Below, piece by piece: positions 1 to 64,000 of a stretch of DNA of 64,000 bases. Made by a program: the position numbers and the translations under genes. The first letter of the stretch is position 1, and each line of letters starts with the position of its first letter. Source of the DNA: Protonemura montana (taxonomy: Eukaryota; Arthropoda; Insecta; Plecoptera; Nemouridae); assembly GCA_947568835.1 (NCBI GenBank), contig OX387603.1, positions 29,040,651 through 29,104,650 of the forward strand. The letters are read 5' to 3'. Under the pieces are notes generated by a model, which made no database searches, was not told the DNA's origin, and saw only the letters and a list, made by a program, of their open reading frames with translations.

Positions 1-3000
1 GAATCTTTGTCCTCGCTTTGCAGGATGATGTGGGTAGCTGGCGGTGCTTGCTTCAGTGTCTGTGATCACGTACCCCACCATCAGTGGTCTTGTCTTGATG
101 TGTAACTCTGATGAATCTTTGTCCTCGCTTTGCAGGATGATGTGGGTAGCTGGCGGTGCTTGCTTCAGTGTCTGTGATCACGTACCCCACCATCAGTGGT
201 CTTGTCTTGATGTGTAACTCTGATGAATCTTTGTCCTCGCTTTGCAGGATGATGTGGGTAGCTGGCGGTGCTTGCTTCAGTGTCTGTGATCACGTACCCC
301 ACCATCAGTGGTCTTGTCTTGATGTGTAACTCTGATGAATCTTTGTCCTCGCTTTGCAGGATGATGTGGGTAGCTGGCGTGCTTGCTTCAGTGTCTGTGA
401 TCACGTACCCCACCATCAGTGGTCTTGTCTTGATGTGTAACTCTGATGAATCTTTGTCCTCGCTTTGCAGGATGATGTGGGTAGCTGGCGGTGCTTGCTT
501 CAGTGTCTGTGATCACGTACCCCACCATCAGTGGTCTTGTCTTGATGTGTAACTCTGATGAATCTTTGTCCTCGCTTTGCAGGATGATGTGGGTAGCTGG
601 CGGTGCTTGCTTCAGTGTCTGTGATCACGTACCCCACCATCAGTGGTCTTGTCTTGATGTGTAACTCTGATGAATCTTTGTCCTCGCTTTGCAGGATGAT
701 GTGGGTAGCTGGCGGTGCTTGCTTCAGTGTCTGTGATCACGTACCCCACCATCAGTGGTCTTGTCTTGATGTGTAACTCTGATGAATCTTTGTCCTCGCT
801 TTGCAGGATGATGTGGGTAGCTGGCGGTGCTTGCTTCAGTGTCTGTGATCACGTACCCCACCATCAGTGGTCTTGTCTTGATGTTTAACTCTGATGAATC
901 TTTGTCCTCGCTTTGCAGGATGATGTGGGTAGCTGGCGGTGCTTGCTTCAGTGTCTGTGATCACGTACCCCACCATCAGTGGTTTTGTCTTGATGTGTAA
1001 CTCTGATGAATCTTTGTCCTCGCTTTGCAGGATGATGTGGGTAGCTGGCGGTGCTTGCTTCAGTGTCTGTGATCACGTACCCCACCATCAGTGGTCTTGT
1101 CTTGATGTGTAACTCTGATGAATCTTTGTCCTCGCTTTGCAGGATGATGTGGGTAGCTGGCGGTGCTTGCTTCAGTGTCTGTGATCACGTACCCCACCAT
1201 CAGTGGTCTTGTCTTGATGTGTAACTCTGATGAATCTTTGTCCTCGCTTTGCAGGATGATGTGGGTAGCTGGCGGTGCTTGCTTCAGTGTCTGTGATCAC
1301 GTACCCCACCATCAGTGGTCTTGTCTTGATGTGTAACTCTGATGAATCTTTGTCCTCGCTTTGCAGGATGATGTGGGTAGCTGGCGGTGCTTGCTTCAGT
1401 GTCTGTGATCACGTACCCCACCATCAGTGGTCTTGTCTTGATGTGTAACTCTGATGAAACTTTGTCCTCGCTTTGCAGGATGATGTGGGTAGCTGGCGGT
1501 GCTTGCTTCAGTGTCTGTGATCACGTACCCCACCATCAGTGGTCTTGTCTTGATGTGTAACTCTGATGAATCTTTGTCCTCGCTTTGCAGGATGAGGTGG
1601 GTAGCTGGCGGTGCTTGCTTCAGTGTCTGTGATCACGTACCCCACCATCAGTGGTCTTGTCTTGATGTGTAACTCTGATGAATCTTTGTCCTCGCTTTGC
1701 AGGATGATGTGGGTAGCTGGCGGTGCTTGCTTCAGTGTCTGTGATCACGTACCCCACCATCAGTGGTTTTGTCTTGATGTGTAACTCTGATGAATCTTTG
1801 TCCTCGCTTTGCAGGATGATGTGGGTAGCTGGCGGTGCTTGCTTCAGTGTCTGTGATCACGTACCCCACCATCAGTGGTCTTGTCTTGATGTGTAACTCT
1901 GATGAATCTTTGTCCTCGCTTTGCAGGATGATGTGGGTAGCTGGCGGTGCTTGCTTCAGTGTCTGTGATCACGTACCCCACCATCAGTGGTTTTGTCTTG
2001 ATGTGTAACTCTGATGAATCTTTGTCCTCGCTTTGCAGGATGATGTGGGTAGCTGGCGGTGCTTGCTTCAGTGTCTGTGATCACGTACCCCACCATCAGT
2101 GGTCTTGTCTTGATGTGTAACTCTGATGAATCTTTGTCCTCGCTTTGCAGGATGAGGTGGGTAGCTGGCGGTGCTTGTTTCAGTGTCTGTGATCACTTAC
2201 CCCACCATCAGTGGTCTTGTCTTGATGTGTAACTCTGATGAATCTTTGTCCTCGCTTTGCAGGATGATGTGGGTAGCTGGCGGTGCTTGCTTCAGTGTCT
2301 GTGATCACGTACCCCACCATCAGTGGTCTTGTCTTGATGTGTAACTCTGATGAATCTTTGTCCTCGCTTTGCAGGATGATGTGGGCAGCTGGCGGTGCTT
2401 GCTGCAGTGTCTGTGATCACGTACCCCACCATCAGTGGTTTTGTCTTGATGTGTAACTCTGATGAATCTTTGTCCTCGCTTTGCAGGATAATGTGGGTAG
2501 CTGGCGGTGCTTGCTTCAGTGTCTGTGATCACGTACCCCACCATCAGTGGTCTTGTCTTGATGTGTAACTCTGATGAATCTTTGTCCTCGCTTTGCAGGA
2601 TGATGTGGGTAGCTGGCGGTGCTTGCTTCAGTGTCTGTGATCACGTACCCCACCATCAGTGGTCTTGTCTTGATGTGTAACTCTGATGAATCTTTGTCCT
2701 CGCTTTGCAGGATGATGTGGGTAGCTGGCGGTGCTTGCTTCAGTGTCTGTGATCACGTACCCCACCATCAGTGGTCTTGTCTTGATGTGTAACTCTGATG
2801 AATCTTTGTCCTCGCTTTGCAGGATGATGTGGGTAGCTGGCGGTGCTTGCTTCAGTGTCTGTGATCACGTACCCCACCATCAGTGGTCTTGTCTTGATGT
2901 GTAACTCTGATGAATCTTTGTCCTCGCTTTGCAGGATGATGTGGGTAGCTGGCGGTGCTTGCTTCAGTGTCTGTGATCACGTACCCCACCATCAGTGGTC

Positions 3001-6000
3001 TTGTCTTGATGTGTAACTCTGATGAATCTTTGTCCTCGCTTTGCAGGATGATGTGGGTAGCTGGCGGTGCTTGCTTCAGTGTCTGTGATCACGTACCCCA
3101 CCATCAGTGGTCTTGTCTTGATGTTTAACTCTGATGAATCTTTGTCCTCGCTTTGCAGGATGATGTGGGTAGCTGGCGGTGCTTGCTTCAGTGTCTGTGA
3201 TCACGTACCCCACCATCAGTGGTCTTGTCTTGATGTGTAACTCTGATGAATCTTTGTCCTCGCTTTGCAGGATGATGTGGGTAGCTGGCGGTGCTTGCTT
3301 CAGTGTCTGTGATCACGTACCCCACCATCAGTGGTCTTGTCTTGATGTGTAACTCTGATGAATCTTTGTCCTCGCTTTGCAGGATGATGTGGGTAGCTGG
3401 CGGTGCTTGCTTCAGTGTCTGTGATCACGTACCCCACCATCAGTGGTCTTGTCTTGATGTGTAACTCTGATGAATCTTTGTCCTCGCTTTGCAGGATGAT
3501 GTGGGTAGCTGGCGGTGCTTGCTTCAGTGTCTGTGATCACGTACCCCACCATCAGTGGTCTTGTCTTGATGTGTAACTCTGATGAATCTTTGTCCTCGCT
3601 TTGCAGGATGAGGTGGGTAGCTGGCGGTGCTTGCTTCAGTGTCTGTGATCACGTACCCCACCATCAGTGGTCTTGTCTTGATGTGTAACTCTGATGAATC
3701 TTTGTCCTCGCTTTGCAGGATGATGTGGGTAGCTGGCGGTGCTTGCTTCAGTGTCTGTGATCACGTACCCCACCATCAGTGGTTTTGTCTTGATGTGTAA
3801 CTCTGATGAATCTTTGTCCTCGCTTTGCAGGATGATGTGGGTAGCTGGCGGTGCTTGCTTCAGTGTCTGTGATCACGTACCCCACCATCAGTGGTCTTGT
3901 CTTGATGTGTAACTCTGATGAATCTTTGTCCTCGCTTTGCAGGATGATGTGGGTAGCTGGCGGTGCTTGCTTCAGTGTCTGTGATCACGTACCCCACCAT
4001 CAGTGGTTTTGTCTTGATGTGTAACTCTGATGAATCTTTGTCCTCGCTTTGCAGGATGATGTGGGTAGCTGGCGGTGCTTGCTTCAGTGTCTGTGATCAC
4101 GTACCCCACCATCAGTGGTCTTGTCTTGATGTGTAACTCTGATGAATCTTTGTCCTCGCTTTGCAGGATGAGGTGGGTAGCTGGCGGTGCTTGCTTCAGT
4201 GTCTGTGATCACTTACCCCACCATCAGTGGTCTTGTCTTGATGTGTAACTCTGATGAATCTTTGTCCTCGCTTTGCAGGATGATGTGGGTAGCTGGCGGT
4301 GCTTGCTTCAGTGTCTGTGATCACGTACCCCACCATCAGTGGTCTTGTCTTGATGTGTAACTCTGATGAATCTTTGTCCTCGCTTTGCAGGATGATGTGG
4401 GCAGCTGGCGGTGCTTGCTGCAGTGTCTGTGATCACGTACCCCACCATCAGTGGTTTTGTCTTGATGTGTAACTCTGATGAATCTTTGTCCTCGCTTTGC
4501 AGGATAATGTGGGTAGCTGGCGGTGCTTGCTTCAGTGTCTGTGATCACGTACCCCACCATCAGTGGTCTTGTCTTGATGTGTAACTCTGATGAATCTTTG
4601 TCCTCGCTTTGCAGGATGATGTGGGTAGCTGGCGGTGCTTGCTTCAGTGTCTGTGATCACGTACCCCACCATCAGTGGTCTTGTCTTGATGTGTAACTCT
4701 GATGAATCTTTGTCCTCGCTTTGCAGGATGATGTGGGTAGCTGGCGGTGCTTGCTTCAGTGTCTGTGATCACGTACCCCACCATCAGTGGTCTTGTCTTG
4801 ATGTGTAACTCTGATGAATCTTTGTCCTCGCTTTGCAGGATGATGTGGGTAGCTGGCGTGCTTGCTTCAGTGTCTGTGATCACGTACCCCACCATCAGTG
4901 GTCTTGTCTTGATGTGTAACTCTGATGAATCTTTGTCCTCGCTTTGCAGGATGATGTGGGTAGCTGGCGGTGCTTGCTTCAGTGTCTGTGATCACGTACC
5001 CCACCATCAGTGGTCTTGTCTTGATGTGTAACTCTGATGAATCTTTGTCCTCGCTTTGCAGGATGATGTGGGTAGCTGGCGGTGCTTGCTTCAGTGTCTG
5101 TGATCACGTACCCCACCATCAGTGGTCTTGTCTTGATGTGTAACTCTGATGAATCTTTGTCCTCGCTTTGCAGGATGATGTGGGTAGCTGGCGGTGCTTG
5201 CTTCAGTGTCTGTGATCACGTACCCCACCATCAGTGGTCTTGTCTTGATGTTTAACTCTGATGAATCTTTGTCCTCGCTTTGCAGGATGATGTGGGTAGC
5301 TGGCGGTGCTTGCTTCAGTGTCTGTGATCACGTACCCCACCATCAGTGGTCTTGTCTTGATGTGTAACTCTGATGAATCTTTGTCCTCGCTTTGCAGGAT
5401 GATGTGGGTAGCTGGCGGTGCTTGCTTCAGTGTCTGTGATCACGTACCCCACCATCAGTGGTCTTGTCTTGATGTGTAACTCTGATGAATCTTTGTCCTC
5501 GCTTTGCAGGATGATGTGGGTAGCTGGCGGTGCTTGCTTCAGTGTCTGTGATCACGTACCCCACCATCAGTGGTCTTGTCTTGATGTGTAACTCTGATGA
5601 ATCTTTGTCCTCGCTTTGCAGGATGATGTGGGTAGCTGGCGGTGCTTGCTTCAGTGTCTGTGATCACGTACCCCACCATCAGTGGTCTTGTCTTGATGTG
5701 TAACTCTGATGAAACTTTGTCCTCGCTTTGCAGGATGATGTGGGTAGCTGGCGGTGCTTGCTTCAGTGTCTGTGATCACGTACCCCACCATCAGTGGTCT
5801 TGTCTTGATGTGTAACTCTGATGAATCTTTGTCCTCGCTTTGCAGGATGAGGTGGGTAGCTGGCGGTGCTTGCTTCAGTGTCTGTGATCACGTACCCCAC
5901 CATCAGTGGTCTTGTCTTGATGTGTAACTCTGATGAATCTTTGTCCTCGCTTTGCAGGATGATGTGGGTAGCTGGCGGTGCTTGCTTCAGTGTCTGTGAT

Positions 6001-9000
6001 CACGTACCCCACCATCAGTGGTTTTGTCTTGATGTGTAACTCTGATGAATCTTTGTCCTCGCTTTGCAGGATGATGTGGGTAGCTGGCGGTGCTTGCTTC
6101 AGTGTCTGTGATCACGTACCCCACCATCAGTGGTCTTGTCTTGATGTGTAACTCTGATGAATCTTTGTCCTCGCTTTGCAGGATGATGTGGGTAGCTGGC
6201 GGTGCTTGCTTCAGTGTCTGTGATCACGTACCCCACCATCAGTGGTCTTGTCTTGATGTGTAACTCTGATGAATCTTTGTCCTCGCTTTGCAGGATGATG
6301 TGGGTAGCTGGCGGTGCTTGCTTCAGTGTCTGTGATCACGTACCCCACCATCAGTGGTTTTGTCTTGATGTGTAACTCTGATGAATCTTTGTCCTCGCTT
6401 TGCAGGATGATGTGGGTAGCTGGCGGTGCTTGCTTCAGTGTCTGTGATCACGTACCCCACCATCAGTGGTCTTGTCTTGATGTGTAACTCTGATGAATCT
6501 TTGTCCTCGCTTTGCAGGATGAGGTGGGTAGCTGGCGGTGCTTGCTTCAGTGTCTGTGATCACGTACCCCACCATCAGTGGTCTTGTCTTGATGTGTAAC
6601 TCTGATGAATCTTTGTCCTCGCTTTGCAGGATGATGTGGGTAGCTGGCGGTGCTTGCTTCAGTGTCTGTGATCACGTACCCCACCATCAGTGGTTTTGTC
6701 TTGATGTGTAACTCTGATGAATCTTTGTCCTCGCTTTGCAGGATGATGTGGGCAGCTGGCGGTGCTTGCTTCAGTGTCTGTGATCACGTACCCCACCATC
6801 AGTGGTCTTGTCTTGATGTGTAACTCTGATGAATCTTTGTCCTCGCTTTGCAGGATGATGTGGGTAGCTGGCGTGCTTGCTTCAGTGTCTGTGATCACGT
6901 ACCCCACCATCAGTGGTCTTGTCTTGATGTGTAACTCTGATGAATCTTTGTCCTCGCTTTGCAGGATGATGTGGGTAGCTGGCGGTGCTTGCTTCAGTGT
7001 CTGTGATCACGTACCCCACCATCAGTGGTCTTGTCTTGATGTGTAACTCTGATGAATCTTTGTCCTCGCTTTGCAGGATGATGTGGGTAGCTGGCGGTGC
7101 TTGCTTCAGTGTCTGTGATCACGTACCCCACCATCAGTGGTCTTGTCTTGATGTGTAACTCTGATGAATCTTTGTCCTCGCTTTGCAGGATGATGTGGGT
7201 AGCTGGCGTGCTTGCTTCAGTGTCTGTGATCACGTACCCCACCATCAGTGGTCTTGTCTTGATGTGTAACTCTGATGAATCTTTGTCCTCGCTTTGCAGG
7301 ATGATGTGGGTAGCTGGCGGTGCTTGCTTCAGTGTCTGTGATCACGTACCCCACCATCAGTGGTCTTGTCTTGATGTGTAACTCTGATGAATCTTTGTCC
7401 TCGCTTTGCAGGATGATGTGGGTAGCTGGCGTTGCTTGCTTCAGTGTCTGTGATCACGTACCCCACCATCAGTGGTCTTGTCTTGATGTGTAACTCTGAT
7501 GAATCTTTGTCCTCGCTTTGCAGGATGATGTGGGTAGCTGGCGGTGCTTGCTTCAGTGTCTGTGATCACGTACCCCACCATCAGTGGTCTTGTCTTGATG
7601 TTTAACTCTGATGAATCTTTGTCCTCGCTTTGCAGGATGATGTGGGTAGCTGGCGGTGCTTGCTTCAGTGTCTGTGATCACGTACCCCACCATCAGTGGT
7701 CTTGTCTTGATGTGTAACTCTGATGAATCTTTGTCCTCGCTTTGCAGGATGATGTGGGTAGCTGGCGGTGCTTGCTTCAGTGTCTGTGATCACGTACCCC
7801 ACCATCAGTGGTCTTGTCTTGATGTGTAACTCTGATGAATCTTTGTCCTCGCTTTGCAGGATGATGTGGGTAGCTGGCGGTGCTTGCTTCAGTGTCTGTG
7901 ATCACGTACCCCACCATCAGTGGTCTTGTCTTGATGTGTAACTCTGATGAATCTTTGTCCTCGCTTTGCAGGATGATGTGTGTAGCTGGCGGTGCTTGCT
8001 TCAGTGTCTGTGATCACGTACCCCACCATCAGTGGTCTTGTCTTGATGTGTAACTCTGATGAAACTTTGTCCTCGCTTTGCAGGATGATGTGGGTAGCTG
8101 GCGGTGCTTGCTTCAGTGTCTGTGATCACGTACCCCACCATCAGTGGTCTTGTCTTGATGTGTAACTCTGATGAATCTTTGTCCTCGCTTTGCAGGATGA
8201 GGTGGGTAGCTGGCGGTGCTTGCTTCAGTGTCTGTGATCACGTACCCCACCATCAGTGGTCTTGTCTTGATGTGTAACTCTGATGAATCTTTGTCCTCGC
8301 TTTGCAGGATGATGTGGGTAGCTGGCGGTGCTTGCTTCAGTGTCTGTGATCACGTACCCCACCATCAGTGGTCTTGTCTTGATGTGTAACTCTGATGAAT
8401 CTTTGTCCTCGCTTTGCAGGATGATGTGGGTAGCTGGCGTGCTTGCTTCAGTGTCTGTGATCACGTACCCCACCATCAGTGGTCTTGTCTTGATGTGTAA
8501 CTCTGATGAATCTTTGTCCTCGCTTTGCAGGATGATGTGGGTAGCTGGCGGTGCTTGCTTCAGTGTCTGTGATCACGTACCCCACCATCAGTGGTCTTGT
8601 CTTGATGTGTAACTCTGATGAATCTTTGTCCTCGCTTTGCAGGATGATGTGGGTAGCTGGCGGTGCTTGCTTCAGTGTCTGTGATCACGTACCCCACCAT
8701 CAGTGGTCTTGTCTTGATGTGTAACTCTGATGAATCTTTGTCCTCACTTTGCAGGATGATGTGGGCAGCTGGCGGTGCTTGCTTCAGTGTCTGTGATCAC
8801 GTACCCCACCATCAGTGGTTTTGTCTTGATGTGTAACTCTGATGAATCTTTGTCCTCGCTTTGCAGGATGATGTGGGTAGCTGGCGGTGCTTGCTTCAGT
8901 GTCTGTGATCACGTACCCCACCATCAGTGGTCTTGTCTTGATGTGTAACTCTGATGAATCTTTGTCCTCGCTTTGCAGGATGATGTGGGTAGCTGGCGGT

Positions 9001-10208
9001 GCTTGCTTCAGTGTCTGTGATCACATACCCCACCATCAGTGGTCTTGTCTTGATGTGTAACTCTGATGAAACTTTGTCCTCGCTTTGCAGGATGATGTGG
9101 GTAGCTGGCGGTGCTTGCTTCAGTGTCTGTGATCACGTACCCCACCATCAGTGGTCTTGTCTTGATGTGTAACTCTGATGAATCTTTGTCCTCGCTTTGC
9201 AGGATGAGGTGGGTAGCTGGCGGTGCTTGCTTCAGTGTCTGTGATCACGTACCCCACCATCAGTGGTCTTGTCTTGATGTGTAACTCTGATGAATCTTTG
9301 TCCTCGCTTTGCAGGATGATGTGGGTAGCTGGCGGTGCTTGCTTCAGTGTCTGTGATCACGTACCCCACCATCAGTGGTCTTGTCTTGATGTGTAACTCT
9401 GATGAATCTTTGTCCTCGCTTTGCAGGATGATGTGGGTAGCTGGCGGTGCTTGCTTCAGTGTCTGTGATCACGTACCCCACCATCAGTGGTCTTGTCTTG
9501 ATGTGTAACTCTGATGAATCTTTGTCCTCACTTTGCAGGATGATGTGGGCAGCTGGCGGTGCTTGCTTCAGTGTCTGTGATCACGTACCCCACCATCAGT
9601 GGTTTTGTCTTGATGTGTAACTCTGATGAATCTTTGTCCTCGCTTTGCAGGATGATGTGGGTAGCTGGCGGTGCTTGCTTCAGTGTCTGTGATCACGTAC
9701 CCCACCATCAGTGGTCTTGTCTTGATGTGTAACTCTGATGAATCTTTGTCCTCGCTTTGCAGGATGATGTGGGTAGCTGGCGGTGCTTGCTGCAGTGTCT
9801 GTGATCACGTACCCCACCATCAGTGGTCTTGTCTTGATGTGTAACTCTGATGAATCTTTGTCCTCGCTTTGCAGGATGATGTGGGTAGCTGGCGTGCTTG
9901 CTTCAGTGTCTGTGATCACGTACCCCACCATCAGTGGTCTTGTCTTGATGTGTAACTCTGATGAATCTTTGTCCTCGCTTTGCAGGATGATGTGGGTAGC
10001 TGGCGGTGCTTGCTTCAGTGTCTGTGATCACACACCCACCATCAGTGGTTTTGTCTTGATGTGTAACTCTGATGAATCTTTGTCCTCGCTTTGCAGGATG
10101 ATGTGGGTAGCTGGCGGTGCTTGCTTCAGTGTCTGTGATCACGTACCCCACCATCAGTGGTTTTGTCTTGATGTGTAACTCTGATGAATCTTTGTCCTCG
10201 CTTTGCAG
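1..10208 (+). repeat. 112-bp splice-acceptor minisatellite ('mirage'-type), about 91 units
   Basis: A tandem array with a 112-bp unit runs from the window edge up to the MFSD14 exon at 10209. Ninety-one complete units fit between 24 and 10208: 91 x 112 minus seven 1-bp-short units equals the observed 10,185 bp. Each unit begins with a near copy of the first ~90 nt of the downstream exon (GATGATGTGGGTAGCTGGCG onward). It then has a branch-point-like CTGAT, a pyrimidine-rich tract and TTTGCAG, so it is a complete 3' splice-site cassette. Most units carry one extra G after GGCG; six do not (near 376, 4855, 6870, 7205, 8436, 9891). Recurrent point variants (GATGAGG, ATGTTTAAC, GAAACTT, GGTTTTG, CACTTAC) recur in the same order, showing higher-order duplication. 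The array is open at the left edge, so its full length is unknown. Confidence 0.97.
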
Positions 10209-10416
10209 GATGATGTGGGTAGCTGGCGTGCTTGCTTCAGTGTCTGCGATTACGTACCCTGCCATCAGTGCGTTCGTCTCAATGCACTCAGATGCAGACA
10301 AACAAGGTCTCGTGCAAGGAATGGTCACTGGAATGCGCGGACTTTGCAACGGCCTGGGACCAGCCATGTTTGGTCTCATCTTCTACTTGTTCCACGTTGA
10401 TCTCTACGAGGATAAG
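10209..10416 (+). CDS. MFSD14A: MFSD14 (HIAT1)-like transporter, internal coding exon
   Basis: This exon encodes a late transmembrane region of an MFSD14/HIAT1 major-facilitator family protein. The frame opens with a split codon (one G) and then reads MMWVAGVLASVSAITYPAIS. Further on come SDADKQGLVQGMVTGMRGL and CNGLGPAMFGLIFYLFHV, which match the vertebrate HIAT1 block (QGVVQGMITGIRGLCNGLGP, from memory). The 5' border follows TTTGCAG and the 3' border is AAG|gtaact, phase 0. This is the last and only divergent copy of the 5' segment that is repeated 91 times upstream. It alone continues into conserved coding sequence, so it is taken as the genuine exon. MFSD14 proteins are multi-pass membrane proteins of endosome or Golgi; their substrate is not settled. 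The 5' exons lie outside the window. Whether this is orthologous to vertebrate MFSD14A or B cannot be decided; invertebrates probably have one gene. Confidence 0.9.
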
Positions 10417-10690
10417 GTAACTTGTTTTTCCTTGCAATTGTTTGAGTGCTTGAGGATACATAGACACTTTTTTCTGCCAGACACCTTGAATAACCTATCG
10501 AGTGCATATCAACTTGTGTCTATTCGGCGGAAGAATTTTCCTAGAGAATAGTTTTATCTTTGAAGAAACCCTCCTCGAGGACGACATATGCAGGATCAGA
10601 CATGTAATCTCCTCCATGCATTGTGCACATAGAATGACTTGACCAGGAAAGTCTGCTTCTATTTGTACATGAGGTAGAAATGGCTCGATT
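10417..10690 (+). other. intron sequence, donor side
   Basis: This is the start of the MFSD14 intron (donor gtaact at 10417). It holds ordinary mixed sequence up to the left end of the TIR element. No open frame with recognisable similarity and no repeat was seen. Confidence 0.6.
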
Positions 10691-10922
10691 GTCATTCCAT
10701 GTCAATTCAACACATTTTTTTGGAAAATTGACCGTTACCTCTTAGAGATCAACCAAACTTGGTAGGATGATGACCAGATCATTTCTTTTGTTGACATATT
10801 TTTTTGTTTGCCTCTGAGTCAAATGGTTCGCCCGGGACGGCCCCGAAACGGCGGGACGGCACTGAATTTTGGGGTAAACGCGTCTTTTTTCTTTCTCAAA
10901 TTGCGTCGGCTGTAGGTAAGAT
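10691..10922 (+). repeat. left terminal inverted repeat
   Basis: Pairs with 13584-13807 in inverted orientation. The matching landmarks in order are GTCATTCCATGTCAA, AACCAAACTTGGTA, TTTGCCTCTGAGTCAAATGG, CGGGACGGCACTGAATTTTG and GCGTCGGCTGTAGGTAAGAT. The outer ~100 bp is more diverged than the inner part. Confidence 0.85.
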
Positions 10923-11159
10923 AGATTAAGGAAAAAACCGGGTGTAGCTGTATCTCATTGATATGGCCGATATTTAAGCGTGACTACGTTCAACTACCGC
11001 ATAGGCACGTAGGTCAACTACAGTACTGACCGCACTTCACATGCAAGTTTTACATCTCTCTTTATTTGGGTAGTGTTTTCATATCTAATTTACATGCTGA
11101 AGGACTTTACAGATTGGGATGAAAGTGTCATCTTGCGATATATATATTATTTTTTTCCA

Positions 11160-12660
11160 TTAGTCTACTGACGAGTGCCAAAAACGCTGCCTCCTCTCAC
11201 GCCTCCAATATTTATTTTATCGAAAATAAAAAAAAGTACTTTTAGAGAATTGTCTAAACTATTAAACGATAATAAGTCGCAGACTGTCCTTTGTTTCCTG
11301 TAGGCTGTAGGGGTTGTTACACATTTGCCATTTTGCGTAATTTAACATTGGTCTTATGGAGAGCATTAAAAACGCCAACCCCTCTAACGCCTCCAATATT
11401 TATTTTATCGAAAATAAAAAAAAAGTACTTTTAGAGAATTGTCTGAACTATTGAATGATTATAAGTCGCAATCTGTCCTTTGTTTCCTGTAGGCTGTAGG
11501 GGTTGTTACACATTTGCCATTTTGCGTAATTTAACATTGGTCTTATGGAGAGCATTCAAAACGCCAACCCCTCTAACACCTCCAATATTTATTTTATCGA
11601 AAATAAAAAAAAAGTACTTTTAGAGAATTGTCTAAACTATTAAACGATAATAAGTCGCATTCTGTCCTTTGTTTCCTGTAGGCTGTAGGGGTTGTTACAC
11701 ATTTGCCATTTTGCGTAATTTAACATTGGTCTTATGGAGAGCATTAAAAACGCCAACCCCTCTAACGCCTCCAATATTTATTTTATCGAAAATAAAAAAA
11801 AAGTGCTTTTAGAGAATTGTCTGAACTATTGAATGATAATAAGTCGCATTCTGTCCGTTGTTTCCTGTAGGCTGTAGGGGTTGTTACACATTTGCCATTT
11901 TGCGTAATTTAACATTGGTCTTATGGAGAGCATTAAAAACGCCAACCCCTCTAACGCCTCCAATATTTATTTTATCGAAAATAAAAAAAAAGTACTTTTA
12001 GAGAATTGTCTGAACTATTGAATGATAATAAGTCGCATTTTGTCCTTTGTTTCCTGTAGGCTGTAGGGGTTGTTACACATTTGCCATTTTGCGTAATTTA
12101 ACATTGGTCTTATGGAGAGCATTAAAAACGCCAACCCCTCTAACGCCTCCAATATTTATTTTATCGAAAATCAAAAAAAAGTGCTTTTAGAGAATTGTCT
12201 GAACTATTGAATGATAATAAGTCGCATTCTGTCCGTTGTTTCCTGTAGGCTGTAGGGGTTGTTACACATTTGCCATTTTGCGTAATTTAACATTGGTCTT
12301 ATGGAGAGCATTAAAAACGCCAACCCCTCTAACGCCTCCAATATTTATTTTATCGAAAATAAAAAAAAAGTACTTTTAGATAATTGTCTGAGCTATGGAA
12401 TGATAATTAGTCGCATTTTGTCCTTTGTTTCCTGTAGGCTGTAGGGGTTGTTACACATTTGCCATTTTGCGTAATTTAACATTGGTCTTATGGGGAGCAT
12501 TAAAAACGCCAACCCCTCTAACGCCTCCAATATTTATTTTATCGAAAATAAAAAAAAAGTACTTTTAGATAATTGTCTGATTTATTGAATGATAATAAGT
12601 CGAACTCTGTACTTAGCTTCCTGTAGGCTGTAGAGCTTGTTACACATTGGCTATTTTGGA
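11160..12660 (+). repeat. 189-bp tandem repeat, about 8 copies, inside the TIR element
   Basis: The landmark CCTCCAATATTTATTTTATC recurs at 11202, 11390, 11579, 11768, 11957, 12146, 12335 and 12524. The spacing is 188 bp once and then 189 bp each time. Units share CTGTAGGGGTTGTTACACAT and a poly-A stretch of 8-9 bases. The first and last copies are the most diverged, as expected for array edges. The repeat has no coding capacity. Confidence 0.95.
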
Positions 12661-13583
12661 GAGCAAATCCGTACATGCCTCCCTATATAATGCGCTTTAA
12701 GACGTAGTCACGTCAAAAAATTTGTATGAAAGGTATTGAAATAAAAAGAGTAAAAATTCACTCCTTTCCCCCTTTTTATTTTTTCTACCCCTATTATCTT
12801 TTAAAGTACTATTTTGATTTTCTTTAAAACATGCCATTTGATAGCTATAAGTATAAACTCTATTTTCTGAAAGTTTCAGAGTGGGATATCGAGGGAATTT
12901 TGAGATAAAAATTAAAAAGTATCGCCGTGTGAAAAAAATTGCATGTTTTTACATGTGTTTACATATGGGATAGTTCATACAAAATCAACACATAATTAAA
13001 CCTGACCAATTTTTATGTGAAATAAAAGTATGCTTACGCATAAAGTAGACTTAGAACAGACTTTCACTATTTATTTCAAAATTTTGTCCCGCATCATTCA
13101 TGCGCAGTAGCAGTCCAAATTTGAGCACTTTTCAGTGTTTTGGTTCGCCTTCCAAGACAATTGGGCTTCTAGCTAACTACCCGTTAATGATAACGAAAAA
13201 ATAAAAACACCAATAGAAAGCTGAGAAAATTTAGGAAAGGTCAAATTGAAAATAAAAAACTTTATAATATAACAACTACCCTTACTGTACAAACATCCCC
13301 TAAATTAAGAAGAAAAAAGATTTACCCAACATTTAGCTTAATGAAAATTTAAGAAAACATCACCAAAGAACTGGTTAAGCTTATCTGAAAGTTTGATGAT
13401 GGAACTCGCTTAAGTTTTTCAGATATTTTTTTATCACGATTTCTGAATCGATTTAGAATTTCACAATTTTACAAAATATGCTAATTTACCTACCACACGT
13501 ATAAAAAAAAATTTTTATCTCAGAAACTGGCTCGTTAGTCGTTACGAAACAAAATTTTAATACCTTTCATAAAAAATTTTCAT
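12661..13583. other. AT-rich interior of the TIR element
   Basis: AT-rich sequence lies between the 189-bp array and the right inverted repeat. A GAAAGGTATT motif near 12727 reappears inverted near 13560, suggesting an inner inverted pair. No coding sequence is recognisable. Confidence 0.55.
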
Positions 13584-13807
13584 TATCTTACCTACAGCCG
13601 ACGCAATTTGAGAAAGAAAAAAGACGCGTTTACCCCAAAATTCAGTGCCGTCCCGCCGTTTCGGGGCCGTCCCGGGCGAACCATTTGACTCAGAGGCAAA
13701 CAAAAAAATAAGTTAACAAGAGAAATGATGTGGTCATCAACTTACCAAGTTTGGTTGATTTGTAAAAGGTGACGGTATTTTGGTCGGTTGATTTGACATG
13801 GAATGAC
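13584..13807 (-). repeat. right terminal inverted repeat
   Basis: Reverse complement of the left arm 10691-10922. It reads CTTACCTACAGCCGACGC inward and ends TTGACATGGAATGAC. Flanking bases show no obvious target-site duplication. Confidence 0.85.
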
Positions 13808-13902
13808 CCTCTGGCTAATGAGAAGAACAGCTATCATCAATAGAATACCACAGTGACTTTACCTCGGCGTTGTTTACTGATGTAATTATGAATGCGTTGC
13901 AG

Positions 13903-14092
13903 GATGTAAACAACATGCTGCTGACCAACAACTCCTCGATGCCCTACGTTGAACCAGTCCGGCCGTTCATACCCGGGCCACCGTTCGTGTTCGGCTCATT
14001 GCTGGTCATCTGCGCTCTCCTGGTCGCTGTCTTCATCCCAGAGGGAGCAGCCATCGGGTCCACGCTGAGGACTCCTTCAAGGAGACATTCCG
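13903..14092 (+). CDS. MFSD14A: MFSD14 (HIAT1)-like transporter, penultimate coding exon
   Basis: The exon lies between GCGTTGCAG and CCG|gtaagt. It enters in phase 0, matching the previous exon, and leaves in phase 1. It encodes DVNNMLLTNNSSMPYVEPV, then IPGPPFVFGSLLVICALLVA with VFIPEG, then a basic tail RTPSRRHSG. The block PGPPFxFG...ALLVAxFIPE is characteristic of the last transmembrane helix of the MFSD14 family (from memory of the human protein). The N-terminal part is a variable loop containing possible N-glycosylation sites (NNSS). The 3' 41 nt of the exon and its donor are copied twice more immediately downstream. The start and end are supported by phase agreement with both neighbouring exons. 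Confidence 0.92.
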
Positions 14093-14252
14093 GTAAGTTG
14101 CCATGCTGTACACTCACACATCTGGTCCACGCTGAGGACTCCTTCAAGGAGACATTCCAGTAAGTTGCCATGCTGTACACCCACACATCTGGTCCACGCT
14201 GAGGACTCCTTCAAGGAGACATTCCGGTAAGTTGCCATGCTGTACACGCAGA
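14052..14252 (+). repeat. 67-bp splice-donor minisatellite, 3 copies
   Basis: TCCACGCTGAGGACTCCTTC begins at 14059, 14126 and 14193, exactly 67 bp apart. Each unit contains the last ~41 nt of the exon plus the 5' splice site (CCGGTAAGTTGCC) and ~25 nt of intron. Copy 2 has CCAGTAAGT, so its GT is kept while the last exonic base changes G to A. The copies are almost identical, which suggests recent duplication. This is the donor-side counterpart of the acceptor array at the upstream exon. Confidence 0.95.
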
Positions 14253-14456
14253 CATCTGCAAAATTAATTATTATTATTACTTTTTTTTTTTTTTTTTTAA
14301 TTTAATTTGAATTTAAAATATTATTGAAAATTAAATTAAAAAAAAAATTTAGTTTGACAGAAAGGTGCCTTTTTGAAGAAATATCACATTTCAATTTCAA
14401 TCTGTTTGTGTATCTTTTAAAGTAAAATATCAGGGTTTGATAAGAAATGTATTTGA
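14253..14456. other. AT-rich intron spacer
   Basis: Short AT-rich sequence with an 18-19-base T run near 14280 lies between the donor array and the 26-bp array. Nothing else was recognised. Confidence 0.6.
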
Positions 14457-17400
14457 TGTTTAACCAAGTGTATACCTGGCCATGTTTAACCAAGTGTATA
14501 CCTGACCATGTTTAACCAAGTGTATACCTAGCTATGTTTAACCAAGTGTATACCTAGCCATGTTTAACCAAGTGTATACCTGACCATGTTTAACCAAGTG
14601 TATACCTGGCTATGTTTAACCAAGTGTATACCTGGCCATGTTTAACCAAGTGTATACCTAGCTATGTTTAACCAAGTGTATACCTGGCCATGTTTAACCA
14701 AGTGTATACCTAGCCATGTTTAACCAAGTGTATACCTGGCCATGTTTAACCAAGTGTATACCTGGCCATGTTTAACCAAGTGTATACCTGGCCATGTTTA
14801 ACCAAGTGTATACCTGGCCATGTTTAACCAAGTGTATACCTAGCCATGTTTAACCAAGTGTATACCTGGCTATGTTTAACCAAGTGTATACCTGGCCATG
14901 TTTAACCAAGTGTATACCTGACCATGTTTAACCAAGTGTATACCTGACCATGTTTAACCAAGTGTATACCTGGCTATGTTTAACCAAGTGTATACCTGGC
15001 TATGTTTAACCAAGTGTATACCTGGCCATGTTTAACCAAGTGTATACCTAGCTATGTTTAACCAAGTGTATACCTAGCTATGTTTAACCAAGTGTATACC
15101 TGGCTATGTTTAACCAAGTGTATACCTGGCTATGTTTAACCAAGTGTATACCTGGCTATGTTTAACCAAGTGTATACCTAGCTATGTTTAACCAAGTGTA
15201 TACCTAGCCATGTTTAACCAAGTGTATACCTGGCCATGTTTAACCAAGTGTATACCTGGCTATGTTTAACCAAGTGTATACCTGGCCATGTTTAACCAAG
15301 TGTATACCTGGCCATGTTTAACCAAGTGTATACCTGGCTATGTTTAACCAAGTGTATACCTGGCTATGTTTAACCAAGTGTATACCTGGCCATGTTTAAC
15401 CAAGTGTATACCTGGCTATGTTTAACCAAGTGTATACCTGACCATGTTTAACCAAGTGTATACCTGGCCATGTTTAACCAAGTGTATACCTAGCCATGTT
15501 TAACCAAGTGTATACCTGGCTATGTTTAACCAAGTGTATACCTAGCCATGTTTAACCAAGTGTATACCTAGCCATGTTTAACCAAGTGTATACCTGGCCA
15601 TGTTTAACCAAGTGTATACCTGGCCATGTTTAACCAAGTGTATACCTGGCTATGTTTAACCAAGTGTATACCTGGCTATGTTTAACCAAGTGTATACCTA
15701 GCTATGTTTAACCAAGTGTATACCTAGCCATGTTTAACCAAGTGTATACCTGGCCATGTTTAACCAAGTGTATACCTGGCCATGTTTAACCAAGTGTATA
15801 CCTGGCTATGTTTAACCAAGTGTATACCTGGCTATGTTTAACCAAGTGTATACCTAGCCATGTTTAACCAAGTGTATACCTGGCCATGTTTAACCAAGTG
15901 TATACCTGACTATGTTTAACCAAGTGTATACCTGGCTATGTTTAACCAAGTGTATACCTGGCTATGTTTAACCAAGTGTATACCTGGCTATGTTTAACCA
16001 AGTGTATACCTGGCCATGTTTAACCAAGTGTATACCTAGCCATGTTTAACCAAGTGTATACCTGGCCATGTTTAACCAAGTGTATACCTGGCCATGTTTA
16101 ACCAAGTGTATACCTGGCCATGTTTAACCAAGTGTATACCTGGCTATGTTTAACCAAGTGTATACCTGGCCATGTTTAACCAAGTGTATACCTAGCCATG
16201 TTTAACCAAGTGTATACCTGGCCATGTTTAACCAAGTGTATACCTGACCATGTTTAACCAAGTGTATACCTGGCTATGTTTAACCAAGTGTATACCTGGC
16301 CATGTTTAACCAAGTGTATACCTGACCATGTTTAACCAAGTGTATACCTAGCCATGTTTAACCAAGTGTATACCTGGCCATGTTTAACCAAGTGTATACC
16401 TAGCCATGTTTAACCAAGTGTATACCTAGCTATGTTTAACCAAGTGTATACCTGGCCATGTTTAACCAAGTGTATACCTGGCTATGTTTAACCAAGTGTA
16501 TACCTGGCTATGTTTAACCAAGTGTATACCTGGCTATGTTTAACCAAGTGTATACCTGGCTATGTTTAACCAAGTGTATACCTGGCCATGTTTAACCAAG
16601 TGTATACCTAGCTATGTTTAACCAAGTGTATACCTAGCCATGTTTAACCAAGTGTATACCTGGCTATGTTTAACCAAGTGTATACCTGGCTATGTTTAAC
16701 CAAGTGTATACCTGGCCATGTTTAACCAAGTGTATACCTGGCTATGTTTAACCAAGTGTATACCTGGCTATGTTTAACCAAGTGTATACCTGGCTATGTT
16801 TAACCAAGTGTATACCTGGCCATGTTTAACCAAGTGTATACCTAGCCATGTTTAACCAAGTGTATACCTGGCCATGTTTAACCAAGTGTATACCTAGCCA
16901 TGTTTAACCAAGTGTATACCTGGCTATGTTTAACCAAGTGTATACCTGGCCATGTTTAACCAAGTGTATACCTGGCTATGTTTAACCAAGTGTATACCTG
17001 ACCATGTTTAACCAAGTGTATACCTGGCCATGTTTAACCAAGTGTATACCTAGCTATGTTTAACCAAGTGTATACCTGGCTATGTTTAACCAAGTGTATA
17101 CCTGACCATGTTTAACCAAGTGTATACCTGGCCATGTTTAACCAAGTGTATACCTGACCATGTTTAACCAAGTGTATACCTGGCCATGTTTAACCAAGTG
17201 TATACCTGGCCATGTTTAACCAAGTGTATACCTGGCCATGTTTAACCAAGTGTATACCTGGCCATGTTTAACCAAGTGTATACCTGGCTATGTTTAACCA
17301 AGTGTATACCTGGCCATGTTTAACCAAGTGTATACCTGGCTATGTTTAACCAAGTGTATACCTGGCCATGTTTAACCAAGTGTATACCTGGCTATGTTTA

Positions 17401-20400
17401 ACCAAGTGTATACCTGGCCATGTTTAACCAAGTGTATACCTGGCTATGTTTAACCAAGTGTATACCTGGCTATGTTTAACCAAGTGTATACCTGGCCATG
17501 TTTAACCAAGTGTATACCTAGCCATGTTTAACCAAGTGTATACCTAGCCATGTTTAACCAAGTGTATACCTAGCTATGTTTAACCAAGTGTATACCTGGC
17601 CATGTTTAACCAAGTGTATACCTGGCCATGTTTAACCAAGTGTATACCTAGCTATGTTTAACCAAGTGTATACCTGGCTATGTTTAACCAAGTGTATACC
17701 TGGCCATGTTTAACCAAGTGTATACCTGGCCATGTTTAACCAAGTGTATACCTGGCCATGTTTAACCAAGTGTATACCTGGCCATGTTTAACCAAGTGTA
17801 TACCTGGCCATGTTTAACCAAGTGTATACCTGGCTATGTTTAACCAAGTGTATACCTGGCCATGTTTAACCAAGTGTATACCTGGCCATGTTTAACCAAG
17901 TGTATACCTGACTATGTTTAACCAAGTGTATACCTGGCTATGTTTAACCAAGTGTATACCTGGCCATGTTTAACCAAGTGTATACCTGGCTATGTTTAAC
18001 CAAGTGTATACCTGGCTATGTTTAACCAAGTGTATACCTGGCTATGTTTAACCAAGTGTATACCTGGCCATGTTTAACCAAGTGTATACCTGACCATGTT
18101 TAACCAAGTGTATACCTGGCCATGTTTAACCAAGTGTATACCTGGCTATGTTTAACCAAGTGTATACCTGGCTATGTTTAACCAAGTGTATACCTGGCCA
18201 TGTTTAACCAAGTGTATACCTAGCCATGTTTAACCAAGTGTATACCTGGCTATGTTTAACCAAGTGTATACCTGGCCATGTTTAACCAAGTGTATACCTG
18301 GCCATGTTTAACCAAGTGTATACCTGACCATGTTTAACCAAGTGTATACCTAGCCATGTTTAACCAAGTGTATACCTGGCCATGTTTAACCAAGTGTATA
18401 CCTGGCCATGTTTAACCAAGTGTATACCTGACCATGTTTAACCAAGTGTATACCTGGCCATGTTTAACCAAGTGTATACCTGGCCATGTTTAACCAAGTG
18501 TATACCTGGCTATGTTTAACCAAGTGTATACCTGGCTATGTTTAACCAAGTGTATACCTGACCATGTTTAACCAAGTGTATACCTGGCTATGTTTAACCA
18601 AGTGTATACCTGGCCATGTTTAACCAAGTGTATACCTGGCTATGTTTAACCAAGTGTATACCTGACCATGTTTAACCAAGTGTATACCTGGCTATGTTTA
18701 ACCAAGTGTATACCTGGCTATGTTTAACCAAGTGTATACCTGGCCATGTTTAACCAAGTGTATACCTGGCTATGTTTAACCAAGTGTATACCTGGCCATG
18801 TTTAACCAAGTGTATACCTGGCTATGTTTAACCAAGTGTATACCTGGCTATGTTTAACCAAGTGTATACCTAGCCATGTTTAACCAAGTGTATACCTGGC
18901 TATGTTTAACCAAGTGTATACCTGGCCATGTTTAACCAAGTGTATACCTGGCCATGTTTAACCAAGTGTATACCTAGCTATGTTTAACCAAGTGTATACC
19001 TAGCCATGTTTAACCAAGTGTATACCTGGCTATGTTTAACCAAGTGTATACCTGGCTATGTTTAACCAAGTGTATACCTAGCCATGTTTAACCAAGTGTA
19101 TACCTGGCTATGTTTAACCAAGTGTATACCTGGCTATGTTTAACCAAGTGTATACCTGACCATGTTTAACCAAGTGTATACCTGGCTATGTTTAACCAAG
19201 TGTATACCTGGCCATGTTTAACCAAGTGTATACCTGGCTATGTTTAACCAAGTGTATACCTGACCATGTTTAACCAAGTGTATACCTGGCTATGTTTAAC
19301 CAAGTGTATACCTGGCTATGTTTAACCAAGTGTATACCTGGCCATGTTTAACCAAGTGTATACCTGGCTATGTTTAACCAAGTGTATACCTGGCCATGTT
19401 TAACCAAGTGTATACCTGGCTATGTTTAACCAAGTGTATACCTGGCTATGTTTAACCAAGTGTATACCTAGCCATGTTTAACCAAGTGTATACCTGGCTA
19501 TGTTTAACCAAGTGTATACCTGGCCATGTTTAACCAAGTGTATACCTGGCCATGTTTAACCAAGTGTATACCTGGCCATGTTTAACCAAGTGTATACCTA
19601 GCTATGTTTAACCAAGTGTATACCTAGCCATGTTTAACCAAGTGTATACCTGGCCATGTTTAACCAAGTGTATACCTGGCTATGTTTAACCAAGTGTATA
19701 CCTGGCTATGTTTAACCAAGTGTATACCTGGCCATGTTTAACCAAGTGTATACCTGGCCATGTTTAACCAAGTGTATACCTGGCTATGTTTAACCAAGTG
19801 TATACCTGGCTATGTTTAACCAAGTGTATACCTGGCCATGTTTAACCAAGTGTATACCTGGCCATGTTTAACCAAGTGTATACCTGGCTATGTTTAACCA
19901 AGTGTATACCTGGCTATGTTTAACCAAGTGTATACCTAGCTATGTTTAACCAAGTGTATACCTGGCCATGTTTAACCAAGTGTATACCTGGCCATGTTTA
20001 ACCAAGTGTATACCTGGCCATGTTTAACCAAGTGTATACCTGGCCATGTTTAACCAAGTGTATACCTGGCTATGTTTAACCAAGTGTATACCTAGCTATG
20101 TTTAACCAAGTGTATACCTAGCTATGTTTAACCAAGTGTATACCTGGCCATGTTTAACCAAGTGTATACCTGGCTATGTTTAACCAAGTGTATACCTAGC
20201 TATGTTTAACCAAGTGTATACCTGGCTATGTTTAACCAAGTGTATACCTGGCCATGTTTAACCAAGTGTATACCTGACCATGTTTAACCAAGTGTATACC
20301 TGGCTATGTTTAACCAAGTGTATACCTAGCCATGTTTAACCAAGTGTATACCTAGCTATGTTTAACCAAGTGTATACCTAGCCATGTTTAACCAAGTGTA

Positions 20401-23400
20401 TACCTGGCCATGTTTAACCAAGTGTATACCTGGCCATGTTTAACCAAGTGTATACCTGGCTATGTTTAACCAAGTGTATACCTGGCTATGTTTAACCAAG
20501 TGTATACCTGGCCATGTTTAACCAAGTGTATACCTGGCTATGTTTAACCAAGTGTATACCTGGCTATGTTTAACCAAGTGTATACCTGGCTATGTTTAAC
20601 CAAGTGTATACCTGGCTATGTTTAACCAAGTGTATACCTGGCTATGTTTAACCAAGTGTATACCTAGCTATGTTTAACCAAGTGTATACCTAGCTATGTT
20701 TAACCAAGTGTATACCTAGCCATGTTTAACCAAGTGTATACCTAGCCATGTTTAACCAAGTGTATACCTAGCCATGTTTAACCAAGTGTATACCTGGCTA
20801 TGTTTAACCAAGTGTATACCTGGCTATGTTTAACCAAGTGTATACCTAGCCATGTTTAACCAAGTGTATACCTGGCTATGTTTAACCAAGTGTATACCTG
20901 ACCATGTTTAACCAAGTGTATACCTGGCCATGTTTAACCAAGTGTATACCTGGCTATGTTTAACCAAGTGTATACCTGGCCATGTTTAACCAAGTGTATA
21001 CCTAGCTATGTTTAACCAAGTGTATACCTGGCCATGTTTAACCAAGTGTATACCTAGCTATGTTTAACCAAGTGTATACCTGGCCATGTTTAACCAAGTG
21101 TATACCTAGCCATGTTTAACCAAGTGTATACCTGGCTATGTTTAACCAAGTGTATACCTGGCCATGTTTAACCAAGTGTATACCTGGCTATGTTTAACCA
21201 AGTGTATACCTGGCCATGTTTAACCAAGTGTATACCTGACCATGTTTAACCAAGTGTATACCTGGCTATGTTTAACCAAGTGTATACCTAGCCATGTTTA
21301 ACCAAGTGTATACCTGGCCATGTTTAACCAAGTGTATACCTAGCTATGTTTAACCAAGTGTATACCTAGCCATGTTTAACCAAGTGTATACCTGGCCATG
21401 TTTAACCAAGTGTATACCTGGCTATGTTTAACCAAGTGTATACCTGGCCATGTTTAACCAAGTGTATACCTGGCCATGTTTAACCAAGTGTATACCTGAC
21501 CATGTTTAACCAAGTGTATACCTGGCTATGTTTAACCAAGTGTATACCTGGCCATGTTTAACCAAGTGTATACCTGGCCATGTTTAACCAAGTGTATACC
21601 TGGCCATGTTTAACCAAGTGTATACCTGGCTATGTTTAACCAAGTGTATACCTGACCATGTTTAACCAAGTGTATACCTAGCTATGTTTAACCAAGTGTA
21701 TACCTGGCCATGTTTAACCAAGTGTATACCTGGCTATGTTTAACCAAGTGTATACCTGGCCATGTTTAACCAAGTGTATACCTGGCTATGTTTAACCAAG
21801 TGTATACCTGGCTATGTTTAACCAAGTGTATACCTACCCATGTTTAACCAAGTGTATACCTGGCCATGTTTAACCAAGTGTATACCTGGCTATGTTTAAC
21901 CAAGTGTATACCTGGCTATGTTTAACCAAGTGTATACCTGGCCATGTTTAACCAAGTGTATACCTAGCCATGTTTAACCAAGTGTATACCTGGCTATGTT
22001 TAACCAAGTGTATACCTGGCCATGTTTAACCAAGTGTATACCTAGCCATGTTTAACCAAGTGTATACCTGACCATGTTTAACCAAGTGTATACCTGGCCA
22101 TGTTTAACCAAGTGTATACCTGGCCATGTTTAACCAAGTGTATACCTGACTATGTTTAACCAAGTGTATACCTGACCATGTTTAACCAAGTGTATACCTG
22201 GCTATGTTTAACCAAGTGTATACCTGGCTATGTTTAACCAAGTGTATACCTGGCCATGTTTAACCAAGTGTATACCTGGCTATGTTTAACCAAGTGTATA
22301 CCTAGCTATGTTTAACCAAGTGTATACCTAGCTATGTTTAACCAAGTGTATACCTGGCCATGTTTAACCAAGTGTATACCTGGCTATGTTTAACCAAGTG
22401 TATACCTAGCTATGTTTAACCAAGTGTATACCTAGCCATGTTTAACCAAGTGTATACCTGGCTATGTTTAACCAAGTGTATACCTGGCTATGTTTAACCA
22501 AGTGTATACCTAGCCATGTTTAACCAAGTGTATACCTGACCATGTTTAACCAAGTGTATACCTAGCCATGTTTAACCAAGTGTATACCTGGCCATGTTTA
22601 ACCAAGTGTATACCTGGCCATGTTTAACCAAGTGTATACCTGGCCATGTTTAACCAAGTGTATACCTAGCCATGTTTAACCAAGTGTATACCTGGCCATG
22701 TTTAACCAAGTGTATACCTGGCCATGTTTAACCAAGTGTATACCTAGCCATGTTTAACCAAGTGTATACCTGGCTATGTTTAACCAAGTGTATACCTGAC
22801 CATGTTTAACCAAGTGTATACCTGGCCATGTTTAACCAAGTGTATACCTGGCCATGTTTAACCAAGTGTATACCTGACCATGTTTAACCAAGTGTATACC
22901 TGGCTATGTTTAACCAAGTGTATACCTGGCTATGTTTAACCAAGTGTATACCTAGCTATGTTTAACCAAGTGTATACCTGGCCATGTTTAACCAAGTGTA
23001 TACCTGACTATGTTTAACCAAGTGTATACCTAGCTATGTTTAACCAAGTGTATACCTGACCATGTTTAACCAAGTGTATACCTGACCATGTTTAACCAAG
23101 TGTATACCTGGCTATGTTTAACCAAGTGTATACCTGGCTATGTTTAACCAAGTGTATACCTGGCCATGTTTAACCAAGTGTATACCTGGCTATGTTTAAC
23201 CAAGTGTATACCTGGCTATGTTTAACCAAGTGTATACCTAGCTATGTTTAACCAAGTGTATACCTAGCTATGTTTAACCAAGTGTATACCTAGCCATGTT
23301 TAACCAAGTGTATACCTAGCCATGTTTAACCAAGTGTATACCTAGCCATGTTTAACCAAGTGTATACCTAGCCATGTTTAACCAAGTGTATACCTGGCCA

Positions 23401-26400
23401 TGTTTAACCAAGTGTATACCTAGCCATGTTTAACCAAGTGTATACCTGGCCATGTTTAACCAAGTGTATACCTGGCCATGTTTAACCAAGTGTATACCTG
23501 ACCATGTTTAACCAAGTGTATACCTGGCCATGTTTAACCAAGTGTATACCTGGCCATGTTTAACCAAGTGTATACCTGGCCATGTTTAACCAAGTGTATA
23601 CCTAGCTATGTTTAACCAAGTGTATACCTGGCCATGTTTAACCAAGTGTATACCTGACCATGTTTAACCAAGTGTATACCTGGCTATGTTTAACCAAGTG
23701 TATACCTGACCATGTTTAACCAAGTGTATACCTGGCCATGTTTAACCAAGTGTATACCTGGCTATGTTTAACCAAGTGTATACCTGGCCATGTTTAACCA
23801 AGTGTATACCTGACCATGTTTAACCAAGTGTATACCTAGCTATGTTTAACCAAGTGTATACCTAGCCATGTTTAACCAAGTGTATACCTGGCTATGTTTA
23901 ACCAAGTGTATACCTGGCCATGTTTAACCAAGTGTATACCTAGCCATTTTTAACCAAGTGTATACCTGGCCATGTTTAACCAAGTGTATACCTGGCTATG
24001 TTTAACCAAGTGTATACCTGGCCATGTTTAACCAAGTGTATACCTGGCCATGTTTAACCAAGTGTATACCTAGCCATTTTTAACCAAGTGTATACCTGGC
24101 CATGTTTAACCAAGTGTATACCTGGCTATGTTTAACCAAGTGTATACCTAGCTATGTTTAACCAAGTGTATACCTGGCTATGTTTAACCAAGTGTATACC
24201 TGGCCATGTTTAACCAAGTGTATACCTAGCCATGTTTAACCAAGTGTATACCTGGCCATGTTTAACCAAGTGTATACCTGGCTATGTTTAACCAAGTGTA
24301 TACCTAGCCATGTTTAACCAAGTGTATACCTGGCTATGTTTAACCAAGTGTATACCTAGCCATGTTTAACCAAGTGTATACCTGGCCATGTTTAACCAAG
24401 TGTATACCTGGCCATGTTTAACCAAGTGTATACCTGGCTATGTTTAACCAAGTGTATACCTGGCTATGTTTAACCAAGTGTATACCTGGCCATGTTTAAC
24501 CAAGTGTATACCTAGCTATGTTTAACCAAGTGTATACCTGGCTATGTTTAACCAAGTGTATACCTAGCTATGTTTAACCAAGTGTATACCTGGCCATGTT
24601 TAACCAAGTGTATACCTGGCTATGTTTAACCAAGTGTATACCTAGCCATGTTTAACCAAGTGTATACCTAGCTATGTTTAACCAAGTGTATACCTGGCCA
24701 TGTTTAACCAAGTGTATACCTGGCCATGTTTAACCAAGTGTATACCTAGCCATGTTTAACCAAGTGTATACCTGGCTATGTTTAACCAAGTGTATACCTG
24801 GCCATGTTTAACCAAGTGTATACCTAGCCATGTTTAACCAAGTGTATACCTGGCCATGTTTAACCAAGTGTATACCTGACCATGTTTAACCAAGTGTATA
24901 CCTGGCCATGTTTAACCAAGTTTATACCTGGCCATGTTTAACCAAGTGTATACCTGGCTATGTTTAACCAAGTGTATACCTAGCCATGTTTAACCAAGTG
25001 TATACCTGGCTATGTTTAACCAAGTGTATACCTAGCTATGTTTAACCAAGTGTATACCTGGCCATGTTTAACCAAGTGTATACCTGGCCATGTTTAACCA
25101 AGTGTATACCTGGCTATGTTTAACCAAGTGTATACCTAGCCATGTTTAACCAAGTGTATACCTGGCTATGTTTAACCAAGTGTATACCTAGCCATGTTTA
25201 ACCAAGTGTATACCTAGCCATGTTTAACCAAGTGTATACCTAGCCATGTTTAACCAAGTGTATACCTGGCCATGTTTAACCAAGTGTATACCTGGCTATG
25301 TTTAACCAAGTGTATACCTGGCCATGTTTAACCAAGTGTATACCTGGCCATGTTTAACCAAGTGTATACCTGGCCATGTTTAACCAAGTGTATACCTGGC
25401 TATGTTTAACCAAGTGTATACCTGGCCATGTTTAACCAAGTGTATACCTGGCTATGTTTAACCAAGTGTATACCTAGCTATGTTTAACCAAGTGTATACC
25501 TGGCTATGTTTAACCAAGTGTATACCTGGCCATGTTTAACCAAGTGTATACCTGGCTATGTTTAACCAAGTGTATACCTGGCCATGTTTAACCAAGTGTA
25601 TACCTGGCTATGTTTAACCAAGTGTATACCTGGCTATGTTTAACCAAGTGTATACCTGGCCATGTTTAACCAAGTGTATACCTGGCTATGTTTAACCAAG
25701 TGTATACCTGGCTATGTTTAACCAAGTGTATACCTGACCATGTTTAACCAAGTGTATACCTGACCATGTTTAACCAAGTGTATACCTGGCTATGTTTAAC
25801 CAAGTGTATACCTGGCTATGTTTAACCAAGTGTATACCTGGCCATGTTTAACCAAGTGTATACCTAGCCATGTTTAACCAAGTGTATACCTGGCTATGTT
25901 TAACCAAGTGTATACCTGGCCATGTTTAACCAAGTGTATACCTGGCCATGTTTAACCAAGTGTATACCTGGCCATGTTTAACCAAGTGTATACCTAGCCA
26001 TGTTTAACCAAGTGTATACCTGACCATGTTTAACCAAGTGTATACCTGGCCATGTTTAACCAAGTGTATACCTGGCTATGTTTAACCAAGTGTATACCTA
26101 GCCATGTTTAACCAAGTGTATACCTGGCCATGTTTAACCAAGTGTATACCTGGCTATGTTTAACCAAGTGTATACCTGGCCATGTTTAACCAAGTGTATA
26201 CCTGGCTATGTTTAACCAAGTGTATACCTAGCCATGTTTAACCAAGTGTATACCTGGCTATGTTTAACCAAGTGTATACCTAGCCATGTTTAACCAAGTG
26301 TATACCTGGCCATGTTTAACCAAGTGTATACCTGGCCATGTTTAACCAAGTGTATACCTGGCCATGTTTAACCAAGTGTATACCTGACCATGTTTAACCA

Positions 26401-29400
26401 AGTGTATACCTACCCATGTTTAACCAAGTGTATACCTGGCCATGTTTAACCAAGTGTATACCTGGCTATGTTTAACCAAGTGTATACCTGGCCATGTTTA
26501 ACCAAGTGTATACCTGGCTATGTTTAACCAAGTGTATACCTGGCCATGTTTAACCAAGTGTATACCTGGCCATGTTTAACCAAGTGTATACCTGGCTATG
26601 TTTAACCAAGTGTATACCTAGCCATGTTTAACCAAGTGTATACCTAGCCATGTTTAACCAAGTGTATACCTGACCATGTTTAACCAAGTGTATACCTGGC
26701 TATGTTTAACCAAGTGTATACCTGGCTATGTTTAACCAAGTGTATACCTGGCTATGTTTAACCAAGTGTATACCTGGCTATGTTTAACCAAGTGTATACC
26801 TGGCTATGTTTAACCAAGTGTATACCTAGCCATGTTTAACCAAGTGTATACCTGGCTATGTTTAACCAAGTGTATACCTGGCTATGTTTAACCAAGTGTA
26901 TACCTAGCTATGTTTAACCAAGTGTATACCTAGCTATGTTTAACCAAGTGTATACCTGACCATGTTTAACCAAGTGTATACCTAGCCATGTTTAACCAAG
27001 TGTATACCTGGCTATGTTTAACCAAGTGTATACCTGGCTATGTTTAACCAAGTGTATACCTGGCCATGTTTAACCAAGTGTATACCTGGCCATGTTTAAC
27101 CAAGTGTATACCTGGCTATGTTTAACCAAGTGTATACCTGGCCATGTTTAACCAAGTGTATACCTGGCCATGTTTAACCAAGTGTATACCTGACCATGTT
27201 TAACCAAGTGTATACCTGGCCATGTTTAACCAAGTGTATACCTGGCCATGTTTAACCAAGTGTATACCTGGCCATGTTTAACCAAGTGTATACCTGGCCA
27301 TGTTTAACCAAGTGTATACCTGGCCATGTTTAACCAAGTGTATACCTGGCCATGTTTAACCAAGTGTATACCTAGCCATGTTTAACCAAGTGTATACCTG
27401 GCTATGTTTAACCAAGTGTATACCTGACCATGTTTAACCAAGTGTATACCTGGCTATGTTTAACCAAGTGTATACCTGGCTATGTTTAACCAAGTGTATA
27501 CCTGGCTATGTTTAACCAAGTGTATACCTGGCCATGTTTAACCAAGTGTATACCTGGCCATGTTTAACCAAGTGTATACCTAGCCATGTTTAACCAAGTG
27601 TATACCTGGCTATGTTTAACCAAGTGTATACCTGGCCATGTTTAACCAAGTGTATACCTGGCCATGTTTAACCAAGTGTATACCTGACCATGTTTAACCA
27701 AGTGTATACCTGACCATGTTTAACCAAGTGTATACCTGGCCATGTTTAACCAAGTGTATACCTGGCTATGTTTAACCAAGTGTATACCTGGCCATGTTTA
27801 ACCAAGTGTATACCTGGCCATGTTTAACCAAGTGTATACCTGGCCATGTTTAACCAAGTGTATACCAGGCCATGTTTAACCAAGTGTATACCTGGCCATG
27901 TTTAACCAAGTGTATACCTGGCTATGTTTAACCAAGTGTATACCTGACCATGTTTAACCAAGTGTATACCTGGCCATGTTTAACCAAGTGTATACCTGGC
28001 TATGTTTAACCAAGTGTATACCTGGCCATGTTTAACCAAGTGTATACCTGGCCATGTTTAACCAAGTGTATACCTGGCTATGTTTAACCAAGTGTATACC
28101 TGGCTATGTTTAACCAAGTGTATACCTGACCATGTTTAACCAAGTGTATACCTGACCATGTTTAACCAAGTGTATACCTGGCTATGTTTAACCAAGTGTA
28201 TACCTGGCTATGTTTAACCAAGTGTATACCTGGCCATGTTTAACCAAGTGTATACCTGGCCATGTTTAACCAAGTGTATACCTGGCCATGTTTAACCAAG
28301 TGTATACCTGGCTATGTTTAACCAAGTGTATACCTAGCCATGTTTAACCAAGTGTATACCTAGCCATGTTTAACCAAGTGTATACCTAGCCATGTTTAAC
28401 CAAGTGTATACCTGGCCATGTTTAACCAAGTGTATACCTGACCATGTTTAACCAAGTGTATACCTAGCCATGTTTAACCAAGTGTATACCTGGCTATGTT
28501 TAACCAAGTGTATACCTGGCCATGTTTAACCAAGTGTATACCTGGCTATGTTTAACCAAGTGTATACCTGGCCATGTTTAACCAAGTGTATACCTGGCCA
28601 TGTTTAACCAAGTGTATACCTGGCCATGTTTAACCAAGTGTATACCTAGCTATGTTTAACCAAGTGTATACCTGGCCATGTTTAACCAAGTGTATACCTA
28701 GCCATGTTTAACCAAGTGTATACCTGGCCATGTTTAACCAAGTGTATACCTGGCCATGTTTAACCAAGTGTATACCTGGCCATGTTTAACCAAGTGTATA
28801 CCTGGCTATGTTTAACCAAGTGTATACCTGGCTATGTTTAACCAAGTGTATACCTGGCCATGTTTAACCAAGTGTATACCTGGCTATGTTTAACCAAGTG
28901 TATACCTAGCCATGTTTAACCAAGTGTATACCTAGCCATGTTTAACCAAGTGTATACCTGGCTATGTTTAACCAAGTGTATACCTGGCTATGTTTAACCA
29001 AGTGTATACCTGGCTATGTTTAACCAAGTGTATACCTGGCTATGTTTAACCAAGTGTATACCTGGCTATGTTTAACCAAGTGTATACCTGGCTATGTTTA
29101 ACCAAGTGTATACCTGGCCATGTTTAACCAAGTGTATACCTAGCCATGTTTAACCAAGTGTATACCTGACCATGTTTAACCAAGTGTATACCTGGCTATG
29201 TTTAACCAAGTGTATACCTGGCCATGTTTAACCAAGTGTATACCTGGCTATGTTTAACCAAGTGTATACCTGACCATGTTTAACCAAGTGTATACCTGGC
29301 TATGTTTAACCAAGTGTATACCTGGCTATGTTTAACCAAGTGTATACCTGGCCATGTTTAACCAAGTGTATACCTAGCCATGTTTAACCAAGTGTATACC

Positions 29401-32400
29401 TAGCCATGTTTAACCAAGTGTATACCTGGCTATGTTTAACCAAGTGTATACCTGGCTATGTTTAACCAAGTGTATACCTGGCCATGTTTAACCAAGTGTA
29501 TACCTGGCTATGTTTAACCAAGTGTATACCTGGCCATGTTTAACCAAGTGTATACCTGGCTATGTTTAACCAAGTGTATACCTGGCTATGTTTAACCAAG
29601 TGTATACCTAGCCATGTTTAACCAAGTGTATACCTGGCTATGTTTAACCAAGTGTATACCTGGCCATGTTTAACCAAGTGTATACCTGGCCATGTTTAAC
29701 CAAGTGTATACCTGGCTATGTTTAACCAAGTGTATACCTGGCCATGTTTAACCAAGTGTATACCTGGCCATGTTTAACCAAGTGTATACCTGGCCATGTT
29801 TAACCAAGTGTATACCTGACCATGTTTAACCAAGTGTATACCTAGCCATGTTTAACCAAGTGTATACCTGGCTATGTTTAACCAAGTGTATACCTGGCTA
29901 TGTTTAACCAAGTGTATACCTGGCCATGTTTAACCAAGTGTATACCTGGCTATGTTTAACCAAGTGTATACCTGGCTATGTTTAACCAAGTGTATACCTG
30001 GCCATGTTTAACCAAGTGTATACCTGGCCATGTTTAACCAAGTGTATACCTGGCTATGTTTAACCAAGTGTATACCTGGCCATGTTTAACCAAGTGTATA
30101 CCTGGCCATGTTTAACCAAGTGTATACCTGGCCATGTTTAACCAAGTGTATACCTGGCCATGTTTAACCAAGTGTATACCTGGCTATGTTTAACCAAGTG
30201 TATACCTAGCTATGTTTAACCAAGTGTATACCTAGCTATGTTTAACCAAGTGTATACCTGGCCATGTTTAACCAAGTGTATACCTGGCTATGTTTAACCA
30301 AGTGTATACCTAGCTATGTTTAACCAAGTGTATACCTGGCTATGTTTAACCAAGTGTATACCTGGCCATGTTTAACCAAGTGTATACCTGACCATGTTTA
30401 ACCAAGTGTATACCTGGCTATGTTTAACCAAGTGTATACCTAGCCATGTTTAACCAAGTGTATACCTAGCTATGTTTAACCAAGTGTATACCTAGCCATG
30501 TTTAACCAAGTGTATACCTGGCCATGTTTAACCAAGTGTATACCTGGCCATGTTTAACCAAGTGTATACCTGGCTATGTTTAACCAAGTGTATACCTGGC
30601 TATGTTTAACCAAGTGTATACCTGGCTATGTTTAACCAAGTGTATACCTGGCTATGTTTAACCAAGTGTATACCTGGCTATGTTTAACCAAGTGTATACC
30701 TAGCTATGTTTAACCAAGTGTATACCTAGCTATGTTTAACCAAGTGTATACCTAGCCATGTTTAACCAAGTGTATACCTAGCCATGTTTAACCAAGTGTA
30801 TACCTAGCCATGTTTAACCAAGTGTATACCTGGCTATGTTTAACCAAGTGTATACCTGGCTATGTTTAACCAAGTGTATACCTAGCCATGTTTAACCAAG
30901 TGTATACCTGGCTATGTTTAACCAAGTGTATACCTGACCATGTTTAACCAAGTGTATACCTGGCCATGTTTAACCAAGTGTATACCTGGCTATGTTTAAC
31001 CAAGTGTATACCTGGCCATGTTTAACCAAGTGTATACCTAGCTATGTTTAACCAAGTGTATACCTGGCCATGTTTAACCAAGTGTATACCTAGCTATGTT
31101 TAACCAAGTGTATACCTGGCCATGTTTAACCAAGTGTATACCTAGCCATGTTTAACCAAGTGTATACCTGGCTATGTTTAACCAAGTGTATACCTGGCCA
31201 TGTTTAACCAAGTGTATACCTGGCTATGTTTAACCAAGTGTATACCTGGCCATGTTTAACCAAGTGTATACCTGACCATGTTTAACCAAGTGTATACCTG
31301 GCTATGTTTAACCAAGTGTATACCTAGCCATGTTTAACCAAGTGTATACCTGGCCATGTTTAACCAAGTGTATACCTAGCTATGTTTAACCAAGTGTATA
31401 CCTAGCCATGTTTAACCAAGTGTATACCTGGCCATGTTTAACCAAGTGTATACCTGGCTATGTTTAACCAAGTGTATACCTGGCCATGTTTAACCAAGTG
31501 TATACCTGGCCATGTTTAACCAAGTGTATACCTGACCATGTTTAACCAAGTGTATACCTGGCTATGTTTAACCAAGTGTATACCTGGCTATGTTTAACCA
31601 AGTGTATACCTGGCCATGTTTAACCAAGTGTATACCTGGCCATGTTTAACCAAGTGTATACCTGGCCATGTTTAACCAAGTGTATACCTGGCTATGTTTA
31701 ACCAAGTGTATACCTGACCATGTTTAACCAAGTGTATACCTAGCTATGTTTAACCAAGTGTATACCTGGCCATGTTTAACCAAGTGTATACCTGGCTATG
31801 TTTAACCAAGTGTATACCTGGCCATGTTTAACCAAGTGTATACCTGGCTATGTTTAACCAAGTGTATACCTGGCTATGTTTAACCAAGTGTATACCTACC
31901 CATGTTTAACCAAGTGTATACCTGGCCATGTTTAACCAAGTGTATACCTGGCTATGTTTAACCAAGTGTATACCTGGCTATGTTTAACCAAGTGTATACC
32001 TGGCCATGTTTAACCAAGTGTATACCTAGCCATGTTTAACCAAGTGTATACCTGGCTATGTTTAACCAAGTGTATACCTGGCTATGTTTAACCAAGTGTA
32101 TACCTGGCTATGTTTAACCAAGTGTATACCTAGCTATGTTTAACCAAGTGTATACCTGGCTATGTTTAACCAAGTGTATACCTGGCCATGTTTAACCAAG
32201 TGTATACCTGGCTATGTTTAACCAAGTGTATACCTAGCCATGTTTAACCAAGTGTATACCTAGCCATGTTTAACCAAGTGTATACCTAGCTATGTTTAAC
32301 CAAGTGTATACCTAGCCATGTTTAACCAAGTGTATACCTGACCATGTTTAACCAAGTGTATACCTGGCCATGTTTAACCAAGTGTATACCTGGCCATGTT

Positions 32401-35400
32401 TAACCAAGTGTATACCTAGCTATGTTTAACCAAGTGTATACCTAGCTATGTTTAACCAAGTGTATACCTGACCATGTTTAACCAAGTGTATACCTGGCTA
32501 TGTTTAACCAAGTGTATACCTGGCCATGTTTAACCAAGTGTATACCTGGCCATGTTTAACCAAGTGTATACCTGGCTATGTTTAACCAAGTGTATACCTG
32601 GCTATGTTTAACCAAGTGTATACCTGGCTATGTTTAACCAAGTGTATACCTGGCCATGTTTAACCAAGTGTATACCTGGCCATGTTTAACCAAGTGTATA
32701 CCTGGCCATGTTTAACCAAGTGTATACCTGACCATGTTTAACCAAGTGTATACCTAGCCATGTTTAACCAAGTGTATACCTGGCTATGTTTAACCAAGTG
32801 TATACCTGGCTATGTTTAACCAAGTGTATACCTGGCTATGTTTAACCAAGTGTATACCTGGCTATGTTTAACCAAGTGTATACCTGGCTATGTTTAACCA
32901 AGTGTATACCTAGCCATGTTTAACCAAGTGTATACCTGGCTATGTTTAACCAAGTGTATACCTAGCCATGTTTAACCAAGTGTATACCTGACCATGTTTA
33001 ACCAAGTGTATACCTGGCCATGTTTAACCAAGTGTATACCTGGCCATGTTTAACCAAGTGTATACCTAGCCATGTTTAACCAAGTGTATACCTGACCATG
33101 TTTAACCAAGTGTATACCTGGCCATGTTTAACCAAGTGTATACCTGGCCATGTTTAACCAAGTGTATACCTGACTATGTTTAACCAAGTGTATACCTGAC
33201 CATGTTTAACCAAGTGTATACCTGGCTATGTTTAACCAAGTGTATACCTGGCTATGTTTAACCAAGTGTATACCTGGCCATGTTTAACCAAGTGTATACC
33301 TGGCTATGTTTAACCAAGTGTATACCTAGCTATGTTTAACCAAGTGTATACCTAGCTATGTTTAACCAAGTGTATACCTGGCCATGTTTAACCAAGTGTA
33401 TACCTGGCTATGTTTAACCAAGTGTATACCTAGCTATGTTTAACCAAGTGTATACCTAGCCATGTTTAACCAAGTGTATACCTGGCTATGTTTAACCAAG
33501 TGTATACCTGGCTATGTTTAACCAAGTGTATACCTAGCCATGTTTAACCAAGTGTATACCTGACCATGTTTAACCAAGTGTATACCTAGCCATGTTTAAC
33601 CAAGTGTATACCTGGCCATGTTTAACCAAGTGTATACCTGGCCATGTTTAACCAAGTGTATACCTGGCCATGTTTAACCAAGTGTATACCTAGCCATGTT
33701 TAACCAAGTGTATACCTGGCCATGTTTAACCAAGTGTATACCTGGCCATGTTTAACCAAGTGTATACCTAGCCATGTTTAACCAAGTGTATACCTGGCTA
33801 TGTTTAACCAAGTGTATACCTGACCATGTTTAACCAAGTGTATACCTGGCCATGTTTAACCAAGTGTATACCTGGCCATGTTTAACCAAGTGTATACCTG
33901 ACCATGTTTAACCAAGTGTATACCTGGCTATGTTTAACCAAGTGTATACCTGGCTATGTTTAACCAAGTGTATACCTAGCTATGTTTAACCAAGTGTATA
34001 CCTGGCCATGTTTAACCAAGTGTATACCTGACTATGTTTAACCAAGTGTATACCTAGCTATGTTTAACCAAGTGTATACCTGACCATGTTTAACCAAGTG
34101 TATACCTGACCATGTTTAACCAAGTGTATACCTGGCTATGTTTAACCAAGTGTATACCTGGCTATGTTTAACCAAGTGTATACCTGGCCATGTTTAACCA
34201 AGTGTATACCTGGCTATGTTTAACCAAGTGTATACCTGGCTATGTTTAACCAAGTGTATACCTAGCTATGTTTAACCAAGTGTATACCTAGCTATGTTTA
34301 ACCAAGTGTATACCTAGCCATGTTTAACCAAGTGTATACCTAGCCATGTTTAACCAAGTGTATACCTAGCCATGTTTAACCAAGTGTATACCTAGCCATG
34401 TTTAACCAAGTGTATACCTGGCCATGTTTAACCAAGTGTATACCTAGCCATGTTTAACCAAGTGTATACCTGGCCATGTTTAACCAAGTGTATACCTGGC
34501 CATGTTTAACCAAGTGTATACCTGACCATGTTTAACCAAGTGTATACCTGGCCATGTTTAACCAAGTGTATACCTGGCCATGTTTAACCAAGTGTATACC
34601 TGGCCATGTTTAACCAAGTGTATACCTAGCTATGTTTAACCAAGTGTATACCTGGCCATGTTTAACCAAGTGTATACCTGACCATGTTTAACCAAGTGTA
34701 TACCTGGCTATGTTTAACCAAGTGTATACCTGACCATGTTTAACCAAGTGTATACCTGGCCATGTTTAACCAAGTGTATACCTGGCTATGTTTAACCAAG
34801 TGTATACCTGGCCATGTTTAACCAAGTGTATACCTGACCATGTTTAACCAAGTGTATACCTAGCTATGTTTAACCAAGTGTATACCTAGCCATGTTTAAC
34901 CAAGTGTATACCTGGCTATGTTTAACCAAGTGTATACCTGGCCATGTTTAACCAAGTGTATACCTAGCCATTTTTAACCAAGTGTATACCTGGCCATGTT
35001 TAACCAAGTGTATACCTGGCTATGTTTAACCAAGTGTATACCTGGCCATGTTTAACCAAGTGTATACCTGGCCATGTTTAACCAAGTGTATACCTAGCCA
35101 TTTTTAACCAAGTGTATACCTGGCCATGTTTAACCAAGTGTATACCTGGCTATGTTTAACCAAGTGTATACCTAGCTATGTTTAACCAAGTGTATACCTG
35201 GCTATGTTTAACCAAGTGTATACCTGGCCATGTTTAACCAAGTGTATACCTGGCTATGTTTAACCAAGTGTATACCTGGCTATGTTTAACCAAGTGTATA
35301 CCTAGCCATGTTTAACCAAGTGTATACCTGGCCATGTTTAACCAAGTGTATACCTGGCCATGTTTAACCAAGTGTATACCTGGCTATGTTTAACCAAGTG

Positions 35401-38400
35401 TATACCTGGCTATGTTTAACCAAGTGTATACCTGGCCATGTTTAACCAAGTGTATACCTGGCCATGTTTAACCAAGTGTATACCTGGCCATGTTTAACCA
35501 AGTGTATACCTGGCTATGTTTAACCAAGTGTATACCTGGCTATGTTTAACCAAGTGTATACCTGGCCATGTTTAACCAAGTGTATACCTAGCTATGTTTA
35601 ACCAAGTGTATACCTGGCTATGTTTAACCAAGTGTATACCTAGCTATGTTTAACCAAGTGTATACCTGGCCATGTTTAACCAAGTGTATACCTGGCTATG
35701 TTTAACCAAGTGTATACCTAGCCATGTTTAACCAAGTGTATACCTAGCTATGTTTAACCAAGTGTATACCTGGCCATGTTTAACCAAGTGTATACCTGGC
35801 CATGTTTAACCAAGTGTATACCTAGCCATGTTTAACCAAGTGTATACCTGGCTATGTTTAACCAAGTGTATACCTGGCCATGTTTAACCAAGTGTATACC
35901 TAGCCATGTTTAACCAAGTGTATACCTGGCCATGTTTAACCAAGTGTATACCTGACCATGTTTAACCAAGTGTATACCTGGCCATGTTTAACCAAGTTTA
36001 TACCTGGCCATGTTTAACCAAGTGTATACCTGGCTATGTTTAACCAAGTGTATACCTAGCCATGTTTAACCAAGTGTATACCTGGCTATGTTTAACCAAG
36101 TGTATACCTAGCTATGTTTAACCAAGTGTATACCTGGCCATGTTTAACCAAGTGTATACCTGGCCATGTTTAACCAAGTGTATACCTGGCTATGTTTAAC
36201 CAAGTGTATACCTAGCCATGTTTAACCAAGTGTATACCTGGCTATGTTTAACCAAGTGTATACCTAGCCATGTTTAACCAAGTGTATACCTAGCCATGTT
36301 TAACCAAGTGTATACCTGGCCATGTTTAACCAAGTGTATACCTAGCCATGTTTAACCAAGTGTATACCTAGCCATGTTTAACCAAGTGTATACCTGGCCA
36401 TGTTTAACCAAGTGTATACCTGGCCATGTTTAACCAAGTGTATACCTGGCCATGTTTAACCAAGTGTATACCTGGCTATGTTTAACCAAGTGTATACCTG
36501 GCCATGTTTAACCAAGTGTATACCTGGCTATGTTTAACCAAGTGTATACCTAGCTATGTTTAACCAAGTGTATACCTGGCTATGTTTAACCAAGTGTATA
36601 CCTGGCTATGTTTAACCAAGTGTATACCTGGCCATGTTTAACCAAGTGTATACCTGGCCATGTTTAACCAAGTGTATACCTGACCATGTTTAACCAAGTG
36701 TATACCTGGCCATGTTTAACCAAGTGTATACCTGGCTATGTTTAACCAAGTGTATACCTGGCTATGTTTAACCAAGTGTATACCTGGCTATGTTTAACCA
36801 AGTGTATACCTGGCTATGTTTAACCAAGTGTATACCTGGCTATGTTTAACCAAGTGTATACCTGGCTATGTTTAACCAAGTGTATACCTGGCCATGTTTA
36901 ACCAAGTGTATACCTGGCTATGTTTAACCAAGTGTATACCTGACTATGTTTAACCAAGTGTATACCTGGCTATGTTTAACCAAGTGTATACCTGGCCATG
37001 TTTAACCAAGTGTATACCTGGCTATGTTTAACCAAGTGTATACCTGGCTATGTTTAACCAAGTGTATACCTGGCCATGTTTAACCAAGTGTATACCTGGC
37101 TATGTTTAACCAAGTGTATACCTGGCTATGTTTAACCAAGTGTATACCTGACCATGTTTAACCAAGTGTATACCTGACCATGTTTAACCAAGTGTATACC
37201 TGGCTATGTTTAACCAAGTGTATACCTGGCTATGTTTAACCAAGTGTATACCTGGCCATGTTTAACCAAGTGTATACCTAGCCATGTTTAACCAAGTGTA
37301 TACCTGGCTATGTTTAACCAAGTGTATACCTGGCCATGTTTAACCAAGTGTATACCTGGCCATGTTTAACCAAGTGTATACCTGGCCATGTTTAACCAAG
37401 TGTATACCTAGCCATGTTTAACCAAGTGTATACCTGACCATGTTTAACCAAGTGTATACCTGGCCATGTTTAACCAAGTGTATACCTGGCTATGTTTAAC
37501 CAAGTGTATACCTAGCCATGTTTAACCAAGTGTATACCTGGCCATGTTTAACCAAGTGTATACCTGGCTATGTTTAACCAAGTGTATACCTGGCCATGTT
37601 TAACCAAGTGTATACCTGGCTATGTTTAACCAAGTGTATACCTAGCCATGTTTAACCAAGTGTATACCTGGCCATGTTTAACCAAGTGTATACCTGGCCA
37701 TGTTTAACCAAGTGTATACCTGGCCATGTTTAACCAAGTGTATACCTGGCCATGTTTAACCAAGTGTATACCTAGCCATGTTTAACCAAGTGTATACCTA
37801 GCCATGTTTAACCAAGTGTATACCTGGCCATGTTTAACCAAGTGTATACCTGGCTATGTTTAACCAAGTGTATACCTAGCCATGTTTAACCAAGTGTATA
37901 CCTGGCTATGTTTAACCAAGTGTATACCTGGCTATGTTTAACCAAGTGTATACCTGGCCATGTTTAACCAAGTGTATACCTGGCTATGTTTAACCAAGTG
38001 TATACCTGGCCATGTTTAACCAAGTGTATACCTGGCTATGTTTAACCAAGTGTATACCTGGCCATGTTTAACCAAGTGTATACCTGGCCATGTTTAACCA
38101 AGTGTATACCTGGCTATGTTTAACCAAGTGTATACCTAGCCATGTTTAACCAAGTGTATACCTAGCCATGTTTAACCAAGTGTATACCTGACCATGTTTA
38201 ACCAAGTGTATACCTGGCTATGTTTAACCAAGTGTATACCTGGCTATGTTTAACCAAGTGTATACCTGGCTATGTTTAACCAAGTGTATACCTGGCTATG
38301 TTTAACCAAGTGTATACCTGGCTATGTTTAACCAAGTGTATACCTAGCCATGTTTAACCAAGTGTATACCTGGCTATGTTTAACCAAGTGTATACCTGGC

Positions 38401-41400
38401 TATGTTTAACCAAGTGTATACCTAGCTATGTTTAACCAAGTGTATACCTAGCTATGTTTAACCAAGTGTATACCTGACCATGTTTAACCAAGTGTATACC
38501 TAGCCATGTTTAACCAAGTGTATACCTGGCTATGTTTAACCAAGTGTATACCTGGCTATGTTTAACCAAGTGTATACCTGGCCATGTTTAACCAAGTGTA
38601 TACCTGGCCATGTTTAACCAAGTGTATACCTGGCTATGTTTAACCAAGTGTATACCTGGCCATGTTTAACCAAGTGTATACCTGGCCATGTTTAACCAAG
38701 TGTATACCTGACCATGTTTAACCAAGTGTATACCTGGCCATGTTTAACCAAGTGTATACCTGGCCATGTTTAACCAAGTGTATACCTGGCCATGTTTAAC
38801 CAAGTGTATACCTGGCCATGTTTAACCAAGTGTATACCTGGCCATGTTTAACCAAGTGTATACCTGGCCATGTTTAACCAAGTGTATACCTAGCCATGTT
38901 TAACCAAGTGTATACCTGGCTATGTTTAACCAAGTGTATACCTGACCATGTTTAACCAAGTGTATACCTGACCATGTTTAACCAAGTGTATACCTGGCCA
39001 TGTTTAACCAAGTGTATACCTGGCCATGTTTAACCAAGTGTATACCTGGCTATGTTTAACCAAGTGTATACCTAGCCATGTTTAACCAAGTGTATACCTA
39101 GCCATGTTTAACCAAGTGTATACCTAGCCATGTTTAACCAAGTGTATACCTGGCCATGTTTAACCAAGTGTATACCTGACCATGTTTAACCAAGTGTATA
39201 CCTAGCTATGTTTAACCAAGTGTATACCTGGCCATGTTTAACCAAGTGTATACCTGGCTATGTTTAACCAAGTGTATACCTGGCCATGTTTAACCAAGTG
39301 TATACCTGGCCATGTTTAACCAAGTGTATACCTGGCTATGTTTAACCAAGTGTATACCTGGCTATGTTTAACCAAGTGTATACCTGACCATGTTTAACCA
39401 AGTGTATACCTGACCATGTTTAACCAAGTGTATACCTGGCTATGTTTAACCAAGTGTATACCTGGCTATGTTTAACCAAGTGTATACCTGGCCATGTTTA
39501 ACCAAGTGTATACCTGGCCATGTTTAACCAAGTGTATACCTGGCCATGTTTAACCAAGTGTATACCTGGCTATGTTTAACCAAGTGTATACCTAGCCATG
39601 TTTAACCAAGTGTATACCTAGCCATGTTTAACCAAGTGTATACCTAGCCATGTTTAACCAAGTGTATACCTGGCCATGTTTAACCAAGTGTATACCTGAC
39701 CATGTTTAACCAAGTGTATACCTAGCCATGTTTAACCAAGTGTATACCTGGCCATGTTTAACCAAGTGTATACCTGGCTATGTTTAACCAAGTGTATACC
39801 TAGCCATGTTTAACCAAGTGTATACCTGGCCATGTTTAACCAAGTGTATACCTGGCTATGTTTAACCAAGTGTATACCTGGCTATGTTTAACCAAGTGTA
39901 TACCTGGCCATGTTTAACCAAGTGTATACCTAGCTATGTTTAACCAAGTGTATACCTGGCTATGTTTAACCAAGTGTATACCTGGCCATGTTTAACCAAG
40001 TGTATACCTGGCCATGTTTAACCAAGTGTATACCTGGCCATGTTTAACCAAGTGTATACCTAGCTATGTTTAACCAAGTGTATACCTGGCCATGTTTAAC
40101 CAAGTGTATACCTAGCCATGTTTAACCAAGTGTATACCTGGCCATGTTTAACCAAGTGTATACCTGGCCATGTTTAACCAAGTGTATACCTGGCCATGTT
40201 TAACCAAGTGTATACCTGGCTATGTTTAACCAAGTGTATACCTGGCTATGTTTAACCAAGTGTATACCTGGCCATGTTTAACCAAGTGTATACCTGGCTA
40301 TGTTTAACCAAGTGTATACCTAGCCATGTTTAACCAAGTGTATACCTAGCCATGTTTAACCAAGTGTATACCTGGCTATGTTTAACCAAGTGTATACCTG
40401 GCTATGTTTAACCAAGTGTATACCTGGCTATGTTTAACCAAGTGTATACCTGGCTATGTTTAACCAAGTGTATACCTGGCTATGTTTAACCAAGTGTATA
40501 CCTGGCTATGTTTAACCAAGTGTATACCTGGCCATGTTTAACCAAGTGTATACCTAGCCATGTTTAACCAAGTGTATACCTGACCATGTTTAACCAAGTG
40601 TATACCTGGCTATGTTTAACCAAGTGTATACCTGGCCATGTTTAACCAAGTGTATACCTGACCATGTTTAACCAAGTGTATACCTGGCCATGTTTAACCA
40701 AGTGTATACCTGGCCATGTTTAACCAAGTGTATACCTGGCTATGTTTAACCAAGTGTATACCTGGCTATGTTTAACCAAGTGTATACCTGGCCATGTTTA
40801 ACCAAGTGTATACCTGGCCATGTTTAACCAAGTGTATACCTGGCCATGTTTAACCAAGTGTATACCTGGCTATGTTTAACCAAGTGTATACCTGGCTATG
40901 TTTAACCAAGTGTATACCTGGCCATGTTTAACCAAGTGTATACCTGGCCATGTTTAACCAAGTGTATACCTAGCCATGTTTAACCAAGTGTATACCTGGC
41001 TATGTTTAACCAAGTGTATACCTGGCCATGTTTAACCAAGTGTATACCTAGCCATGTTTAACCAAGTGTATACCTGACCATGTTTAACCAAGTGTATACC
41101 TGGCTATGTTTAACCAAGTGTATACCTGGCTATGTTTAACCAAGTGTATACCTGGCTATGTTTAACCAAGTGTATACCTAGCCATGTTTAACCAAGTGTA
41201 TACCTGACCATGTTTAACCAAGTGTATACCTGGCCATGTTTAACCAAGTGTATACCTGGCCATGTTTAACCAAGTGTATACCTGGCCATGTTTAACCAAG
41301 TGTATACCTGGCTATGTTTAACCAAGTGTATACCTGGCCATGTTTAACCAAGTGTATACCTAGCCATGTTTAACCAAGTGTATACCTGACCATGTTTAAC

Positions 41401-43997
41401 CAAGTGTATACCTGGCTATGTTTAACCAAGTGTATACCTGGCTATGTTTAACCAAGTGTATACCTGGCTATGTTTAACCAAGTGTATACCTAGCCATGTT
41501 TAACCAAGTGTATACCTGACCATGTTTAACCAAGTGTATACCTGGCTATGTTTAACCAAGTGTATACCTGGCTATGTTTAACCAAGTGTATACCTGGCTA
41601 TGTTTAACCAAGTGTATACCTGGCTATGTTTAACCAAGTGTATACCTGGCCATGTTTAACCAAGTGTATACCTGACCATGTTTAACCAAGTGTATACCTG
41701 ACCATGTTTAACCAAGTGTATACCTGACCATGTTTAACCAAGTGTATACCTGGCCATGTTTAACCAAGTGTATACCTGGCTATGTTTAACCAAGTGTATA
41801 CCTGGCTATGTTTAACCAAGTGTATACCTGGCTATGTTTAACCAAGTGTATACCTAGCCATGTTTAACCAAGTGTATACCTGGCCATGTTAAACCAAGTG
41901 TATACCTGACCATGTTTAACCAAGTGTATACCTGGCTATGTTTAACCAAGTGTATACCTAGCTATGTTTAACCAAGTGTATACCTGACCATGTTTAACCA
42001 AGTGTATACCTGGCCATGTTTAACCAAGTGTATACCTAGCCATGTTTAACCAAGTGTATACCTGACCATGTTTAACCAAGTGTATACCTGGCTATGTTTA
42101 ACCAAGTGTATACCTAGCCATGTTTAACCAAGTGTATACCTGGCCATGTTTAACCAAGTGTATACCTGACCATGTTTAACCAAGTGTATACCTGACCATG
42201 TTTAACCAAGTGTATACCTGGCTATGTTTAACCAAGTGTATACCTGGCCATGTTTAACCAAGTGTATACCTAGCTATGTTTAACCAAGTGTATACCTGGC
42301 CATGTTTAACCAAGTGTATACCTGGCCATGTTTAACCAAGTGTATACCTGACTATGTTTAACCAAGTGTATACCTGGCTATGTTTAACCAAGTGTATACC
42401 TGGCCATGTTTAACCAAGTGTATACCTGGCTATGTTTAACCAAGTGTATACCTGGCCATGTTTAACCAAGTGTATACCTGGCCATGTTTAACCAAGTGTA
42501 TACCTGGCTATGTTTAACCAAGTGTATACCTGACCATGTTTAACCAAGTGTATACCTAGCCATGTTTAACCAAGTGTATACCTGGCTATGTTTAACCAAG
42601 TGTATACCTAGCCATGTTTAACCAAGTGTATACCTGGCTATGTTTAACCAAGTGTATACCTGGCTATGTTTAACCAAGTGTATACCTACCCATGTTTAAC
42701 CAAGTGTATACCTGGCCATGTTTAACCAAGTGTATACCTAGCCATGTTTAACCAAGTGTATACCTGGCTATGTTTAACCAAGTGTATACCTAGCCATGTT
42801 TAACCAAGTGTATACCTGGCTATGTTTAACCAAGTGTATACCTGGCTATGTTTAACCAAGTGTATACCTGGCTATGTTTAACCAAGTGTATACCTACCCA
42901 TGTTTAACCAAGTGTATACCTGGCTATGTTTAACCAAGTGTATACCTGGCTATGTTTAACCAAGTGTATACCTGGCTATGTTTAACCAAGTGTATACCTG
43001 GCCATGTTTAACCAAGTGTATACCTGACCATGTTTAACCAAGTGTATACCTAGCCATGTTTAACCAAGTGTATACCTGGCTATGTTTAACCAAGTGTATA
43101 CCTGGCTATGTTTAACCAAGTGTATACCTGGCTATGTTTAACCAAGTGTATACCTACCCATGTTTAACCAAGTGTATACCTGGCTATGTTTAACCAAGTG
43201 TATACCTGGCCATGTTTAACCAAGTGTATACCTAGCCATGTTTAACCAAGTGTATACCTGGCCATGTTTAACCAAGTGTATACCTGGCCATGTTTAACCA
43301 AGTGTATACCTGGCTATGTTTAACCAAGTGTATACCTGGCTATGTTTAACCAAGTGTATACCTAGCCATGTTTAACCAAGTGTATACCTGGCCATGTTTA
43401 ACCAAGTGTATACCTGGCCATGTTTAACCAAGTGTATACCTGGCTATGTTTAACCAAGTGTATACCTGGCTATGTTTAACCAAGTGTATACCTGGCCATG
43501 TTTAACCAAGTGTATACCTGGCTATGTTTAACCAAGTGTATACCTGGCCATGTTTAACCAAGTGTATACCTGGCTATGTTTAACCAAGTGTATACCTGGC
43601 TATGTTTAACCAAGTGTATACCTGGCCATGTTTAACCAAGTGTATACCTGGCTATGTTTAACCAAGTGTATACCTGGCCATGTTTAACCAAGTGTATACC
43701 TAGCCATGTTTAACCAAGTGTATACCTGACCATGTTTAACCAAGTGTATACCTGGCCATGTTTAACCAAGTGTATACCTGGCTATGTTTAACCAAGTGTA
43801 TACCTGGCCATGTTTAACCAAGTGTATACCTAGCTATGTTTAACCAAGTGTATACCTAGCCATGTTTAACCAAGTGTATACCTGGCCATGTTTAACCAAG
43901 TGTATACCTGGCTATGTTTAACCAAGTGTATACCTGGCTATGTTTAACCAAGTGTATACCTGGCCATGTTTAACCAAGTGTATACCTGGCTATGTTT
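14457..43997 (+). repeat. 26-bp minisatellite, 1,136 units (29.5 kb)
   Basis: The unit is TGTTTAACCAAGTGTATACC followed by a six-base variable core. The first unit starts at 14457 and the in-phase start 14457 + 26 x 1136 falls on the last TGTTT at 43993. Phase was checked at several internal markers (23941, 31893, 43151) and never shifts. Almost all variation lies in the core: TGGCCA, TGGCTA, TAGCCA, TAGCTA, TGACCA, TGACTA and rare TACCCA. Rare other changes are TTTTT for TGTTT (units after 23941, 24071, 34965, 35095), AAGTTTA (24921, 35997), ATACCAGG (near 27866) and GTTAAACC (near 41888). The array lies entirely inside the last MFSD14 intron and contains no CpG in its consensus or common variants. 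It is not coding. Confidence 0.98.
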
Positions 43998-44150
43998 GAG
44001 TTCAGGTTTGAGTTCAGGTTTGAGTTCATTTTTGAGTTCAGGTTTGAGTTCAGGTTTGAGTTAGGTTTGAGTTCAGGTTTGAGTTCAGGTTTGAGTTAGG
44101 TTTGAGTTCAGGTTTGAGTTCAGGTTTGAGTTCAGGTTTGAGTTCAGGTT
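43998..44150 (+). repeat. 12-bp minisatellite (TTTGAGTTCAGG), about 13 copies
   Basis: TTTGAGTTCAGG repeats directly after the last 26-bp unit. Several copies are 10 bp long (TTTGAGTTAGG type) and one reads TTTGAGTTCATT. The two arrays join at a shared GTTT. It ends about 30 bp before the acceptor of the last MFSD14 exon. Confidence 0.93.
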
Positions 44151-44179
44151 TGTCTTACGTTGTCTGGTTTCTGTTGCAG

Positions 44180-44274
44180 GTCTGTCTCTTGATGTTCGCT
44201 ATGAAGTCGATGGAATGAAACACGAGCCAAGTGCACTTTCACCGTTGGTTCATAGTTCGCCCGTCGTGCTGTAG
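44180..44274 (+). CDS. MFSD14A: MFSD14 (HIAT1)-like transporter, last coding exon
   Basis: The acceptor is TTTCTGTTGCAG ending at 44179, preceded by a pyrimidine-rich stretch. The previous exon leaves one base (G), and this exon begins GT, completing a Gly codon. It then reads LSLDVRYEVDGMKHEPSALS and PLVHSSPVVL before the stop TAG at 44272-44274. A hydrophilic cytosolic tail ending in a short hydrophobic motif resembles the ...EPLLQD... tail of vertebrate MFSD14A (from memory). Support is the phase match and tail character, not strong sequence conservation. If correct, the intron it closes is 30,087 bp. An unseen extra exon within the array is unlikely because the array is uninterrupted. Confidence 0.78.
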
Positions 44275-45108
44275 CCGGCGCCGACCCACTCCACTGCAAA
44301 GCTTATATTTTGATAAATGTACAAAGATTTCGTGACGGAAAAGTCTTGGAATGTCACGTTACGAAGTTACGAGGACGGAGCCGCCGGCTCAAAATTGTCT
44401 GTTTTTTTTCTGATCGTTTTGATTGGTTTGGATGTTGCGATCGTGTTGGCGCTCCGTTGGAAAGAGTTTATCGAAGAAATGTGTAGAGAGTGCAAAGCTT
44501 GGGAGAGACTGAGCTGTGTTTCCAGCAATCTCTAAAAGCACGCCAACGCACTGGAGTAAATTATATATGTATATTAGAAAGAAAGTATTACGTAGTTTGT
44601 CCCCGCGGTATTATCGGGTCGGATTCAGGAGGCGTGTTTTTCCTGACCTCGAAGGTTGGTTGTTTAATTTAAGTCCAGGCTCTGAATTTCACGCTTGCCA
44701 ACACTTTCAACTTCTTTTTTAATGCGACGATTGCTTCTGCATTTAAAGTTTTTCAGGTGAGCTGTCCGTCGCGCCTCATTTACTCCAATCGACAGCCGAA
44801 TTTACTCTTAACTTATTTTAATCGATCGATTAATGAGCCCCTCGCGGGCGTTGTGATTGTGAAATGTTACATCGGACCCTGGAGTATTTTTAAAACAAAC
44901 ATGCATCAGGACTGGCTTTAATTTTTAAGCTCTTCATCAAAGTTGTCCCTCGTGTAACTTTCCCCGACTTAGACTTTAGGCGGACGTATTTCCCCGCGCT
45001 AAGCAAAGCGACAGATGCCAGCCGAGTGGTTTGCCAATACTTTGTGCCGATCTCTTTCAACGTTTGTTTTCTTCTGAGCCAGACGTTGAGATAGCGTGGA
45101 GGACACCG
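44275..45108 (+). other. probable MFSD14 3' UTR and downstream sequence
   Basis: Unique, moderately GC-balanced sequence follows the stop codon. Several short open frames exist here (for example from 44317), but none resembles a known protein and they overlap one another, so they are not called. I did not see a canonical AATAAA signal, so the transcript end is undefined. Confidence 0.5.
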
Positions 45109-45346
45109 AACATATCTGGCAACATGACATGTTATTTCACCAAACTTATCTGGCAACATAACATGTTATTTCACCAAACTTATCTGGCAACATAACATGT
45201 TATTTCACCAAACTTATCTGGCAACATAACATGTTATTTCACCGAACTTATCTGGCAACATGACATGTTATTTCACCGAACTTATCTGGCAACATAACAT
45301 GTTATTTCACCAAACTTATCTGGCAACATAACATGTTATTTCACTA
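45109..45346 (+). repeat. 34-bp tandem repeat, 7 copies
   Basis: The unit AACTTATCTGGCAACATAAC with ATGTTATTTCACCA is repeated seven times with few changes (ATGAC for ATAAC, ACCG for ACCA). Each unit contains the 12-bp perfect palindrome ATAACATGTTAT. Confidence 0.93.
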
Positions 45347-46034
45347 CATGTCTATCAACTTATCCCACGAGTTGAACCTTCGTCTGGCTACCTGGTCGTA
45401 ATAGTTGTGTTCTGTTGAAGTTTTGTTTGAGTTCGCGCTGGGCCTTCTGCCTCGCTGCTTGGGTTCTAGTTGGGGAAGTTGAATAACCTGCCGATGTTTA
45501 CTCATGAACCTCTTCAGCCACTAAGATGACATGTTTCATGAGGCCACGGAACAAACTAGGATTTTCTTGTTCTCGTTTAGCAGTGTCCAGTTGCAAATAT
45601 ATATCTGATATCTTTATCAGATGCCAAGATATCTCAGGTAGATTTTGTCTAAAATACAACAATAATAGTGGCATCAATACGGATTATATTCACCAGTTTA
45701 TTGGAAAACATAACATTTAAAGTATGGAACTGTTATCCAGGCTTGCATTTTTTAAAGGGAACCTATTTTTGATGCCAACTTTGAAAACAAACAATGTCAG
45801 TATGTAAAGAATATTTAATGGAAGGTTCAATGTTTGGTTGCAATGGAATTATTGAGATATTCTCAAGGAGCTTCTGAATTCTGCAAGTTATTCTAACGCA
45901 GGTACGCGTATAGCTCAATAGGAAAGTGACAACACCTCAACGTAAATGTATAAGTTGTACTATAACGATGCTAACAACGATGACAATAACATAATGCTGA
46001 AAACTTATTATGTAGACTGTGATATTATTTCCGT
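45347..46034. other. intergenic, nothing recognised
   Basis: Unique sequence with no recognisable gene. A short open frame from 45526 has no similarity that I can name. Confidence 0.5.
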
Positions 46035-46233
46035 GGTAACATAAGATAGCAGAATTGAGAAGCTGTCAGGCAATCTCAGCATCTCCATGGCTACCAAACG
46101 TTGAATCTACCATTGAACCTCCTATGCTAGGCCATGATATACCCATGGTAACATAAGATAGCAGAATTGAGAAGCTCTGTCAGGCGATCTCAGCATCTCC
46201 ATGGCTACCAAACGTTGAATCTACCATTGGATC
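46035..46233 (+). repeat. direct duplication, two copies about 110 bp apart
   Basis: GGTAACATAAGATAGCAGAA starts at 46035 and again near 46144. Both copies continue through CTCAGCATCTCCATGGCTAC and CAAACGTTGAATCTACCATT. They differ by a 2-bp CT insertion and a few substitutions, so this is a local tandem duplication. Confidence 0.88.
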
Positions 46234-47694
46234 TCATTTGCCTGATAGTATTTTTTTGTTTTCATAGTTGGTAACATAGACTGTTGTTTAAAAATGTCAG
46301 TGTAGGGCTGCTTTGACTGGACATTGTTAAACTTGTGCACGATCGGTGGCTTCTGGCGAGTTCTGCTTCATTCTCTTCCCCATGTTTGTTGCTGTCCTAG
46401 GAGACTGCGTAGGGTTTCGCACAGGGCACTCATATACAAGCCATCTGCTGGAATCAGTCGATACCATATCAAACACCTCGTGGGTTCTAGACGTCCCACC
46501 CATGCCAGAGTGGGCTGGATCTACTCACTAATTGCCAATAACAACATTCAGTTGAGACTGCTATGAAACCGTAGCTTACTGCGCGTAATGCAAGGTTAGG
46601 CATTCAAATGTTGAACCAATTTCATCGAGTCTATGGTGTCTCAAAAACATGTTATTACGTGTATTTAAATTCACATAAAGAGTGTGTTTGAGTTAGCACC
46701 AAGATGATTCCTAGTGGCAATCAGGTGAACAGATGTTGAAGTTCCTCATTCATTCAGTTTAGCTCGGTGGTAGTACGGTGAAACCTAACCTGCTTGCCGT
46801 TATTGTTAGGAACTGAAATCCCCTGTGAAAAACACACAATTTGGAGTGAGTTTAACGACCTAGTTCTGATATTTCATACATCTGCAAGTTAATGGAGATA
46901 AAAACCTGCCGGCTTTTTCTGCGTCACGTTCATGATTTGACTGCTTAACTGCCGAAACTATTCCTTGACTTGGAACAATTTGTATCGTGAGCTTCTTTTA
47001 TGTTTGGTCTTCTTATGAAATGAATGGGACTTAAGTCGTGTGTAAAGTGGTGATTTACTTGCTTTACTTTTGAGTTTGTTGAAGTTTGGCATGAACGTTA
47101 TTAGTATTGTGTTTGACACTAGTGAAAGTCATGAAGCGCATCAGACCCATGTCAAAGAAAATACTGGAACCAAACCACATACATTCTTGTCGATATCTAA
47201 TTTTACAAACTAAACTACTTTTGGCCAAAACATGAATGACAGGCGTGTTGGGTTTCATTGACTTGGCAAATTTGACAAGATGATTGACAGTTGAAACAAG
47301 TGGCTCATGCAAATCGTAGCGATGTAAGGATAGGAGACTGTCAGCTGTTAACAGACATTGTTGGAAATTCAAGAGCCTCTTCTTGTCAATGTTGCAGAAA
47401 GCTCAGCGTGGCTCTGGCTAAAATATAGCCAAGTATAGTAACGTGGCTTGCTACGAATGCAGCTGTAGGCTCATGTGACAGTAATCACTTGCCAGAATGT
47501 TACCAGTGTTTTCAGTGACAGCACAATGTTATTATGAGTACACATTTCTATCAGAGTTCTAGCAACATTTTTACAGGTCGGTGCATTTTCACAACCGAAT
47601 TCTTAGCAATATTAACAATGAAAAGAAATCAGTATTTCACGTGACATTCAATGTTCATAGTGCGTGTGTTTCAGCGAGACGTTGGGTTAATAAG
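46234..47694. other. intergenic, no supported gene
   Basis: Unique sequence. A tRNA A-box-like string, TTTAGCTCGGTGGTAGTACG (46757-46780), is followed by a weak B-box-like GGAACTGAAATCCCC near 46809. This could be a decayed tRNA-derived SINE, but the evidence is thin. Short open frames on both strands (46324-46566 on +, 47064-47372 on -) resemble nothing I recognise. Confidence 0.45.
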
Positions 47695-47793
47695 AGACTG
47701 TTAAACTCTTGGCTGTTTCCATGCAAATAACAAATTAACAGACTGTTAAACTCTTGGCTGTTTCCATGCAAATAACAAATTAACAGACTGTTA
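47695..47793 (+). repeat. 45-bp tandem repeat, 2.2 copies
   Basis: AGACTGTTAAACTCTTGGCT recurs at 47695 and 47740, and AGACTGTTA again at 47785, with exact 45-bp spacing and near-identical copies. Confidence 0.9.
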
Positions 47794-48284
47794 GCTTCTT
47801 AATGGAACACTGAAAAACCGGCCTTTAGCCTAATGGAGTAAAAAACTCGATATTTATTATTTATTACTTCTGAATTACACATAATGAAATTGAAAACAAT
47901 CCAAAACTTCGATGTCTGCTATTTTTCTATGGTTTGGATGTGAAATTTGAACAAATTGAACAATTTGCCATGATATATTTTCTTGAACTCTTGATTTTCT
48001 TGAACTAGAAAGAAGAAAGCTACTTAAAATAAATTGTCTTGCCCAGTTGATTATGTACCAGCTAGATTGTAGCGGAGATATCCGAATGTCGTTCAAAACG
48101 AATTCCAACGCTTCCTAGTTTGGACTTTGTTCAGCAGATGGCTAATTGTTTCATTGAGTCGCCACGTTTAACTAGATACAGGCGGCATAGAGGCCGTATG
48201 TTGCGTTTGTTTTTGTTACTCGGTTTTAAACCAAGTGGAAATATAAGTACCTACCGTAGAAGGTTACACAAGGTTGCTTTATTT
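47794..48284. other. intergenic, nothing recognised
   Basis: AT-rich unique sequence. Open frames at 47875-48108 (-) and 48120-48305 (+) have no recognisable similarity. Confidence 0.45.
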
Positions 48285-48482
48285 TCCCATCCTGTTGTCC
48301 CATGATCCTGTGGTCCTGATCCTGTGGTCCTGATCCTGTTGTCGTGATCCTGTGGTCCTGATCCTGTGATCCTGATCCTGTTGTCCTGATCCTGTGGTCC
48401 TGATCGTGTTGTCGTGATCCTGATCCTGTGGTCCTGATCCTTTGCCCATCCTGTTGTCCTGATCCTGTGGTCCTGATCCGTG
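48285..48482 (+). repeat. short imperfect minisatellite (CCTGATCCTGTGGT family)
   Basis: Repeats of CCTGATCCTGTGGT, about 14 bp with 9-15 bp variants, run up to the 21-bp array. Variants are GTTGTCGTGATCCTG and GTTGTCCTGATCCTG. The spacing is irregular, unlike the other arrays in the window. Confidence 0.85.
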
Positions 48483-48487
48483 CAAAG

Positions 48488-48822
48488 TCTAGAGCTTCCA
48501 ATGTAACGTCCAGAGCTTCCAATGCAACGTCCAGAGCTTCCAATGCAACGTCCAGAGCTTCCAATGTAACGTCCAGAGCTTCCAATGCAACGTCCAGAGC
48601 TTCCAATGTAACGTCCAGAGCTTCCAATGCAACGTCTAGAACTTCCAATGCAACGTCCAGAGCTTCCAATGTAACGTCCAGAGCTTCCAATGTAACGTCT
48701 AGAACTTCCAGTGCAACGTCCAGAGCTTCCAATGCAACGTCCAGAGCTTCCAATGCAACGTCCAGAGCTTCCAATGCAACGTCCAGAGCTTCCAATGCAA
48801 CGTCTAGATCTTCCAGTACATT
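48488..48822 (+). repeat. 21-bp minisatellite, about 16 copies
   Basis: The unit is CCAGAGCTTCCAATGCAACG plus T, with T/C variation (AATGTAACG) and edge variants TCTAGAACTTCCAGTG. Because 21 is a multiple of three, both strands stay open: + gives a seven-residue SRASNAT repeat and - gives EALDVAL. Open frames across it (48428-48877 + and 48226-48795 -) depend on the repeat and lack other protein-like features, so no gene is called. Confidence 0.93.
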
Positions 48823-48932
48823 TGCCTTTTGGTTAAAGGTTTGTGTTTATGATCCTGGAAAATGTGATCAATGGTAATGTCATACTGAGACATAGTGAAA
48901 CCGAAGACTAGAATTTATCATCTCAATATAAA

Positions 48933-49612
48933 TGCACGGTTTGGCGAGTTGGAAACACCTGCTCTCATGAGATCACCAAAGGTAAGCAACACTGCGCTGG
49001 GTCAGGTATTGGATGGGTGACCATCATACACATGACCAGTTCTGTTCGGGAGAGAGGTTGGAGGGATGATAGTTAAGCAACACTGCCCTGGGTCAGGTAT
49101 TGAATGGGTGACCATCATACACATGACCAGTTCTGTTCGGGAGAGAGGTTGGAGGGATGATAGTTAAGCAACACTGCCCTGGGTCAGGTATTGGATGGGT
49201 GACCATCATACACATGACCAGTTCTGTTCAGGAGAGAGGTTGGAGGGATGAAAGTTAAGCAACACTGCGCTGATTCAGGTATTGGATGTGTGACCATCAT
49301 ACACATGACCAGTTCTGTTCGGGAGAGAGGTTGTAGGGATCAAAGATAGTATAGCAACTTCACTCGCCTTGCTTATCAACCTCTCGACAGCATGGATTTG
49401 TGGAGAAATCCTGTTGTTCGCGTTGTACCGTCCTTCGGAAGGGACGTTCAGCCATTGGTCCCCTTGGTGTTTTTCGACAGAAGTAGGCACTGGGTTTCTG
49501 CTCCTCCTTTCTAGGCTAGTAACCTCTCATTCACCGACGCCATTAGACCAGTGCCGCATGGCAAGATGTCAAAACTAAACGTTGTTAAACACCACAAATA
49601 AATCAATAAAAA
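48933..49612 (+). mobile_element. 5S rRNA-derived SINE-like element with amplified head
   Basis: The head CTCATGAGATCACCAAAGGT, AAGCAACACTG and TATTGGATGGGTGACCATCA lines up with the 5S rRNA region containing its internal promoter (A-box TTAAGCAAC, C-box TGGATGGGTGACC). The 91-bp segment carrying these boxes is repeated four times. A body follows with CAACCTCTCGACAGCATGGA and the hairpin-forming CCGTCCTTCGGAAGGGACG. The 3' end is AT-rich (AAATAAATCAATAAAAA). A second element with the same order of parts lies at 62973-63680. The combination of a 5S head, a shared body and an A-rich tail fits a SINE3-type retroposon. The family name is not assigned, and the exact 5' and 3' ends are approximate. 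Confidence 0.72.
48982..49335 (+). repeat. 91-bp tandem repeat of 5S promoter segment, 4 copies
   Basis: AAGCAACACTG recurs at about 48983, 49075, 49166 and 49256, close to 91 bp apart. Each unit has the 5S-like A and C boxes and then ACATGACCAGTTCTGTTCGG and GAGAGAGGTTGGAGGGAT. The last copy is the most diverged (GATTCAGG, GGATGTGTGACC). Confidence 0.92.
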
Positions 49613-49728
49613 GTGCATTTACAAGATTTACAATACAATGCAGTGAGAGGTGCCTTTACATAACATACTTGATGAACTTGAATGGAACAAAAAACAGCAT
49701 GAAAGAAATACCAGACTTATTCAATAAA

Positions 49729-52085
49729 CATATTGTAAAGAGGACTGATACCAGTACACTTAACACTGGAACCAAGAGTGCAAGAGCACATATATTGTAA
49801 AGAGGACTGATACCAGTACACTTAACACTGGAACCAAGAGTGCAAGAGCACATATATTGTAAAGAGGACTGATACCAGTACACTTAACACTGGAACCAAG
49901 AGTGCAAGAGCACATATATTGTAAAGAGGACTGATACCAGTACACTTAACACTGGAACCAAGAGTGCAAGAGCACATATATTGTAAAGAGGACTGATACC
50001 AGTACACTTAACACTGGAACCAAGAGTGCAAGAGCACATATATTGTAAAGAGGACTGATACCAGTACACTTATCACTGGAACCAAGAGTGCAAGAGTACA
50101 TATATTGTAAAGAGGACTGATACCAGTACACTTAACACTGGAACCAAGAGTGCAAGAGCACATATATTGTAAAGAGGACTGATACCAGTACACTTAACAC
50201 TGGAACCAAGAGTGCAAGAGCACATATATTGTAAAGAGGACTGATACCAGTACACTTAACACTGGAACCAAGAGTGCAAGAGCACATATATTGTAAAGAG
50301 GACTGATACCAGTACACTTAACACTGGAACCAAGAGTGCAAGAGCACATATATTGTAAAGAGGACTGATACCAGTACACTTAACACTGGAACCAAGAGTG
50401 CAAGAGCACATATATTGTAAAGAGGACTGATACCAGTACACTTAACACTGGAACCAAGAGTGCAAGAGTACATATATTGTAAAGAGGACTGATACCAGTA
50501 CACTTAACACTGGAACCAAGAGTGCAAGAGCACATATATTGTAAAGAGGACTGATACCAGTACACTTAACACTGGAACCAAGAGTGCAAGAGCACATATA
50601 TTGTAAAGAGGACTGATACCAGTACACTTAACACTGGAACCAAGAGTGCAAGAGCACATATATTGTAAAGAGGACTGATACCAGTACACTTAACACTGGA
50701 ACCAAGAGTGCAAGAGCACATATATTGTAAAGAGGACTGATACCAGTACACTTATCACTGGAACCAAGAGTGCAAGAGTACATATATTGTAAAGAGGACT
50801 GATACCAGTACACTTAACACTGGAACCAAGAGTGCAAGAGCACATATATTGTAAAGAGGACTGATACCAGTACACTTAACACTGGAACCAAGAGTGCAAG
50901 AGCACATATATTGTAAAGAGGACTGATACCAGTACACTTAACACTGGAACCAAGAGTGCAAGAGCACATATATTGTAAAGAGGACTGATACCAGTACACT
51001 TAACACTGGAACCAAGAGTGCAAGAGCACATATATTGTAAAGAGGACTGATACCAGTACACTTAACACTGGAACCAAGAGTGCAAGAGCACATATATTGT
51101 AAAGAGGACTGATACCAGTACACTTAACACTGGAACCAAGAGTGCAAGAGCACATATATTGTAAAGAGGACTGATACCAGTACACTTAACACTGGAACCA
51201 AGAGTGCAAGAGCACATATATTGTAAAGAGGACTGATACCAGTACACTTAACACTGGAACCAAGAGTGCAAGAGCACATATATTGTAAAGAGGACTGATA
51301 CCAGTACACTTAACACTGGAACCAAGAGTGCAAGAGCACATATATTGTAAAGAGGACTGATACCAGTACACTTAACACTGGAACCAAGAGTGCAAGAGCA
51401 CATATATTGTAAAGAGGACTGATACCAGTACACTTAACACTGGAACCAAGAGTGCAAGAGCACATATATTGTAAAGAGGACTGATACCAGTACACTTAAC
51501 ACTGGAACCAAGAGTGCAAGAGCACATATATTGTAAAGAGGACTGATACCAGTACACTTAACACTGGAACCAAGAGTGCAAGAGCACATATATTGTAAAG
51601 AGGACTGATACCAGTACACTTAACACTGGAACCAAGAGTGCAAGAGCACATATATTGTAAAGAGGACTGATACCAGTACACTTAACACTGGAACCAAGAG
51701 TGCAAGAGTACATATATTGTAAAGAGGACTGATACCAGTACACTTAACACTGGAACCAAGAGTGCAAGAGCACATATATTGTAAAGAGGACTGATACCAG
51801 TACACTTAACACTGGAACCAAGAGTGCAAGAGTACATATATTGTAAAGAGGACTGATACCAGTACACTTAACACTGGAACCAAGAGTGCAAGAGCACATA
51901 TATTGTAAAGAGGACTGATACCAGTACACTTAACACTGGAACCAAGAGTGCAAGAGCACATATATTGTAAAGAGGACTGATACCAGTACACTTAACACTG
52001 GAACCAAGAGTGCAAGAGCACATATATTGTAAAGAGGACTGATACCAGTACACTTAACACTGGAACCAAGAGTGCAAGAGCACAT
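49729..52085 (+). repeat. 62-bp minisatellite, 38 copies
   Basis: The unit starts ATATTGTAAAGAGGACTGAT and ends CAAGAGTGCAAGAGCACAT. Exactly 38 units fit 49729-52084. Rare variants are CTTATCACTGG (near 50070 and 50752, 682 bp or 11 units apart) and GAGTACAT in place of GAGCACAT. Their matching order shows an 11-unit higher-order duplication. Each unit contains the inverted pair CCAGT/ACTGG with a 9-base loop. Short 61-aa open frames on the - strand recur every unit and are artefacts. Confidence 0.97.
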
Positions 52086-52103
52086 ACCAGTTGTAGATTA
52101 TAA

Positions 52104-52271
52104 TGCACAAACCAAACATTGTTTAAATCTGTTTTCAATGCAGTATTCTATCACAAGCTGCCAATGGAAATGAAAAATTATCAGAAATTCTATAATTTAA
52201 AACAGACATTTTTTAAGTGGGTACAAGGAAAAGAGCAATTATGCACCAAAGTTCTGTACACATTATTATAA
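52104..52271 (+). pseudogene. non-LTR retrotransposon reverse-transcriptase C-terminal remnant
   Basis: One frame reads CTNQTLFKSVFNAVFYHKLP, then MEMKNYQKFYNLKQTFFKWV and a stop at 52269-52271. The pattern 'LF..V..FN.LP.EIK....F..FK..LK.WL' is typical of the C-terminal end of non-LTR (jockey/CR1-like) reverse transcriptase ORFs. The frame is closed upstream by a stop at 52101-52103, so only the 3' tip survives. An AATAAA-containing string (GGAAATAAAACCG) near 52336 may be the element's polyadenylation signal. This is a judgement from motif pattern only. Confidence 0.45.
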
Positions 52272-52550
52272 TGATCTTATGATGTGATGATGTTGAAGAA
52301 TGTATCCCAACTCCCAAACTTGAATGGCTGTAAAGGAAATAAAACCGTGTTTATTATTGAGTAGCTCTACCAGACAAACTGCCAACATGGTTTGGGATGC
52401 AGCATTGGTCAGCATTTGAACCAACTTTGAAGCTTGGAAGGTGAAACCAAGTAAGTTGGTTGCAAGACAGCAATCTCATTTCAGAGTAAAGCAAAAATAG
52501 CATTTCTAATTTTTTATTGTTAGGAACACTTTTACCCTCTCAAAAATTGC
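52272..52550. other. intergenic, possible 3' tail of retroelement
   Basis: Unique, AT-rich sequence between the RT remnant and the tRNA-like element. Apart from the AATAAA near 52339, nothing is recognised. Confidence 0.4.
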
Positions 52551-52622
52551 TGCCCAAACAGGGTCACAAACCCCGATCTCCACTTGTCGCGGGCGAGCTA
52601 TTGAGCTACTCCGACAGAACCA
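52551..52622 (-). mobile_element. tRNA-related SINE-like fragment
   Basis: On the - strand it reads GTCGGAGTAGCTCAATAGCT, ACAAGTGGAGATCGGGGTTT and CCCTGTTTGGGCA. TAGCTCAAT is an A-box-like tRNA D-arm string. The segment AAGTGGAGATCG and the ending GTTTGGGCA are shared with the tRNA-like sequence at 62849-62927, so the two are members of one dispersed family. It cannot fold as a good tRNA. Confidence 0.5.
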
Positions 52623-52946
52623 ATGAGTAGAACCAGGAGACTGTGAATACTCACAGTCACTCTGATTCTAGTGACGCTATATCACGTCACAACCTGTCAA
52701 ACTTGAGTTGACAATTGAATGTTATCTCTCGTGGGTCAACGAGCTCGGATGCCAGAATAGAATATTCTTTACAATCCAGAAAAAGAAATCAAATAAAGGA
52801 TAGAAAAGAGGCCAATAAAAAGACAGGACATTTTCTATCGTTGTGACTATTTAATTACATGAGGATGAACAGGAACAACAGGGTTTAATAAATACAACTG
52901 AGTAAGTAGGCGGACAGGGACGTTGACTATCAACAGAACTTCAAGG

Positions 52947-53009
52947 CTAGTTAGCAGATTCTGTGACAGTTTCTTCGTCTTTGCTATAAACCCAACGCCA
53001 GTAAGCCAC
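52947..53009 (-). CDS. HCCS: HCCS coding exon 6 (C-terminus)
   Basis: 63 nt after TTTTATTGCAG, phase 0, encoding [20 protein letters not shown] and the stop TAG (52949-52947). It starts with the VAxWRW motif that closes the conserved domain. The 12-13 residue acidic extension beyond it exceeds the short WRWTS ending I recall for human. Confidence 0.92.
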   Translation of the reverse strand: MAYWRWVYSKDEETVTESAN

Positions 53010-54646
53010 CTGCAATAAAACTTTGCAATTATTATTCAATCTCAGGGGTGGGCATGCATGAGGCCAACATTCCAATTTTTCATTAATTATTTAGAGCTCC
53101 ATCATTGGAAATTGAAACGAAAATAATGAAAATAATAAAAGACATGGAGAATTTTAAAAATTTAGCTAAAGAGGGATTAAAAAAAAATACCCAGTGTCAG
53201 TGTTACAGCTATGTATATGAGGTCCATGAGCAACTTTGTACTTCAAGGGTTTTCTTCTCCAGTAAATCAATAAATTCTAGTACGTTACCTTCATGCGATC
53301 CCAGCAATTATCCCACGAGTCCATGGCCGGACGAACGTCCAGCAGTGCAAACTGGTAACTGCCGGGCTCAACAGCGCCCCCATCATAATAGTCAATCACG
53401 TAGCGTACATCCTTGCCACATCGGTCGATGATCCAGTCGTGTCTGTCAAACGGCAGCTCATACCTGGACAACATGGTGATAATAATTTTATATACTAGCC
53501 TATTCTCTAATGTTTCCAGTGGACAAAAAGCATCAAGTTGAGTTAAAAAGTTTAGTGTTGAATTTTGCTGTAAGATGTTGGTAAGATGTTGGTGGTGTTG
53601 CAGCATTATCACTTGTCACTTGTCATTGACCTTCCGACATACCCAAGCCAGGATCGTATTCGTGCTCTCGGACTGTAGTCTGTTGCTTTGCCTCCAAAGC
53701 TCTTCAGCTTTGGCTCGGAACACTCATGAGCATGCAGTGCCTCCCACTTTAACACCTCCGCCCAGGCTTGCTCGTTATTCGCGTTGTGAATGCGAATTAT
53801 GTCGTCCATGTCTTTCTTGGCAATGTCTGCTTCACGCCATCGCCATCCCTTGCGCAGCATGGCGTTCCAAAACATCTATGCAAGTAAAATGACATTTGAT
53901 AAGTAGGTGTCCACACCTTTTAATTTGTGTCAGGTGGTTGTATTATATGGGACATTGTTTGACAGTTAATCAGCATCTATAGCTAAAGATTTTTTTGTTT
54001 TTGTTGTTGACCTAGGAATCAAAAACTCACTTTTTTAGTGAACGACAAAGGTTTTATGAAGAGTCAACACTGAAACTTCACGAAAGGTATGACACGGAGA
54101 ATTTGATGTTCACCTGTTGTGAAGGGTAGACCCAGAAATCTCCTTCGCTGCCCGATTTCGGGATGCTGGACTTCTGCCTTGCAGTTGGCAATGAAAATGG
54201 TTGGTCTGGGGCCGGCAATTGATTTGCTGGCGGCATCTAAGAGTATGCAAAACAAGTTAACTCAATTATCGTCCCGATGTGTCTTCAACTCGATGACTTG
54301 TCTTATTTAAGAAATGTGAAAGATTTACCATGTTTAAAGGATTGATGTCACCAGAGTTTGCTTCTGTTCCAAAGCCCACCGGACATTCTGATGCCGCCTG
54401 AAATAATAACACACTTATTTAAATAAAATTACAGGAATGGTGTTCTAGAAATGTGTTGTCTAGCGATTAAAATGACCATGGCCGTACTTTCTGTGGGGTT
54501 TTTTGGTGCATGGGGCACTCTGGAGGTGGAGCTCCAGAATAGAATGCATGATTGAATGGTTTGTGGATAGGTTCAGCGGGTCTGGCTTCGGCAAAGCCAA
54601 TAATCTGAGACGCTGTCACTTCAGCAGCAGAGATGGTATTTCCCAT
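52947..54646 (-). CDS. HCCS: holocytochrome c-type synthase (cytochrome c heme lyase), six coding exons
   Basis: HCCS covalently attaches heme to apocytochrome c (and c1) in the mitochondrial intermembrane space. Coding exons (high to low) are 54646-54488, 54397-54329, 54236-54114, 53875-53643, 53463-53289 and 53009-52947. All junctions are GT-AG and in phase, giving 273 aa, against 268 in human (from memory). The N-terminal region has two Cys-Pro heme-regulatory motifs, ECPMHQK (residues 43-49) and ECPVGFG. The conserved core follows: [73 protein letters not shown] and [10 protein letters not shown]. His165 (EALH) corresponds to the heme-ligating His154 of human HCCS. The start MGNTIS was chosen because it follows the acceptor TTTTCAG by 34 nt and matches the MGLSPS-type start. 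It is complete and shows no lesions. Confidence 0.95.
53289..53463 (-). CDS. HCCS: HCCS coding exon 5
   Basis: 175 nt, beginning with the single G that completes a Gly codon and ending ATG AAG|gtaacg in phase 0. It encodes [38 protein letters not shown] and [20 protein letters not shown]. Confidence 0.96.
53643..53875 (-). CDS. HCCS: HCCS coding exon 4 (catalytic core)
   Basis: 233 nt, entering in phase 0 after TGCATAG and leaving in phase 2 at CTTGG|gtatgt. It encodes [59 protein letters not shown] and [11 protein letters not shown]. It includes the heme-ligand His in EALH. Confidence 0.96.
54114..54236 (-). CDS. HCCS: HCCS coding exon 3
   Basis: 41 codons in phase 0 on both sides, between TCTTAG and CAACAG|gtgaac. 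It encodes [20 protein letters not shown] and then SSIPKSG...DFWVYPSQQ, matching the conserved P-rich linker of the family. Confidence 0.92.
54329..54397 (-). CDS. HCCS: HCCS coding exon 2
   Basis: 23 codons in phase 0 on both sides, [20 protein letters not shown] ending LNM|gtaaat. It carries the second Cys-Pro heme-regulatory motif. Confidence 0.88.
54488..54646 (-). CDS. HCCS: HCCS coding exon 1
   Basis: 53 codons, from ATG ([20 protein letters not shown]) to CCA CAG AAA|gtacgg, phase 0. The exon itself extends 5' to 54680, after TTTTTCTTTTTCAG, so at least one untranslated 5' exon is expected upstream. It carries the first heme-regulatory motif PPECPMHQK. The N-terminus MGNTIS fits a loose N-myristoylation pattern. 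Confidence 0.88.
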
Positions 54647-54680
54647 TATTCTATTGCCGATTTGGATTTTAGAAGGGCCT

Positions 54681-55553
54681 CTGAAAAAGAAAAAGTTGTT
54701 GAAACTTAATAGGAAAAGTCGAAATATTAGATACAAATTGTATGGGTTTTGTAACCATAACCTACAACTTCGGCTTCATTAAAGACATAAGTTGTATTCA
54801 AAGTATTTATTAGAGAGGAATTATTTTAGAGAATATGCTGTTAATGAGCTACGAATATTAGCGTATTTTATGCAAAATCATTGCTAAAACTTACAAAATA
54901 GGTTTCTGAGATCCGTGCTGGGATGATCACCTGAAAACAGCTGATTGTAGCGGTTTGCGGTATGTACAGTGTGGCGGGATAGTCTATCCTACTTTTGAAT
55001 CAAAGATTGTATTGTATTTATGAATTGTGCTCTAAATTATAATAGTAATACAAATATAATATAATATGATATTATTATTATTATGTATTTATTGTGTATT
55101 GATCGACAACAGAGGCAAGTCTACAAGTATCACATAATTAACAGAAACATGAACGATTAAAACATGACTATTTACAAACTTAAGCTTAAATTAAGAGGTA
55201 ACACAAGATAAAGCCGCTGGTAATTAATACATTTACAAGATTTCATGAGCATCTGATTAATCTTGGAGTTACCGTCAGAATTTGTGCGTCATGAAGGAGT
55301 CTGAAAGGATGTCAATTTCAGGGCATGATGTTGTTATTCTAATGCTGGTAGTCATTTTAGTATTTTGATTATAAACAGTATTATAATAATAATAATTATA
55401 CAATTATAAAAATATCAATAACAAATATTTTAAGTTACTTCACGCATTCATAGGAAGGCCACATGTCACTAGACGACCATACGTTAACTGCTCTTCTACA
55501 TGACGTCCTTCCGAAGGACAAAACAGCAGGAAGGGACCGCAATTATTACGGAA
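54681..55553. other. HCCS upstream region, AT-rich
   Basis: Sequence 5' of the HCCS exon that holds the start codon. It includes AT-rich simple sequence (55030-55085 and 55380-55430). A first untranslated exon and promoter probably lie here but cannot be placed. A GACGTCCTTCCGAAGGAC hairpin at 55502-55519 resembles the hairpin in the SINE bodies and may be a fragment of one. Confidence 0.4.
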
Positions 55554-55740
55554 GTGCCCAGCCGGAGCCTAGCTTCCAAAAATTGTCTTACAGACTCATC
55601 ATGTGTCCCTCGCCACGGAAATATTAAGTAAAAAGCGAAAGATTTTTGCGTTTTTAAAAGATACCTGAGTAACTATTTAGGTTCCTACCTAATGACTATA
55701 ACTAGCAGGTCTCGATTAATGTGCAGTTGAGTTAACTCGT
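55554..55740 (+). repeat. left inverted repeat of 36-bp-array element
   Basis: About 187 bp, paired in inverted orientation with 62348-62542. Differences are mainly substitutions and short indels, for example ACTATTTAGG against AAGATTTAGG, and TAATGACTAT against TAATGAGTAATGACTAT. Confidence 0.85.
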
Positions 55741-58700
55741 CTGCACTGCTCCAGCACTACCTAGTGCTGCACTGGGAACTACTGCCCCAGCACTACCTAG
55801 TGCTGCACTGGGAACTACTGCCCCAGCGCTACCTAGTGCTGCACTGGGAACTACTGCCCCAGCGCTACCTAGTGCTGCACTGGGAACTTCTGCCCCAGCG
55901 CTACCTAGTGCTGCACTGGGAACTTCTGCCCCAGCGCTACCTAGTGCTGCACTGGGAACTACTGCCCCAGCGCTACCTAGTGCTGCACTGGGAACTACTG
56001 CCCCAGCGCTACCTAGTGCTGCACTGGGAACTACTGCCCCAGCGATACCTAGTGCTGCACTGGGAACTACTGCCCCAGCGCTACCTAGTGCTGCACTGGG
56101 AACTTCTGCCCCAGCGCTACCTAGTGCTGCACTGGGAACTTCTGCCCCAGCGCTACCTAGTGCTGCACTGGGAACTACTGCCCCAGCGCTACCTAGTGCT
56201 GCACTGGGAACTACTGCCCCAGCGCTACCTAGTGCTGCACTGGGAACTACTGCCCCAGCGATACCTAGTGCTGCACTGGGAACTACTGCCCCAGCGCTAC
56301 CTAGTGCTGCACTGGGAACTACTGCCCCAGCACTACCTAGTGCTGCACTGGGAACTACTGCCCCAGCACTACCTAGTGCTGCACTGGGAACTACTGCCCC
56401 AGCACTACCTAGTGCTGCACTGGGAACTACTGCCCCAGCACTACCTAGTGCTGCACTGGGAACTACTGCCCCAGCGCTACCTAGTGCTGCACTGGGAACT
56501 ACTGCCCCAGCACTACCTAGTGCTGCACTGGGAACTACTGCCCCAGCACTACCTAGTGCTGCACTGGGAACTACTGCCCCAGCGCTACCTAGTGCTGCAC
56601 TGGGAACTACTGCCCCAGCACTACCTAGTGCTGCACTGGGAACTACTGCCCCAGCGATACCTAGTGCTGCACTGGGAACTACTGCCCCAGCGATACCTAG
56701 TGCTGCACTGGGAACTACTGCCCCAGCGATACCTAGTGCTGCACTGGGAACTACTGCCCCAGCGATACCTAGTGCTGCACTGGGAACTACTGCCCCAGCG
56801 CTACCTAGTGCTGCACTGGGAACTACTGCCCCAGCACTACCTAGTGCTGCACTGGGAACTACTGCCCCAGCGCTACCTAGTGCTGCACTGGGAACTACTG
56901 CCCCAGCGCTACCTAGTGCTGCACTGGGAACTACTGCCCCAGCACTACCTAGTGCTGCACTGGGAACTACTGCCCCAGCGCTACCTAGTGCTGCACTGGG
57001 AACTACTGCCCCAGCACTACCTAGTGCTGCACTGGGAACTACTGCCCCAGCACTACCTAGTGCTGCACTGGGAACTACTGCCCCAGCACTACCTAGTGCT
57101 GCACTGGGAACTACTGCCCCAGCACTACCTAGTGCTGCACTGGGAACTACTGCCCCAGCGCTACCTAGTGCTGCACTGGGAACTACTGCCCCAGCACTAC
57201 CTAGTGCTGCACTGGGAACTACTGCCCCAGCACTACCTAGTGCTGCACTGGGAACTACTGCCCCAGCGCTACCTAGTGCTGCACTGGGAACTACTGCCCC
57301 AGCACTACCTAGTGCTGCACTGGGAACTACTGCCCCAGCGATACCTAGTGCTGCACTGGGAACTACTGCCCCAGCGATACCTAGTGCTGCACTGGGAACT
57401 ACTGCCCCAGCGATACCTAGTGCTGCACTGGGAACTACTGCCCCAGCGATACCTAGTGCTGCACTGGGAACTACTGCCCCAGCGCTACCTAGTGCTGCAC
57501 TGGGAACTACTGCCCCAGCACTACCTAGTGCTGCACTGGGAACTACTGCCCCAGCGCTACCTAGTGCTGCACTGGGAACTACTGCCCCAGCGCTACCTAG
57601 TGCTGCACTGGGAACTACTGCCCCAGCGCTACCTAGTGCTGCACTGGGAACTACTGCCCCAGCACTACCTAGTGCTGCACTGGGAACTACTGCCCCAGCA
57701 CTACCTAGTGCTGCACTGGGAACTACTGCCCCAGCGCTACCTAGTGCTGCACTGGGAACTACTGCCCCAGCGCTACCTAGTGCTGTACTGGGAACTACTG
57801 CCCCAGCACTACCTAGTGCTGCACTGGGAACTACTGCCCCAGCGCTACCTAGTGCTGCACTGGGAACTACTGCCCCAGCGATACCTAGTGCTGCACTGGG
57901 AACTACTGCCCCAGCGCTACCTAGTGCTGCACTGGGAACTACTGCCCCAGCACTACCTAGTGCTGCACTGGGAACTACTGCCCCAGCGATACCTAGTGCT
58001 GCACTGGGAACTACTGCCCCAGCGCTACCTAGTGCTGCACTGGGAACTACTGCCCCAGCGCTACCTAGTGCTGCACTGGGAACTACTGACCCAGCGCTAC
58101 CTAGTGCTGCACTGGGAACTACTGCCCCAGCGCTACCTAGTGCTGCACTGGGAACTACTGCCCCAGCGCTACCTAGTGCTGCACTGGGAACTACTGCCCC
58201 AGCGCTACCTAGTGCTGCACTGGGAACTACTGTCCCAGCGCTACCTAGTGCTGCACTGGGAACTACTGTCCCAGCGCTACCTAGTGCTGCACCGTGAACT
58301 ACTGCCCCAGCGCTACCTAGTGCTGCACTGGGAACTACTGCCCCAGCGCTACCTAGTGCTGCACTGGGAACTACTGCCCCAGCGCTACCTAGTGCTGCAC
58401 TGGGAACTACTGCCCCAGCGCTATCTAGTGCTGCACTGGGAACTACTGCCCCAGCGTTACCTAGTGCTGCACTGGGAACTACTGCCCCAGCGCTACCTAG
58501 TGCTGCACTGGGAACTACTGCCCCAGCGCTACCTAGTGCTGCACTGGGAACTACTGCCCCAGCGCTACCTAGTGCTGCACTGGGAACTACTGCCCCAGCG
58601 CTACCTAGTGCTGCACTGGGAACTACTGTCCCAGCGCTACCTAGTGCTGCACCGTGAACTACTGCCCCAGCGCTACCTAGTGCTGCACTGGGAACTACTG

Positions 58701-61700
58701 CCCCAGCGCTACCTAGTGCTGCACTGGGAACTACTGCCCCAGCGCTACCTAGTGCTGCACTGGGAACTACTGCCCCAGCGCTATCTAGTGCTGCACTGGG
58801 AACTACTGCCCCAGCGTTACCTAGTGCTGCACTGGGAACTACTGCCCCAGCGCTACCTAGTGCTGCACTGGGAACTACTGCCCCAGCGCTACCTAGTGCT
58901 GCACTGGGAACTACTGCCCCAGCGCTACCTAGTGCTGCACTGGGAACTACTGTCCCAGCGCTACCTAGTGCTGCACTGGGAACTACTGTCCCAGCGCTAC
59001 CTAGTGCTGCACCGTGAACTACTGCCCCAGCGCTACCTAGTGCTGCACTGGGAACTACTGCCCCAGCGCTACCTAGTGCTGCACTGGGAACTACTGCCCC
59101 AGCGCTACCTAGTGCTGCACTGGGAACTACTGCCCCAGCGCTACCTAGTGCTGCACTGGGAACTACTGCCCCAGCGCTACCTAGTGCTGCACTGGAAACT
59201 ACTGCCCCAGCGCTACCTAGTGCTGCACTGGGAACTACTGCCCCAGCGCTACCTAGTGCTGCACTGGGAACTACTGCCCCAGCGCTACCTAGTGCTGCAC
59301 TGGGAACTACTGCCCCAGCGCTACCTAGTGCTGCACTGGGAACTACTGCTCCAGCGCTACCTAGTGCTGCACTGGGAACTACTGCCCCAGCGCTACCTAG
59401 TGCTGCACTGGGAACTACTGCCCCAGCGCTACCTAGTGCTGCACTGAGAACTACTGCCCCAGCGCTACCTAGTGCTGCACTGGGAACTACTGCCCCAGCG
59501 CTACCTAGTGCTGCACTGGGAACTACTGCCCCAGCGCTACCTAGTGCTGCACTGGGAACTACTGCCCCAGCGCTACCTAGTGCTGCACTGGGAACTACTG
59601 CCCCAGCGATACCTAGTGCTGCACTGGGAACTACTGCCCCAGCGCTACCTAGTGCTGCACTGGGAACTACTGCCCCAGCACTACCTAGTGCTGCACTGGG
59701 AACTACTGCCCCAGCGATACCTAGTGCTGCACTGGGAACTACTGCCCCAGCGCTACCTAGTGCTGCACTGGGAACTACTGCCCCAGCGCTACCTAGTGCT
59801 GCACTGGGAACTACTGACCCAGCGCTACCTAGTGCTGCACTGGGAACTACTGCCCCAGCGCTACCTAGTGCTGCACTGGGAACTACTGCCCCAGCGCTAC
59901 CTAGTGCTGCACTGGGAACTACTGCCCCAGCGCTACCTAGTGCTGCACTGGGAACTACTGTCCCAGCGCTACCTAGTGCTGCACTGGGAACTACTGTCCC
60001 AGCGCTACCTAGTGCTGCACCGTGAACTACTGCCCCAGCGCTACCTAGTGCTGCACTGGGAACTACTGCCCCAGCGCTACCTAGTGCTGCACTGGGAACT
60101 ACTGCCCCAGCGCTACCTAGTGCTGCACTGGGAACTACTGCCCCAGCGCTATCTAGTGCTGCACTGGGAACTACTGCCCCAGCGTTACCTAGTGCTGCAC
60201 TGGGAACTACTGCCCCAGCGCTACCTAGTGCTGCACTGGGAACTACTGCCCCAGCGCTACCTAGTGCTGCACTGGGAACTACTGCCCCAGCGCTACCTAG
60301 TGCTGCACTGGGAACTACTGCCCCAGCGCTACCTAGTGCTGCACTGGGAACTACTGTCCCAGCGCTACCTAGTGCTGCACCGTGAACTACTGCCCCAGCG
60401 CTACCTAGTGCTGCACTGGGAACTACTGCCCCAGCGCTACCTAGTGCTGCACTGGGAACTACTGCCCCAGCGCTACCTAGTGCTGCACTGGGAACTACTG
60501 CCCCAGCGCTATCTAGTGCTGCACTGGGAACTACTGCCCCAGCGTTACCTAGTGCTGCACTGGGAACTACTGCCCCAGCGCTACCTAGTGCTGCACTGGG
60601 AACTACTGCCCCAGCGCTACCTAGTGCTGCACTGGGAACTACTGCCCCAGCGCTACCTAGTGCTGCACTGGGAACTACTGTCCCAGCGCTACCTAGTGCT
60701 GCACTGGGAACTACTGTCCCAGCGCTACCTAGTGCTGCACCGTGAACTACTGCCCCAGCGCTACCTAGTGCTGCACTGGGAACTACTGCCCCAGCGCTAC
60801 CTAGTGCTGCACTGGGAACTACTGCCCCAGCGCTACCTAGTGCTGCACTGGGAACTACTGCCCCAGCGCTACCTAGTGCTGCACTGGGAACTACTGCCCC
60901 AGCGCTACCTAGTGCTGCACTGGAAACTACTGCCCCAGCGCTACCTAGTGCTGCACTGGGAACTACTGCCCCAGCGCTACCTAGTGCTGCACTGGGAACT
61001 ACTGCCCCAGCGCTACCTAGTGCTGCACTGGGAACTACTGCCCCAGCGCTACCTAGTGCTGCACTGGGAACTACTGCTCCAGCGCTACCTAGTGCTGCAC
61101 TGGGAACTACTGCCCCAGCGCTACCTAGTGCTGCACTGGGAACTACTGCCCCAGCGCTACCTAGTGCTGCACTGAGAACTACTGCCCCAGCGCTACCTAG
61201 TGCTGCACTGGGAACTACTGCCCCAGCGCTACCTAGTGCTGCACTGGGAACTACTGCCCCAGCGCTACCTAGTGCTGCACTGGGAACTACTGCCCCAGCG
61301 CTACCTAGTGCTGCACTGGGAACTACTGCCCCAGCACTACCTTGTGCTGCACTGGGAACTACTGCCCCAGCGCTACCTAGTGCTGCACTGGGAACTACTG
61401 CCCCAGCGCTACCTAGTGCTGCACTGGGAACTACTGCCCCAGCGCTACCTAGTGCTGCACTGGGAACTACTGCCCCAGCGCCACCTAGTGCTGCACTGGG
61501 AACTACTGCCCCAGCGCTACCTAGTGCTGCACTGGGAACTACTGCCCCAGCGCTACCTAGTGCTGCACTGGGAACTACTGCCCCAGCGCTACCTAGTGCT
61601 GCACTGGGAACTTCTGCCCCAGCGCTACCTAGTGCTGCACTGGGAACTACTGCCCCAGCGCTACCTAGTGCTGCACTGGGAACTACTGCCCCAGCGCTAC

Positions 61701-62347
61701 CTAGTGCTGCACTGGGAACTACATCCCCAGCGCTACCTAGTGCTGCACTGGGAACTACTGCCCCAGCGCTACCTAGTGCTGCACTGGGAACTACTGCCCC
61801 AGCACTACCTTGTGCTGCACTGGGAACTACTGCCCCAGCGCTACCTAGTGCTGCACTGGGAACTACTGCCCCAGCGCTACCTAGTGCTGCACTGGGAACT
61901 ACTGCCCCAGCGCTACCTAGTGCTGCACTGGGAACTACTGCCCCAGCGCTACCTAGTGCTGCACTGGGAACTACTGCCCCAGCGCTACCTAGTGCTGCAC
62001 TGGGAACTACTGCCCCAGCGCTACCTAGTGCTGCACTGGGAACTACTGCCCCAGCGCTACCTAGTGCTGCACTGGGAACTACTGCCCCAGCGCTACCTAG
62101 TGCTGCACTGGGAACTACTGCCCCAGCGCTACCTAGTGCTGCACTGGGAACTACTGCCCCAGCGCTACCTAGTGCTGCACTGGGAACTACTGCCCCAGCG
62201 CTACCTAGTGCTGCACTGGGAACTACTGCCCCAGCGCTACCTAGTGCTGCACTGGGAACTACTGCCCCAGCGCTACCTAGTGCTGCACTGGGAACTACTG
62301 CCCCAGCGCTACCTAGTGCTGCACTGGGAACTACTGCCCCAGCGCTA
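55741..62347 (+). repeat. 36-bp minisatellite, about 183 copies (6.6 kb)
   Basis: The unit is CTACCTAGTGCTGCACTGGG plus AACTACTGCCCCAGCG. Because 36 is a multiple of three, one + frame stays open for 1,227 codons (LHWELLPQRYLV repeated) and is broken only where CTGGG becomes CTGAG (59448 and 61176). That frame has no ATG and no non-repeat sequence, so it is not called a gene. Variants AGCACT, AGCGAT, TGTCCC, CACCGTGAA and TGACCC recur in blocks. TGACCC at 58087 and 59815, and CTGAG at 59448 and 61176, are 1,728 bp (48 units) apart, marking a block duplication. AGCACTACCTAGTGCT is a hairpin with a 2-base loop. Confidence 0.97.
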
Positions 62348-62542
62348 ACGAGTTAACTTGACTGCGTATTAATCGAGACCTGCCAGTTATAGTCATTACT
62401 CATTAGGTAGGAACCTAAATCTTTACTCAGGTATCTTTTAAAAACGCAAAAATCTTTTGCCTTTTTGTTAAGATTTCCGTGGCGAGGGACACATGATGAG
62501 TCTGTAAGAAAATTTTTGGAAGCCCGGCTTCGGCTGGGCACA
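62348..62542 (-). repeat. right inverted repeat of 36-bp-array element
   Basis: Reverse complement of 55554-55740. It runs from AACGAGTTAACTTGACTGCG outward to CGGCTTCGGCTGGGCAC. Confidence 0.85.
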
Positions 62543-62848
62543 GAAACGCTATGAGCACAAAGGGTTTTTTGACTGGTATTAGCGACGCATGTGCTATCTT
62601 ATCATGCCAGTGTTGCGCACATATCTCACGCGTGACGTAATGTGACATTGATGAAGGTGGTGAAATATTGTCAAATAAGACTTGAGAACTTGTTAAATAC
62701 ACGATTAAATATTACAATATACCAATACCCCATTGGAGTACCTAATATGAAGTGAAACAAGTGCATCAAACACAAATAATATCAGACTTAAAACAACGCC
62801 TAACTGAAAATTGCTGAAAATACACTAAAATCGGCCCAAAAAGCGAAT
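62543..62848. other. intergenic, nothing recognised
   Basis: Unique AT-rich sequence between the TIR element and the tRNA-like element. No gene or repeat was recognised. Confidence 0.45.
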
Positions 62849-62927
62849 GTCCAAGTAGCTCAATGGGTTAGAGTGCAACACCCGCAAAAGGGGGAGATCA
62901 AGTGGAGATCGAGTCCCCGTTTGGGCA
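62849..62927 (+). mobile_element. tRNA-like sequence, probably a tRNA-derived SINE or pseudogene
   Basis: It starts GTCCAAGTAGCTCAATGGGT and ends GTCCCCGTTTGGGCA. GTCCAAG can pair with TTTGGGC as a 7-bp acceptor stem with two wobbles. TAGCTCAATGGGTTA is A-box-like and GGAGATCGAGTCCCC is B-box-like. The middle is too long and shows a partial internal duplication (GGAGATCAAGTGGAGATCGA), so a clean anticodon arm cannot be drawn. It is related to 52551-52622. Confidence 0.5.
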
Positions 62928-62972
62928 TCAATTTCGAGATGGTTATATTGTTGATAATAATTAAACATTAAC

Positions 62973-63680
62973 TGCATATTCTCATAATTCTCGTATTCAC
63001 CGGTTCTCGTGATATCACTGAAGTTAAGCAACACTGAGCTGGGTCAAGTGTTGGTTGGGTGACCATCATACACATGACCAGTTCTGTTCGGGAGAGAGGT
63101 TGGAGGGATGAAAGTTAAGCAACACTGCGCTGGGTCAGGTATTGGATGGGTGACCATCATACACATGACCAGTTCTGTTCGGGAGAGAGGTTGGAGGGAT
63201 GAAAGTTAAGCAACACTGCGCTGGGTCAGGTATTGGTTGGGTGACCATCATACACATGACCAGTTCTGTTTGGGAGAGAGGTTGGAGGGATGAAAGTTAA
63301 GCAACACTGCGCTGAGTCAGGTATTGGATGGGTGACCATCATACACATGACCAGTTCTGTTCGGGAGAGAGGTTGGAGGGATGAAAGTTAAGCAACACTG
63401 CACTGGGTCAGGTATTGGATGGGTGACCATCATACACATGACCAGTTCTGTTCGGGAGAGAGGTTGGAGGGATGAAAGTTAAGTAACACTGCGCTGGGTC
63501 AGGTATTGGATGGGTGACCATCATACACATGACCAGTTCTGTTCGGGAGAGAGGTTGGAGGGATGAAAGTTAGTACAGGAACTTCATTCGCTTTGCTTAT
63601 CAACCTCTCGACAGCATGGATTTGTGGAGGAATCTTTCTTGTACCGTCCTTCGGAAGGGACGTTCAACCGGCGCATACCA
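62973..63680 (+). mobile_element. 5S rRNA-derived SINE-like element, second copy
   Basis: The head has CTCGTGATATCACTGAAGTT followed by AAGCAACACTGAGCTGGGTC and GGTTGGGTGACC, lining up with the 5S rRNA internal promoter region. It has six tandem 91-bp units, then the same body as the element at 48933-49612 (CTTATCAACCTCTCGACAGC, TGGATTTGTGG, CCGTCCTTCGGAAGGGACGT). The body ends soon after, and no A-rich tail is evident before the U2-like repeats, so this copy looks 3'-truncated or has a different tail. Confidence 0.68.
63022..63567 (+). repeat. 91-bp tandem repeat of 5S promoter segment, 6 copies
   Basis: AGTTAAG recurs at 63022, 63113, 63204, 63295, 63386 and 63477, exactly 91 bp apart. Each unit carries TTAAGCAACACTG and TGGGTGACCATCATACACAT. 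It is the same unit as at 48982-49335 but with six copies instead of four. The first copy keeps the less altered 5S-like upstream flank. Confidence 0.95.
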
Positions 63681-63717
63681 TCGGTACTTGGAACTCTTAG
63701 AGAGGAGAATCCTACTT

Positions 63718-63833
63718 GCGGATACTGAAAACTATCTCTGCCAAAAGGCTGAGAAGCGATAGTTTTTCGTTAATTCAAAGTTAATGTGAACGGATATTGA
63801 ATATTATCTTAGCCAAAAAGGCCAAAAAGCGAT
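63718..63833 (-). repeat. two U2 snRNA 5'-end-like fragments, 73 bp apart
   Basis: On the - strand, ATCGCTTCTCAGCCTTTTGG (from 63760) and ATCGCTTTTTGGCCTTTTTG with GCTAAGAT (from 63833) closely resemble the conserved 5' end of U2 snRNA (ATCGCTTCTCGGCCTTTTGG, then CTAAGATC). Similarity continues weakly through a TATCCG string. The branch-site-pairing GTAGTA element is not preserved, so these are pseudogene or repeat copies, not functional U2. Confidence 0.6.
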
Positions 63834-64000
63834 AGTTCTTCGATGATTCAAAGAAAAGGTGAGAGGATAACTTGTTTATTGTTTTAGCACATATTTATAA
63901 AAATTGTAGTCAATAAAAGATTACACAATCAAAATGTTAAAAAACATATACATTAAAAAGCCGACTAATGGCACGAGTAAAATAATAAAATATCAAGTCG
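63834..64000. other. AT-rich end of window
   Basis: AT-rich sequence to the window edge; nothing recognised. Confidence 0.4.

Follow-up and report, generated by a model that had tools for sequence, protein, structure and literature searches.

The window analysed here is a stretch of 64,000 nt (OX387603.1, 29,040,651–29,104,650), to which 40 kb of upstream DNA were added to follow a tandem array past the left edge; bases upstream of the window start are given negative coordinates. Eight coding exons of an MFSD14-like transporter were placed in this region, and when joined they encode 444 residues without a stop codon; one or more last coding exons after exon 8 were not found. Pfam MFS_1 matched residues 19–363 (129.9 bits) and spans codon 312, where exons 6 and 7 join, and the major facilitator fold, TetA-like, expected of an MFSD14/HIAT1 protein was thus found. 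The nearest NCBIfam model was tet_MFS_A_B_C_D (TetA-type efflux) at 128.4 bits, far under its cut-off of 475, and the sole PDB match of the transporter was MFSD10 (32.8 bits). The name MFSD14/HIAT1 is our assumption from sequence motifs together with the general MFS match, and junction conservation is likewise presumed. The coordinates of the gene and its repeats are collected in Table 1.

Table 1. Features of the MFSD14-like gene and its repeats, in window coordinates.
Feature	Position	Strand	Basis or remark
Exon 1	-16153..-16040	+	Frame and GT-AG junctions; start of first coding exon uncertain
Exon 2	-12048..-11986	+	Frame and GT-AG junctions
Exon 3	-10844..-10602	+	Frame and GT-AG junctions
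Exon 4	-8421..-8203	+	Frame and GT-AG junctions
Exon 4 donor array, 71-bp unit	-8209..-6145	+	29 GTGAGT donors; outside window
Exon 5	-5880..-5722	+	Frame and GT-AG junctions
Inverted repeat, left arm, 189-bp units	-3797..-2071		Minus-strand match to right arm
Exon 6	-2044..-1908	+	Frame and GT-AG junctions; outside window
Acceptor array	-1600..10270 (window part 1..10270)	+	Tandem Repeats Finder, unit splitting, pattern search
Authentic intron 6 3' splice-site module	10179..10208	+	CTCTGAT branch-like motif, GAATCTTTGTCCTCGCTTTGCAG; reading frame
Exon 7 (208 nt)	10209..10416	+	In-frame join to exon 6
Inverted repeat, right arm, 189-bp units	10933..12658	+	1.7-kb inverted repeat
Exon 8	13903..14092	+	Frame and GT-AG junctions
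Exon 8 donor array, 67-bp x 3	14052..14258	+	Three ACATTCC[A/G]GTAAGT copies; Tandem Repeats Finder
26-bp x about 1136 array	14456..43997 (29.5 kb)	.	After exon 8, purely non-exonic

Within the window, Tandem Repeats Finder reported 91.8 copies of a 112-bp unit with 98% matches, and with the upstream DNA included the array amounts to 106.1 copies. When cut at the acceptor it yields 106 units (99 measure 112 bp and 7 measure 111 bp), which comprise 19 distinct sequences, the commonest accounting for 56 of the 106. A 27-base pattern of acceptor and exon start was searched in the whole 258-Mb genome (34 contigs) with up to two mismatches and gave 106 forward and 0 reverse matches, all inside the array, where 92 fall within the window and 14 lie upstream of it; the same pattern read backwards, used as a control, had no match genome-wide. 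The tandem acceptor array is a non-chance feature. An earlier note had counted 91 extra acceptors in the window, a number returned by both the unit splitting and the 27-base pattern, and since the array passes the left edge the total of decoy acceptors is 105, with one real site among the 106. The same note took the authentic acceptor for the last of 92 near-identical ones; the reading frame strongly implies that the real acceptor is indeed the one before 10209, but the set has 106 members in all. Mean pairwise identity among the first 105 units was 0.990 (4774 same-length pairs), the minimum of 0.75 being an ungapped comparison of two 111-bp forms with different deletions. Along the array the 19 variants are ordered as a mosaic, and the cluster displays the concerted evolution, with the boundary unit left out, that marks the "mirages" of amphioxus.

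Each unit combines a branch-like CTCTGAT, a run rich in pyrimidines and TTTGCAG with some 86 nt that derive from the 5' end of exon 7. The branch-like motif and the AG stand at a fixed place in 106/106 copies with no AG between them, and the pyrimidine stretch occurs as GAATC.. in 100 copies, as GAAAC.. in 4 and with a single G to A change in 2. The tandemly repeated 3' splice-site modules of the earlier note were thereby borne out, the exon part being 86 aligned nt where about 90 had been given. Two further hallmarks of mirages are present, namely a unit with both intron and exon sequence (the intron end and 86 exon nt) and splice signals within the units. Because every copy carries the same branch-like motif and AG with no AG between, local signals cannot discriminate among them. 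Each branch-like motif belongs to the exon-derived end of the unit before it, which for the authentic module is the last decoy; the real acceptor would therefore itself rely on array sequence if the motif is used. Selection against the decoy signals was considered and rejected, as 2 of 15 variable sites fall in the 30-nt splice module (P = 0.19 for two or fewer), which is no departure from chance.

The unit and exon 7 differ over the 86 aligned exon bases by 12 substitutions and one 3-base gap. Over its first 38 nt exon 7 matches the in-frame 111-bp form of the unit at every base, and divergence appears only after nt 38 (P = 2.2e-4 for zero differences in this part under an even spread). On a simple reading, homogenisation would extend through the acceptor 38 nt into coding exon 7. 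If it does reach the exon, a single conversion event would suffice to bring any of about 98 frame-breaking units into the coding sequence.

The outcome of decoy use was predicted by joining every acceptor to exons 1–6 and reading as far as 10416, the donor of exon 7, and onward into exon 8. All 105 decoys gave a premature stop, as the earlier note had expected of an upstream acceptor, though the stop after ..DV within the 112-bp form that it described applies to 98 of them and the other 7 stop later: the stop falls 27 codons in (..CLDV) for the 98, 64 codons in for 6 and 101 codons in for 1. Relative to exon 7 the 112-bp form carries an additional G, and 98 of the 105 decoy units are of this frame-breaking form; six type-D 111-bp units keep the exon frame, so that reading passes through the unit and stops in a later one. 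Over the 105 decoys, the smallest distance from the stop to the next junction was 238 nt. The first decoy lies 363 nt past the donor of exon 6, and transcription reaches it some 11.8 kb ahead of the real acceptor; exon size would be 208 nt with the real site, then 320, 431, 542 nt and up with successive decoys. On the sequence, the splicing machinery would have either to choose the last acceptor or to tolerate errors.

Two further boundary-spanning arrays in the same gene, both composed of donors, had escaped the earlier note, the one at exon 4 lying outside the window and the other following exon 8. The exon 4 unit has only about 6 nt of exon; its real donor is the first of 29, and each of the 28 others leads to a stop. 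The exon 8 unit includes 37–40 nt of exon and the array holds three GTAAGT donors. A 66-bp array at exon 2 begins 20 nt past the donor, which is therefore not spanned, and in total 3 of the 15 boundaries of the MFSD14-like gene are embedded in arrays. In each of the three boundary-spanning arrays, choice of the real site yields the shortest possible exon, which is partly a matter of geometry because the core of the exon has to be unique.

Exons 6 and 7 and the acceptor array are also enclosed by two complementary arms on opposite strands (1728 bp aligned, 96.7% identity). These arms could pair in the transcript, favouring circular RNA or skipping of exons 6 and 7. RNA structure as a means of hiding the decoys was rejected at the level of the unit, as two tandem units folded no better than their shuffles (z 0.30); for the real exon 7 the folding z was −1.72, with 10/200 shuffles equally good.

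Tandem arrays scoring at least 100 cover 192,583 bases, or 61%, of the 314 kb examined, with 33 arrays of at least 1 kb and 7 of at least 5 kb; coverage is 82% in the window and 53% over 256 kb when the two largest arrays at the right end are set aside. At such coverage the acceptor array is one of many, and its origin is fairly explained by an array falling on a splice site by chance. In the neighbouring genes, identified by eye as CCT8-like and RSK-like, none of 23 splice places lies within an array, a rough figure as several acceptors were mechanical nearest-AG picks, and arrays approach to 11–57 nt of several of these places. Downstream of the window, a 46-bp x 49 array at 91973–94251 in the RSK-like gene runs from 15 nt past a donor to near the next exon, and thus fills nearly the whole intron. 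Rfam returned two U5 snRNA matches, at 55555–55672 (−) and 62423–62540 (+), which flank a 36-bp x 183 array. At 48983–49340, 63021–63572 and elsewhere, arrays of 91-bp repeats look similar to 5S rRNA and arrays of 52-bp repeats similar to tRNA; at the gathering threshold Rfam made no call on the 5S-rRNA-like or tRNA-like arrays in the window. Runs of TTAGG, TTAGGG, TCAGG or TTGCA were absent from the contig ends scanned, two of which consist of N only.

The host group was assessed from contig C34 (15,885 bp), a mitochondrial genome taken to be from the same organism as contig C2. Its gene order is I Q M nad2 W C Y cox1 L2 cox2 K D atp8 atp6 cox3 G nad3 A R N S1 E F, followed by nad5 H nad4 nad4L T P nad6 cytb S2 nad1 L1 rrnL V rrnS. 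ARAGORN called 24 tRNAs, of which 22 were used and two dropped (Trp-cca, and Leu-aag, which overlaps cox1); protein genes were named from their translations and the rRNAs were placed by gap. This order, with trnL2 between cox1 and cox2, is what we take to be the insect and crustacean ground pattern. The best PDB match of nad1 was 8b9z at 515.8 bits, an entry presumed to be from Drosophila, with the next match at 323.4 bits. An amphioxus or other cephalochordate host was rejected on the pancrustacean order and the nad1 match.

We consider it probable that the locus is a giant mirage, amplified and homogenised within a working gene, and that its last acceptor is the one used through exon definition. 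It would have originated by a tandem duplication over the intron 6/exon 7 boundary of a working MFSD14-like gene in a minisatellite-crowded pancrustacean genome, followed by amplification and homogenisation to 106 copies. The last acceptor would be favoured because no other lies near the donor of exon 7 and adjoins the exon's unique part. Exon definition would then settle on the smallest exon, the 208-nt one, in preference to those of 320, 431 nt or larger, and the same rule would select the first donor at exons 4 and 8, which are the real donor positions. Stray use of a decoy would give mRNAs with an early stop, which nonsense-mediated decay should clear. In support stand the 444-residue frame, the MFS_1 match across the junction, the stops met from 105/105 decoys and from 28/28 alternative donors of exon 4, and the amphioxus precedents described below. 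According to a survey of 3' splice sites, flanking introns of more than about 250 nt go with preference for the nearest sites across the exon, and in short introns those nearest across the intron pair (PMC9225289). The first decoy, at 363 nt, exceeds this limit for intron definition, so exon definition should favour 10209. The same survey reports that for competing human 3' sites of like strength the upstream preference is reduced under exon definition and not plainly reversed (PMC9225289), so some leakage into the 105 upstream competitors is to be expected, with the proviso that the data are human. These human data weakly back the smallest-exon rule.

A less likely reading is that the decoys are used measurably, the array acting as a splicing sink, unplanned or selected, whose length sets the level of productive MFSD14-like mRNA while nonsense-mediated decay clears the rest. 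Complete signals in all decoys, a module with no sign of mutating away (2/15, P = 0.19), the 98 of 105 decoy units in frame-breaking form and the scope for upstream use left by the survey (PMC9225289) would all suit a sink; homogenisation, however, accounts for the uniformity of the units without selection, and amphioxus mirages are reported to be harmless to regular splicing (PMC3087553; PMC3902484). Extended by conversion, such a sink might serve as rheostat and mutational reservoir at once, decoy use scaling with unit number, conversion carrying the frame-breaking form into the exon and transporter dose following array length from one individual to another, a scenario that we regard as improbable. 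It is equally doubtful that something outside the splice modules, be it the 1.7-kb arms, chromatin or repeat-bound proteins, hides the array and lets it be removed without competition: the opposite-strand arms on either side (1728 aligned bases, 96.7% identity) are suggestive, but exons 6 and 7 lie between them too, which would favour skipping or circular RNA over decoy hiding, and the tandem units show no better folding than shuffles (z 0.30).

Long arrays of near-identical units are difficult to assemble, and over-expansion or misjoining could have produced the array as an artefact. We hold this to be very unlikely, since the 19 unit variants form an ordered mosaic and both flanks connect to the gene in frame and in order, even if the copy number could still be off; the signal of block duplication is weak, with the commonest lag matched 8 times against 7 at the 95% point of the shuffles and a maximum of 9 among 2000. 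A dead gene, in which the splicing of the intron would be irrelevant, might be suspected from three boundary-spanning arrays in one gene and a last exon that was not found. With 444 open codons in eight exons, consensus junctions and an MFS_1 match of 129.9 bits, this has very little probability.

The structure is real and well delimited, of a known kind in an unexpected animal and of unusual scale. New introns might be gained by way of boundary-spanning minisatellites, a proposal made in PMC3087553. With 105 upstream acceptors and two donor arrays, the gene provides a natural experiment in splice-site selection on a scale that is seldom available: first-come-first-served and intron-centred models predict use of the far upstream decoys, and exon definition predicts use of the last acceptor.

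Mirages of the amphioxus Adh3 gene, with length and somatic instability, were reportedly described by Canestro et al. 2002. The likeness to amphioxus mirages suggested in the earlier note was upheld by two papers (PMC3087553, PMC3902484). As described there, mirages are tandem duplications across exon boundaries, with 6 and 3 units of 150–160 bp on the two haplotypes of BflGb6, a duplicated boundary in BflGb9 and units of 10–72 bp in Adh3 (PMC3087553), and regular splicing is reported as undisturbed in the globin and Adh3 cases (PMC3087553; PMC3902484). Lancelet PGBD5 has 60-bp and 108-bp repeats at splice sites, the latter as 3 x 108 bp imperfect copies (PMC3902484). Among the matches listed, none concerned boundary-spanning minisatellites outside cephalochordates, in a search outside which most subscription journals lie; the literature being thus confined, such repeats may arise wherever minisatellites crowd a genome, or may have been overlooked.

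The BflGb6 unit resembles that of the MFSD14-like array in combining the 3' end of an intron with the 5' part of the next exon, and the globin mirages share with it the many units that keep AG/GT signals and the homogenised inner units, with the unit adjoining the real exon excluded. They differ in scale and host, with 6 and 3 units of 150–160 bp compared with 106 of 112 bp in an arthropod-type genome. The Adh3 mirages are likewise boundary-spanning minisatellites, with regular splicing reported intact, but their units measure 10–72 bp rather than 112 bp. PGBD5 is similar in having tandem repeats over both 5' and 3' splice sites in one gene, and differs in its 3 x 108 bp imperfect copies, against 106, 29 and 3 copies here. 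The copy number is far above that reported for the BflGb6, BflGb9 and PGBD5 cases, Adh3 copy numbers standing outside the comparison. By its sequence organisation the array is of the mirage kind, and what is new is its occurrence in another phylum and the presence of both polarities in one gene.
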